Of a DNA stretch of 64,000 bases, positions 1-64,000 are shown piece by piece. Source of the DNA: Nymphaea colorata (Eukaryota > Streptophyta > Magnoliopsida > Nymphaeales > Nymphaeaceae). The DNA lies in assembly GCF_008831285.2 (NCBI RefSeq), contig NC_045140.1:19156370-19220369 (forward strand), given 5' to 3'. The notes beneath the pieces are model-generated. The model was not told the DNA's origin and did no database searches. It was given only the letters and a program-made list of their open reading frames with translations. The translations under genes were made by a program, and so were the position numbers. The first letter of the stretch is position 1; each line of letters opens with the position of its first letter.

Positions 1-369
1 TACTAAGAGAGCCCTACCGCCAACAGCCGGAAATGTAAGATAAATATTTATTTATATTGCATGCTTGGTTATATAGTCTCTTGATTGCATACCATCCATT
101 AGACGATGCAAAATTATAGTCCACTTACAAACAATAACACAGTCAATAGTTTTGAATGTTTTGCACGCAGACATATACACATCTGCTAAGTATTCGGCCT
201 CATCTATTGACGAAAAGTCTGTAATATCTTCACAAGCTCAGATTGACTCACTGTTCGCTGGTTATGTTTTTTGTTTCAGGTTCGATAACCTGTCTTTGAT
301 ACCACCGTTGAAACTTTGAGGTTCCGCTCGCTGTTTTGAAACTGCATGAAGATAAATCTATGTCGCCTG
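1..369. other. Intergenic, nothing recognised
   Basis: A+T-rich sequence without a plausible coding region. I see no match here to the repeat modules found elsewhere in the window, so the array-related sequence seems to start just downstream. Confidence 0.4.
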
Positions 370-760
370 GTACATGGTATCCCGACTTGATTTGCGCTCG
401 AAAAACAAGGATTCGAATCAGCCCGATAAATTTATCGGGCTGGCTCGGGTGGACTCCATTAGGGTCTGATAATTGGTTTTTTATTCTTTATTAAGTTATA
501 TATGTTTATAATATTTGATTATAATTATATATTTATGTATTATTTTGTATAAAAATATTTTTTTAAATTTAATCGGGTCAAATTCAAACTAAGTTTTCTG
601 AGTTGGATCGAATCAGCACCCAGTTTTTGAATACCAGGTCGACCTGAACTCGACTCATTATTGGGTTAAGTCAAAGCCAAGTTTACCTGCAGGGTCGGCG
701 ACGGGACTTATGGTAGGAAGAAGTCACTATCTCCTACCACACACAAAGTTAACGGCGGCT
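370..760. repeat. Array spacer module (copy 1)
   Basis: This stretch carries a short palindromic core (CCGATAAATTTATCGGGC) followed by a purine-rich GGCTCGGGTGGACTCC tract and an A+T-rich tail that ends near ATTGGGTT. Related copies are at about 13,240-13,700 and 32,265-32,560, each lying upstream of a truncated GH3 exon 1 relic. It belongs to the duplicated GH3 unit rather than to a gene. Its origin is not recognisable to me; a decayed transposable element is likely. Confidence 0.6.
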
Positions 761-839
761 GATTGTTGACGCAGGAGTCAGGACCCTATAGTACCTCTTT
801 ACGGCATGGCATGGTGGGTATTTTATACTTCAGAGGACC

Positions 840-841
<2 letters not shown>

Positions 842-874
<33 letters not shown>
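842..874. repeat. (TA)n microsatellite
   Basis: A pure TA dinucleotide run. Similar runs occur at the homologous place in the copies near 13.8 and 32.67 kb, and elsewhere in the window (for example about 7,008, 13,078, 13,498 and 31,995). They mark points of length instability within the duplicated unit. Confidence 0.9.
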
Positions 875-876
<2 letters not shown>

Positions 877-1196
877 CATGTAAAGAAAAATAAAAACGAT
901 AAATGTGTATTGCCAAATGTACTTTTGTATTTGATAACACTCAGCAGTTGATTGACTAATTTTTAATTATAAAATATATTATTTATGACAGTTTTTAGCA
1001 TACCGAATGTGAAAAAAACCATTAACTAGTAGGAATGGTTTCAGGAAGTCAGCGACGAAGTCATCGTGTTCAGATTGTTAAAAATGAATGTATTGTGAAC
1101 TAACAAAAAAGTAATGAACGTAGAGAGGCTCAGAGGTGGAGCAAAGAGGAGGAAGCAGCAAGTTAAAAGCGAAGTCGTAGCGAGTCCGAGCGGAAG

Positions 1197-1366
1197 CTGG
1201 AGATGTTGTGAGTGGATGGAAGAGATGTCCAACAACGTCGATGGAGAGCAGGCGAAGGTGCTCGCCGACATCCTCTTCTTGAATGCCCACTCCGAGCACC
1301 TGCAGAGGCATGGTCTTGCCGGAAAAACAGAGCGGAAGTCATTCAAGACGAAGCTGCCCGTCGTTA
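1197..1366 (+). pseudogene. Truncated GH3 exon 1 relic (copy 1)
   Basis: This matches the first 57 codons of the intact GH3 genes downstream (reading EEMSNNVDGEQAKVLADI, then LQRHGLAGKT). The start codon is CTG instead of ATG, and codon 5 region has a TGA. Homology stops abruptly at CCCGTCGTTA, just before the region that would lead to ATP motif 1. The following sequence (AAAATAGGATTGATATC) is unrelated to GH3 and is shared with the relic at 32,971-33,140, so both descend from one truncation. No GH3 exons 2-4 follow within 4 kb. It cannot make an enzyme. Confidence 0.85.
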
Positions 1367-1439
1367 TAAAAATAGGATTGATATCAGATTTGGATTGTGA
1401 AATTAGATTTTAGATTTAGATTCAAATGTAACAATTTTT

Positions 1440-1940
1440 GGTGTTGAAGTTTAACAACTGGGCTGATTCCCGAGTCAGCTTGACAGTTTAACAACTTTGG
1501 TGTTGAAGGAATAGTTGTATCGTAGCTAATCTGTTGCCATTTTCATCATGATCACTTTTTAATTTGCTTTGATCCCTTACCTAATTCATTGTGAAAGTTA
1601 TCCTTTCTCAAAATCGCCAAACAAAGAGTTTGGTGGTTATTCTTGCTTGGGTATTTTACATTGACACCAATTTCATGGTTTTAGTGGGTATTTTGAGAAG
1701 CATAGAAAACCGTTAGGAAGTTGTTCCTTTTTTGCCATAGACGGCCAATTGCTTTGAACCATCAACATCCTCAAGAAAATAGGCCAGGAGCTAAAGCTAT
1801 CGTTCAAACCCAAGAAAGTACAAGAGAAGGGAAACACAAGTCATGGCCAAAAACATGTGGTAGACATGTCACGTAGTTTAAGTCTCTTGGATTAATTATG
1901 ATATGGTATGAGGTACCTCAAGAAATCTATAGTTGAGCTG
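1440..1940. repeat. GH3-upstream conserved block (R block, copy 1)
   Basis: The block has recognisable landmarks: a CCGAGTCAGCTTGACAG tract, GTATCGTAGCTAATCTGTTG, a CAAACAAAGAGTTTGGTGG tract and CTTTGAACCATCAACATCC. It recurs upstream of every intact GH3 gene (3,300-3,837 plus 5,988-6,190; 14,600-15,210; 25,500-26,080; 33,800-34,100 plus 35,431-35,830). It is non-coding. Its retention near each promoter could mean regulatory content, or simply that it travelled with the duplicated unit. Confidence 0.75.
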
Positions 1941-1964
1941 ATTATATATATATATATATATTAC

Positions 1965-2517
1965 ATTTTCGGTCTGGTAATATTGGCAAAAACTTTAGAC
2001 ATAGTTCAGTTTTTTATGAGAACAAATCCTACTACTTCTGGTCTCGGAGTTTCAACACTTGTGAAAAAAAATCAGGGACTTATCACTCAAATCATTGGTC
2101 CAGTACTGGATGTAGCTTTTTCCCCGGGGAAGATGCCTAATATGTACAACTCTTTGGTAGTTAAGAGTCGAGAAACCGCAGGTCAGGAAATTAATGTGAC
2201 TTGTGAGGTACAACAATTATTAGGAAATAATCGAGTTAGAGCTGTAGCTATGAGTGCTACAGATGGGCTGACGAGAGGAATGGAAGTGATTGACACAGAG
2301 GAAATAATTGAGTTAGAGCTGTAGATATGAGGATGGGCTGACGAGAGGAATGGAAGTGATTGACACGGGAGCTCCTCTAAGTGTTCGAGTCGGTGGAGCC
2401 ACTCTAGGATGAATTTTCAATGTTTTTGGAGAACCTGTTGATAATTTAGGTCCTGTCGATACTCGCACAACATCTCCTATTCATAGACCCGCACCCGCTT
2501 TTACACAATTAGATACA
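1965..2517 (+). pseudogene. atpB: Nuclear plastid DNA insert: 5' part of atpB
   Basis: From the ATG at 2016 the sequence reads as the N-terminus of the plastid ATP synthase CF1 beta subunit ([45 protein letters not shown], then [14 protein letters not shown]). The reading frame is broken. A stretch of about 74 bp is tandemly duplicated (about 2222-2296 and 2301-2368), giving a TAG, and the Arg codon after GGATLG region is TGA. The copy ends abruptly at a (TA)n run. The insert lies inside a (TA)n tract of the GH3 spacer; the homologous tract upstream of GH3-C (26,083-26,108) is uninterrupted. It is a NUPT, not a functional gene. Confidence 0.9.
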
Positions 2518-2960
2518 ATATATATATATATATATAAAAAGAGATGTTCAATGTTTATTATGGATGTCAATATATCCGATTTGATATCAGATTTATTTCC
2601 GGAAAAACAGACGAGTTGTTATAAAAATAGGATTTTTTTTTTGGTACGTGATATGAATATGTGAATATTTGAAAATGGATGTGATTAAGGGTATATTCTA
2701 TTAAAGGTATATTCGATTCGAGTACCATCAGCCGACGTGACGTTTACATTATAAATGATCAACACGTAACGTATTTCAATCACCAAATATTAAAAAAACC
2801 ATTGACTTTTCTACAAATATAAATGTACAGGTTGCTTGAGATCCGTTGGACTTTTTATTACATTTAATTTCATGTTCCTGCAATTGAAGTGAGTTCTTAT
2901 GAGTGTGACCCCTTACAAGTGGATGCATATTTTGGAAAGGGTGGTTGTACAAGTTCCATC
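2518..2960. other. A+T-rich spacer after the NUPT
   Basis: The flank resumes the spacer module (AAAAGAGATGTTCAATGT, as at 26,108). It then carries a segment with GGTTGCTTGAGATCC and TTTAATTTCATG that recurs near 25,205 and 59,905. No coding region is supported. Confidence 0.5.
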
Positions 2961-3200
2961 CTATACATATAGGAAACTAAGATGCTTGCATACGTAAATG
3001 TCATTTCCTCACATACGAACAAACAAATGAGAATTCATTTGATTGAACCAACAAAGCCATCGTGCGGCAATGATGCTGCAACACATATTTCTACTAACTC
3101 TGTATCTCACGACCAAAGCAAGCATATTGAAATCGATATCATTTCATAGTGAAGAGGTCCAAAATATGCACCATTTATACCAAAAGTGATATTTTTACCA
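2960..3200 (+). pseudogene. Copia RNase H relic (copy 1)
   Basis: Short conceptual matches to the copia RNase H region are visible (KMLAYV, then PTKPSCGNDAATHISTNS and DQSKHIEIDIIS). Compare the CDNxxAIxIxxNPxxHxRTKHIEID pattern of intact copia elements, which is present in the element at 18.7-23.0 kb. The frame is open for only a short distance and no RT precedes it. Homologous relics lie at 14,280-14,470, 33,479-33,690 and 60,260-60,353, at the same place in each spacer, so the relic is older than the array. Confidence 0.6.
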
Positions 3201-3299
3201 AGATGTCTAAAATGGAGAAATTATGCATCATTGATTGATATCTTTACCACGGCGGTAATTGGGTAACAATTAAGAAATACTCTAAGCTTAGATGGGAAT

Positions 3300-3837
3300 G
3301 TCATGGGGAGTGTTGAAGATAGTTGGCAAACCTAAGACTTGAATTCAGATCGACAAAAGACTGGGTCTCTAGGTCGGTGAGTTGACTTTTTCAAATTACC
3401 ATAATGTAAATCACTGTAGTTGAATCGAGTGAGTTAGGGCCAAGCAGAAACAACTCAGGTTGAGTCGGCCCGAGTTAGGGGCAAGTCCGGCCGAGTTGGT
3501 TCAACCTTGACTCGTGGCCATATTTCTTGACAAACTGGGCTGATTCTCGAGCCAGCTCGGCAGTTTAACAACTTTGATGTTGAAAGAATTGTTGTATCGT
3601 AGCCAATCTGTTGCCAATTTTATCATCCTCATTTTTTAATTTACTTTGATCCCTTACCAAATTCTTTGTGAAAATTATCCTTTCTCCAAATTGCCAAACA
3701 AAGAGTTTAGTGGTCGTTCTTGTTTGGGTATTTTACATTGAGACTATTTCTTGGTTTTAGTGGGTAATTTGAGATGCATAGAAAACCCTTATAAAGAAGT
3801 TGTTCCTGTTTTGCCATAGACGCTAATTGTTTTGAAC
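3300..3837. repeat. R block upstream of GH3-A, distal part
   Basis: Second copy of the R block. It runs up to CTAATTGTTTTGAAC, where it is split by the hAT-type insertion, and continues at 5,988 with TTTTGAACCATTAACATCC. The two halves join exactly once the insert and one 8-bp target duplication are removed. Confidence 0.8.
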
Positions 3838-4028
3838 CAGGGGCAGAGCCATGATTTTTTTTACGGTCAGGCCAAAACGATTTGCTGGTCGGGCTCAGGT
3901 CGGGCCAAGAGGAGCAACCAAAAGTGATGGGTCGGGTCAAACTAAAAAAAATTTATTTTTCAATATAATTTTTTTTTTCATGCTCACCCGAGCCATGCCT
4001 CTGGCGGCCCCCCCTCCCTCCGCCGCTG
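3838..4028. mobile_element. hAT-type MITE, left copy
   Basis: 191-bp unit beginning CAGGGGCAGAGC and ending CCTCCGCCGCTG, with an internal GGTCGGGC-rich part and a poly-A/T stretch. It is clearly homologous to 5792-5987 in the same orientation. The flank is TTTTGAAC on the left and GCATGAAC on the right. Confidence 0.75.
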
Positions 4029-4315
4029 GCATGAACCATTACATACTGTGGCATTGGAGGAACAATAAGATTCCCCATGCTACAAGGCCTCTGTGCTAGT
4101 CAATCAAGATACATCCCTGTGGTTGAGGTTGCCAATTGTGGCCACACGTATAGACATCTTGATTACAGCTGGAAAACAATGCCAACATCTGTGTTGCTTA
4201 ATGTGTAGGCTGGTCCACTAATAGATATCATGACTTCAGCTGGAAAAGAATGCCTACATCTCTGTTACTTAATGCATAAGTACCCAATTACAGGTGTACA
4301 TTTTCTTCGTCTTTC

Positions 4316-4462
4316 TCATATGTTCTTGCTTTCAAAATACTTTACAAAGTAGGTTTCCTCCCTGCCGTACTCGTATATGACTTCGTAGACTGCTATTAGA
4401 AGTTTGGGAAATCGTTTTGTGAGATAGACATCAAATCCATCAGGCATGTCACCAAGATACTC
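4316..4462 (-). pseudogene. Possible captured terminal exon
   Basis: On the minus strand, an acceptor-like ACAG precedes GAG, and 48 codons follow to a TGA stop. The peptide begins EYLGDMPDGFDVYLTKRFP and continues LLIAVYEVIYEYG. Its composition and the in-frame stop after a splice-like junction look like the last exon of a host gene. I do not recognise the family. It lies inside the composite hAT insert, so it may be a transduplicated fragment; no upstream exons could be joined with confidence. Confidence 0.4.
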
Positions 4463-5152
4463 CTGTTAGATCAGTTGGAAGAGACAGCCCATCAGCAGAT
4501 GCAAGACATCACTTACAATAAAACAACAGTAATCTAGTAATCAGATCCCAATGCACTCAATTAATAATAAATTTTCTATAATGTTTTTCTCTACTAGTAA
4601 CAGCAAATGGCAGGCAATGAAAGTGGAAAAGAGCTAGAATCAAGTGAGACATTCACTTTTTGGTGTCTCAGATGTTTATTTTCATTAGATTTGATAAACG
4701 CACAAATGTATACTTCTTCTAGACAATTCTATTTACAATTTTTACTAGATAACAGAACACTAAACAACACCAAGTTACTGAAACTTTTTTGACGTCACAG
4801 TTTACAAAAAAACAGTTTCTGAAATTTTCGCAAACATTAGTAAATAATTAAATAAAGTGTAATAACACAAGTGTCCTGCAAAATAAAGATTAAGTGCAGC
4901 CCAAGAAGCACTCTTGAATTTGCTGCCATGGTATGTCCATGGCGGCACTGATTTAATAACATGATCAAAAAATAACAATTAATTCTAAGAATATTAGGCA
5001 TGACAGACACAAGATTAGCTAAATAGTATGCGACACCAAAAGAACTGCCACAGAGTGAAAAAGAGAATAGAGTACACATTTGCCATATTCTTTGATTTTA
5101 AGTAAACCAAACAAGAAGCATGATGAAACACTGTTTGTACTAGTGATGATTC

Positions 5153-5307
5153 TCAATACTCTGCAAGCCACTCAGCTAGTTTCTTGTATAGATTACTGCC
5201 ACCATTTGCATTAGTGCCTTCATGAACACTTTCAGCATTATATGGTATATTAATCATAATGCCAGCATTTGGATTCATGCTTTCATGAACACCAGACAAT
5301 ATGAAGC
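5153..5307 (-). pseudogene. Possible second captured exon
   Basis: The minus strand reads through about 50 codons (including GVHESMNPNAGIMINIPYN and NLYKKLAEWLAEY) to a TGA at 5153-5155. It carries an imperfect internal repeat (VHES/VHEG with NPNAG/NANGG). The family is not recognised. It lies between the two MITEs and could come from the same source gene as 4316-4462, but the stop codon argues against a simple exon order. Confidence 0.25.
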
Positions 5308-5791
5308 AGAAATTTTACTTCACAACAAGTCTTTTTTTTTTTTTTTTAATTTCCAAGATTAGCGGTGAACAGCACAACAGAATCAAACATAGGAGAAACC
5401 ATGTGTACTCCAAAAAAAAATGTCATAAAGTCTTCTTCAGGGAGGCAAGGAACCACACACTAAAACAAAATGAAATTTTGTTATATGAAGAAGAGAAGCA
5501 AAGAGGCTTCAATCAGACTCAAACACACCAGGAGCAAACATTAGAGAAGGTTCTACAAGCAGCACTTTTACAAAGCCAAGTAAAACAAACCACCACACCC
5601 TTCCGTTCACAAGAAATAAGGAAACTGTGCCATATTTAGCTAAATAGTGGCAAGATATGTGTAGGGTTTGGCTTCGAGTGACACTTGTTGTCTCTACCCT
5701 CAAACGCTTATTTATCTCATGGTCCTTCCCAATCCTGCCTGTGTATGAACGCTAATTCCCAAACATGGGTGCGTATAAACGATCCTTCCAC

Positions 5792-5987
5792 CAGGGGCAG
5801 AGCGAGGATTTTTTTTTACGGTCGGGCACGATTTGCCGGTCGAGCCACGGTCGGGCCACGAAAAGCAACCAAGAGCCGCGGGTCGGGCCAAACTAAAAAA
5901 AAAATTATTTTTTCAATTTAAAAAAAAAAATTTCTCTTACTCATCGGGGCCATGGCCCGGGCGGGCCCTCCCCTCCCTCCGCCCCTG
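5792..5987. mobile_element. hAT-type MITE, right copy
   Basis: 196-bp unit from CAGGGGCAGAGC to CTCCGCCCCTG, with better preserved termini than the left copy. Its right flank is TTTTGAAC; its left flank CTTCCACC does not match, as expected if the left boundary of the last mobilisation was the other MITE. Confidence 0.75.
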
Positions 5988-6191
5988 TTTTGAACCATTA
6001 ACATCCTCAAGAAAATTGACTAGGTTTAAATAGGAGCTAAACCTATCGTTCAAACCCTAGAAACTAGAAGAGAAGGGAAACACAGGTCATGATCAAAGAC
6101 ACGTAGATATGTCTGTACGTAGTTGAAGTCTACTGGACAAATTTTATTATGATGATATGATGAACCTCAAGAAATCTATAGTTGTATTCAC

Positions 6192-6220
6192 TGTCTGTAT
6201 AATAAACCATTGGCTATAAA
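6192..6220 (+). promoter_or_regulatory. Putative GH3-A core promoter
   Basis: TGTCTG (an ARF-type TGTCNN core) at 6192-6197 is followed at once by TATAATAAA, and a second TATAAA lies at 6215-6220. They are 60-88 bp before the ATG, leaving a short 5' leader. The arrangement matches GH3-B. Assignment is by position and motif only. Confidence 0.5.
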
Positions 6221-6279
6221 GAAGAGGGCCGGGGGAAAACGGAGGAAGCAGAGATGAAGACGGAAAAACAGATCGGGAG

Positions 6280-9200
6280 ATGGAGATGTGGGAGTTGATG
6301 GAAGAGATGACCAACAACATCGACGGAGAGCAGGAGAAGGTGCTGGCCGACATCCTCTCCCTGAATGCGCACACCGAATACCTGCAGAGGCATGGTCTCG
6401 CCGGAAACACCGACCGGGAGTCATTCAAGACGAGGCTGCCCGTCGTTAGCTATGAAGACATACGGCCGGACATCCAGCGCATAGCCGGCGGTGATCGCTC
6501 TCCCATCTTGTCCGCACTTCCTCTTTCCCACTTGCTTTGCAGGTCGGTCTCTCTATCTCTCTGCCCTTCAACCAGTTAAGAACAGAGCGGAGAAGATAAA
6601 TAGTCACGTAAGATGCGGCTCAACTGATCGCCGCTTCTTAATTTTCTTGCAGCTCCGGCACGTCAGGTGGTGAGAAGAAGTTGCTCCCACTGGTAGAAGG
6701 GGATCTCGACAGAGTGGAGATGTTTTGGAGGGTTATGGATAGCCTGATGAACTGGTATCTTATTTTTCCCCATCCTCATCTCCACGTATGACTGTCTTAA
6801 CCGACTTTCAGATCAGTGTGGCCTGACCATGGTTCTAAAAATCTGTTTCCGATTCGAATCGGAAACATGAAAAGCGATAGATATCGGGAACACGTCATTT
6901 CTTAGCTGCCTGTATCGTCCTTAAAAATTTGATATGGTATTTTAAATTATTAGTTTAGCAGCCTGTGTTGTGTTGCGTGGCATAAGTCAATATGGGCCGA
7001 GCCGGATATATATATATATATATATATAGTTTTAAAATAGTTTTAAAAGCAATCTTTGACATTTTTCTTTTACTAATCCATAATAGATTGCGTTGAATCC
7101 GCAGCTTGACAAATTCAACTCCCAAACCAGTTTTTAAGACGCTGGGTGCATCATACAGAGCTAATCTAATTTTCTACCAGATCAACTAAGCTAATTTTTT
7201 ATCATTTACTTTCATCTATACTTGTGAGATTCTCCTATGTCCTCATTTTTGCAAAATTTACGTACTTTCGGCCATCTGCATGGATTTTCTCTAAACAATA
7301 AACATCCTTACGTACCTAAAGAACTGAAATTTATTTGATGTCATGTTGTTCACAGTTAAAAGCTAAAAAATTATGGTTGAAAGCAACACAAATTATGGGT
7401 AAAAGAACTGGAAGTACACAAACCAATGCTAAAGGCATCGTCAACCATTGCATGCTAATGCACTGATACAACTGATTTTTAATGATTTTTTTTTTAAATT
7501 TTTCACCATCAAACAAATTTGAAGTCCTCCCTTTCTCTGGAATGTATATACATATATGGATGTCATTAGATCAAATTTGAATTGAATATATTCTCAACCT
7601 TGTTCACTTTTCTAGATATCCATATTAAATTTGGATTCAAATACAAATAAAGAAAATTGTCTAGGAATCCAAATTAAAAATCCAGTTTTCCAATCCAAAT
7701 CTCATTTCGGCGTGCCTTGTTAAAAAGAATGATCAGGAATTAAGTGTACTTCCTAAACTAAACACTTAATCTCTCTAGGCATGGCTCTGGTTTGAAGCAA
7801 GGCAAGACCCTCAAATTCATCCACGTTAGAAAAGAGTGCGAGACGGGTGCAGGCATTGCAGTTCGCTATCTTCTTACAAGCTGGTACAAGAGCGGTCACT
7901 TCCTTTCCAAGCACCATCATTACAGCACCACCCACACCAGCCCCGTCGCCTCTATACATTGCACAGACACGTTCCAGAGCACATACTCGCAGCTGCTCGC
8001 TGGCCTGGCCGATCGGCTGTCTGTCGTCCAGCTGAGCGCCACCTTCGCGCTGGGCCTGCTCCAGGCCATCCGCTTCCTCGAGCGCCACTACTTGGACCTG
8101 GCAATGGACATTGAGAAGGGAACGGTTGATCCTCGAATCACGGACAAAGATATCCGGGCGGCGCTGGAGACAAGATTGACACCTGACCCCGAGAACGCAA
8201 CGCATATAAGAAAAGAGTGTGGATGTGGGCAATGGAAGGGCATCATAAGAAGGATCTGGCCCAACGCCCAGTACTTGGAAGCCGTGGCGACGGGGAGTAT
8301 GAGTCTCTACGTCCCTGTCTTGGAGTTTTACAGCGACGGCCTGCCTCTGGTTAGCCTTGCGTATGCGTCGTCCGAGTGTTTCTTCGGGATCAACTTGAAC
8401 CCTTTCTGTAAGCTGGAGGATGTCACCTACACCATCATCCCGAATTTGGCCTATTTTGAGTTTTTGCCGGTCGAATCACCGGAAAATTGCCTGCAGCCGG
8501 CAGAACTCGTGAATTTGGCCGATGTTCAAATGGGGAAGGAGTACGAGATAGTGGTGACCACTTACTCAGGTAAGAATCTACCTTTCTTGTCGCTTATTTG
8601 TTCCATTCATGGTTAATCTTTCATCATTTATTTAAGTGCTCAATAGCGGAGCTAATTGGAAATCTTCGGCTGCACCGTGAACGCCATTAATATGTAAATA
8701 TGCAAACAAACACACCTAACTCCATTGATCTCACATGACCAGGTCTTTACCGTTATAGAGTGGGAGACATCCTGAGAGTCGTGAGTTTCTATAACAAAGC
8801 GCCCCAATTCAAGTTCGTTTGCCGTGGAAATGTTGTGTTAAGCATTGACATAGAAAAAACCAGTGAGGCAGATCTGCAGAACGCAGTAGCGGCGGCGGAG
8901 GCCGCTCACCTTATTCCACACAACACGAGGGTGGCGGAGTTTACTAGTTACGCCGACACCAGCACTACTCCCGGCCACTATGTCATTTACTGGGAACTCT
9001 CACGAACAACAGATCAGACGGAAGGTTTTTCAGCAGATTATTTGATTGGGCAGTGTTGTTTGGCAATTGAGGAATCATTTGATGCTACTTATAAAGAAGT
9101 GCGTGTTTATGACAGATCCATCGGGCCGCTAGAAATCAAGGTAGTGAAGAATGGCACTTTCGACAGACTCATGGATTTTGCTGTATCTAATGGTGCTTCC

Positions 9201-9314
9201 GTGGCTCAGTACAAACCTCCTAGGTGTGTGAAATCTGATTCCCTCCTGCAAATTTTAGATGCAGCGGTTGTTTCTGCCCATTTCAGTCCTCGTCCCCCAA
9301 GTTGGTCGAAGTAG
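6280..9314 (+). CDS. GH3-A, GH3 family acyl-acid amido synthetase
   Basis: Predicted exons are 6280-6542, 6653-6754, 7779-8569 and 8743-9314; all introns are GT-AG and the spliced frame is open for 575 codons. The family adenylates a carboxylic hormone such as auxin or jasmonate and joins it to an amino acid in the cytosol. ATP/AMP motif 1 is SSGTSGGEKK (residues 88-97), motif 2 YASSEC (317-322) and motif 3 GLYRYRVGD (386-394). Residues such as TGSM, EFYSDGLPLVS and VVTTYSGLYRYRVGD, and the C-terminal SIGPLEIKVVKNGTFDRLMD, resemble group II (IAA-type) enzymes rather than JAR1, but the substrate is inferred. Residue 122, at the exon 2/3 junction, is Trp where B, C and D have Arg. Intron 2 is 1,024 bp, longer than in the paralogs. 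The ATG was chosen because the paralogs align from it. Confidence 0.9.
7550..7720. repeat. A+T-rich repeat in GH3 intron 2
   Basis: This has the pattern TAGATATCCATATTAAATTTG, then AATCCAAATCTCATTT. Related copies sit in intron 2 of B (about 16,010-16,230), C (27,930-28,120) and D (37,920-38,110), and outside genes at about 26,150-26,370, 35,830-36,250 and 44,340-44,520. It is probably an old MITE-like element that was present in the ancestral intron. Confidence 0.5.
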
Positions 9315-10800
9315 CGCTGCAGCATCGTCGTCTCCATCTGGCATACACTCATGGATTGAAGCGTCAAGTGCAAGAGATTTACAGAGTTTGACTGTTTTTA
9401 TTTAATAAGTAAGGATTCCCGTGCTTGGTTGAATGTATTTTTCGTTCTTTCTTTGAATTAATATGTAACAGAATAAGTTAAGCGTCTACATAAATAAAAA
9501 AGTGTTTGATGGAAAACGTCGAATGAGAATGCCCATTTCTTCTTGGTACTTCGGGGATGATGCCGGTGGCTGCTCGGTGCGTGGTGCTGCAGTGCTGGTG
9601 CGGTGGTCTCGCATGTCTGTGACCGTGGTCTGGTCCACGGAAGAGAGAGAGAGAGAGACAAGTCGAAAGGAAGGGAGCGACGATTGTTGTGAACAGTAAA
9701 GAAATTTTCGTTTTACCCTAAACTGGCGAATTGGTTTCGGAAATTTGGTGAACTGGTTCTTTTTGGATTCAACTGGTTTAAAGTAGCGAGCCGAGTTTAA
9801 ACCAAGTGGAGTTCTTGTAACTAGAGCTTAATTTGTTCATCGTTTTGAATTTAAGTGTAAGCTTTAACTATAATCTATGAACGAGTTGAACTCGATTTAA
9901 GTTTTTTGAAGCGAGTTTAAGTTGAACTCGAGTTGGCTCGACTCATTACGCTCGCTTGTTTGATTCAGTTTGGGAGAAAATTTTGAGTATCTCTGTTCGA
10001 ATTGAAGGCACTACGTATACTTTCAAAATACGGTTTAGACATATTTTACTTTCTGATTACATGCAGTTCAGTATTTCTGAGAGAGTGCGGTCAAGGAGCT
10101 CACCAAGACAGACGACCTCCCATTCTTCAGTTTTGAAATGTGGTCTTTTAAACATAGCTGGTTTGTTTGCCGAGTTGGTTGAGGAATCGGTCGAGTCTTG
10201 AGACCTGGCTATGAGTCAAGGTTGATCCATCTTGTCCCCCTGACTCAGCCCGACTTGGCTTAACTCGGCGTTTTAAGTCGCCGATTCATATTATTTTAAA
10301 ACTTGATCAAATCAATGAGTCCACTCACCGAATCAATAAGTCATGAATTTGCTAACTATACATTTACCAATACTAACGATGTCGTGGCTTAATTAGATAA
10401 TCATGAAAAAACCTAAAAGAAACTTGGACCGCTGTTCTTATCTGCAATAGGCGGCTCATTGGTTTTTAAACAACCTCATTGTTTTTAAATTTGTTAATCA
10501 GTCTTTCTCAGAATTGAATCAAATCCGATTCATCGAATCGCTGAATAAGAGGCTTTATTTTTTTTTGGGTCGCTTGACAAACCGATTTCAGTATAACATT
10601 TGCTGCAGACGACGAACTCAAGCGGTGGCGGGGAAATCATTCCTAGCGGAGCAAGCACAACCTCAGAGACAGGGAGAGAGAGAGAGAGTTCGTTGGCCAT
10701 TGTTAGTTGGAATGAATAACAACAGCGAGCAATGCGTGCTGCCGTCCATCCTGCAAACACATTCATGGTGGCCACTTCCTCTCTCTCTTCCCCCCTGCCT
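9315..10800. other. GH3-A 3' flank and spacer
   Basis: The first 200 bp after the stop are conserved after all four GH3 genes (CACTCATGGATTGAAG, TTAATATGTAACAGAATAAG), consistent with a 3' UTR and polyadenylation region. About 9,500-9,700 is a further module shared with 29,870-30,000 and 39,940-40,020, ending in a GA-rich run. The rest is rich in GAGTTGAACTCG-like imperfect palindromes. No gene is supported. Confidence 0.6.
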
Positions 10801-10814
10801 CCACAGGTCCACCA

Positions 10815-13070
10815 CATCGTGGTAGTAAAGAATGCGTAAGTTTTTAATGCGCATTTAGTGAACGCCACCCTAAGATGACGAGGCCACCAAACGTCACATT
10901 TAAAGATGCGCTGTGCCTTGGCTTTGGAGGTGAAAAACGATGTACACTAGAGCCCGTGCATTAAAATGAAGCTGAAAAACGCACCGGGCTAAGTATGCGC
11001 CGAATGACTTACGCCTGTGCTTAGCTTTAAAATCTGGGGTTAGTTTTTAACATTATTTCATATTATAGAACAATTTAAAACATATTTTATCAATATATAT
11101 ATATATATATTGAAAAATAAAATTCTAGATTTCCAAAACTACGTTGTAATCAAATTTCAAGGGCATGAAGTGGATGTTTTTCAATTTGATAACAAGGTTA
11201 TGGGTAGCCTGATGGTAAAGATATGAAATTTCTGTTACGATTCTACTTTTCAAAAATAATCCAAAAACAGTGTTATATTTTTGGATTTTTTTCTAAAATG
11301 CGGACGTTTATTCAAACACATGTTGGGCACCCCCACATCCCAAGGGCGCGGAGCAGGTTGCATGTATGGCGTATAACATGCTAGGAGTTTGAAATTACAA
11401 AAATGCTCGTATTGGTTAAATGGAAGATCCCTCTTCTGTAAGGCTAAAAGTGCTATGAATTATGAAGCATTCACAAAAGGATAAAAATGCCCCTCAAGTT
11501 AACTCAACCTCCCCTTTTTAAAATGTATATTTAAGCATACATTTATAATGAAAAAGATATAAAATATGATAAAAATATTTTTTTATATACTTTGTCAGGC
11601 CCAAAAATCTGTCAAGTACTGGGTCCTACGCCACTTTTAATTGTATGTGCAATGCTCAACTTTTAAAAGTTTAGTTTCATGTTAAAAATTGTGTCAATGG
11701 ATAGGCAGGGTTATGAGGATCATCAATCTGTCATGAACGAGGAAAAACTGCTGGAGAATGGCCATAAGGGGTTGTCATACCCATGTCGACACTTGTTATG
11801 TCTTGTGTGCCAAAACACAAATATTTGTGTCCTTATGTGAACCATGACACTTGAAATCCCATTTGGCAATTCTATTGGTTGCTTGTGAAGTTCTAGCCAT
11901 GGAGGATTGTGGTCGTTGCACTTGGGTTCATCTTCAGCGGTCCATCCTTGAGTTCTATATTACTCAATTTCAAAGACTCCACCTAAATTCACAAACTCAG
12001 GTGGGGTGTGCGAAAAGGTGTGGAATGAAGATCTAATTATTTGGAAACTGTCCATTATACAAAGTAGAGCAAGAAATTTCATTGAACTTGCTCTTATGCT
12101 AACTTTGATTGTACATAATGGGTAACTGATGTGCAGGTTGAAACATAGTAAAGTCATCACTAAAATATTAAAAAAAGCCATGGAACATAAAGAAATGAGA
12201 GAAAGGGAAGTTGAAGCCTTCACTTGGGGTGATCAAATATCCTTCCGCTCACTCAAAATGAAGAAATATACATGACATAACCAAGTACTGACTAATTTTG
12301 TCACTTATCTTGGCAGAATATTTAACGGGGATAAAACTCATGCATATCAAGATATCAATATACCATGTCTCAATTTGCTTGGATTAAAGCTATGAAGGAG
12401 GAATTGAATGCATCTGCATAAAATATAACACATGGGATGTTATTTTGATTGATATTAGATGCGAATAAAATTAAGAAGTGACTACTTTTGAAAGGAATGA
12501 AGTTGCGTTTGTTGCAAAGGGGTAGATGCAAACAAATGAAATTAACTACACCCCAAGGCCTGCACATGTAGCAAAGTTGAATATGCCAAGAATTTTATTC
12601 TCTGTGTGGCATGCAATTTCAATTGATCGAATATGTTTCAACTTGCTATAAATAATACTTTTCTGTATAAAGAGCTTAGATAAGAGGTGAATATGGAATT
12701 ATCTTTTGGATATCCGATGAAGGTAGGGGAAAAACGGTTTGCAACCTTAAACAGGCCATGTATTGCCTCAAGCAGCATCCAAGAGCTTGATATTCAAAAC
12801 TAAACTCAGCTCTGCCTCCAAAGAAAGAGGTTTTAAAGTAGTTTCAATGACAATATTTTATTTAAATCAGGGAAGTTGCAAACTAACATAATCGTATTGT
12901 TATTTAAGGAAACAATGCAGAAGGATTTACGCAATTGAAAGAATATTTTAACAAAGTTTTTACTATAAAGGGCCTTGGTAAGCTGAAATTCTTTTTAAAT
13001 ATTGAATAGTGTTTCACTTTTACTGAAAAAGGAAAGCAGAACCCTCAACATCCAGCAGCCAAAAGGCCCA
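10815..13070 (+). pseudogene. Decayed copia polyprotein relic (copy 1)
   Basis: Short stretches recall copia RT in the correct order: WIKAMKEELNAS near 12,383; KQAMYCLKQHPRA then YSKLNSAL near 12,755-12,815; and an EYFNKVFTIKGLGKLKF-like stretch near 12,940-12,990. Many stops and frameshifts separate them. The segment from about 10,815 (GTAGTAAAGAATGCG) to 13,070 is paralogous to 30,590-31,960. It is an old insertion that was carried along with GH3 duplication. Confidence 0.65.
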
Positions 13071-13239
13071 AAACTATATATATATATATATATATATATA
13101 TGGAAAGATCTCCCTTTACACGCCTTTAGCCGGAAGTCACTAGCGGGGAGAGGTAACGGCCTCCATTAATGCAAAAAAAAAAAAATTGATTTTTTTTTTT
13201 AATGCCAAAGGGATGGCCCGGCAGATAAGGCTCCGTTGC

Positions 13240-13720
13240 TAGGTACTTGGTATTTGATTCGATTTGGGCTTAAAAAAAAACAGATTTGGACCAGCTCGAA
13301 AAATTTATTGGGCCAACTCAGTGGACTTGATTAGGGTCTGATAATTAGTTTTTTATTTTTTATTAATATATATATATATATATTTATAATATTTTATAAT
13401 GAGTTGAGTTTCGTTGACCTGATATTTAAAAACTCGGTTTGAATTCGATCCAACTCAGAACACTTAGTTTGAATTTGTCTCGATTAAATTTAAATATATA
13501 TATATATATATATATATATTATTTTATACAAAAATATTTTTAAATTTAATCGAGACAAATTCAAACTAAGTGTTCTGAGTTGGATCGAATTCGAACCGAG
13601 TTTTTAAATATCAGGTCAACGAAACTCAACTCATTATTGGGTTGGACCGGAGCCGGGGTTACGTGCGGGGTCTGCAACGGTGGCTTACGGTGGGAAGAAG
13701 TCACTATCGCCTCTCATACA
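13240..13720. repeat. Array spacer module (copy 2)
   Basis: Homologous to 370-760 and 32,265-32,560, but with an added inverted copy of its own tail that forms the hairpin at 13,396-13,637. Confidence 0.6.
13396..13637. repeat. 99-bp near-perfect inverted repeat
   Basis: The left arm 13,396-13,494 and right arm 13,539-13,637 are reverse complements with about one mismatch (GGTTTGAATTC against GGTTCGAATTC on that strand). The 44-bp spacer is mostly (TA)n. The paralogs at about 541-660 and 32,370-32,480 have only the right arm, so the left arm arose by local inverted duplication. Confidence 0.85.
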
Positions 13721-13985
13721 CAAAGGTAACGGCAGCTCTTTTTTGACGCAGTATCCCGTCGTATTTTATATATAGCTTAAAGGAAGATTATATATATATT
13801 TATTTATTACATATAAAGTGAGATAAAACCGATAAATGTGCATTGCCAAATGTACTTTTGATAACACTCTAGCAGTTGATTGATTAATATTTAATTATAA
13901 AATATATTATCTATGACAGTTTTTAGCATACCAAATGTGAAAAAAATCATTACCTAGAAAGAACCTATGGCCAGGCATTGTAAAG

Positions 13986-14022
13986 GAGATGTTGGCGTTG
14001 ATGGAAGAGATGACAACACCGT
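13986..14022 (+). pseudogene. Tiny GH3 exon 1 relic (copy 2)
   Basis: GAGATGTTGGCGTTGATGG followed by AAGAGATGACAACACC corresponds to codons 2-13 of the intact GH3 genes (EMLALMEEMT). It sits at the position where copies 1 and 3 of the spacer have longer exon 1 relics. Only about 37 bp remain. Confidence 0.6.
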
Positions 14023-14139
14023 GAGTTTAGCTATTCAGAGTTACAAACTCACTCGTGAACCGTTGAGAGAAAAATAATGAAAGAAAATTTACAAATCACT
14101 TTTTTTCTCATTATTTTTTTTAACCATCCATCATGGATT

Positions 14140-14470
14140 AAATGGTTCTTATGAGTGTGACTCCAATGGGTCACCATTCAATTTCCCCTTACAATTGGAT
14201 GCATATTTTGGAAAGGGAATGTTGTGGTTGTACAAGTTGGGAAAAAGTATTTTTTTTGTTTCATCCTATTCATATAGGAAATTAAGATGCTTGCATACGT
14301 AGACGATATGAGCAAAGAAATGAGAATTATTTTGAGTGAACCAACAAAGCTATCGTGCGGCAATGATGCTGCAATACATATTTCTATTAACTCTATATCT
14401 TACGACCATGCATATTGAGATCGATATCATTACATGAACAAAAGGTCCAAAATATGCACCATTTATAAAA
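14140..14470 (+). pseudogene. Copia RNase H relic (copy 2)
   Basis: Homologous to 2,960-3,200 and 33,400-33,690, with PTKLSCGNDAAIHISINSIS visible and the following KHIEID part interrupted. It is not functional. Confidence 0.6.
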
Positions 14471-14599
14471 ATAAGTGATATTTATACAAAGATGTCTAAA
14501 ATGGAGAAATTATGCATCATTGATTGATATCTTTACCACGGTGGTGATTGGATTACAATTAAGAAATACTCTAAGCTAGACGGGAATGTCAGGGGAGTG

Positions 14600-15215
14600 T
14601 TGAAGATAGTTGGCAAACCTATGACTTGAACTCACAAATAACCATAATGTAAATCGCTGTAGCTGAATTGAGTGACATAGGGCCGAGCAGAACCAACCGA
14701 GGCCGAGTCCGCCCGAGTTAGGGGCAAGGCAGGCCGAGTTGGTTCAACCTTGACTCGTGGCCAGATTTCTTGAGGAAGAGGACTGATTCGGGTGATTTCC
14801 GATTCAACTCGACAGTTTAACAACTTTGGTGTTCAAAGAATTGTTGTATCGTAGCTAATCTATTGCCAATTTTATCATCCTAATTTTTTAATTTACTTTG
14901 ATCCCTTACCAAATCCATTGTGGAACTTATCCTTCCTCCAAATTGCCAGAGTTTGGTGGTTGTTCTTGCTTGGGTATTTTACATTGAGACTAATTTCGTG
15001 GTTTTAGTGGGTAATTTGAGAAACATAGAAAACTCTTAGGCAGTTGTTTCTTTTTTGCAAAAGACGGCTACTTTGAACCATCAACAAGAAAATCGTTCAA
15101 AGTTTCAAACCCAAGAAAGTATAAGAGAAGGGAAACGCAGGTCATGGTCAAAGACATGTGGCAAACGTGTTTGTATGTAGTTGAATGATAAGATGTACCT
15201 CAAGAAATCTATAGT
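14600..15215. repeat. R block upstream of GH3-B
   Basis: Uninterrupted copy of the conserved upstream block, directly adjoining the GH3-B promoter. It provides the clean empty-site reference for the hAT insertions in the blocks of A and D (CTTTGAACCATCAAC at about 15,070; ATCGTAGCTAATC at about 14,848). Confidence 0.75.
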
Positions 15216-15224
15216 TGAATTCTC

Positions 15225-15240
15225 TGTCTCTATAATAAAA
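15225..15240 (+). promoter_or_regulatory. Putative GH3-B AuxRE and TATA box
   Basis: TGTCTC (15,225-15,230), the classic auxin response element core known from GH3 promoters, abuts TATAATAAAA (15,231-15,240), 74 bp before the ATG. GH3-A has TGTCTG at the same place. Direct ARF control is inferred from the motif only. Confidence 0.5.
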
Positions 15241-15313
15241 CCATTGGCTGTAAAGGAGAGGGCCGTGGCAGAACGGAGGAAGGAGAGTTGAAGACGGAAA
15301 AACCGACCTGGAG

Positions 15314-17833
15314 ATGGAGATGTTGGAGTTGATGGAAGAGATGACCAACAACATCGACGGAGAGCAGGAGAAGGTGCTGGCCGATATCCTCTCCCTGAAT
15401 GCCAACACCGAGTACCTACAGAGGCATGGTCTTGCCGGGAAAACCGACCGGGAGTCATTCAAGACGAAGCTTCCCGTCGTTACCTATGAAGACATCCGGC
15501 CGGACATTCATCGTATAGCAAACGGTGACCGCTCTCCCATCTTGTCCGCCCTTCCCCTTTACCACTTCCTTTGCAGGTTTCTCTCTCTCTCTCTCTCTCC
15601 AACAAGTTAAAGAACAGAACGGGAAGAGAAATAATCACGTCGGATGAGAGTCGATTGACTGTGGCTTTTTAATTTTCTTGCAGCTCCGGCACGTCAGGTG
15701 GTGAGAAGAAGTTGCTGCCACTGGTAGAGGGGGATCACGACAGAGTGGAGATGGTAGTTAGGATTAGCGGTAGCTTGATGAACAGGTATCTTTTTCTCAT
15801 CCTCATCTCCATGTAAGACCGTCTTCACCGACTTTTGTTGAAAGCACCACAAATTATTGTTAAAGGAACTGAAAGTACACAAACCAATACTAAAGGCATC
15901 GTCAACCATTTCATGCTAATGCACCAGCAATAACTAGGTTCTAATGATTTTTTTTTTTGAAAATTTTCACCATAAGCCATTTATGTATAAATATGGATGT
16001 CTTTCTCTCGAAATGTATAAATATGGATGTCGATAGATCATATTTGAGTCTAATATACTCTTAACCATATTCATTTTTTCATATATCCATATCAAATTGA
16101 GATTCAAATACAAGTAAAAAAAGTTATATCAGAATCTGAATTCAAAATCCAGTTTTACAATCCAAATTACATTCGAATTAGATTTTTACATGTATAATAT
16201 TTATGTATATCCAAATTTGAATACGATCAAGTATTGTTGAACAAAAATGATCAAGAATTATGTGTACTTCCTAAATTAAATATTTAGTCTGTCTAGGCAT
16301 AGCTCTGTTTTGAAGCAAGGCAAGGCCCTCAACTTCGTCCACGTCAGAAAAGAGTGGGAGACTGGTTCAGGCATTGCAGTTCGTTATGGTGTTACAACCT
16401 GGTACAAGAGCAGTCACTTCCTTTCCAAGCACCATCATTACAGCACCACCCACACCAGCCCCGTCGCCTCTATCCATTGCACAGACACGTTCCAGAGCAC
16501 ATACTCACAGCTGCTCGCCGGCCTGGCCGACCGGCTGTCCGTCGCCCAACTGAGCGCCACCTTCGCGCTGGGCCTGCTCCAGGCCATCCGCTTCCTGGAG
16601 CGCCACTACCAAGACCTGGCAATGGACATTGAGAAGGGGACGGTTGATCCTCGAATCACGGACAAAGATATCCGGGCGGCGCTGGAGACAAGATTGGCAC
16701 CTGACCCCGAGAATGCAGCGCATATAAGAAAAGAGTGTGGACGTGGGCAATGGAAGGGCATCATAAGAAGGATCTGGCCCAATGCCCAGTACTTGGAAGC
16801 TGTGGCGACTGGGAGTATGAGTCCCTATGTCCCTATCTTGGAGTTTTATAGCGACGGTCTGCCTCTGGTTAGCCTTTTGTATGGGTCAACCGAGTGCTTG
16901 TTCGGGATCAACTTGAACCCTTTCTGTAAGCCAGAGGACGTCGCCTACACCATCCTCCCGTATTTGGCCTATTTTGAGTTTCTGCCGGTCGAATCACGGG
17001 AAAGTTGCCTGCAGCCGTCGGAGCTCGTGAATTTGGCCGATGTTCAAATGGGGAAGGAGTACGAGATAGTGGTGACCACTTACTCAGGTACGAATCTACA
17101 TTTTTTTTCACTTATTTGTTCCACTCATGGTTAATCATTCATCATATATAAAAATGCTCAATAGCGGAGCTAATTGGAAACCTTCGGCTGCACTCGTGAA
17201 CACCATTAATATGTAAATAAGCAAACAGACACAACTGACTCCATTGATCTCACATGACCAGGTCTTTACCGTTATAGAGTGGGAGACATCCTGAGAGTCG
17301 TGAGTTTCTACAACAAAGCGCCCCAATTCAAGTTCGTTTGCCGTGGAAATGTTGTGTTAAGCATCGACATAGAAAAAACCAGTGAGGCAGATCTGCAGAA
17401 AGCAGTAGCGGCTGCGGAGGCCGCTCACCTTATTCCACACAACACGAGGGTGGCAGAATTTACTAGTTACGCCGACACCACCACGACTCCCGGCCATTAT
17501 GTCATTTACTGGGAACTCTCACCAACAACAAATCAGATTGAAGGTTTTACAACAGATTATTTGATTGGGCAGTGTTGTTTGGCAATTGAGGAATCATTGG
17601 ATGCAACTTATAAAGAAGTGCGCTTTCACGACGGATCCATCGGGCCTCTAGAAATTAAGGTAGTGAAGAATGGCACTTTTGACAGACTCATGGACTTTGC
17701 TGTATCTAATGGTGCTTCCGTGGCTCAGTACAAACCTCCTAGGTGTGTGAAATCTGATTCCCTCCTGCAAATTTTAGATGCAGCTGTTGTTTCTGCCCAT
17801 TTCAGTCCTCGTCCCCCAAGTTGGTCGAAGTAG
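15314..17833 (+). CDS. GH3-B, GH3 family acyl-acid amido synthetase
   Basis: Predicted exons are 15314-15576, 15684-15785, 16297-17087 and 17262-17833 (575 codons, GT-AG introns). Exon lengths are identical to those of A, C and D. Motif 1 SSGTSGGEKK (88-97) and motif 3 GLYRYRVGD (386-394) are intact. Motif 2 is YGSTEC (317-322) instead of YASSEC, a change within the nucleotide-binding motif but still within the family range. Other differences from A are scattered (for example RFHDGSIGP instead of RVYDRSIGP). Role as for GH3-A: ATP-dependent conjugation of a small carboxylic acid to an amino acid, substrate not determinable here. Downstream, a copia element begins 572 bp after the stop and could affect 3' processing. 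Confidence 0.9.
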
Positions 17834-18044
17834 CACTGCAGCATCGTCGTTTCCATCTGGCAGACACTCATGGGTTGAAGTCTCAAGCGCAAGAGATTTA
17901 CACAGATTTCACTGTTTGTATTAAATAAGATATGGACTCCCCTTCTTGTTGCTTGGTTGAATGAGTTTTTCGTTGATTCTTTGAATTAATATGTAATAAA
18001 ACAGGGCAAATGTTTTATACTTAAAAATTTGTTTGATTCGTGGA

Positions 18045-18404
18045 TAGAAAACATGGAATGCGATTGCCCACTTCTCCTGCTCCACTCCATTCCCCCAACA
18101 GGAAAAAGCATGCTGACCTTCCCTGCAGAAGCAGGGTAGAGTACCTTTATTGGCGTGTTCTTCTTTCGCAGGTAATTGTCATATTTGTTGCACCCGAAAT
18201 AGTATTCTGCGTCCCTTGTTGGATACAGTTTGTGGATTCCACTTCCACAAGGACCACCATTGTTCTCAAGCAACCAAACGCTAATTGTTGTTCTGAAAGG
18301 GCTTGGAACGTTGGAAGCTCCATTCTGGCTTTCCTGGAACAGCATTGAGACTTTAGAGGCCGTTTTGACACCAGTACCAAATTGTTTCTTTCTAAAAAAC
18401 TGCC
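18045..18404 (-). repeat. F repeat, left copy beside the copia element
   Basis: About 360 bp of 3'-flank sequence with a partly open minus-strand frame (including GPCGSGIHKLYPTRDAEYYF) that I do not recognise. The part from GACCTTCCCTG at 18,115 to CTGCC at 18,404 is repeated at 24,231-24,510 on the other side of the copia element at about 99% identity by eye. A reverse-orientation copy lies at about 57,440-57,760. It may be a remnant of a gene or of a foldback element. Confidence 0.7.
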
Positions 18405-18700
18405 TAAAAAACGTGAGAGAGACAATCATACAAGAGAACAACACAATTTACGTGGTTCGGCACTACGGCCTACATCCACGGAGGAGGAAGAAGACGATTT
18501 TTGTATTCACTCTGTTCTATCACATTCTAAGGGAAAGAGGGTTTTTATACAGGAAGATAACCACGAGAACGGCTACTTTATCTTTCCAAAAACTAGGAGA
18601 GGACCTCTTTCCCTTTTTTAATACAATCACAATCTAATCCTAACGGTAGGATATTGCTGATTGATGGCAGTATCAATCTTCTTCCATAAATCTTGCAACA
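18405..18700 (-). repeat. 3' LTR of the copia element
   Basis: 296 bp, identical to the 5' LTR from CGTGAGAGAGAC through TTGCAACA. The inner boundary TGTTGCAAG (minus strand) follows the polypurine tract directly. The outer boundary is TAAAAAACGTG next to host ACTGCC, lacking the first 12-15 bp of the other LTR. Confidence 0.9.
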
Positions 18701-18715
18701 ATCTCCCCCTCAAGT
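18701..18715 (-). other. Polypurine tract
   Basis: On the minus strand this reads CTTGAGGGGGAGAT immediately before the 3' LTR, the usual plus-strand primer of copia elements. Confidence 0.85.
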
Positions 18716-21700
18716 TGATGGACAAATATCAATCTGTCCCAACTTGTTTACAATGTCTTGATGTTTCTCACGTGCCAAACTTTTTGTAAAAATATCAGCC
18801 AACTGATTTTCACTTTTGACATGACAAGTTTCGATAGTGCCATCTTGGATTTTTTCTCTAATGAAGTGGCAGTCAATCTCAATGTGTTTGGTCCTTTCGT
18901 GAAAGACTGGATTTGCCCCAATATAAATTGCAGCCATATTGTCGCATATCAGCTTTATAGGTTCACGTACATCAATGTTCATATCTTTCAGAAGAGCTTT
19001 AATCCATACGAGTTCACATGTGCATCCAGCCATAGCTCTGTATTCTGCTTCAGCACTAGATCGAGCAACTACAGATTGTTTTTTGCTTTTCCAAGTTACA
19101 AGATTTCCTCCAACAAAGGTACAAAAACCCGAAGTAGATCTTCTGTCGTTTGGATCTCCTGCCCAGTCTGCATCAGTATAACCCACAACATCTAGTGGCA
19201 GATTACGTTTCATTAAAATTTCTCTTCCAGGACATCTTTTCAAATACCTCAAAATTCTATGAGCAGCTTCAACATGAGATGATCTAGGAGAGTGCATGAA
19301 CTGGCTAATCAAACTTAGAGCATAAGATATGTCTGGTCTTGTAACAGTCAAATATATGAGCTTTCCAACAAGTTTTTGAAAGCTTTGAACATTCTCAATA
19401 GGTTCACCTTCATCTTTCTTCAATTTACAATTGGCTTCAAGAGGAGTCTCTGCAGGTTTAGCACCCAAGCATCCAGTTTCTTTCAATAGATCTAGCATAT
19501 ATTTCCTTTGGCAAAGGAAGACTCCTTTATTTGAGTGAGCAACTTCAATTCCTAGAAAAAATCTTAGCATTCCCAAATCCTTGATTTCAAATAGTTGATT
19601 GAGATAGCCTTTCACGCGCGGCATAAAGTCAGTATCATCACCTGTCATTATTATGTCGTCCACATAAACAAGCAGAATACAAATTTTAGAATTTTTCAAA
19701 TGCATAAACATAGTATGGTCAGCACTGCTTCTTTTGAAACCCATTTTAATAAGAGCATCACTGAGGCGAGCAAACCAAGCTCGTGGTGACTGCTTCAACC
19801 CGTATAGGGCTTTTTTCAACTTGCAGACATACCCGTGCTCCTTTTTTATACCTTTTGGAGCCTCCATATAAACTTCTTCGTTGAGTTCTCCATGAAGAAA
19901 AGCATTTTTTACATCAAGTTGAGTCAGAGGCCATCTTTTGTTTGCTGCTACAGAAATTAAAGTTCGAACAGAGCTCATTTTTGCAACAGGCGCAAAGGTT
20001 TCAGTATAGTCAATACCTTCAGTTTGGGTGAATCCTTTGGCGACCAGGCGAGCTTTGTAGCGCTCTACACTTCCATCACTGTTGTATTTTATTCGATAAA
20101 CCCACTTGCATCCAACCAGCTTCTTCCCATTGGGTAGAGGAACAAGATCCCATGTCTTATTTTTTGCCAATGCCGCAAGCTCTTCTTCCATAGCGTTAAG
20201 CCACCCTGGATCGGATTTAGCCTCCTCGTAGGTTTTTGGTTCATGTTGGGAATATGTGTTTAGGATATAGGATTTGTAGTGAATAGGCAAATTTTCAAAA
20301 GATATGTATTGGTCTATGAAATGGTTTTTGTTTGCTGTAAGATAAGTGTAGTAGTCACTAAATTTTGTTGGTAGTCTAGTGGAGCGAGTGATCCGTCTAA
20401 TGAGATTTTCTTGAGAGGTTGGGTTGGAGTTGCTGAGATTGAGATTTGGTTCAGTAGAAGAGGTGAGAGGATTGGTGCTGGTATCGGGTTGTTGAGTTCT
20501 TTGAGGTGAAAGCAAGGACACATTATCATCATTTGAGGCATTTTGAGCTAGGTCAGACTGAGGTTCAAAATGGGGCTGTCTTGCGCAAGGCACATCATTG
20601 CTAATTTCAACCATTGGCAATACGAGCTGCTTGCTTGTGTGAGGAACTTCATTGCTGATTTTAACTGTGTGAGGCTGCTTGGTGAGATCCTTGGTGTTCA
20701 TCTCCCCCTTTCTTTGATTATCAAAGAAGTACTCCTGTTCAAAAAACTTCACATCACGAGATATAAATAACTTTCTAGTGACAGGATCATAACACTTATA
20801 ACCCTTCTTTCTACTGGAGTAGCCAAGGAAAATGCATTTTACAGCGCGCTTTTCAAATTTGTTCCTAAATTTTTCTTGTATATGAGTATAACACTTGCAT
20901 CCAAAAACTTTAAGATGCTTTATAGAAACTTTTCTATTAAGAAGAAGTTCTATGTGAACTTGATTTTCAATGCTGGAACTTGGTGCCCTGTTGACGATAT
21001 AACATGATGTAGCAATAGCGTCATTCCAAAAACGAAATGGGACATGCATATGAATCATAAGAGATCGAACAATATTTAGTAGTTGCCTATTTTTTCGTTC
21101 GGCAACTCCATTCTGTTGTGGGGTACCTGCACATGAGTATTGAGGTTGTACTCCTTCCTCTTTTAAAAAATTTTCAAGAGCATCATTCACATATTCTCCA
21201 CCATTATCAGAGCGAAGTTTTTTTATTTTTACTCCATATTGAGTATGTACCATCTTGAAAAAATCTTTGAAAGCACAAAAAACTTCACTCTTATACTTAA
21301 GGAAAAACAACCAAGTCATGCGGGTCTTATCATCAATAAATGAAACATAGTATCTAAATCCAGAGTATGACACTTCTGGGGCTGGACCCCAAACATCTGA
21401 GTGAACCAAATCAAAAATTTCTTTAGAGTTTTCAGTAGAAGATTGAAATGGCAATCTCATAGATTTAGAAAATTCACAAGCATCACACGAATGTTTTTCA
21501 ACTGTAAGATGAGGGATGAGGCGAATCAAATTTTGATCAGAGATATGACCAAGTCTTGCATGCCAGGTCCAGTAATGAGAACTTCTATCTTGTTGGTCAT
21601 TCATCATGAAGCTACAACTGTTTTTGTCCATCACGTATAGCCCATTCTTTTCATGACCTCTACCAATCTCCCGTTTCGTCACAAGATCCTGAAATATTAC

Positions 21701-23014
21701 ATCATTTGAGGAAAAAACAGCCAGACAATTGTGAGACTTGGTTAATTTGCTTACCGACATGAGATTTGCTGATAGATTAGGGATATAAAGAACTTGAGAT
21801 TTTTGTCCCTTTTCAAAGAACATAGTTTCACCATATCCTTCAGCAATAATGGGGGATCCATCAGCAGTAAAAACTGGTCGTTTTTTTGTTTTGTCAACAT
21901 TGATCAAATTTGCTAAGTCGCTAGACATATGATCGGTGGCCCCTGTATCAATAACCCATATAGAAGGATTTAAAGTAGCAGTCAAAGCAAAGTTACCTTC
22001 AGAATTGCTGACGGGCTGAGATGAAATTAGATTGGTCTTGGCAAACTTTTGAAAGAACTTCTCAAGATCGTCTTTGGTAACAAAATTGGCTGAGTCTGAG
22101 TTGGTGGAGGACGATCCGTTGTCTCTTGTGGGTCTTCCAACCAGCTCCCAACATTTTTCTCGGGTGTGACCAGATCGCTTGCAGTGTGTACATCTAAATT
22201 TGTTTCTTCCTTTCTGATAGCTAAAGTTGGCATTTGAAGGCCTGTTACTATTCGGGAGTTTTTTATTCCCTTTGGCAGGTTCGACTTGCGCAACACAGGC
22301 CATTTTCTCATGACTTTCTTCAGAAATTTCAGTTTTGGTATTGGAATTCATAACTTGCCTTCGTGCAGCCTCCCTTTGTATCATTTGACAGACGTTGTTG
22401 AAGTTGGGAAGATGAGATGTATTAAGAATTTGACTCCTAATACTTTCATACTCAGCTCCTAATCCTGCCAACAACTTAAAAATTTTGTCTTCCTCAAACC
22501 GAATTTTGTATATATCAGGATCAGTCGTAACTGGCCTATATTGCAGAAGTTCATCAAACCGGCTTTTGAGTTCTCCTATGTAAAGGTTCAGTGGTTTGTC
22601 TCCCTTCATAAGATTGGCAATCTCGACTTGAATTTGATAAACCCGAGCAAGATTATTCTGTTCGGAAAAAAGTTGCTTTAATTCATCCCAAATTTCCTTT
22701 GCAGTCTCTTGATACATAAATAAATTCGCAATAGAGGGCTCCATGGAGTTAATGAGCCAAGACATCACCATATCATTTTCTGATTGCCAATCGTCAAATT
22801 TGGGATCTGACCTGTCTGGAGGGCTAATTTTCCCATTTATGTATCCAAACTTGGATCGCCCGCTTAAAAACAACCGAGCCGCCTTTGCCCAACTTAGATA
22901 ATTGGCACCATTCAAAAGAGTATTGGTAATTTTCAGAGGTTGACTACTTTGCTCGTTGTTATTGAAACATCTTATGTTATCCGTAGCCTCTTGTCTTTGT
23001 TGTTCACTTGCCAT
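18710..23014 (-). CDS. Copia gag-pol polyprotein, 1434 aa
   Basis: One open frame encodes all copia functions in the canonical order. A UBN2-type Gag region occupies about residues 30-230. A CCHC zinc knuckle follows (C275, C278, H283, C288). The aspartic protease has DTGA at 356-359. The GAG-pre-integrase region includes WHARLGH (484-490). The integrase catalytic triad is D540, D603 and E639, with the standard 35-residue spacing between the last two. RT runs from about 970, with YVDD at 1117-1120, and RNase H starts near 1278 (GYTDADWAGD) and ends with IFTKSL. Full domain content and lack of stops suggest autonomous competence. It copies element RNA to DNA and integrates it in the nucleus. 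The 905-bp leader between LTR and ATG has no supported gene. Confidence 0.95.
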   Translation of the reverse strand: MASEQQRQEATDNIRCFNNNEQSSQPLKITNTLLNGANYLSWAKAARLFLSGRSKFGYINGKISPPDRSDPKFDDWQSENDMVMSWLINSMEPSIANLFMYQETAKEIWDELKQLFSEQNNLARVYQIQVEIANLMKGDKPLNLYIGELKSRFDELLQYRPVTTDPDIYKIRFEEDKIFKLLAGLGAEYESIRSQILNTSHLPNFNNVCQMIQREAARRQVMNSNTKTEISEESHEKMACVAQVEPAKGNKKLPNSNRPSNANFSYQKGRNKFRCTHCKRSGHTREKCWELVGRPTRDNGSSSTNSDSANFVTKDDLEKFFQKFAKTNLISSQPVSNSEGNFALTATLNPSIWVIDTGATDHMSSDLANLINVDKTKKRPVFTADGSPIIAEGYGETMFFEKGQKSQVLYIPNLSANLMSVSKLTKSHNCLAVFSSNDVIFQDLVTKREIGRGHEKNGLYVMDKNSCSFMMNDQQDRSSHYWTWHARLGHISDQNLIRLIPHLTVEKHSCDACEFSKSMRLPFQSSTENSKEIFDLVHSDVWGPAPEVSYSGFRYYVSFIDDKTRMTWLFFLKYKSEVFCAFKDFFKMVHTQYGVKIKKLRSDNGGEYVNDALENFLKEEGVQPQYSCAGTPQQNGVAERKNRQLLNIVRSLMIHMHVPFRFWNDAIATSCYIVNRAPSSSIENQVHIELLLNRKVSIKHLKVFGCKCYTHIQEKFRNKFEKRAVKCIFLGYSSRKKGYKCYDPVTRKLFISRDVKFFEQEYFFDNQRKGEMNTKDLTKQPHTVKISNEVPHTSKQLVLPMVEISNDVPCARQPHFEPQSDLAQNASNDDNVSLLSPQRTQQPDTSTNPLTSSTEPNLNLSNSNPTSQENLIRRITRSTRLPTKFSDYYTYLTANKNHFIDQYISFENLPIHYKSYILNTYSQHEPKTYEEAKSDPGWLNAMEEELAALAKNKTWDLVPLPNGKKLVGCKWVYRIKYNSDGSVERYKARLVAKGFTQTEGIDYTETFAPVAKMSSVRTLISVAANKRWPLTQLDVKNAFLHGELNEEVYMEAPKGIKKEHGYVCKLKKALYGLKQSPRAWFARLSDALIKMGFKRSSADHTMFMHLKNSKICILLVYVDDIIMTGDDTDFMPRVKGYLNQLFEIKDLGMLRFFLGIEVAHSNKGVFLCQRKYMLDLLKETGCLGAKPAETPLEANCKLKKDEGEPIENVQSFQKLVGKLIYLTVTRPDISYALSLISQFMHSPRSSHVEAAHRILRYLKRCPGREILMKRNLPLDVVGYTDADWAGDPNDRRSTSGFCTFVGGNLVTWKSKKQSVVARSSAEAEYRAMAGCTCELVWIKALLKDMNIDVREPIKLICDNMAAIYIGANPVFHERTKHIEIDCHFIREKIQDGTIETCHVKSENQLADIFTKSLAREKHQDIVNKLGQIDICPST

Positions 23015-23907
23015 CAGGTTATAATTTCACCCAGAAACGACAGGAAAAAAAGGAAGGAAAGAGCAATAGGGCAGAAAACCGACCTTGGTGCAACAGGGAA
23101 GGGCAAGAAAAATCAGGCAGAACTTAGAAAATCCAGCGTTCCTTCCTCACGGCTCCACAAATCCTGAAACGTCTGAATAAAGTTGCACAAGAATCACCGT
23201 CGAGTGAAAATTTCGGCAGTGCTCCTGTTATAAAGTTCCAAAAAACAGGGTGCGGTGGAAGTAGGATTCAACCCTGTCACGCGCAGGTGGAGATGTTCAA
23301 AGAGCAGGGAATAGGCGGCCAGAAATCCTTCGATTTCGGCCGGCTCCGGCACCAAGATGGGTCGAGCTCCGATGCGATGGAAAGAGGACTACCAGGTGAT
23401 GTTCCCTGTCTGATTTCACGGCGAAAGGTGATCTGTGGAAGTAGCGCCGATTTTTCAAAGTTTGGGGCAGGAAACAGTCGACAATCCCCTTACGCAGGAG
23501 AAGAAGCAAACCAGCGGCCGGATTTTGATTCACTCCGGACGGCTCCGACGTCGATTCAGCACAAGATTGGGTTCTTTGGAAACGTAGCAAGCCCAGGATG
23601 TAACCTGAGCAAAAAGAGGGCCGACAGAAATCCGTGCGGGCGACTGCGTGCAAATGAACAGGCGTGCGGGAAAAAATGGCAGAAAAAAGGGCGGCCGGAA
23701 ATCGTTCGATTCCGGCCGGCAGGAAGACTTTCCGAGGGAGAGATCGGTCCCTTTGGATTCGCCACTCCCCAGAGGTGTTGTCTGGCAATAGACGGTCGCT
23801 GGAGACAGCACTGGCGAAGTGATGAACAACCGCCGGAACGAACACGTTCGTTCAAAAACAGAAACCTTGTTTTCTTGGCAGGCGCCGACTTCAATATCGC
23901 AGAACCC
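23015..23907 (-). other. Copia 5' leader
   Basis: Untranslated region between the primer binding site and the polyprotein ATG (minus strand). It is more G+C-rich than the flanks. Open frames here on both strands overlap each other and have no recognisable domains, so I do not call them genes. Confidence 0.6.
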
Positions 23908-23919
23908 GCTCTGATACCA
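23908..23919 (-). other. Primer binding site (initiator tRNA-Met type)
   Basis: The minus strand reads TGGTATCAGAGC, the well-known complement of the 3' end of initiator tRNA-Met used by plant copia elements, directly adjacent to the 5' LTR end (TTATCA). Confidence 0.92.
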
Positions 23920-24230
23920 TGATAAAAAACGTGATAAAAAACGTGAGAGAGACAATCATACAAGAGAACAACACAATTTACGTGGTTCGGCACTACGGCC
24001 TACATCCACGGAGGAGGAAGAAGACGATTTTTGTATTCACTCTGTTCTATCACATTCTAAGGGAAAGAGGGTTTTTATACAGGAAGATAACCACGAGAAC
24101 GGCTACTTTATCTTTCCAAAAACTAGGAGAGGACCTCTTTCCCTTTTTTAATACAATCACAATCTAATCCTAACGGTAGGATATTGCTGATTGATGGCAG
24201 TATCAATCTTCTTCCATAAATCTTGCAACA
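23920..24230 (-). repeat. 5' LTR of the copia element
   Basis: 311 bp bounded by TG and CA. Its inner end carries a tandem TGATAAAAAACG duplication not found in the 3' LTR. Promoter and polyadenylation signals are presumed to lie here, as in other copia elements. Confidence 0.88.
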
Positions 24231-24510
24231 GACCTTCCCTGCAGAAGCAGGGTAGAGTACCTTTATTGGCGTGTTCTTCTTTCGCAGGTAATTGTCATAT
24301 TTGTTGCACTCGAAATAGTATTCTGCGTCCCTTGTTGGATACAGTTTGTGGATTCCACTTCCACAAGGACCACCATTGTTCTCACGCAACCAAACGCTAA
24401 TTGTTGTTCTGAAAGGGCTTGGAACGTTGGAAGCTCCATTCTGGCTTTCCTGGAACAGCATTGAGACTTTAAAGGCCGTTTTGACACCAGTACCAAATTG
24501 TTACTTTCTA
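24231..24510 (-). repeat. F repeat, right copy beside the copia element
   Basis: It starts exactly at the outer LTR end with GACCTTCCCTG and repeats 18,115-18,404 in direct orientation with few differences. It then runs on into the palindrome. It includes sequence past the left integration point, so the right flank is a second copy of the target. Confidence 0.85.
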
Positions 24511-25101
24511 ATAAAAAATTGAGATAGATTATCGAAGCTTGTAACATATTGTTTTGATAAATCTACTCAAAATTTGGAGACAGAATCATTAGACACAATA
24601 ACAACCTTTTATGTGGGGGCAAAGAACCTCTTATAAACCACTTGAGAGTTGTGTTATTTTTTATGGTGGGGTGAACTTACTTACCGCTCATGTAAGTTCC
24701 AACGTAATCCATCGGTTGGGTTGTTGTTTACACTAATGTAGGACGAGAACTTTTATGAGCGGTAAGTAAGTTCACCCCACCATAAAAAATAACACAACTC
24801 TCAAGAGGTTTATGAGAGGTTCTTTGCCCCACATAATAGGTTGTTATTGTGTCTAATAATTCTGTCTCAAAATTTTGATAGATTTATCAAAACACTATGT
24901 TACAAGCTTCTATAATCTATCCCAATTTTTGAGGCAGTTTCATTAGAAAGTAACAATTTGGTACTGGTGTCAAAACGGCCTCTAAAGTCTCAATGCTATT
25001 CCAGGAAAGCCAGAATGGAGCTTCCAACATTCCAAGCCCTTCCAGAACAACAATCAACGTTTGGTTTTTGGTTGCTTGAGAACAATGGTGGTCCTTGTGG
25101 A
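24359..25101. repeat. Large palindrome, arms about 350 bp
   Basis: The left arm (about 24,359-24,710) and right arm (about 24,748-25,101) are reverse complements. The inner part is nearly perfect (CGGTAAGTAAGTTCACCCC and its complement) and the outer part more diverged (for example CAACGTTCCAAG against CAACATTCCAAG). The outer arm ends correspond to part of the F repeat. A single arm occurs at about 57,310-57,600. It could be a foldback-type element or an inverted duplication. Confidence 0.8.
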
Positions 25102-25189
25102 AGGCTCAGGACTAAATCATGTGCTCCCTTGAGATGAGAGCAAAAATTCATCCCAAATGCCCGAAGTCTTCTTTCCAATTGCTCAATTT

Positions 25190-26110
25190 TGTAATACGTA
25201 TAAAAGTACCGGTTGCTTGAGATTCTTAAGCAATTATTTCAACTTTTTATTACATTTAATTTCATATTCATACAATTGGAGTGAGTAATGGTGAATTTGG
25301 CTATTCTCATGTAGTTAAAAACAATAAAAAAAAGGTATGAATTAATACAAGATCCATAAAAATATACATCACTTTTTTTTCATTGTTTTTTTTTTAACCA
25401 TCCATCACAATTGATCAAACTGTTCTCATGAGGGTAACTTGAATTTGGATCGATAGATGATCAAACAATCCATCACAATTGATCAGTGGAGTGTTGAAAT
25501 GACCACAATGTAAATAAGTGCAGCTGAATTGAGTGAGTTAGGGGTGAGCACGACCAAGTAAGTCCGAGTCCGGCCGAGTTAGGGGTCAGCCAGTTCGAGT
25601 CAGGGGCGAGTCAGTTCAAACTTGACTCGTGGCAGATTTCTTGACAATCTGAGCTGATTCGGGTGATATTCTACTCAGGCCGACTAGTTTGCCAACTATG
25701 GTGTTGAAAGAATTGATGTATCGTAGCTAATCTCTTGCCATTTTTATCATCCTCATTTTTTAATTTGCTTTGATCCCTTACAAATTCATTGTGAAAATTA
25801 TCCTTTCTCAAAATCGCCAAAAAAAAAAAAGTTTAGTGGTTGTTCTTGCTTGGGTATTTTATGTTGAGACTAATTTCGTGGTTTTAGTGGGTAATTTGAG
25901 AAGCATAGAAAACCCTTAGGAAGTTGTTCCTTTTTTGCCATACACGGCCAATTACTTTGAACCATCAACATATTCAAGAAAATTGGACATGTGGTGGGAC
26001 ATGTCTATACGTAGTTTAAGTCTATTGGACAAATTATGATATGGTATGAGGTACCTCAAGAAATCTATAGTTGAACTCACTATATACATATATATATATA
26101 TATATAAAAG
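25190..26110. repeat. Spacer module and R block upstream of GH3-C
   Basis: 25,190-25,480 matches the segments near 2,815 and 59,870 (GGTTGCTTGAGATTC, then TTTAATTTCATATTC). 25,500-26,080 is the R block without hAT insertion, followed by an uninterrupted (TA)n tract (26,083-26,108) that is the empty-site equivalent of the atpB insert. Confidence 0.7.
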
Positions 26111-26379
26111 AGATGTTCAATGTCTATTATGGATGTCAGTTGAGTCAAACATTCGATCAAACCATTCTACAAACAATATATATAAATAAATATTCGATTA
26201 AGAAATTGGATAAGATCCAAATTGTAGAAATGACATCCGATTAGATTCAAATTTGTATCTAATCGAAAAAATCCAATCGAATAGAGATACAAATTCACAT
26301 CAGATTTATTTTTAAACATGTATCATATATTCAATGCTATTACCTTTTGAAAATCAGGCAAATTCAGTTTAAAATTAGA

Positions 26380-26640
26380 TCGATTGGATATGAGGGTAAA
26401 AGTTGGATTTATTAAGGAAGAAAATGCAAGTCGTCCCAAGATGATGGCTATGACAAATCTAACAGCAATGAAAAGTCTAATTCAGGCGGCTGCAGTCATG
26501 GCAACAACAATGGAAAGTCCAATTCAAATTCTTTTCCAAAGCAAAGGCCTAATTCAAATCCAGACGGCTACAGTCATGGCAACTACAATGGAAGTCTAAT
26601 CAAAATTCTTTCCCAAAACTGTTATGGGATACCCGTGAAC
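26380..26640 (+). pseudogene. Copia gag C-terminal relic (copy 1)
   Basis: Read with frameshifts, the sequence gives repeating DGYSHGNNNGKSNSNS and FPKQ-like stretches, a low-complexity Gag tail. The homologous relics are at 36,290-36,720 (+) and 56,900-57,200 (-). No zinc knuckle or protease follows. Confidence 0.5.
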
Positions 26641-27256
26641 AGCAGATTTTCCGTCTTAAAAGGAAAAATATTATCCCTTTAATTATCTTACAAAATCCTC
26701 TATCAATTACACGCTGACCCATTAGTTACATACTCCCATATATATTGTATTGACACGCATGAATCAAAATAAAAAAAAAACGAGCAAGAGTTTTCTTTCT
26801 GGTCGTGGACGTAGGTTTACCAAAACGAACTACGTGATTATGGTTTTCTTCTTCCTTGCTTTTCGTTTGCTTCTTTAGGGTTCAGAACATAGTCGGACAG
26901 TTAAATCAGATTTTAGATTTAGATTCATATATAACTATTTTTATTAGTATTTGAATATGAATATGTGAATATTTGAAAACAAATGCGGTTTTAGCTACAT
27001 TCAATTCAAATTCGATCCGCGCACATCCTTATATAAGACATTTGCTCACAAGCCACCACGAGTTGATTGACTATGGTCAAAATCTTGGGCATCGCCACCA
27101 GTTAATTGACTATTGACTATGGTCAAAATCTTGGGCATGGCAGGATGTATAATAAAACCATTGACTAGTGACTACAGAAAAAAAAGAAAAAACCATTACA
27201 AATGGACGTTGAAGTTGATAGATAGAATACACGAAGTTCTTAACTGGGCAGAGAGA

Positions 27257-27262
27257 TATAAA
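27257..27262 (+). promoter_or_regulatory. Putative GH3-C TATA box
   Basis: TATAAA in GAGATATAAAGC, 73 bp before the ATG. The surrounding promoter (TTGATAGATAGAATACACG) is shared with GH3-D but not with A or B, and I see no TGTCTC close to it. Confidence 0.45.
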
Positions 27263-27329
27263 GCAAAGGGCCGCAGGAGAACGGAGGAACACAAACATAC
27301 AAGTTTAAGACGGAAAATCCGACCGGGAG

Positions 27330-29665
27330 ATGGAGATGTTGAAGTTGATGGAAGAAATGACCAACAACACCGACAGAGAGCAGGAGAAGGTGCTGGCCGA
27401 TATCCTCTCCCTGAATGCCCACACCGAGTACCTACAGAAGCATGGTCTCGCCGGAAACACCGACCGAGAGTTATTCAAGACGACGCTGCCCGTCGTTAGC
27501 TATGAAGACATCCGGTCGGACATCCATCGCATAGCAGACGGCGATCGCTCTTCCATCTTGTCTGCCCTTCCTCTTTCCCACTTCATTTGCAGGTCTTTCT
27601 CTCTCTCTTTCTCTCTGCCCTTCAACCAGTTAAAGAACAGAGCAGAAAAGATAAATAGCCACGTAAGATGCGGCTCAAGGGTTCTTAATTTTATTGCAGC
27701 TCCGGCACGTCAGGTGGTGAGAAGAAGATGCTGCCACTGGTAGAGGGAGATCACGACAGAGTGGAGATGGTAGATAGGTTTATGGGTAGCCTGATGAACA
27801 GGTATCTTCTTAAGACCTGAAAGTACACATACCAATACTAAAGGCATCGCCATGCATGCTAATGCACCTGCAACAACTGATTTTAAATGATTCCTTTTTC
27901 AGTTTTTCACCATCAAACAAATTTGAAGTCATATATAACGAATCAAATATGCTCTTAACTGTATTCACTTTTCTAGATATCCATATCCAATTTGAATTCA
28001 AATGCAAATAAAGAAAGTTGTATTTGAATCAGAATTCAAAATTCAGTTTTTCACTCCCATTCGAATTCGATTTTTACATTTATTATATTTATGTATATCC
28101 AAATTTGAATACAATCAAATATCATTTCGGTGTGCCTTGTTGAACAAAAAATTATTAGGAATTAAGTGTACTTCCTAAATTAAATTCTCTCTAGGCATGG
28201 CTCTGGTTTGAAGCAAGGCAAGAACCTGAACTTTGTCCACGTTAGAAAAGAGTGGGAGACGAGTGCAGGCATTCCAGTTCGCTCAGTTGTTACAAGCTGG
28301 TACAAGAGCAGTCACTTCCTTTCCAAGCACCATCGTTACAGCACCACCAACACCAGCCCGATCGCCTCTATACATTGCACAGACATGTTCCAGAGCATAT
28401 ACTCGCAGTTGCTCGCCGGCCTGGCCGACCGGTTGTCCGTCGTCCAGCTGTGCTCCACCTTCACGCTGGTTCTGGTCCAGGCCATCCATTTCCTTGAGCG
28501 CCACTACCAGGACCTGGCGAGGGACATTGAGAAGGGGACGGTTGATCCTCGAATCACGGACGAAGATGTCCGGGCAGCGCTGGAGACGAGATTGACACCT
28601 GACCCCGAGAACGCAGCACTTATAAGAAAGGAGTGTGGACGTGGGCAATGGAAGGGCATCATAAGAAGGATCTGGCCCAATGCCCAGTACTTGGCAGCCA
28701 CGGCGACGGGGAGTATGAGTCCCTACGTCCCTGTCTTGGATTTTTATAGCGATGGTCTGCCACTGGTTAGCCTTCTGTACGCGTCGTCCGAGTGCTTCTT
28801 CGGGATCAACTTGAACCCTTTCTGTAAGCCAGAGGACGTCGCCTACACCATCCTCCCGTATTTAGCCTATTTTGAGTTTCTGCCGGTCGAAACACCGGAA
28901 AGTTGCCTGCAGCCATCGGAGCTGGTGAATTTGGCTGATGTTCAGATGGGGAAGGAGTACGAGATAGTGGTGACCACTTACTCAGGTATGAATCTACCCT
29001 TGTTTTCGCATTCAAATGTAGGTTACTGTGATTGCCTGTTCTATTCATGGTTAATCTTTCATGTGTCTGACTCTGTTGATCTCACATTACCAGGTCTTTA
29101 CCGTTATAGAGTGGGAGACATCCTGAGAGTCGTGGGTTTCTATAACAAGGCGCCCCAATTCAAGTTTGTTTGCCGTGGCGATGCTGTGTTGAGCCTCGAT
29201 ATAGAAAAAACCAGTGAGGCAGATCTGCAGAAAGCAGTCGCGGCGGCGGAGGCCGCTCACCTTATTCCACACAACACGAGGGTGGCGGAATTTACTAGTT
29301 ACGCCGATGCGACCACCATTCCAGGCCACTATGTCATTTACTGGGAACTCTCACCAACAACAGATCAGACTGAAGGTTTTTTAGCAGATTATGTGATGGA
29401 GCAGTGTTGTGTGGTAATTGAGGAATCATTGGATGTATCTTATAAAGAAATGCGTGTTTACGACAGATCCATCGGGCCGCTAGAAATCAAGGTAGTGAAG
29501 AATGGCACTTTCGACAGACTCATGGACTTTGCTGTATCTAGTGGTGCTTCCGTGTCTCAGTACAAACCTCCTAGGTGTGTTAAATCTGCTTCCATCCTGC
29601 AAATTTTAGATGCAGCGGTTGTTTCTGCCCATTTCAGTCCTGGTCCGCCAAGTTGGTCTAAGTAG
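27330..29665 (+). CDS. GH3-C, GH3 family acyl-acid amido synthetase
   Basis: Predicted exons are 27330-27592, 27700-27801, 28195-28985 and 29094-29665 (575 codons). Motif 1 SSGTSGGEKK, motif 2 YASSEC and motif 3 GLYRYRVGD are all present, so an active adenylating and amide-forming enzyme is plausible; the group II-like sequence suggests auxin or a related acid as substrate, which is inference. It is nearly identical to GH3-D in exons and intron 2; differences I noticed include GAGIPV/SAGIPV near exon 3 start, EGFLADY/EGLSADY in exon 4, and TDREL/TDQKL in exon 1. Intron 3 is only 108 bp (87 bp shorter than in D), a multiple of three without an in-frame stop, so its retention would add 36 residues just before motif 3. 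Confidence 0.9.
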
Positions 29666-30580
29666 CGCTGCAGCATCGTCGTCTCCATCCTGCAGACACT
29701 CATGGATTGAAGTCTCAAGTGCAAGAGATTTACACATATTTCACTGTTTGTATTAAATAAATGAGGATTCCTCTTTTTGGTGCAGGGTTGAATGTATTTT
29801 TTGTTCTTTCTTTGAATTAATATGTAACAGAATAAGTTAAGCGTCTACATAAATAAAAGACTATTTGATGGAAAACGTGGAATGAGGGTGCCCATTTCTT
29901 CTTTGCGCTTCGCGGATGAGGCGATGCCGATGGCCCGATGGCTGCACGGTGCGGGGGTCTCGCCGGTCTGTGAGCATGGTGTGGCCTACGAAAGAGAGAG
30001 AGAAAGTCAAAAGGGAACGGCAATTATTAAGGCTTAGTCCTTGATTTTAAATAAATAAATAAATAAAATGTTATATTTAAAATATATATAATGTATTCAT
30101 AATAAATAATATATTAAAATATATTAAATATAACCATAACCGAGTACCGGCAAACCGTTGGGTACCCTGAATCTATGCCCAGGTAAGTTTGTCCAGGTTG
30201 TGCGAAGGGAATTCAAAACGTAAACTTATCACCTACCAGTCCTTGCCCTACCATTGTGCCAACCTTCTTGAGAACAGATTTTTCATCAAGTTTTTGAATC
30301 CACAAAATAGATAATTATTACACGACGAACTGAGATTGTAAGAGCTTCTATGGATTGCAATTTGCAATTCAGAACATCTACATAACAAATCGGAGGATTC
30401 ATCTACGTAACAAATGGGAGGATTCATCTACAAGTCCATCAGGTAAACTTTCAAATCGAATTGGTTTTTTCTTCCTTTAAATCGTTTTGATAAGCATTTA
30501 ACATGACACCGGTTGTTCTGAATGTAAAACCAAGCATGAACAAGGAATTGCAGTCGTTCAAATATCATCGTGGAAAAACA
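29666..30580. other. GH3-C 3' flank and spacer
   Basis: The 3' UTR-like segment and GA-rich module are shared with A and D. 30,050-30,130 is an AATAAATA-rich tract. The remainder to 30,580 shows a short near-duplicate of AACAAATSGGAGGATTCATC, with nothing gene-like. Confidence 0.55.
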
Positions 30581-30589
30581 CACATCATG

Positions 30590-31990
30590 GTAGTAAAGAA
30601 TGCGTACGTATATAATTCAAAATTTTAATGCGCATTTGGTGAACGTCACCCCAAACATGACGAGGCCACCAAGCGTCACATTTAAAGAGTGCATATATAT
30701 ATATATATATATATGGAGGGCCATGTGGGGTTGTCATACCCATGTCGATGTCGACACTTGTTATGGCTTGTGTGCCAGGACACAAATATATATGAACCAT
30801 GACACTTGAAATCCCATTTGGCAATTCTATTGGTTGCTTGTTAAGTTCTAGCCATGGAGGATTGAGGTCGTTGCACTTGGGTTCATCTTCAACGGTCCAT
30901 CCTTGAGTTCTATATTACTCAATTTCAAAGACTCCACCAAAATTCACAAACTCAGGTGGGGTTTGCGAAAAGGTGTGGAATGAAGATGTAATTATTTGGA
31001 AACTGAGATATGTCCATGATACAAAGTTGCAGTCGAAAGAGCAGGAAATTTCATTGAACTTGCTCTTATGCTAACTTTGATTGCACATAATGGGTAACTG
31101 ATGTGCAAATTGAAACATAGTAAAGACATCACTAAAATATTAAAAGAAGCCATGAAACATAAAGAAATGAGAGAAAGGGAAGTTGAAGCCTTCACTTGGG
31201 GTGATCAAATATCCTTCCGCTCATCCAAAATGAAGGAATATACATGACATAACCAAGTACTGGCTAATTATATCACTTATCTTAGGAGAATATTTAACGA
31301 GGATAAAGCCAATGCATATCAAAACACAATGTCTGGATTAAAGCTATGAAGGAGGAATTGAATGCATCTGCATAAAATAACACATGAGATGCTATTTTGA
31401 ATGAAGTTGCCTTTGTTGCAAAGGGGTAGACACAAACAAATGAAATTAATTACTTCTTAAGGCATGCACATGTAGCAAAAATGAATACGCCAAGAATTTT
31501 ATTCTCTTTGTGGCATGTAATTTCAATTGAACGAATATGTTTTAACTTGACATAAATAACACTTTTCAATATAGAGAGCTTGGAAAAGAGGTAAATACAG
31601 AATTATCTTCTGGATATCCTATGAAGGTAGAAGAAATACTGTTTGCAACCTTAAACAGGTCATGTATTACCTCAAGCAGCATCCAAAAGCTTGATATTCA
31701 AAACTAAACTCAGCACTGCCCTCCAAAGGAAGGGTTTTTAATGTAGCTTCAATGACAATATTTTATTTAATTAAAGGAAGTTGCAAACTAACATATGTTT
31801 TGGTTTATGCTGATCATATTGTTACTTAAGAAGGATTTACAAAATTGAAGGAATATTTTAACAAAATTTTTACTATAAAGGGCATTGGTAAGCTGAAATA
31901 CTTTTTAAATATTAAAGTAGCACAAAGAAAAAAAAAAAGAAAGCAGAACCCTCAACATCCCTTGAAGGAAATTGGCCAACTAGCAGCCGA
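30590..31990 (+). pseudogene. Decayed copia polyprotein relic (copy 2)
   Basis: Paralog of 10,815-13,070. It shows WIKAMKEELNAS near 31,335, a YYLKQHPKA-like stretch near 31,665 and EYFNKIFTIKGIGKLKYFL near 31,848-31,910, with disrupted frames. An internal deletion near 30,690-30,720 is replaced by (TA)n. It confirms that the segment duplicated together with the GH3 gene. Confidence 0.65.
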
Positions 31991-32264
31991 AGCTATATAT
32001 ATATATATATATTTATTTATTTATTTATTTTTATATATATATACACACCAGTTTTAACACACCATTGCTTTTCAAGCACAGAAACCATCTGTGAGGCCAA
32101 GCCCGAAGTCACCAGGAAAGGGGAGGTAACCGGCTTCATTAATGCAAAAAAAATTTGCTTGGTGAGAAAATTTTTTTTGAAAGCCAGAGAGACTGCCCAA
32201 CAGGTTGACCACCTTCCCCATACTTAACAAAAAGTAGAGTTGGCTGGCTTGCTGTCCCAAGGTA

Positions 32265-32800
32265 CTTGGTACGGGACTCGATTCGGGTTCGAAAAAAAAG
32301 GGATTGGGATCGACCCAATAAATTTATCGGGCTGGCTCGGGTGGACTCCGAGCCAGCCCGATAAAAATATTTTTTTTTAAATTTAATCGGGTCAAATTCA
32401 AACTAAGATTTCTGAGTTGGATCGAATCAGAACCCAGTTTTTGAATACCAGGTCGACCTGAACTCGACTCATTATTGGGTTTTATTGGGTTAGGTGAGAG
32501 TCAGGTTTACCTGCGGGGTCGGCGACGGACGGCAGGAAGAAGTCACCATCGCCTACCATAGACGAAGGTAACAGCAGCTGTTTCTTGACGCAGGAGTCAG
32601 GACCCTGTCGTACATCTTTACGGCATGGCATGGTGGCTATTTTATGTATAGCTTAAAAGAAGATTATATTTATATATATATATATATATATATGTATTAC
32701 ATAACGATAAATGTGTATTGCCAAATGTACTTTTGTATTTGATATTATTTATGACAGTTTTTAGCATCCCAAATGTGAAAAAAACCATTACCTAGAAGAA
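32265..32800. repeat. Array spacer module (copy 3)
   Basis: Close to 370-1,030, including the GATAAATTTATCGGGCTGG core, GGTCGGCGACGG, the (TA)n tract near 32,670 and the AAATGTGTATTGCCAAATG stretch. Confidence 0.65.
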
Positions 32801-32970
32801 ACTATAGCCAGGCTCAGTACAGGAAGTCAGCGACGAAGTCATCGTGTTCAGATTGTTTTCTGACAATTATTAGAAAAATGAATGTATTGCAGAGAGAGTC
32901 AGAGCGAGGGCCGCAGGAGAACGGAGGAAGCAGCAAGTTGAAGCCAAGTCGTAGCGAGTCCGAGCGGAAA

Positions 32971-33140
32971 ATGGAGATGTTGGAGTTGATGGAAGAGATG
33001 ACCAACAACGTCGATGGAGAGCAGGAGAAGGTGCTGGCCGACATCCTCTTCTTGAATGCCCAATCCGAGTACCTGCAGAGGCATGGTCTTGCCGGAAAAA
33101 CAGACCGGGAGTCATTCAAGACGAAGCTGCCCGTCGTTAC
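32971..33140 (+). pseudogene. Truncated GH3 exon 1 relic (copy 3)
   Basis: It starts with an intact ATG and reads MEMLELMEEMTNNVDGEQEK and on to KLPVVT before the shared breakpoint, after which KIGLISDLDCEIRF and a TAG follow. About 57 GH3 codons are kept. It is better preserved than 1197-1366 and shares its 3' junction, so it could still yield a 72-codon peptide, but nothing suggests function. Confidence 0.85.
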
Positions 33141-33399
33141 AAAAATAGGATTGATATCAGATTTGGATTGTGAAATTAGATTTTAGATTTAGATTCAAAT
33201 CTAACAATTTTTTTGTTTGTATGTGATATGAATATGTGAATAATGGAATATGTGAATAATTGAAAATAGATGTGATTAAGGGCATATTCGATTAGAGTTC
33301 AATCCATTGACATGATGTTCACATTAATCCACCACGACTTTGACTATGGTCTCCAATGAATCATCATTCAATTTCCCCTAGATGCATATTTTGGAAAGG

Positions 33400-33690
33400 G
33401 CATGTTGTGGTTGTACAAGTTGGAAAAAAATATATTTTTTTTTTGTTCCATCCTAGTTATATAATATAGGAAATTAAGATGCTTGCATACGTAGGCTTCA
33501 TTTCCTCACATATGAACAAAGAAATGAGAATTCATTTGATTAAACCAACAAAGCTGTCGTGCGGCAATGATGCTGCAATACATATTTCAACTAACTCTAT
33601 ATCTTACGACCAAAGCAAGCATATTGAGATCGATATCATTTCATATAGTGAAAAGGTCCAAAATATGCACCATGTATACCCAAAGTGATA
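33400..33690 (+). pseudogene. Copia RNase H relic (copy 3)
   Basis: The best preserved copy: KLSCGNDAAIHISTNSISYD and QSKHIEIDIISYSEKVQ, matching the C-terminal RNase H region of copia. There is no RT or LTR nearby. Confidence 0.65.
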
Positions 33691-33799
33691 TTTTTAATAA
33701 GATGTCCAAAATGGAGAAATTATGCATCATTGATTGATATCTTTACCACAGTGGTGATTGGATTACAATTAAGAAATACTCTAAGCTAGATGGGAATGT

Positions 33800-34100
33800 C
33801 AAGGGGAGTGTTGAAGATAGTTGCCAAACCTATGACTTGAACTCAGATCGACAGAAGACTGGGTCTCTGGGTCTGTGAGTTGACTCATTCAAACAACCAT
33901 AATGTAAATCGCTGCAGCTGAATCGAGTGAGTTAGGGCCGAGCAGAACCAACTCAGGCCGAGTCTGCCCGAGTTAGGGGCAAGGCAGGCCGAGTTGGTTC
34001 AACCTTCACTCGTGGCCAGATTCTTGACAAACTGGGCTGATTCCCGAGTCAGCTTGACAGTTTAACAACTTTGGTGTTGAAAGAATTGTTGTATCGTAGC
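33800..34100. repeat. R block upstream of GH3-D, first half
   Basis: It runs to TTGTATCGTAGC, where the hAT element has inserted, and resumes at 35,431 with ATCGTAGCTAATCTG. Confidence 0.75.
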
Positions 34101-35430
34101 CAGTAGCGGAGCCAGCGTGGGGCAAGCGTGGGTGCCTGCCCATGCCAGCGCAAGAAAGCGAAATGGAGCCTCAGTCTGCCTCATGCTCATGTTGACGCCG
34201 TGTTGCCCACACCAAAAATGGATCCGGTCCCAATCTGTGCATCTTACACGCTCCCACACCAAAAATGGATCCGGTCCCAATCTGTGCATCTTACACGCTC
34301 TTTCGTTTCGCTGCCACAGCAGTTCTCCGCAGCTCCAACATCAGGCTATCAGCAAGTTTGCTTGGATCTTCTCCCCTCTGCAGCCGCAGGACAGAGCTCC
34401 GGCAACCGCAGGTCTGCTGACTCTGCTCCTCCCTTCGACCTTCCCCCGTCCACCGCAGGTTGGCTCTTCCGCTTCTCAGTTCTCCCCTCCTCATCTTCAG
34501 CCCTGCAGCGATTTTGGTTGTTTGGTTTTGGGCGTTTAATGTCTATTTGTTTGATTTATTTTCTATTTTGTCTGCATCTCGTTAGCCCTAAATCTGCTAA
34601 TTCCCCTCAACTGAAAATGTGCTCTCTATCTCTTTGAGGTGGATGGTGCCAGAAGCAAAGTTTCTCCACTTGACTTGTTCTCTCTCGTTTGTGTGCTATT
34701 TAAATTTCATAGTACTGGCGTTTTTTGTTTGTTTTTGCTTTCATTTTTGTTTTCTGAAATGTGATTGAAGTTGAACACTACATGGTTTTTGTTGTTTTCG
34801 TTTTTGTTTTCGCTTTTGTTCGTGTGGAGACCAGGGGATGAGCTTTAGCCTTTAGCCAAGCTGAGACCTTACACTTGATAAAGCAAGTGCAGCAGTTCGT
34901 CGCAGCGATATTAAAGCTGTACAAGAAAATGCTTAATGAAGATTCCTTTTACTATTGAAGGATTACAAAGTTGGTTTGAAATAGCCTTCAAGATGATCAG
35001 GCAAAGAGACAAACGTTGGATGTATACCAGTGTGGGCAGAACGGGAAAGCTCAAATTTGTTCCTCATGTGAAGAAAATTTGATCCAATGTAACAGAAAAG
35101 TTGTCTATAATAGGCTTAGTCTTGATTTCTTGCAACAGAAAATTTGTTTATGATTTGATGAAGAAGAAAGAGATATGAAAGTTACTTTCATATACTAAGT
35201 GCTCAAATTAGATCGAATGTACTAGTTACCATGAAATTTAGTAGTTAAAAAAATAAAATTTTAAGTTTAAAGTAATAGAAAAGTTAGTTCTTTTGGAAGA
35301 AAGCTCTCGAGTCGTTGAAAATGCTTACCAACTTTTATGTATTTTAAAATAACATATATTTTAATTTGAGAATTTTTTCACATACTATGAATTAGTGCTC
35401 CATAGTCAAAAAATTTTGGCTCTGCCACTG
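34101..35430. mobile_element. Non-autonomous hAT element, 1330 bp
   Basis: The ends are CAGTAGCGGAGCCA and TGGCTCTGCCACTG, imperfect inverted repeats of hAT type. The element is flanked by a perfect 8-bp duplication ATCGTAGC (34,093-34,100 and 35,431-35,438). Uninterrupted R blocks elsewhere carry a single ATCGTAGC. Internally a segment of about 49 bp containing AAAAATGGATCCGGTCCC is tandemly repeated (34,211-34,300), followed by a C+T-rich part and an A+T-rich part. The open frames at 34,117-34,637 contain no hAT transposase motif I can see. Confidence 0.85.
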
Positions 35431-35830
35431 ATCGTAGCTAATCTGTTGCCATTTTCATCATCCTCATTTTTTAATCTGCTTTGATCCCTTACCAAATTCA
35501 TTGTGAAAATTATCCTTTCTCAAAATCGCCAAACAAAGAGTTTATTGGTTATTCTTGCTTGGGTATTTTACATTGACACTAATTTTGTGGTTTTAGTGGG
35601 TAATTTGAGAAGCATAGAAAACCCTTAGGAAGTTGTTCATTTTTTGCCATAGACGGCCAATTGCTTTGAACCATCAACATCATCAAGAAAATTGGCGAGG
35701 TCCAAATAGGAGCTAAAGCTATCGTTCAAACCCAAGAAAGTACAAGAGAAGAGAAACACAGGTCATGTCCAAAGACATATGGTAGACATGTCTATATGTA
35801 GTTTAAGTCTCTTGGACAAATTATGATATG
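35431..35830. repeat. R block upstream of GH3-D, second half
   Basis: Continuation of the interrupted block, ending near GGACAAATTATGATATGG, where the A+T-rich repeat begins. Confidence 0.75.
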
Positions 35831-35899
35831 GATGTCAATATATCCGATTTGAATCAGACATTCGATCAAACCGTTTTTAAAAAAATATATAAAAAATTA

Positions 35900-36245
35900 A
35901 TATACGATTAAGAAATTGGATAAGATTCAAATTCAAGAAATGACATCCGATTAGATTCAAATTTGATTATACATAAATATCCAACCGAATAAATATATAG
36001 ATTCAAATCAGATTTATTTTTAAACATGTATCATATATTCAATACTATTACATTATGAAAATCAGGCAAATTCAGTTTAAAATACGATTAAGAAATTGGA
36101 TAAGATTCAAATTCAAGAAATGACATCCGATTATATTCAAATTTGGATATACATAAATATCCAACCGAATAGATATACAGATTCAAATCAGATTTATTTT
36201 TTAAACATGTATCATATATTCAATGCTATTACATTATGAAAATAA
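35900..36245. repeat. Tandem duplication of about 170 bp
   Basis: A segment starting TACGATTAAGAAATTGGATA and ending at ATTACATTATGAAAAT occurs twice in a row (about 35,902-36,062 and 36,082-36,243), with a handful of differences. The copy upstream of GH3-C has only one. Confidence 0.8.
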
Positions 36246-36289
36246 GGCAAATTCAGTTTAAATTTGATCGAAATTGGATATGAATGTAA

Positions 36290-36720
36290 AAATAGGATTT
36301 ATTAAGGAGGAACATGCGAGTCATCCCAAGCTGGCTAGTGGCTATGACAAATCTAACAGCAACTGAAAGTCTAATTCAGGCGGCTACAGTAATGGCAACA
36401 ACAGTCGAAAGTCTAATTTAAATTCTTTCCCAAAGCAAAAGTATAATTCAAATTCAGGCGGCTACAGTAATGGCAACAACAGTCGAAAGTCTAATTTAAA
36501 TTCTTTCCCAAAGCAAAAGTATAATTCAAATTCAGACGGCAACAGTCATGGCAACAACAATGGAAGTCTAATCAAAATTGTTTTCCATAGCTGTTATGCG
36601 ATACCCATGATGAGCAAATTCAAGCCTACGATTCTCAAACTGAAAAATTACTGGAAGGAGGAGAAAATAAAAGGAAAGATATTATCCCTTTAATTATCTT
36701 AAAAAATCTTCTACCAATTA
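36290..36720 (+). pseudogene. Copia gag C-terminal relic with 78-bp repeats (copy 2)
   Basis: Homologous to 26,380-26,720. GGCGGCTACAGTAATGGC recurs with a 78-bp period (36,379, 36,457, and a diverged third at 36,535), equal to 26 codons. The two first units are nearly identical, so this expansion is younger than the relic itself. Confidence 0.6.
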
Positions 36721-37237
36721 CACGCTGACCCATTAGTTACATACTCCAAAATATATTGTATTGACACGCATGAATCAAAATAAAAAAAATAAGCAAGAGT
36801 TTTCTTTTTGGTAGTGGACGTAGGTTCACCAAAACCGAACCAAGTAATTTTGGTTTTCTTCCTCCTTGCCTTTCTTTTTTTTCTTTAGGGTTAAGAACAG
36901 ATTTGGACTGTTAAATCAGAGATTCAAATATAACTATTTTTACTAGTATTTGAATATGAATATGGGAATATTTGAAAACAAATGCGATTAAAGGTACCTT
37001 CAATTCAAATTCGATCCGCTCACATCCCTATATACGACATTTGCACACAAGCCACCACGAGTTGATTGACTGTGGTCAAAATCTTGGGCATCGCCACGAG
37101 TTGATTGACTGTGGTCAAAATCTTGGGCATCGCAGGATGTATAATAAAACCATTGACTACAGAAAAAAAAAAACCATTAACAATGGGCGTTGAAGTTGAT
37201 AGATAGAATACAGGAAGTTCTTAACCGAGCAAAGAGA

Positions 37238-37243
37238 TATAAA
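37238..37243 (+). promoter_or_regulatory. Putative GH3-D TATA box
   Basis: TATAAA in GAGATATAAAGG, 70 bp before the ATG, at the position homologous to that in GH3-C. Confidence 0.45.
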
Positions 37244-37307
37244 GGAGGGCCGCGGGAGAACGGAGGAAGCAGAAGTACAAGTTTTAGACGGAAAATCCAA
37301 CCGCGAG

Positions 37308-39739
37308 ATGGAGATGTTGAAGTTGATGGAAGAGATGACCAACAACACCGACAGAGAGCAGGAGAAGGTGCTGGCCGATATCCTCTCCCTGAATGCCCAC
37401 ACTGAGTACCTACAGAAGCATGGTCTTGCCGGAAACACCGACCAGAAGTTATTCAAGACGACGCTGCCCGTCGTTAGCTATGTTGACATCCGGTCGGACA
37501 TCCATCGCATAGCAGATGGCGATCGCTCTTCCATCTTGTCCGCCCTTCCTCTTTCCCACTTCATTTGCAGGTCTGTCTGTTTCTCTCTCTCTCTCTCTCT
37601 CTCTGCCCTTCAACCAGTTAAGAACAGAGCAGAAAAAATAAATAGTCACGTAAGATGCGTCTCAAGGCTTCTTAATTTTATTGCAGCTCCGGCACGTCAG
37701 GTGGTGAGAAGAAGATGCTGCCACTGGTAGAGGGAGATCACGACAGAGTGGAGATGGTAGATAGGTTTATGGGTAGCCTGATGAACAGGTATCTTCTTAA
37801 GACCTGAAAGTACACATACCAATACTAAAGGCATCGCCATGCATGCTAATGCACCTGCAACAACTGATTTTAAATGATTCCTTTTTTAGTTTTTCACCAT
37901 CAAACAAATTTGAAGTCATATATAACGAATCAAATATGCTCTTAACTGTATTCACTTTTCTAGATATCCATATCCAATTTGAATTCAAATGCAAATAAAG
38001 AAAGTTGTATTTGAATCAGAATTCAAAATTCAGTTTTTCACTCCCATTCGAATTCGATTTTTACATTTATTATATTTATGTATATCCAAATTTGAATACA
38101 ATCAAATATCATTTCGGTGTGCCTTGTTGAACAAAAAATTATTAGGAATTAAGTGTACTTCCTAAATTAAATTCTCTCTAGGCATGGCTCTGGTTTGAAG
38201 CAAGGCAAGAACCTGAACTTTGTCCACGTTAGAAAAGAGTGGGAGACGGGTGCTGGCATTCCAGTTCGCTCAGTTGTTACAAGCTGGTACAAGAGCAGTC
38301 ACTTCCTTTCCAAGCACCATCGTTACAGCACCACCAACACCAGCCCGATCGCCTCTATACATTGCACAGACATGTTCCAGAGCATATACTCGCAGCTGCT
38401 CGCCGGCCTGGCCGACCGGCTGTCCGTCGTCCAGCTGTGCTCCACCTTCACGCTGGTTCTGGTCCAGGCCATCCATTTCCTTGAGCGCCACTACCAGGAC
38501 CTGGCGAGGGACATTGAGAAGGGGACGGTTGATCCTCGAATCACGGACGAAGATGTCCGGGCAGCGCTGGAGACGAGATTGACACCTGACCCCGAGAACG
38601 CAGCACTTATAAGAAAGGAGTGTGGACGTGGGCAATGGAAGGGCATCATAAGAAGAATCTGGCCCAATGCCCAGTACTTGGCAGCCACGGCGACGGGGAG
38701 TATGAGTCCCTACGTCCCTGTCTTGGATTTTTATAGCGATGGTCTGCCACTGGTTAGCCTTCTGTATGCATCGTCCGAGTGCTTCTTCGGGATCAACTTG
38801 AACCCTTTCTGTAAGCCAGAGGACGTCGCCTACACCATCCTCCCTTATTTGGCCTATTTTGAGTTTCTGCCAGTCGAAACACCGGAAAGTTGCCTGCAGC
38901 CGTCGGAGCTGGTGAATTTGGCTGATGTTCAGATGGGGAAGGAGTACGAGATAGTGGTGACCACTTACTCAGGTACGAATCTACCCTTGTTTTCGCATTC
39001 AAATGTATGTTACTGTGATTGCCTGTTCTATTCATGGTTAATCTTTCATCATATATAGAGATGCTCAATATTGGAGTTAATTGGAAATCTTGGGCCGCAC
39101 CGTGAACTGCATTAATATGTAAATAAGCAAACAGACACACCTGACTCTGTTGATCTCACATTACCAGGTCTTTACCGTTATAGAGTGGGAGACATCCTGA
39201 GAGTCGTGGGTTTCTATAACAAGGCGCCCCAATTCAAGTTTGTTTGCCGTGGCGATGCTGTGTTGAGCCTCGATATAGAAAAAACCAGTGAGGCAGATCT
39301 GCAGAAAGCAGTCGCGGCGGCGGAGGCCGCTCACCTTATTCCACACAACACGAGGGTGGCGGAATTTACTAGTTACGCCGATGCGACCACCATTCCAGGC
39401 CACTATGTCATTTACTGGGAACTCTCACCAACAACAGATCAGACGGAGGGCCTTTCAGCTGATTATGTGATGGAGCAGTGTTGTGTGGTAATTGAGGAAT
39501 CATTGGATGTATCTTATAAAGAAATGCGTGTTTACGACAGATCCATTGGGCCTCTAGAAATCAAGGTCGTGAAGAATGGCACTTTTGACAGACTCATGGA
39601 CTTTGCTGTATCTAGTGGTGCTTCCGTGTCTCAGTACAAACCTCCTAGGTGTGTTAAATCTGCTTCCATCCTGCAAATTTTAGATGCAGCGGTTGTTTCT
39701 GCCCATTTCAGTCCTGGTCCGCCAAGTTGGTCTAAGTAG
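37308..39739 (+). CDS. GH3-D, GH3 family acyl-acid amido synthetase
   Basis: Predicted exons are 37308-37570, 37687-37788, 38182-38972 and 39168-39739 (575 codons, GT-AG introns). Motif 1 SSGTSGGEKK (88-97), motif 2 YASSEC (317-322) and motif 3 GLYRYRVGD (386-394) are intact. It is the sister of GH3-C; the near-identity extends through intron 2 (one difference noticed in 393 bp), indicating recent duplication or gene conversion. One exon 1 change (YVDIRSD instead of YEDIRSD) replaces an acidic residue that is Glu in A, B and C. Intron 3 is 195 bp and contains stops, unlike that of C. Function as for the other copies; the substrate is unknown. Confidence 0.9.
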
Positions 39740-40240
39740 CGCTGCAGCATCGTCGTCTTCATCTGGCAGACACTCATGGATTGAAGTCTCAAGTGCAAGA
39801 GATTTACACATATTTCACTGTTTGTATTAAATAAATGAGGATTCCTCTTTTTGGTGCAGGGTTGAATGTATTTTTTGTTCTTTCTTTGAATTAATATGTA
39901 ACAGAATAAGGTAAGCGTCTACATAAATAAAAGAGTATTTGATGGAAAACGTGGAATGAGAGTGCCCATTTCTTCTTTGAGCTTCGCGGATGAGGCGATG
40001 CCGATGGGTCTGTGAGCATAACCTGTTGTGCCCATGGTAAGCGTCTAATTTGTGCATTGAATGCAGAACATCCTCTGAAATGACTCCAAATGTTCCCCTC
40101 GGTGAAACTATCATGGCCAGACTTAAGCAGTTCTCTGCCATGAATAAGTTCAAGAAGAGAGCCCTACGAGTAAGACTCGTCTTAGGTGAAGTTCATTTTT
40201 CTTATGTATCCATAACGTCTTGCATACTCCATGAACATGT
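39740..40240. other. GH3-D 3' flank; end of the main array
   Basis: The conserved 3' flank continues to about 40,020, with a deletion of about 36 bp relative to GH3-C near GATGCCGATGG. Beyond this the array homology stops. Confidence 0.6.
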
Positions 40241-40244
40241 GATT

Positions 40245-40460
40245 TTTTCTTATGGACATGTCAACAACATTAATGGGCCATTTGATGTTTGTTATAGGCA
40301 AAACATTTCCTTTGATTGTTTCCTCCACATTACCGTGTAAGTAGAAATAACTGGAAACATTGGATGGTCAAGAGCATAACCTGTTGAAAATAGGTTCTCA
40401 TCAATGTAACCATCCTCTGAACTATTATGCATCATAGCCTTGAGTCCCCACAAAAAATTC
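40245..40460 (-). pseudogene. LRR receptor-like protein relic, fragment 1
   Basis: Reversed sequence similar to part of fragment 2 (GGACATGTCAACAACATT, then AACATTTCCTTTGATTGTTTC and CCTGTTGAAAATAGGTTCTC). It is a second, shorter and more decayed piece of the same source gene. Confidence 0.5.
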
Positions 40461-40610
40461 ATGTGGGAGAGTACTCGAAAAATGATTATTAAATATGTCA
40501 AAGATCGTCAATGCAGGGAAGAATTTGGAAAGTAAATAAAGATGATTGGACCTCAAATCTAGCACTTTTAATCTGCAGCCCACAAAGTCTCCTCTTGTAG
40601 ATCGTGTTTT

Positions 40611-41090
40611 TTAATATGTGGCCCATAAAGCTTTGGGTTCTTTTAAAAGAAGAATGATCGAAAGTGCTGAACTGCTTTTCTTGAATATCATTTCTTGCAA
40701 ATCATTATAAGATAAGTTTAAGACTGAAAGAAATGTGAGATCTGCAATCCCCTCTAGTATGGGTCCAATTGGTTCAAACCAGTGCAACTCTAGCATATTG
40801 CCAAAGGAATTGGGGATGAGACCTTTTAGATGGTTGTTGGAAACATTCAATCCACACAAATACTTCAACATCCCTATCTCTTCAGGAATTTCTCCAATAA
40901 AATAGTTGTTGGACATGTCAACAATATTCATGCGTCCTTTGATGCATGTTATAAGAAGAACATTTCCTTCAATTGTTTCTTTCATTTCATTGTGCAAGGA
41001 GAAATAAGTGGAAACGTTGGATCAGTTAAAAACATAACGTGTTGAAAATAGATCCTCATCAACGTAACCATCATGTGAACCGTTGAAGCC
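40611..41090 (-). pseudogene. LRR receptor-like protein relic, fragment 2
   Basis: The minus strand reads IVDMSNNYFIGEIPEEIGML, then LCGLNVSNNHLKGLIPNSFG, NMLELHWFEPIG and ADLTFLSVLNLSYNDLQ. This is the run of juxtamembrane leucine-rich repeats found in Cf/EIX-type receptor-like proteins (NxFxGEIPxxIGxL, then LNLSYNxL). One repeat is partly deleted (LELHWFEPIGPILEGIADL) and the transmembrane part is not visible. The family acts in pathogen and symbiont perception at the plasma membrane; this copy is a broken fragment. Confidence 0.7.
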
Positions 41091-44000
41091 CCAACCAATG
41101 TGTTTTCTAATCATATTTGGAACGCTTGCTTACAATTTCTACATTGGCAGAGCCCAGCACCCTTTTCTTTCTATCTCTCTCAATCTATCTTTTAGTTTTC
41201 CTTGTCTTTTTCATCGAAAATAATGTTAAAAAACGTAAGTGACACGTTGTTTAGACCAACAATTCATCTTCTTTCTTTCCTACTTTTTTGAGAATGAAAA
41301 GGGCAGGCACACCATCATTTTTCTTCCGATTTTTTTACTCGTGAATATACACTAACAGGTTTGGTTAATCAGATAGGTTCGTTCATGATTTAATTAGATC
41401 GAATTTGGATTGGTATATGAGTTCAATATGCCGTCACATATGAAAAGAAAAGAAAAAAAAAAAAGAAAAGAAAAAAGAGCCCTGAGACCAAAGAGAGCGA
41501 CATAAAGCTAACCTTATATTATTCTGTTTTGATGGGTGCAGCCCCAAAGATCAAATCATCATTTTATATTCACTGGACGACCCAAATTAATATCCGCTTC
41601 AGGTCAAATCATATCAAAGTTGTAGGTGATGTATTACTTAACCTTCCACATGATCTAGAGCAAAAGGAAGAGAGAAAACAGCTTCCGTAGCGCAGAAATT
41701 CAAAAGCACCTTCCTCCATATTTTGTTCTTGAGAAGAATTGCTACGACGTGGTGGCCAGGTGAGAAAAATCTGAATGTTCCAAACAAAACTTGTTATTCT
41801 TCCAACAGCTAGCCGCGGAGATGGATTCAATTTTCACATCAGCTCATCATCTCCTTTTTTAGTTGAAAGAAACAAGTCTGGAGAGGTGTCAAAAGAAAAA
41901 AAAAGGCGTTCAATCTCAGGCCTTGGCATACACGTTAAACTAATGTCGGTCCCTTGAGCACCATTTTCAACTCGGAGAGGTGCCAACACCATTTCTCCGA
42001 CTCCTTCTTGATGTGAAAACAAATCTACGATAAAAATCTTTGGTTCATCAAACTATATATATATATATTGCTATTTTATACTTAAAAAAATGTCGGATGT
42101 AACATCAGAAGGGGGGAGATTTAATCTTAAGAACACGGTTTACGGATTGGATTCGGGGCAATCAAACACCCCTTAATGTGTTTTTCTGGAAGTGGACCAG
42201 TCATTTTCTTAAAAAAACTAGATTTCCGGATAAACCGAGAATAGTTGTTCATGAGATCCCAGACTTAGTTCTCTTTCATATGTCTATGATGTGGAATGGT
42301 TTATATCACATAGTTCTCTCTTTTTCTTTGTGTACACACATACACACACATCTTATATCATGGATTGAAATCAGCGAGCTTGAAAGAAGGCTGTCCTCGC
42401 CAAGATATTATTTATTTATCCATGGGTAAAATGTCATCAACATTGATCGAAAAAATTGTTCTCCATTGCTCAGCATGGTAATACTTCGAATTTTTTTTGT
42501 TTAAAAAAAAAAAAACGTTTGAAACAAACTTTTGGGATGAAGTTTCATACGCGAGTCTATGTGGGGAATTTTTTACATCGATTTAATTAATGTTTTTAAA
42601 CATAATCATCTTCCTTTCCCAGCCTTTGATGAAAAAGAAGAAGCTGCATCTACGTGTAGAAAATAATCGAGTACAGAATTGCGGAATCCATGATTTTTTT
42701 GACATTAAAAAAAACTCGTGATCAGTTCAAATCAAAGGATCCAGGAAGTTTTACCGGTCGAGTCTGTTTGCTCCTTTTGAACATTGATTAAGCATGGTGC
42801 AGCTAAAGTGGACCTTACTTCACTAACTCATGTATGTTAATGCACTTGGCGGCTTAATTTTAAAGAAATATTGCAAATTTAAGCAGAAATTTTACACATT
42901 TATGGCATTTTCATAAACAGAAATGACGGAAAATGTACCAATCAAGTAACATAATTAGGATTAAGCATCTATGGCGCCCACGCTAAGATGAAGCAAAAGC
43001 AAAAATATAGAAACTAGGCATGCATTATGATGGCTTCAAACAGAAAAAGAGGAAGGGCAATTCTATCATGCATGCTCAACTTGCATGCTGATAGACAACA
43101 ATACACAATGCAATTCTGACTGCCTAACAGCAACAGATATGCACACCTTCAATGGAATCATATGCTTAACGAATTTAGAAGGAGGAATTTTGCATCAAAC
43201 TTAAATTCCATCATCTTGTTAGTTTGATCCCAATACCAATTTTTTCTAACACTCTCTAACGTACATGAGGGTTAGGGTTATAGTCATCAATCCCATTGCA
43301 AATCCTACTCCAACCAATCCATACCCATATCTCCTCCCCTTGCTTGCTGATTGCGTCATTGTCACCATTTCTTTCAGTAGCACACTCTCTCAAGTCTCAA
43401 TCTGCGGGTCAGCCGGAAAAATTAGGGACGTCGCTAGAAAAAGAAAAGTTCCTTAGGTAAGAAAAATTATAATTTCTCCTTACATTTTTTTTTTATCTTT
43501 TTAGTCAAAAAGTGGTTTGGAATGCATAACTTTTCCACGTACGCTGGCAGATCCATGGTCCCTTTTTTTCTCACTCATAAAACATATCTTCCCCTTTCTT
43601 TTTAATTTGAAAAAAAAAATATCTAGAGCTTAAATGGTAAATCTCAAGTTCGTAATTTAGACCAGCAATTTCAAACATAATGCGTGTGCTAATTATTTAA
43701 GTTTCGTCTTCTATTTTTTTTTTTTCTAATTAAAAGGCACGTTCACAAAACGTTCCATGTTGCATTTTTTAAAAAAACAATTATATTATCCACTTTTAAT
43801 TTTCTCCAAGCGGGCAAATACATCTTACTGAAAACCAATCATTTTCTGTAATTTTTTAACTCCTGGGTTTCTTTCTAACCTTACAGACATGTCCGTTTTA
43901 CTTAATCCAAACCCCAAAAACTTATTCGCAAGCTTGTTTTTCCTGGTATATGAAAAAACAGGAACCAAAGGCCCAAATTTAATAGATCACATCCACATTA

Positions 44001-44845
44001 TCAACGTTATCACAAAAGGCTTCAATTAATTGATTTCTGGACTGCAATTGCAAAAAAAAAAAGGGGGTGTTCCCAACTACCTTTTCCTTTATTAACTGCT
44101 ATTTGCTCCTTCCGCTCAAGAAATTAATGATTTTCTCATGTATTTAATAGTTTTTCTAAAGTCGGACCCTTCTGGGTTGCACTGATCCGACTTTTTTTCA
44201 TGGTTTTCTTTTTTCCATTTGAACGGGATGCCACGAGACATGAAGCACATACATGAAGCACATTAGACCCTTCATGCTTGTTCTTGGCAAGTACTAAGTT
44301 TAATGAGAACATTTGGGAGAGAGATGTTTGGGGCTATGTCTGAGGTCAATGGATCCGATTTGAGTTGGATATACTGTTACTGTTTTGCTTTTTCGGATAT
44401 TCATATATTCGGATTTGAATTGAAAATAAAGAAAAGTCAAATCCACAATCCAATTTCACAATCCAAATCTGATTTTTATATTCATATCTGAATCCAAACC
44501 CTAATCTTGAATTCGATTTTCAAAGTGGAAGAACAAGTGACATACAATATTTATTTAAAGCTAAATCCAGTGCAAATCCAGTAAGGCTAGAATTGTGAAA
44601 TTCAAGAACTAAAATTTTCATGTTTGATGAGATGAGAACTGTTGATTCCGAAATTATAGACTCATTTTTTAATTAAAATTTTGAAATTGTGATTCCTTAG
44701 TGGGTAGAATTATGGTTATAGAACTTTATATTTTTTTTTCTCTTTTTAGGGAACATGTCGTGAATGCTTGAATTCATCAATTCTATAATTGTTAAATATT
44801 GTTTCACCAAACACATCATTAAAATCGAGATTTTAGGGTTGCCCA

Positions 44846-44847
44846 AC

Positions 44848-44905
<58 letters not shown>

Positions 44906-44907
44906 GA
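44846..44907. repeat. (TA)n tract with palindromic flanks
   Basis: About 46 bp of TA repeats bounded by CAATTTTA and TAAAATTG, so the whole region can form a cruciform. Confidence 0.9.
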
Positions 44908-45416
44908 ATGGTGGAGAGTCACCAAACAATGCAATCAACATTGTTCCATCTATCATGAAAAAAATAATGGTAAAATAGGTGATGGGCATTTTCATCATTT
45001 ATTATTGGTTCATATTCTTTTTTTTTTTCTAGACTATCTATTTGTTTCAAATAAATGGTCCTCATTAGATGGCTTAGTGATTGATGACTCTGGTTATCTA
45101 GAGTCACTCAACTGCCTAACTAGAGCTATTCATCTAAAATAGATAGATAGTTGAGCGAAAAAACAAGGATAAAAATGTGCAAACTAATACTATAGGATGA
45201 AAATGTCTATCACTTTTTCTTTGTGTTTTTTTAACCATCCATCATGTTGGATAGGCCCGACCTGGTGAGATGGCTACGTAACTTTGAAAAGCCGGAGTCA
45301 CTATTCAATTTTCAACTCGAGCAAATTTGAAAAAAATAAATAGTTTGTACCTTATTGCTTTGAACTTTTTATAGGTTGACATTTTTTTTTCCATACATGC
45401 ATATTCGGTAGTTTAT

Positions 45417-45635
45417 AGAATTCTAATTATACAGTTTATGCAATATGGAAGCTACTTGATAGGAATAGCTGTGTGCTCTGCTCTCAACAATTTCATACAT
45501 GATAGAAATTGTCAACTCATAACTATAGAATTCTAATTATACAGTTTATGCAATATGGAAGCTACTGGATAGGAATAGCTGTGTGCTCTGCTCTCAACAA
45601 TTTCATACATGATAGAAATTGTCAACTCATAACGA
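45417..45635. repeat. 110-bp tandem duplication
   Basis: TTCTAATTATACAGTTTATG starts at 45,421 and again at 45,531. The two units differ at only one position that I noticed (CTACTTGAT against CTACTGGAT), and both end near TGTCAACTCATAAC. It is a young local duplication. Confidence 0.9.
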
Positions 45636-46447
45636 ACAACTTAAAAATGTAATAATCGATACGTCATCCTTTCAAGGATTCCTTGTTGCGTGCCCATTAA
45701 AGTTCGTTATCTTCGCTTTATACAAATATAGTCGCGGCAAATTAGCTTGGATATGAGCTTCGCAGATTCTGTAATTCAACTACAGTCTCCTTGTTTTTCT
45801 TAACTTTCTTTTATTGGACCATACAGATTATATTTCTTCTAGGTATGAAATGTTCTCCAGTTTATGCACCTTCACGTACCAAAAGAAAGATGTGCGATTT
45901 TTCAACTAGCAATATTTTATGTGGAGAGGGAACACAGTGTTATGGATCTAAAAATAACATATATAATTACAAAACACTGTGTTCTTGAAACACACATATT
46001 ATAAGCATGCGTTTTATAATAATGCAATATTCTTCTTATCAAATGCTTTCTTAAAGTCTTATCAGACGATGCCAATTGGGACTCAGTTGATGGTTAAAAC
46101 AATTTGATGCTCTCCAATTGAACAATTCGCCAAAACTGGAGGACGGTTTCCTTCATTTTTTTAATCATGCTTACTTTTTCTTTTCACGAATTTTTTTTAT
46201 CGAATTTTGCTGTTTTAACAAAAATTTGGTGTTGAAGTTTGGATCCAACACATAGCCCATGCCAAATGGAGTTTGAGTTCCTCGAGGTTATTAGTATGAA
46301 CATCAATGTCAATCAATTCTCTTAACTCTTTCTTGATGAGGTAATATTAAAGAACTACATGAACCCAACAAAATTCAGATCTCCCAATTCTATTTAGCCA
46401 AATTTATTTGCTCCTACTAGGACACCTAATACTGAAATCTGTTGCAG

Positions 46448-47629
46448 CTCAAGGAACTACTGCTCAAGAAACCAGGTGACCAGAAACAAACCCAGATCAT
46501 ACTGGTGGGTCGATCCTTGGGGGGTCAGTTGCCGCCAAGTTCGCTCTATGGCTCCTCAAGAACCAAAGTGAAAGGAAAGATGCCCAAATCATAAACCCTA
46601 TATGCATTATTTATGGATCCCCTTTCCTTGGAGACGCTGGGCTGCAGAGAGCCATCAGCATGGTTGAGAAAACTGAAGTCCCACTTCTGGCACATCGTCG
46701 GAGACGACGACGTCGTCCCCCATGCATAATGCAAGCATCTCATGTGGATCCAGGTGCTCCTACAGAGTTCAAGCCTTTTGAGTTTCGGCACCTATTTTCT
46801 CTGCTTCAGATTCGGTTGCATATGCATCGATGATCCTGATTCAGTTCTTGATTTGCTGCAAATCAGCTTCCCCAATCTGGGAGACGTGGACTCTGCACAG
46901 CTGTGCATCTAGGAGGATGACAATGGCGCCGTGCTTCAGCAACTCAAGGGGAAGATCAAGAACAGAAGCAGTGCTCAACCACAAGGCAACTCCTCAATCC
47001 AAATAGGATCATATCTGCAGCTACAAGCACTTGGAATAATTGCTCATCAGCACCAGGTACCCAAAACTTTAAATTTTTTCATTATATTATGGATGGAAGG
47101 GATAAAGTAGTTCGCTCAATTTAGTTGATGGTTGAGAAGCGAACAAGCATATTTGACCGTCGGTCTATTTGCCGCCTGTAATTTGTAATGTAGCACTAAA
47201 TTTTCATCTGTTTTATGGAGACCCTTTTGATCTAAGGTTGGGTCCTCCAACGATAGATTTTTTAATGTGAAACGGGGTGCTGCTCAATGGCTGATTGAAA
47301 TGGAATGCAGAGAGACGGTTGTGGATATCAGAAGAAAAGGTGCTCAAAATCCTTTCAAGAAGTTCAATGACGTGAAGAAGCCGATGGCACTGCTGGAGTG
47401 GTACATGAAGATTTGAGAAGAAAGGGAAATGGACTAATATGACTGCTTCAAAGGGAGGAGTGCAGAGAGGGACTATGATGTCATCAATTTCAAAAACATC
47501 ATCAACATGTACAGGAAGCAGAAGGTAGAGGAGGTCGACGAAAACAACTCGCAAACCGGCGACGTCCCACTCCGAGACAGGTTGCTTTTCTCGAGCACAT
47601 TGTACAGGCGCATGGTCGAGCCGCTCTGA
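46448..47629 (+). pseudogene. EDS1/PAD4/SAG101-like lipase-domain pseudogene
   Basis: The lipase-like part reads ILVGRSLGG, then (frame shifted by one base) SVAAKFALWLLKNQ, then CIIYGSPFLGDAGLQRAI, then another frame with LKSHFWHIVGDDDVVPHA, FGTYFLCFRFGCICIDDPDS and VLDLL. These are hallmarks of the EDS1 family, with a GxSxG-type elbow. The C-terminal EP-type domain is visible at about 47,350-47,629 (KPMALLEWYMKI, stop, YDCFK, then STLYRRMVEPL). At least two frameshifts and several stops (TAA after VVPHA, TAG after QLCI, TGA after YMKI) make it non-functional. Intact members are cytosolic and nuclear regulators of TIR-NLR immunity. The order resembles SAG101, but I cannot separate it firmly from PAD4 or EDS1. 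Homology ends at the edge of the F-box tandem array. Confidence 0.75.
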
Positions 47630-47639
47630 CTTCAGAAAT

Positions 47640-50600
47640 GAATAACAAACAAACCATGTTAAGGATGTGCATATTTTGACCATGAAATGGTTGCCATGTC
47701 CTACAAGATGTTAAGATAGAACTACTTTTCAAGTATTAATTCAAGCCAGGTAAGGTTGGATCAACTCCAATTCACATGTTGCGCCAAAGAATGTAGAGAT
47801 GTTAACTCTTTGAAGGTGAGGAAGCTTTAATTAGTCCCTGGTGTTGCTCTGGTTATCGACGATGAAGGAGCAGATTTGCTCGCCTGACAGTGAGAGATGA
47901 TCAGGAACGTCACTATACCTCGCACACCATTTAAGTTGTTTAAATTATGAAAAGTTGGAAGCTATTCCGAAACTTACTGTTGTAAATTACAGTTGACTGG
48001 AATCGTGGTGGTGTTGGCTCTTATCGTGATTGACAACGCTAGTGATAAGCCTATCGTACCCCACATTTATAGCAGAAACTGCACGCACACCTGCAAATCA
48101 TGTGGTTGCAGCCCCCCTATCTTCTCAACAGTCATCTTGCACTTGGGTCAATGCTGCCATTTAAAAATGGCAGCAAACTTTATGACTACTTTTTGATGAT
48201 TCGTTCTTGTTCTTCTTGTTGTCTTTTTGTTCTCTAGCCATTGTGTCGGAAAAGATTAGCGCCTGCACTATAATCGCCATTAAAACTTGAAGAAGAAGAA
48301 GAAGAAGAAGAAGAAAGAATGCTCGTTCTTGTTATTCGTGATGTTATTCTTTCTTCTCGTTAGAAAAGATCCACACCTGCACCAAAATCACCATCAAAAC
48401 TTGAAGAAGAAGAAGAAAGAAGAACAAAGTTAGAGAGAGTACCTTCAAGCCAGAAACTATGTTCTATGTTCTTATTCTCCATTTTACTCTTGCCAAACCA
48501 AGTGTTTTACTCTATGAACAGTGATCCGATGGCAGCAAGAAGACTTTGTCCGTTCCCACTTATTTTGATGCAATTTTCAAATTTGGTTTTCTTTTATGCT
48601 TCTTCTTCTTATTACCTTAGGATACTCCCTCTTGTTCATGGACTACGCCGACCGTTGGACTTGTTACAATGAACATCCATTATAGGTTCAGAACAACTAC
48701 GTGCAACTTAATAAAATTGTAGAAAAAGAGGTTGTGTGCTCCTTTCTATAATTTGTTTTACAAAACGTAGGGCCGCATAAAGCGTTTTGGATTATAACAG
48801 CATTTCGAAAAACAACTATAAAAAAAGAGTGGTGGGAATGAAATTAATTATAAAAGTTATAAAAATGCTTTTGGTCACTTGCACCCTTCTTGTGTCACTC
48901 TCGATTTTCTCTACTTTTACATCTTTCTCTTCCAACCGAAGGTTTCCTCACCCTCACCAGCCAATAATCATCATGCACTTAGGTTATTGCTTCCATTTAA
49001 AAATAGCAGCAAGCTTTATGACTGCTTCTTGATGATCGTTTTTGTTATTCTTGTTGTCCTTTGTTCTCTAGCCATTGTGCCGAAAAAAATCAGTGCCTAC
49101 ACCAGAATCGCCATCAACCCCTTGAAGAAGAAGAAAAAAAAAAAAAAAAGACCAAGAAAAAATAAAAAAGAAGAACAAAGTGAAAGAGAGTACCTTCAAG
49201 CCAGAAACTATGTTCTCTGTTCTTATTCTCCATTTTACTCTTGCCAAACCAAGTGTTTTACTATATAAACAGTGTCCCATGGCAGCAAGAAGGCTTTGTC
49301 CATTCCCATTTATTTTGATGCAATTTTAAAGTTTTGTTTTTTTTATGCTTCTTCTTCTTTTTACCTTAGGATACTCTCTCCTGTTCATCTTTCTACGCCG
49401 ACCGTTGGAGTTGTTACAATGAACATCCATTATGGATTCAGAACAACTACGTGCATCTTAGTAAAATTGTAAAAAAAAGGGTTGTGTGCTCCTTTCTATA
49501 AATTTGTTTATAAAACGTACGGCCACATTAAGCATTTTGGATTATAACAACATTCAAAAAACAACCCTAAAAAAAGAGTGGCGGGAATGAAATTAATTAT
49601 AGAAGTTATAAAAATGGTATTGGTCACTCGCATCCTTCATGTCTCACTCTCGTTTCTCTATACTTTTAAAAGTTATAAACCATGTTAAGGATGTGCATAT
49701 TTTGACCATGAAATGGTTGCCATGTCCTACAAGATGTTAAGATAGAACTACTTTTCAAGTATTAATTCAAGCCAGGTAAGGTTGGATCAACTCCAATTCA
49801 CATGTTGCGCCAAAGAATGTAGAGATGTTAACTCTTTGAAGGTGAGGAAGCTTTAATTAGTCCCTGGTGTTGCTCTGGTTATCGACGATGAAGGAGCAGA
49901 TTTGCTCGCCTGACAGTGAGAGATGATCAGGAACGTCACTATACCTCGCACACCATTTAAGTTGTTTAAATTATGAAAAGTTGGAAGATATTCCGAAACT
50001 TACTATTGTAAATTACAGTTGACTGGAATCGTGGTGGTGTTGGCTCTTATCGTGATTGACAACGCTAGTGATAAGCCTATCGTACCCCACATTTATAGCA
50101 GAAACTGCACGCACACCTGCAAATCATGTGGTTGCAGCTCCCTATCTTCTCAACAGTCATCTTGCACTTAGGTCAATGCTGCCATTTAAAAATGGCAGCA
50201 AACTTTATGACTACTTTTTGATGATCGTTCTTGTTCTTCTTGTTGTCTTTTTGTTCTCTAGCCATTGTGTCGGAAAAGATTAGCACCTGCACTATAATCG
50301 CCATTAAAACTTGAAGAATAAGAAGAAAAAGAAGAAGAAAGAAAAAGGACGTAGCTAAGTTCAGAAAGAATGCTCGTTCTTGTTATTCGTGATGTTCTTT
50401 CTTTTCGTTAGAAAAGATCCACACCTGCACCAAAATCACCATCAAAACTTGAAGAAGAAGAAGAAAGAAGAACAAAGTTAGAGAGAGTACCTTCGAGCCA
50501 GAAACTATGTTCTCTGTTCTTATTCTCCATTTTACTATTGCCAAACCAAGCGTTTTACTCTATGAACAGTGATCCGATGGCAGCAAGAAGGCTTTGTCTG

Positions 50601-52030
50601 TTCCCACTTATTTTGATGCAATTTTAAAATTTGGTTTTCTTTTATGCTTCTTCTTCTTATTACCTTAGGATACTCCCTCCTGTTCATGGACTACGCCGAC
50701 CGTTGGACTTGTTACAATGAACATCCATTATAGGTTCAGAACAACTACGTGCAACTTAATAAAATTGTAGAAAAAGAGGTTGTGTGCTCCTTTCTATAAT
50801 TTGTTTTATAAAACGTAGGGCCGCATAAAGTGTTTTGGATTATAACAGCATTTTGAAAAACAACTATAAAAAAAGAGTGGTAGGAATGAAATTAATTATA
50901 AAAGTTATAAAAATGCTTTTGGTCATTTGCACCCTTCTTGTGTCACTCTCGATTTTCTCTACTTTTACACCCTCACCAGCCAATAATCATCATGCACTTA
51001 GGTTATTGCTTCCATTTAAAAATAGCAGCAAGCTTTATGACTGCTTCTTGATGATCGTTCTTGTTATTCTTGTTGTCCTTTTGTTCTCTAGCCATTGTGC
51101 TGAAAAAAATCAGTGCCTACACCAGAATCGCCATCAACCCCTTGAAGAAGAAGAAAAAAAAGAAGAAAAGGACCAAAAAAAGAAAAAAGAAGAACAAAGT
51201 GAAAGTGAAAGAGAGTACCTTCAAGCCAGATTACTCTTGCCAAACCAAGTGTTTTATTATATAAACAGTGTTCCCATGGCAGCAAGAAGGCTTTGTCCAT
51301 TTCCATTTATTTTGATGCAATTTTAAAGTTTTGTTTTTTTTATGCTTTTTCTTCTTTTTACCTTAGGATACTCTCTCCTGTTCATCTTTTTACGCCGACC
51401 GTTGGACTTGTTACAATGAACATCCATTATGGATTCAAAACAACTACGTGCATCTTAGTAAAATTGTAGAAAAAGGGGTTGTGTGCTCCTTTCTATAATT
51501 TTGTTTATAAAACGTATGGCCACATTAAGCATTTTGGATTATAATAACATTCAAAAAACAACCCTAAAAAAAGAGTGGCGGGAATGAAATTAATTATAGA
51601 AGTTATAAAAATGGTATTGGTCACTCGCATCCTTCATGTCTCACTCTCGTTTCTCTGCACTTTTAAAAGTTATAAACCATGTTAAGGATGTGCATATTTT
51701 GACCATGAAATGGTTGCCATGTCCTACAAGATGTTAAGAAAGAACTACTTTCCAAGTATTAATTCAAGCCACGTAAGGTTGGATCAACTCCAATTCACAT
51801 GTTGCGCCAAAGAATGTAGAGATGTTAACTCTTTGAAGGTGAGGAAGCTTTAATTAGTCCTTGGTGTTGCTATGGTTATCGACGATGAAGGAGTATATTT
51901 GCTCACCTGACAGTAGGAGATGATCAGGAACGTCACTATACCTCGCACACCATTCAAGTTGTTTAAATTAGGAAAAGTTGGAAGCTATTCCGAAACTTAC
52001 TATTGTAAATTACAGTGGACAGGAATTGTG
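47640..52030 (-). repeat. Nested tandem array of about 2-kb units with F-box/FBD 3' ends
   Basis: The landmark ACCATGTTAAGGATGTGC recurs at 47,654, 49,680 and 51,677, giving unit lengths of 2,026 and 1,997 bp and a partial third. Each unit begins with a decayed copy of the FBD exon region of the gene at 52,909-54,338 (minus strand). The rest of each unit is two diverged sub-repeats offset by about 830 bp (landmark GCACTT at 48,139, 48,975, 50,164 and 50,994) with GAA-rich runs. Only small open frames exist. The array probably grew by unequal crossing over. Confidence 0.85.
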
Positions 52031-52320
52031 GTGGTACAATCGGCTGCAGGTCAAGGTGAATCTTCCTGGCCTTTTTTACTTGACAAACATGGCGAAACCG
52101 TGTGTTGACAAGTGCATTGTATTTCCCTACCTCTATGGATAAGCGTAGGGTGAAACTACGTAGCTCTGCCTTATGGGCCATGATCAATCTGTCAATGACC
52201 GCCATGAGATGCAGCCTGCCAAGCGATTTCCCAACGACTGCTCTTTTGCTGTAGTATATATCGTGAAGTTGAGGGTCTTCCTCGTCCAAGATCAGATCAG
52301 GCATGTGATAGATAGAGCAT
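51963..52320 (-). pseudogene. F-box/LRR exon 1 fragment
   Basis: The minus strand reads MPDLILDEEDPQLHDIYYSK and on to KKARKIHLDLQPI, matching the first part of the gene at 53,540-54,218 with few changes (for example VVGKSLG for VVGESLG). At DLQPI it is joined to the sequence found at the end of exon 2 in the parent (NSKFRNSFQLF), skipping about 630 bp. It is a rearranged, truncated copy and forms the end of the tandem array. Confidence 0.8.
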
Positions 52321-52689
52321 CGTCGTAACTTTATATTAAAAGCAACCGTAAGACACAATAGCCTGTTGAGCTACACGTTCTCTTTCTGTAGGTAATGGAA
52401 TCAATACCACAAACCTTTGTTGCTTTCGCACCTATGGTCATGTCGAGAGTCAAGAATAGCAAACACTCTCCACTGGGAGCTCACTCTTACCTGGCGATGC
52501 CTGATCTGATGGACAATGCTTATGTGACATTAATGCAATCAAACATGCTCCTTGATTAGTACACTACAGCAGCAAGAAACTAAGATTAAAATAGAAAGGT
52601 ATTCTCTATGATCCTGAAAAACTGCCACACCCTACCGCTGTTACTACTAGTAGAAAGATCCATTAACAAACATCGCAAGTTGTGTACAA

Positions 52690-52908
52690 GTTGTCTCTGA
52701 CTTCAGAAATGAATAATGAATAAACCATGTTAAAGATGTGCATATTTTGACCATGAAATGGTTGCCATGTCCTACAAAAGGTTAAGAAAGAAGTACTTTT
52801 CAAGAATTAAATCAAACCTCCTAAGGAACAAACCTGCTTCGTATCTTACAGTATTAATCCTGTCATCTTTCATATTACAGAAGCTCCAACCAACAGGAAT
52901 TCAGATTT
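52690..52908 (-). other. 3' flank of the F-box/FBD locus
   Basis: It contains the parent copy of the array landmark (ACCATGTTAAAGATGTGC), and about 230 bp here and in the following exon are absent from the array units. Probably 3' UTR and flank. Confidence 0.5.
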
Positions 52909-54338
52909 TCATGTATCACAGTCTTGTGTAGTGAGTGCTTTTGTTGCAGAAATAGTGCCATCTTCATGTAGAAGTCGCACTGTGTTTTTGTTTCCTCGTC
53001 CAATGAAAACACGTTCGGAGCTTAGTAGGGGTGCTCTACGAAGAAGACATTGGACCAACTTCAATTCACATGTTGTGCCGAAGAATGGAGAGATCTTAAC
53101 TCTTTGAAGGTGGGGAAGCTTTAATTCGTCCTTGGTGTTGCTCAGGTTATCGACCATGAAGGAGCAGAATTGCTCGCCTGATAGTGGGAGATGATCAAGA
53201 ACATCAGTATATCTGGCGCACTGTTCAAGCTGTTAAAATTAGGAAAAGTTGGAAGCTATTCCGAAACTTACTGTTGTCAATTATGAGGCTCCAGAGTAGA
53301 GGGCAACGATCCAGCAGAGTAGCAACATCTAGTTGGTGTTCTTTTTTTGTCGACGTCTGAAGCTTAAGCTTCCCCAATTTGTACAACTTACAATTCCAGT
53401 TACCTAGATCCTTTACACAAAAATAGAAGTAGACAGTTGAGAACACTTAAATGAAACAACCAGCTAGCTAGAACATGAGCAGTTGACGTTGGAACCATGA
53501 ACAACAATGGAGGGAAAGCAAGTGGACAATGGAACATACTGTAAAGATGCAGGGGGAAGGTTGGAGCGAATTTATGGAAGGTCAACTTCGGAATAGTCTG
53601 CATGGATCTATTTCTTTCTGAAATCGACAACAAGGGAAGCTGTAAATTTGGTGCTTCAATATCCAATCCTGCTATATCACGACAGCCTTTAATGGTCAAC
53701 TTGATAATTCTTGGTGCAGAGATGTTGAGCTCCATTATCCCGTAGCAGTTGAGAACCCCTGGCAGTACCATGTGCCCGAGGTTCAGACTTCTCATGGAGC
53801 AGTAGAGGCCTTCTCCATCTTGCGGCAGAGACTCAAAGTAACAACCCTTCAATCCCATCACCTCCAGATATGGGCAATCAGAAGGCCAAAACTGCAGCCT
53901 GTAAGGAGACAACCGAAAAAAACGGCGAGAGCCTCGATCTTCGTAAGGTTCAATCGGCTGCAGGTCAAGGTGAATCTTCCTGGCCTTTTTTACTTGACAA
54001 ACATGGTGAAACCATGTGTTGACAAGCGCATTGTATTTCCCTACCTCTATGGATAAGCGTAGGGTGAAACTACACAGCTCTGCCTTATGGGCCATGATCA
54101 ATCTGTCGATGACCGCCATGAGATGCAGCCTGCCAAGCGATTCCCCAACGACTGCTCTTTTGCTGTAGTAGATATCGTGAAGCTGAGGGTCTTCCTCATC
54201 CAAGATCAGATCAGGCATGTGCTTCCTCTTATTTCACCATCCTCTTGACACGAAGGAAATGCCGTTGTTAACTACTGGACGATCAAACCCATCTGCTACA
54301 ATGTTGATCATCTTCTCTGTGACCTTCATATTCGACAT
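52909..54338 (-). pseudogene. F-box/LRR/FBD protein gene, probably broken
   Basis: Minus strand. Exon 1 is about 54,338-53,540, exon 2 53,403-53,272 and exon 3 53,229-52,909. A degenerate F-box (VTEKMINIVADG to ISFVSRGW) is followed by an in-frame TGA (54,234-54,236) and then NKRKHMPDLILDEED, the usual segment after an F-box. LRR-like stretches follow (LEVMGLKGCYFESLPQ, MELNISAPRIIKLTIKGC, LLDRCPLLWSLIID), then an FBD-like end (LQRVKISPFFGTTCELKLVQ). Intact relatives are substrate receptors of SCF ubiquitin ligases. With standard splice sites, exons 2 and 3 do not join in phase in my model, a second sign of decay. An alternative start after the TGA would lack the F-box. Confidence 0.7.
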
Positions 54339-54399
54339 GCTCTTAACAGCAACACAAGAATGTAATGTAAAGGAAACAGCCAATGGCAACGAAATGCAT

Positions 54400-56210
54400 G
54401 CATGAAGTAAAAGTTTTGTGAGAAAGGAACGAGCCAAAGACAACGAAACGCATGCATGAAGCAAAAGCATTACAAACAGAGCAAAAGAGAAATATTAAGG
54501 GAGGGAGGGAGGAAGAGAATGAGGGTGAGAGGTGACCTATCAACGTGGAGTTCTTGTGTTAGCAAAAAGTTTCAGTTGTACAGTGGGGTGAAGAAGAAGG
54601 TGGTGTGTGTAGAGATTAAATGCTAATTAATAATCAAACACCACGTTCAGGCCGGACAAGTCATGACTGTTTGGTACTTACTTTGGTGCAACATATATCT
54701 TCCTAAACTCTGGCTTTTAGTTTCCTGACAATTAATCCAAGCAACTTCAAAGCAGGAGAATCGAACTTTCCTTATTGGGTCACTCCAGGTTAGCAGATCT
54801 ATACAAAAATCAGGTTCTCTGTCTATTGATTCCCCTGAGTAGTTGCAATGCCAATTACAAGAGCAGAGAGAAAGAGAGAGGTTTATGTGACATTGACATA
54901 GTTAAAATCTATACATGAGAAATGTATTCACTAGCCTTTTCAAAATCTACTTAAGTTTGCCACCTTCCTAACCTTCGAAATAATATGAATTTATGAAAAT
55001 AATGATATTTGTAATGTGCATATGAGATTTTATAAGGTTTTAAAGTCCATTGATCTGAATGTTTTTGTTTCAAAAACTCGTCTTACACGTTCAAGAAAAT
55101 GAGTTGCATGTCAATCTATACAATTTTTTAAGCATGCATATCTCTGCATAATTTTTTTTTTTCAAAAAATCACTTTAAAAAACGCTTGTGTTTGAAACCG
55201 AATTTTATAATTAAGTGCATAATCTATGAACAAAAATATATATATAATAGTTAGGTTTATGTTTTAAGAAGTTAGCATCTATAATCTAAATTTCATGTAA
55301 ATATAATAAGTTAATATAGTTAATTTTTAGTAATTCATAAACATAGCATATTTCAAGCTTTATTTTTTGTGAAACCAACCATTATCTAGATAACCAACAG
55401 GCCCCTGGGGTTGAACACATCTGCTTATGGGCCACCAAACTGCTTCGGTTGTGCTATGCCTCTGCCTCTGGGGGCGGTTGAAATGTACAATTTTGCAAAT
55501 TTTTGGTAAGGATTATTTACCTCTCGGGGCGGTTTGAGTAATACATGTAAAATTCACTTTGCTGAATCTGGTTCCTAAGAAATTCGGTTTGACAAAACAC
55601 CCTTTCCAAGAAGGAGTAAATAGCATGCCCCTCCTTCCCTAAGTTGTTTATAGAAAACATTGTTTCTATCTTCTCAACGAAATACACAAACCAGGCTCTA
55701 AGAACTGGTTGAAAATCCAAGTGTTTACATAACCCGATTTTCACAAAGGTCGGTCAATGAAGGAGTCATCCACAATAACTCAAATAAGAGCTTTGTTTTC
55801 ACCAAACTTCAAACAAAAATGTCTTCCCTACTATCATTTAATATCTAATTATCTATTTAAATCTAAAATCTTAACCATATGCAACAAATCCAAGACGCAT
55901 CCAGAAACACAGCATGTTTAACAATCTCAACAATTCCAAATTACCACTAATTTAGGCACCCAACCCAGTCCATTAAGTAGAGAAATCGTGCCAAGCCAGA
56001 GGGTTTAGTGGGTCTGACTGTTCGATTGAGTCTGGATACTGCAACAGCGGACGGATTGAGGGAAAAAATTATAAATTTTAGGAAGAAATAGTGCAACGAA
56101 GAAACTTTCACGCCAATTCAACTTTGGACCATGAACTATTACGAAAATATCGTTCCTGCAAATGCCAAAATTTGTAGGTCCGCATAATCAGGGAGGAACT
56201 CAAGATTAAG
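54400..56210. other. Intergenic, nothing recognised
   Basis: A+T-rich sequence with a GA-rich stretch (54,490-54,530) and poly-A/T runs. Short open frames such as 55,517-55,744 (minus) have no recognisable motif. Confidence 0.45.
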
Positions 56211-56214
56211 ATGA

Positions 56215-57250
56215 CACCTGCAACAGAAATTTCACCCTACGGGACATCAAATGTATCAACCTTGCAAACGCTCCTTAGAAGGCGAAGATGCCTGCCATGG
56301 GCTTCTTGCTTTTGTCCAGCTATTTTGCCCGTAAACGTGAACGGCACTCCTGGATTGATTATCCACCCAATTTTTCCTTGTCTAACAACACTTAAAAGTA
56401 AAAATTTAAGGACATGCCCTTCTATAACCATGACAAAACCACATCCAACTAACACAGGGAACGAACATAGCCGATCTAGACTTCCAACAGCTTTAAGTTT
56501 TGATTTAAAAGCCCATTTGGATCCAACTACGTTCATAGAAAGGTTCTCTTAGAATGAGTTCCCATGCATTATTGGATCGTAATGCACTCATTTCTTCTTT
56601 CATAGCCGCTCTCCATCCATCATGCTTTAAAGCTTGCTGCACCCTCTTAGGCTCTTTAGGAATACTTGAATAGATAGTTTGGACGTTGGCATATTTAGGG
56701 TTGGGTTTGTAGATCCCAGCCATAGATCTAGTGACCACCGTTCGGGTTCCCATGGATGTTGATGGAGGATTGGTGGTGACATCATTTCCATGATTTTCTG
56801 CACTATCACTTAGCTAAGTATATGGTTGCTCAGGCAGGTGGTGGGGTCAGCGTGTAATTGATGGAGGATTTTTGTAAGATAATAAATGGATGATACCTTT
56901 CCTTTTATTTTCTCCTTCTTCCACTAATTTTTCAGTTTGAGAATCGTAGGCTTGAATTTGCTGATCATGGGTATCGCAAAACAAGTTTGGAAAAGAATTT
57001 TGATTAGACTTCCATTGTTGTTCCCATGACTATAGCCGTCTGAATTTGAATTATACTTTTGCTTTGGGAAAGAATTTAAATTGGACTTTCCATTGTTGTT
57101 GCCATGACTGCAGCAGTCTTAATTAGACTTTCCATTGCTGTTAGATTTGTCATAGCCGTTAGCCAGCTTGGGACGAGTTGCATGTTCTTCCTTAATACAT
57201 CCTACTTTTACACTCATACCCAAATTCCATCGAATTTTAAACTGAATTTG
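56215..57250 (-). pseudogene. Internally deleted copia relic
   Basis: In minus-strand order, a Gag-tail segment (57,200-56,880; SNSDGYSHGNNNG, NSFPKQKYNSN) is followed directly by an RT N-terminal part (56,750-56,470): TRSMAGIYKPNPKYANV, HDGWRAAMKEEMSALRSNN, then NVVGSKWAFKSKLKAVGSLD. Protease and integrase are missing. After VGSLDRL the copia similarity stops, though the frame stays open for about 70 further codons of unknown origin. The Gag part is the same family as the relics upstream of GH3-C and D. Confidence 0.65.
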
Positions 57251-57309
57251 CCTGATTTTCAAAATGTAATAGCATTGAATATATGATACGTGTTTAAAAA
57301 TAAATCTGT

Positions 57310-57760
57310 AAGAGGTTCTTTGCCACCCATAACAGGTTGTTATTGTGTCTAAGAGTTCTGTCTCAAAATTTTGAGTAGATCAAACACTATGTTGCAAGCT
57401 TCTATAATCTATCTTAATTTTTAAACCAGTTTTATTAGAAATTAACAACTTGTTATTGGTGTCAAACAGCTTTTAAAGTCTAAATGTTTTTCAGGAAAGC
57501 CAGAATGGAGCTTCCAACGTTCCAAGCTCTTTCAGAACAACAATTAGCGTTTGGTTGCTTGAGAACAATGGCGGTCCTTGTGGAAGTGGAATCCACAAAC
57601 TGTATCAAACAAGGGACGCTGAAAACTATTTCGCGGTGCAACAAATGTGATAATTACTTGCGCAAGAAGAACACGCCAATAAAGGTTCTGTGCCCTGCTT
57701 CTGCAGGGAAGGTCAGCATGCTTTTTCCTGTTGGGGGAATGGAGTGGAGCAGGAGAGGTG
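57310..57760 (+). repeat. Inverted copy of the F repeat and palindrome arm
   Basis: Reading on the minus strand this is the 3' flank of a GH3-B-like gene, continuing straight from the F repeat into the palindrome-arm sequence without a copia element. It is thus a paralogous empty site for the copia insertion at 18.4 kb. The plus-strand frame 57,484-57,843 is the same unrecognised frame noted in the F repeat. Confidence 0.75.
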
Positions 57761-57994
57761 GGCAATTTCATTCCATGTTTTCCTTCCACGAATCAAACAA
57801 CCTTTTAAGTATAAAACAATTGCTCTGTTCGATTACATATTAATTCAAAGAAAGAACGAAAAACTCATTCAACCCATCACCAAGTGGGGGAATCCATATC
57901 TTATTTAATACAAACAGTAAAATCTGTGTAAATTCTTGCACATGAAACTTCAATCCAAGAGTGTCTGCCAGATGGAGACAACGATGCTGCAGTG

Positions 57995-58432
57995 CTACAT
58001 CGACCAAGTTGGGGGACGCGGACTGAAATGGGCAGAAACAACCGGTGCATCTAAAATTTGCAAGAGGGAAGCAGATCTAACACACCTAGGAGGTTTGTAC
58101 TGAGCCACGGAAGCACCACTAGATACAGCAAAGTCCATAAGTCTGTCAAAAGTCCCATTCTTCACTACCTTGATTTCTAGCGGCCAGATGGATCTGTCGT
58201 AAACACGCATTTCTTTATAAGTTGCATCCAATGATTCCTCAATTGCCAAACAACACTGCCCCATCAAATAATCTGCTGAAAAACCTTCCGTCTGATCTGT
58301 TGTTGGTGAGAGTTCCCAGTAAATGACATAGTGGTCGGGAGTTGTCGTGTTGTCGGCATAACCAGTAAATTCCTCCACCCTCATGTTGTGGGGAATAAGG
58401 TGAGCGGCCTCTGCCGCTGCTACTGCTTTCTC
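57995..58432 (-). pseudogene. GH3 exon 4 fragment, antisense arm
   Basis: The minus strand reads EKAVAAAEAAHLIPHN, then YVIYWELSPTTDQTEGFSAD, SIWPLEIKVVKNGTFDRLMD and HFSPRPPTWSM before TGA/TAG-type termination at 57,995. It is open from the middle of exon 4 to the stop and covers about 145 residues, but lacks exons 1-3 and motif 3. SIGPLEI is SIWPLEI here and in the facing copy, showing that the two arms share ancestry. The 3' flank is GH3-B-like. Confidence 0.88.
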
Positions 58433-58441
58433 CAGACCTAG

Positions 58442-59566
58442 ATAAAACAACCAGTGAGGCAGATTTGCAGAAAGCAGCAGCAGCGGCAGAGGTCGCTCAC
58501 CTTATTCCACACAACACGAGGGTGGCGGAATTTACTGGTTATGCCGACACCACCACAACTCCCGGCCACCATGTCATTTACTGAGAACTCTCACCAACAA
58601 CAGATCAGACGGAAGGCTTTTCAGCAAATTATTTGATTGGGCAGTGTTGTTTGGCAATTGAGGAATCATTGGATGCAACTTATAAATAAATGCGTGTTTA
58701 CAACAGATCCATCTGGCCTCTAGAAATCAAGGTAGTGAAGAATAAGGCTGGGCATCCCGACCAGTTAAAAATGAAAAAATCAAAGTCCGTCATTCAAAAC
58801 GGGCTGGTCAGAGACCCGGCCCGTTTCTAAATAGGTCGGGCCGGGCCCATGTAATATCGGGCCTCGAGCCTCGGGCTTCGGTTTATGCCAGAGGCCCGGC
58901 CCGATTATTAACGGGCTGGGCCGGGCTTTGAGGCGGGTTGCTACTTGCTAGCCTCTAGCTCACTCAAAAAATGAGCATGAACGTAAACCATGTGTACTTA
59001 ATAGAATAACAAAAACAAGCACAACACCAACCAGTAAAAAGTAGTCCTCTGAAGGAGCACTCGATGCAACCAACGATGAAGCAAGTAGAGCAGTTGTGCG
59101 ATGGCGGCGACCGACGAGAGGACCGGAGGAGGCGGCCAAGGGGCGACGGCCAATGAGGAAGACTGAAGGACTGGAGGAGGCAGTCTCGAGCTCGCGGGGA
59201 TGAAATTTCTTAATGAAACGAAAAGAGGAAAAGAAAACCTAACCCATAACCCTAAGTTCCTAATTCTCTAAGTTCATTTTTTTTTAAAGAAAAAAAATAA
59301 AACCCATGTCGTGCTTATCGGGCCGCCACCGATCACAGTGGCAGGCCCGGGCCGAGCCAAGCCCAATAAATTTGGCCCGAAAACTTTTTTGTCAAGGCCC
59401 AGGCCTGGGCCCCTGGCGGGCCGGGTACTGGGTACCCGACGGCGGCCCGGCCCGGTGCCCAGGCTTAGTGAAGAATGGCACTTTTGACAGACTTATGGAC
59501 TTTGTTGTATCTAGTGGTGCTTCTGTGGCCCATTTCAGCCCGCGTCCCCCAACTTGGTCGATGTAG
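58442..59566 (+). pseudogene. GH3 exon 4 fragment, sense arm
   Basis: It starts within exon 4 (KTTSEADLQK) and runs to PPTWSM followed by TAG. TGG to TGA in YWELS and GAA to TAA in YKEMR break the frame, the hAT element splits it after VVKN-coding sequence, and 24 codons are missing between SGASVA and HFSPR. It is more decayed than the antisense arm. Confidence 0.88.
58743..59467. mobile_element. Non-autonomous hAT element, 725 bp
   Basis: Termini TAAGGCTGGGCA and TGCCCAGGCTTA form a 12-bp inverted repeat with one mismatch. The 8-bp target duplication GTGAAGAA lies at 58,735-58,742 and 59,468-59,475. Removing element and one duplicate restores GTGAAGAATGGCACTTTT, exactly as in the intact GH3 exons. 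The ends are rich in GGGCCGGGCC-like motifs. No transposase is visible. Confidence 0.92.
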
Positions 59567-59804
59567 CACTGCAGCATCGTTGTCTCCATCTGGCAGACAC
59601 TCTTGGATTGAAGTCTCATGTGCAAGAATTTACACATATTTCACTGTTTGTATTAAATAAGATATGGATTCCCCTCCTTGGTGCTTGGTTGAATGAGTTT
59701 TTCGTTCTTTCTTTAAATTAACATGTAATAAAACAGAGCAAATGTTTTATACTTAAAAGTTTGTTTGATTCGTGGAAGGAAAACATGGAATGAGATTGCC
59801 CAAT

Positions 59805-60353
59805 TGACTACAGAAAATACCATTGGCTATGGACGTTGATGTTGATAGACAGAGTACATGAAGTACTTCCAATTGCTCAATTTTCTAATACATATAAAAG
59901 TACAGGGTTGCTTGAGATCCTTAAGACTTTGTACTACATTAATTTCATATGCCTACAATTGAAGTGAGTGAATGGTGAATTTAGCTATTGAGAGTTACAA
60001 ACTCACTCACGAAGGTTATTTACCGTTGAGAGAAAAGCAATTAAAAAAAATTATGAATTAATACTAGATAATGAAAATACACATCACTTTTTTTTTCATT
60101 GTTCTTCTTTTAACCATCCATTATAATGGATTAAATGAGCGTCACTCCAATGAGTCACCATTCAGTTACCCCCTAAAAAGTGGATGCATATTTTGGAAAG
60201 GGCATGTTGTGGTTGTAGTAGTTGGAAAAAGGTATTTTTTTGTTCCATCCTAGTCATATAGGAAATTAAGATGCTTGCATACGTAGACTTCATTTCCTCA
60301 CATATGAACAAAGAAATGAGAATTCATTTGATTAAACCAACAAAGCTACCGTG
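59805..60353 (+). repeat. Terminal piece of the GH3 unit with copia RNase H relic
   Basis: It contains sequence like the GH3-C/D promoter (GACGTTGATGTTGATAGACA), the GGTTGCTTGAGATCC module, then the beginning of the RNase H relic (KMLAYVDFISSHMNKEMRIH) as at 33,475. The match to 33,400-33,560 stops abruptly at CCAACAAAGCT(A/G) near 60,353, the outer limit of the array. Confidence 0.65.
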
Positions 60354-60359
60354 CTCCGA

Positions 60360-61060
60360 CTAGTTGATCTTTGACACGCTCTTTTAAATGGTTTGGATTA
60401 ACAGTTGAGTACATCAATGCTGTATTTAAGCACCATTTCTACCTACGCAACCACCCGCATGGGTTTCACTAATAAGTACAGTATCCTACATGGCTTTTAC
60501 CAATAACCATTCATTTCTATCTGACATTGGTAGGTATATTTATTTTTCACGTGCATAATTCTTAGATCTTAATTACCGTGTGAATCTCATACCTATTTAA
60601 TTAGGACTCACGACTAAATTTACAGTTTAATTTTTTGCTTCAAGACTTGGTCTTTTAGGACCAGTTATTGAAGACATTCAATTCTTTTATTGCTGTAGTC
60701 TCCTTTTTTATTGCTTTAGTCTCTTACCGAAGCTTAACCATCGAATTTCCGTGCAGCAACATTGTATAAAACTTTGTCTGGCAAACCAGGTAGAATTATA
60801 CTTAATACTTTTGTTTCTGTTACCAAGATTTTCCCAGTCTTCATCCTCCATATCAGCGTGATTTCCACTTCCCTTCCCTTTGTAAGCATTTTCTTGCCCA
60901 TTTAGACCGTCAAGTTATGAACTTTGACTTGCCAGTTGCCACAAGCCAAAACTTGACATGCCTGAGTACTTTTCAATTTCAAAATTTCCAACAATAGCTT
61001 TCATTTCTATTGAGAAGGTATTTTAAAAAAATGTAAAATGTGACTTAGGTATCAAGAAAG
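60360..61060. other. Intergenic, nothing recognised
   Basis: A+T-rich sequence without supported coding regions or matches to the array. Confidence 0.45.
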
Positions 61061-61600
61061 AATGCGGTGTCTAGCACCGAAGCCTTTCACCTAGAATTGA
61101 AATAAGCTCCTTACAAGAAGCTAGGACTGATTTAAACAGCGGGAGTGAGAGCTGACCATGAGGAAGAGATAAAGTTGTTGAGAAATAACCAAACATGGGT
61201 TATTGTCTCATTGTCTAGAGGAGAAAGACAATTGGTTGCAATGGGTATATGGGAAGAGTGAAAATTCTGGTGACGACAGAGATTACAAATGAACCTTGAC
61301 TTTTAGGCTTGTAGCAGAGGAGTTTCCCAAGAAGATAGTGATGATGATGACTGCTTCTCCTCTAATCCAATGCATTTGTGTGAGTATATCAAATTTGGAG
61401 CTACAAGTGGATGTCAAAAAACCTTTCTTGAAGGATATCCAAATGAAGAAATCTACATACATCAACCTGAGGAGTTTGAAGTCAAAGGTAAAAGAGATCT
61501 CATGTGTCAGTTAAGAAAGTTTTTATGACTAATTCACTAAAAAGATCTCCATGGAAATGGTATTTAAGACCTGATTTGTTTGTCTTTGGAAAATGGATAA
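61060..61600 (+). pseudogene. Copia RT relic, different family
   Basis: With frameshifts it reads NNQTWVIVSLSRGERQLVA, LVAEEF, then EEIYIHQPEEFEVKGK and LMCQLRKFL. These follow the copia RT order (NxTWxLV, KARLVAKGF, then EEIYMEQPEGFEV and the LxKxLYGLKQ region). It differs from the intact element at 18.7-23.0 kb and from the array relics. Not functional. Confidence 0.6.
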
Positions 61601-64000
61601 AATGGAGCCGCCATGTTTGTTGCATGCATGGAGGTGCTTGAAAAAACAGTGAGAATTTTTTACCTTATTTTGTAAGTCAACATGTTTAATTGCCGTGAAG
61701 AACATGTCCGACATTATTAAACTGAAGGAGCATATCAAACAACAATTCAAGATGATATCAATAAACTAAAAAAGCAACTCAAACAACAATTGGAATGGAG
61801 AGACCTTGGTGCTGTAAAAAAAATATTGCACGTAGAGATCAGACAAGAGGAAACTAGTTGCTTATGACTAACCCAACATAACTATACTCTCTCCAATTAA
61901 CATGACTACGTTTATCCTATGACTGCTCCTTTAACACCAAGTTAGATCATCATTAGAGATGTGCTTTGAAAGACAAGATGAAAGTATGGAAATGTTGAAA
62001 GTTCCATATTCTATGACATGTACAAGGCTAGACTCTTTCACATGCAGTTAGCATAGTGAGCAAGTATATTACAAATCTTGTTGAAGAACTTTGTTTAGTT
62101 GTTAAGCTGGATTTTCAGTGTCTGAAGGTAAAAAGCTAAGTAACACAAATTCTTTAAAATAGTTGCTGACACAACTTGGTTGCAGGTGTTAAAAATGAAA
62201 ATAACCAAGAAAAGACAGTGTGTTTAATGTGATGAACGTGAAATCTTCATCACGGAAGGCATAGCTATAGACCTTGATAACTCTTGTGCAAAAACCTTTA
62301 TTTAAGCATGGCAAATATCCTACACAGATTTTTTGATAATTTTCAGTTACAGATCTGTTGCCAATATTTGTTGGTACTTATCTATGGCTGTGGATTTCTT
62401 GTCCATTTTGCTGATCAATTGGCTCTTTCGCTATTAAAATTTTGATCTTTGATTTGAGCATTTCCTCTGTAATTTCAATATTGTTGCTCCTTTTTTGCAC
62501 TGGTCAATGGACATGTCTGCCTAACTAGACCCCTGGTGATTTACAGGCCAGGGGTTAGTTGCCAGACCAACAACTAGCCTGACCAGTTGACCAGTTGGAC
62601 AGACTCTCTGGTGGTTTGATAATCACATCCCTCTTTGACAGTTGGTAACTTTGCTTTAAACTGCTTTGGGCCAACTGAAATTCTTAATAGCACGACAACA
62701 GACACATGATTGTGGGTGTGCCTGCTGGTGAGAATCAACGAACCCTTAATAATTATAAGTACATACATAACAGAATCAAGTAAAGGCAAGCTATGCTACT
62801 GATAGAAATTTTATCAAGAAAAACCAATGGCAATAGCAAAAATGTTTCACAAAAAGGGAGTTGGTGCATTTTGACTGAGTCTGTGTGCTCAGGCTTTGTT
62901 CACCAGACTGCGCTTCTGTTGGCTAGAGTCTTGCAAGCGCTTGATGACAATAGTCCGTTCCGGTTGGCAAACCTGCACCCAGATCCAATATGAGTCCACT
63001 TGGGTGTGGCACCTGTTTTGGCAAGCCTATGTGACATAATTTGTCCATGTTACTTCTCGAGTACAATGAATTCTGGTTTACCATATGTGCAATTTTTTTC
63101 TACCTGAGGCACACATATTTATGTTCTTCAGATTTGTCATTTCACTTTCTTTTTCTTTTTGTCGTATTGATGCAGTGCACTTTTGTGGCTTGTGAACCTG
63201 ATCATCTTGTCTGCAGCATAGTGAGCCTTTCTTCCTCTACAATCTTCAATATGGCTACATGCAACTCTTCTGATCACCTCGGTCAGTCTTCAGGAAGGAT
63301 TCAGGATCTTTTTCTGGAAGATGTACAAGTATGTCAAGTTTCTTGTGGTTTCTGCTCGAGTTACACTTTTCTAGTTCTGTTCTGCTGAAAATGTTGTGTT
63401 AGTTTGCATGAATTTGGAATTTTCTTCTGTTAGAGCTGGTGACTACTTCATAGATCTATGAATGTCCCACACCTGAAAAATTATATTTTTGCTAGTTTAG
63501 GTTGCTGAAAAAGTTCTCCTCTGGTTCTTCCACAATTCAATTTTGCATTATATGAATAATTCTAGGGTCTAGTTCTTTGCTTAGTGATGTTCTGTGCTAT
63601 AATGATGAAGGCTTGAAGATATGTTGAATGTTTTTGCTGATAGAGTATCAAAGCCTTGTCTTTTCTTAACTGATAAGATGCAAATTGCTCTTGGTAAGCT
63701 TAACTGATTTTTTTTTCTTAATTTTAACAATAATTTTTGTTATCGGCATTAGATAAAAAATCAAACAGCAAACAATTTACAGAAGCATGCCCGACAAATG
63801 GTACCAACTATATAAGAAAAGCATGCCAACGTTTTAATAATTTGCATTTCACTGTCTGGATCAAGAAAAGTATATAACAAACAGCCACTTTTTGATCGTC
63901 AACAGGAAAAACTAAAGTTTTTTAAGATAAATTATTTTTCACCCTATCAACAACCCTATTACTCAATGTTATGGAGACATTTAGCTGGTAAATCTTCATT
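61600..64000. other. Unassigned sequence to the window end
   Basis: Two short plus-strand frames (62,793-62,993 and about 63,173-63,335) are less A+T-rich and lie next to splice-like signals (TTGATGCAG before TGCACTTTTGTGG; CAAGTATGTCAAG). They could be exons of a gene running off the window, or non-coding. I recognise no domain, and the call is weak. Confidence 0.3.

What the first reader, a model, noticed from the sequence alone, without database searches (positions are those of the whole stretch)
57760..59801. Head-to-head GH3 exon 4 inverted repeat: candidate natural silencing hairpin
Two GH3 last-exon fragments with their 3' flanks face each other across a spacer of about 36 bp, and both resemble all four intact GH3 genes, especially in the GTMSF-coding half of exon 4. 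Inverted repeats of a gene fragment are a known source of small RNAs that silence family members in trans (for example the soybean CHS inverted repeat and Arabidopsis PAI loci). Here the arms lack the catalytic motifs, so a regulatory RNA is the only obvious product. It would act on an auxin- or hormone-conjugating family that is amplified 20-50 kb away. Arm lengths and orientation are seen; transcription and silencing are inference.
Basis: partly seen in the sequence, partly recalled or inferred. Interest (0 to 1): 0.75.

Follow-up and report, generated by a model that had tools for sequence, protein, structure and literature searches.

The report
Decaying GH3 gene-tail palindrome
Two mirror-image copies of the tail end of a plant hormone-conjugating (GH3) gene sit face to face beside a cluster of intact GH3 genes; if transcribed they would make a double-stranded RNA able to silence those genes, but the sequence looks more like decaying rearrangement debris than a kept regulator.

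Summary
The palindrome is real. Left arm 57759-58439 (-) and right arm 58445-58742 plus 59468-59802 (+) are copies of the last ~437 nt of GH3 exon 4 plus ~236 nt of 3' flank, head to head, 94.3% identical (567 of 601 aligned bases), ~21 nt apart. The right arm carries a 725-bp hAT-like insert, a 72-nt deletion and two stops, so an assembly foldback is unlikely. The window's genome, searched once, shows eight GH3 genes in the array, not four. The arms are sisters of each other, not copies of any living gene, and look older than the split of four of the eight. RNA from either strand could fold into ~580 bp of stem sharing 29-122 exact 21-mers with each gene. But no promoter was found: upstream-type flanks point outward and the scanned flanks hold no TATA motif. 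Methylation traces are weak. Best reading: a decaying inverted duplication thrown off by an unstable tandem array, dsRNA-capable, regulation unproven. A second, diverged GH3-tail palindrome lies on another contig. Small-RNA sequencing would decide.

The parts
57759..58439 (-). Left arm: last ~437 nt of GH3 exon 4 (whole GH3_C domain, frame open to the native stop) plus ~236 nt of 3' flank
   Evidence: PF23572 GH3_C E 6.6e-32, profile positions 3-117 of 119
57995..58384 (-). Open frame inside the left arm, 129 residues from an in-frame ATG to the native stop; G1-G4 have ACG at that codon, N1 and N2 also have Met there
   Evidence: probably chance survival: 77% of simulations stay open with 7 neutral substitutions, 54% with 16
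58440..58460 (.). Centre/loop between the gap-free arms (asymmetric: right arm reaches further into exon 4 than the left, ~30 bp by eye)
58445..58742 (+). Right arm, inner part (exon 4), with two in-frame stops
58743..59467 (.). hAT-like insert, 725 bp, ends TAAGGCTGGGCA / TGCCCAGGCTTA, about 53% GC
   Evidence: junctions and duplication; hAT assignment from the 8-bp duplication and end sequence, criteria recalled; stop-to-stop frames touching it reach 92 aa and were not scanned
58735..58742 (+). Target-site duplication GTGAAGAA, left copy
59468..59475 (+). Target-site duplication GTGAAGAA, right copy
59468..59802 (+). Right arm, outer part: end of exon 4 with a 72-nt deletion near 59527, then 3' flank
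57309..57758 (-). Outer flank of left arm: piece 'A' that also follows the 3' end of genes N1, N3 and G2, here inverted
56844..57308 (-). Piece 'W', found ~0.6-1.1 kb upstream of G3 and G4 and before N2, here inverted so that it points away from the arms
59803..60354 (+). Outer flank of right arm: pieces 'P-U' known from array intergenic and GH3-upstream DNA, pointing away from the arms
6280..9314 (+). GH3 gene G1 (possible target)
15314..17833 (+). GH3 gene G2 (possible target; closest window gene to the arms over exon 4 plus flank)
27330..29665 (+). GH3 gene G3 (possible target)
37308..39739 (+). GH3 gene G4 (possible target)

Best explanation
The locus is an old, decaying head-to-head inverted duplication of the 3' end of a GH3 gene copy, produced by rearrangement inside an unstable tandem GH3 array. 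Shown: structure, shared ancestry of the arms, later damage to the right arm, and predicted ability to fold. Inferred: a break inside exon 4 of a now-lost GH3 copy was resolved by sister joining or template switching, so both arms stop at nearly the same exon-4 position and carry no promoter, exons 1-3 or intron. It has since drifted. Any RNA crossing it, from either side, would read antisense first, then sense, and form dsRNA that Dicers could cut into GH3-matching siRNAs. The most likely state is no or low-level siRNA, mainly 24 nt, with no selected regulatory role.
For: The two arms group together in all three trees (support 0.98 coding, 0.945 flank, 0.99 combined) and no living gene falls inside the pair. 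Fourteen changes shared by both arms are absent from the four window genes; over columns ungapped in all eight genes, 11 arm-shared states are absent from all eight. The right arm carries two stops, a 72-nt deletion and an insert; its coding changes are 8 nonsynonymous to 3 synonymous, about the 75% expected without constraint. The flanks keep the array's own order of intergenic pieces with pieces missing (A then W on the left, P-U on the right), as expected from deletions. Other inverted duplications occur in the same 124 kb: window coordinates 13396-13637, 24358-25103, 66148-67890, 84405-84543 and two of at most 95 bp near -28.7 kb. No TATAWAW motif lies at 56900-57759 (+) or 59803-60700 (-), and the upstream-type sequences point outward.
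Against: The left arm has kept its whole reading frame, and the 283-bp inner stem is still 93% paired with only 3 of 270 pairs G-U. Left-arm changes (5 nonsynonymous to 4 synonymous) do not show drift as the right arm's do; these counts were polarised with the four window genes only. The promoter test is only a motif scan. A CpG deficit on the arms (O/E 0.40-0.58 against 0.64-1.16 in the matching parts of the four window genes; 5 of 10 gene-invariant CGs lost in each arm) may mean the locus is or was methylated. No transcript or small-RNA data were available, and there is no genome-wide background rate of palindromes.
Confidence: 0.68

Rival explanations
1. Natural trans-silencing hairpin: a promoter outside the arms makes a long hairpin RNA, Dicer cuts 21-22-nt siRNAs, and these lower expression of the eight GH3 genes.
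For: Near-perfect stem; exact 21-mers with all eight genes (L 61-122 of 660, R 29-75 of 593); CpG O/E of the arm-matching exon 4 slightly below exons 1-3 in 4 of 4 window genes (by 0.02-0.09). Known cases work this way: GmIRCHS in soybean (PMC13051633, passages) and Teosinte Pollen Drive (PMC11390486, passages).
Against: Head-to-head, promoterless arms; GH3 upstream-type pieces point outward; no TATA motif in the scanned flanks. An insert and a deletion interrupt the right arm; in maize W22 two large transposon insertions interrupt the Tpd1 hairpin locus, which makes no small RNA there (PMC11390486, passages). Four of the eight genes appear to have split after the palindrome arose.
Confidence: 0.12
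2. Local siRNA source: the locus is transcribed at low level and makes mostly 24-nt siRNAs that methylate itself, with little effect on the genes.
For: An Arabidopsis inverted duplication (siRNA02 locus) makes 24-nt siRNAs that need DCL3 and RDR2 (PMC350667, passages). The arms have lost CGs: 5 of 10 gene-invariant CGs in each arm to TG/CA, against 1 of 11, 4 of 16, 1 of 15 and 2 of 15 in G1-G4 judged against fewer reference genes.
Against: Four of the shifts at CG sites are shared by both arms, so they probably predate the palindrome. Non-CG C/G transitions are not raised: L 3 of 149, R 5 of 126, genes 1 of 166, 10 of 175, 6 of 187, 7 of 187. The Arabidopsis siRNA02 locus itself is reported hypomethylated (PMC350667).
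Confidence: 0.16
3. The left arm is a small gene for a free GH3 C-terminal domain.
For: The whole GH3_C domain (profile 3-117 of 119) lies in an open frame with an in-frame ATG; changes since the arm ancestor are 5 nonsynonymous to 4 synonymous.
Against: No promoter found; survival of the frame by chance is likely (54-77% of simulations); the counts are too small to show constraint.
Confidence: 0.02
4. Assembly artefact (foldback chimera).
For: Palindromes are a known artefact of long-read and amplified libraries (recalled).
Against: 34 differences in 601 aligned bases, a 72-nt deletion and a 725-bp insert with target duplication in one arm only; different outer flanks.
Confidence: 0.02

Closest known systems
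GmIRCHS, inverted repeat of pseudoCHS3 at the soybean I locus (PMC13051633, passages read)
   Same: Closely spaced inverted repeat of a gene fragment (1,087-bp repeat, 78 bp apart) clustered with a family member.
   Different: [quoted passage not shown] Here the arms are head to head, no promoter is seen, the arms have diverged by 5.7% and one is interrupted.
Tpd1 hairpin of Teosinte Pollen Drive (PMC11390486, passages read)
   Same: Long hairpin predicted to target a protein gene; a transposon-interrupted version also exists (W22).
   Different: Tpd1 makes abundant 22-nt siRNAs with cleavage evidence at the target; nothing comparable is known here.
Inverted-duplication origin of plant miRNA genes (model of Allen and colleagues, as described in PMC3237417, passages read)
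   Same: Inverted duplication of a target-gene segment, in divergent or convergent orientation, with similarity extending beyond a miRNA-sized stretch.
   Different: No miRNA-size foldback, no Rfam match in the window, no expression data; at most a very early stage.
Arabidopsis siRNA02 inverted duplication (PMC350667, passages read)
   Same: Plant inverted duplication as a possible siRNA source.
   Different: The two siRNA02 copies are ~2.1 kb apart; their siRNAs were detected on blots.

Membership tests
Natural inverted-repeat silencing locus (GmIRCHS type) | Closely spaced inverted repeat of a gene-family fragment | tested here: met
   283-nt inner arms 93% complementary, 21 nt apart; outer arms 275 nt, 95%
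Natural inverted-repeat silencing locus (GmIRCHS type) | Exact matches of siRNA length to the genes to be silenced | tested here: met
   29-122 exact 21-mers per arm and gene, all eight genes
Natural inverted-repeat silencing locus (GmIRCHS type) | Promoter placed to transcribe through both arms | tested here: inconclusive
   No TATAWAW in the two inward-reading flanks; upstream-type pieces point outward; a motif scan cannot exclude a promoter
Natural inverted-repeat silencing locus (GmIRCHS type) | Hairpin transcript and 21-24-nt siRNAs | not testable with these tools
Natural inverted-repeat silencing locus (GmIRCHS type) | Loss of the locus raises target expression | not testable with these tools
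   Needs plants
MIRNA gene of inverted-duplication origin | Known miRNA family or short miRNA-like foldback | tested here: not met
   No Rfam family at gathering score in the window; the stem is long and near-perfect throughout
hAT superfamily (insert 58743-59467) | 8-bp target duplication and short terminal inverted repeats beginning T/C-A | tested here: met
   GTGAAGAA on both sides; TAAGGCTGGGCA / TAAGCCTGGGCA; criterion recalled
hAT superfamily (insert 58743-59467) | Related autonomous element with hAT transposase | not tested
   Frames touching the insert reach 92 aa and were not scanned; no other copy in the 124-kb region; genome not searched with it
GH3 acyl-acid-amido synthetase family (array genes) | GH3 N-terminal, central and C-terminal Pfam domains | tested here: met
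   PF03321, PF23571 and PF23572 all hit in the G3 stretch; best solved relatives GH3.6, GH3-1, GH3.5 (same stretch). Only G3 of eight genes was scanned; the others are judged by alignment to it

The most novel reading that the evidence does not exclude
An old GH3 inverted duplication has acted as a built-in brake on an eight-gene tandem GH3 array, supplying siRNAs against the C-terminal-domain exon while the array grew, with a second GH3-tail hairpin on another contig; the hAT insertion then weakened it.
Probability: 0.08. Interest if true: 0.7.

Novelty: new member of a known kind. Interest (0 to 1): 0.3.

Why it matters
Few natural gene-fragment inverted repeats have been tested for silencing of their parent family (recalled). 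Here the target genes and the possible silencer lie on one chromosome with a readable history of duplication, so small-RNA data could show directly whether palindromes in tandem arrays become regulators or simply decay. If it were active it would act on genes related to auxin-conjugating enzymes. If not, it is an ordinary product of array rearrangement.

Tried and rejected
Rejected: assembly foldback (34 of 601 differences, one-arm insert and deletion, different outer flanks). Rejected: 'GTMSF half of exon 4' (motif absent). Considered and dropped: a methylation scar as proof of silencing. The CpG deficit on the arms rests on 10 sites, four of the CG-site shifts are shared by both arms and so probably older than the palindrome, and non-CG changes are not raised; the genes' own exon 4 is only marginally lower in CpG than exons 1-3 (four window genes only). 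Considered: coding constraint on the left arm; 5 nonsynonymous to 4 synonymous is too few to judge, and at least one 'left-arm' change (to Met) is also found in N1 and N2. Considered: the palindrome as a captured fragment inside a transposon, as seems possible for the C9 palindrome; not favoured for this locus because its flanks A, W, P and U are the array's own intergenic pieces in array order.

Dead ends: the paper search for GH3 with inverted repeat and siRNA (2 papers), GH3 with phasiRNA (30 papers, 10 listed) and GH3 tandem pseudogene (10 papers) listed no paper whose title or abstract start describes a GH3 inverted repeat; only listings were seen, so absence from print is not claimed. 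Rfam gave nothing. A genome-wide count of the C9 palindrome and of all GH3 genes was not obtained. No background rate of palindromes in this genome was obtained.

Limits: one genome; species not named by the tools; trees use at most ~680 bp, and gene conversion between array members is visible (G1 groups with N3/G2 in coding but not in the 3' flank), so relative ages and the arms' exact sister are rough.

Full report
WHAT IS THERE. The inverted repeat is real. The left arm, 57759-58439 on the minus strand, and the right arm, 58445-58742 plus 59468-59802 on the plus strand, are copies of the last ~437 nt of GH3 exon 4 and ~236 nt of 3' flank. They face each other with their truncated 5' ends. 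Ungapped inner arms are 283 nt at 93% with 21 nt between; outer arms are 275 nt at 95%. Over all aligned positions the arms agree at 567 of 601 (94.3%). The inner hairpin RNA folds at -481.1 kcal/mol, z -46.7 against 100 shuffles. RNA across the whole locus is predicted to keep stems of 259, 57 and 265 bp, leaving the insert outside them.

The right arm is not a plain arm. A 725-bp hAT-like insert lies at 58743-59467 with the 8-bp duplication GTGAAGAA. There is a 72-nt deletion (365 against 437 coding positions) and two stops. 'GTMSF' is not encoded in exon 4; the residues there are NGTFDRLMDF. The left arm retains the entire GH3_C domain (PF23572, profile 3-117 of 119) in an open frame.

THE GENES. 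Four window genes (G1 6280-9314, G2 15314-17833, G3 27330-29665, G4 37308-39739) have four exons, GT-AG introns and 575 residues each. Closest solved structures are GH3.6, GH3-1 and GH3.5 (run on the G3 stretch), so an auxin-conjugating type is likely but not shown. The window's own genome answered once: 407.8 Mb, 783 contigs, window at C3:19156370-19220369. Four more near-complete GH3 genes lie to the left: N1 at 19129602-19132622, N2 19136347-19138642, N3 19145478-19147868, N4 19153268-19155545. Their exon stretches read open, but full coding sequences were not assembled and the start codon of N3 was not found with the motif used. Exon-1 scraps also occur at window 1216-1392 and 33001-33165 and, left of the window, at C3:19140266-19140406.

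ANCESTRY. With all eight genes the two arms are sisters in the coding, flank and combined trees (support 0.98, 0.945, 0.99). Their next neighbour varies: G2/N3/G1 in the coding tree (0.894), N3/G2 in the flank tree (0.674), and the long-branched N1 in the combined tree (0.812). By identity over exon 4 plus flank, N3 is closest (91.8% to each arm). By exact 21-mers the left arm shares most with N1 (122 of 660). No living gene is the direct parent. The arms differ by 5.7%, more than N2, N4, G3 and G4 differ among themselves (1.8-3.4%), so the palindrome looks older than that part of the amplification. Gene conversion could make genes look younger than they are.

SURROUNDINGS. Going outward from the left arm come piece A, which also follows N1, N3 and G2, then W, known upstream of N2, G3 and G4, both inverted. 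Outward from the right arm comes P-U, found together between N1 and N2 and between N3 and N4, with P also just upstream of G3 and G4. Each side keeps the order of a normal array spacer with parts missing. This fits two truncated GH3 3' ends from one parent copy joined head to head, followed by separate deletions; the joining event itself is inferred.

COULD IT SILENCE? In favour: exact 21-mers with every gene (left arm 61-122 of 660, right arm 29-75 of 593). Against or neutral: a hairpin needs a promoter reading inward from an outer flank, since the arms lack the gene's 5' part. No TATAWAW occurs at 56900-57759 (+) or 59803-60700 (-), and the upstream-type sequences W and P point away. CpG O/E is low on the arms (0.58 and 0.54 for L, 0.55 and 0.40 for R, coding and flank), against 0.64-0.79 and 0.64-1.16 in the same parts of the four window genes. 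Those genes' arm-homologous exon 4 (0.79, 0.64, 0.74, 0.68) is slightly below their exons 1-3 (0.81, 0.73, 0.77, 0.70) in four of four, by 0.02-0.09, and at or below the uncovered first 135 nt of exon 4 (0.79, 0.88, 0.79, 0.79). That direction is what trans-methylation would give, but the size is small and untested for chance. Of 10 CGs invariant in the four genes, each arm lost 5; four shifts at CG sites are shared by both arms. Non-CG transitions are not raised (L 3 of 149, R 5 of 126; genes 1 of 166, 10 of 175, 6 of 187, 7 of 187). So there is no clear sign of trans-methylation of the genes and only a weak sign of methylation on the arms.

KNOWN PARALLELS. GmIRCHS of soybean is the nearest: a 1,087-bp inverted repeat of pseudoCHS3, 78 bp apart, but tail to tail and with a DnaJ promoter region (PMC13051633, passages). 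Tpd1 of teosinte makes 22-nt siRNAs from a long hairpin; in maize W22 two large transposon insertions interrupt that locus and it makes no small RNA (PMC11390486, passages). The siRNA02 inverted duplication of Arabidopsis makes 24-nt siRNAs (PMC350667, passages). The inverted-duplication model of miRNA birth allows divergent or convergent copies (PMC3237417, passages).

A SECOND GH3 PALINDROME. On C9 a 2,230-bp palindrome (L015:3784-6013, arms 96.2%) carries GH3 exon-4 scraps and 3'UTR-like sequence in both arms, tail to tail. One arm of it shares only 0-4 exact 21-mers of 1,095 with the exon 4 plus flank of each of the eight genes, so it is a poor silencer of this array. A related fragment lies at window coordinate ~84551-85223. 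Copy number could not be obtained.

VERDICT. Observation mostly right, with the interruptions missed and the gene count too low. The silencing reading is possible and testable but not favoured. New member of a known kind; interest 0.3.

Noticed in passing
L015:3784-6013 (G000:C9:14669283-14671512): Second GH3-tail palindrome, 2,230 bp, arms 96.2% identical, tail to tail; its outer parts match a 1.7-kb palindrome near window coordinate 66148-67890 and the repeat array at 48-50 kb.
   Followed up: partly
window 18115-24515: Copia-type LTR element (ORF 18713-23026 minus; LTRs 18393-18700 and 23923-24230, 98.7%) flanked on both sides by the same 285-bp piece (18115-18399 = 24231-24515, 98.2%), far longer than a usual target duplication.
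   Followed up: partly
window 24358-25103: Another palindrome (86.5%) of spacer piece A, followed by U as at the 57-kb locus but without the GH3 arms, as if a similar palindrome had lost its middle.
   Followed up: partly
window coordinates 66148-67890 (C3, right of the window): A 1,743-bp palindrome with 97.2% identical arms, nature unknown.
   Followed up: no
window 1902-2321: Open frame that looks like plastid ATP synthase beta, probably plastid DNA in the nucleus (by eye; the family scan failed).
   Followed up: no
window 1216-1392 and 33001-33165: Two exon-1-only GH3 scraps that diverge from the genes at the same point and share their downstream sequence.
   Followed up: no
G1 exon 4 versus 3' flank (window 8743-9570): G1 groups with N3/G2 in the coding part (97.9%/94.3%) but with N2/N4/G3/G4 in the 3' flank (90-91%), a sign of gene conversion or recombination near the stop codon.
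   Followed up: partly
window 47651-54221: Tandem array of ~1-2-kb repeats, up to ~93-96% alike, parts of which match the outer part of the C9 palindrome.
   Followed up: no
L016:2507-5124 (C2 contig): A divergent GH3 gene (about 55-62% amino-acid identity over exons 3-4 to the array genes), elsewhere in the genome.
   Followed up: no
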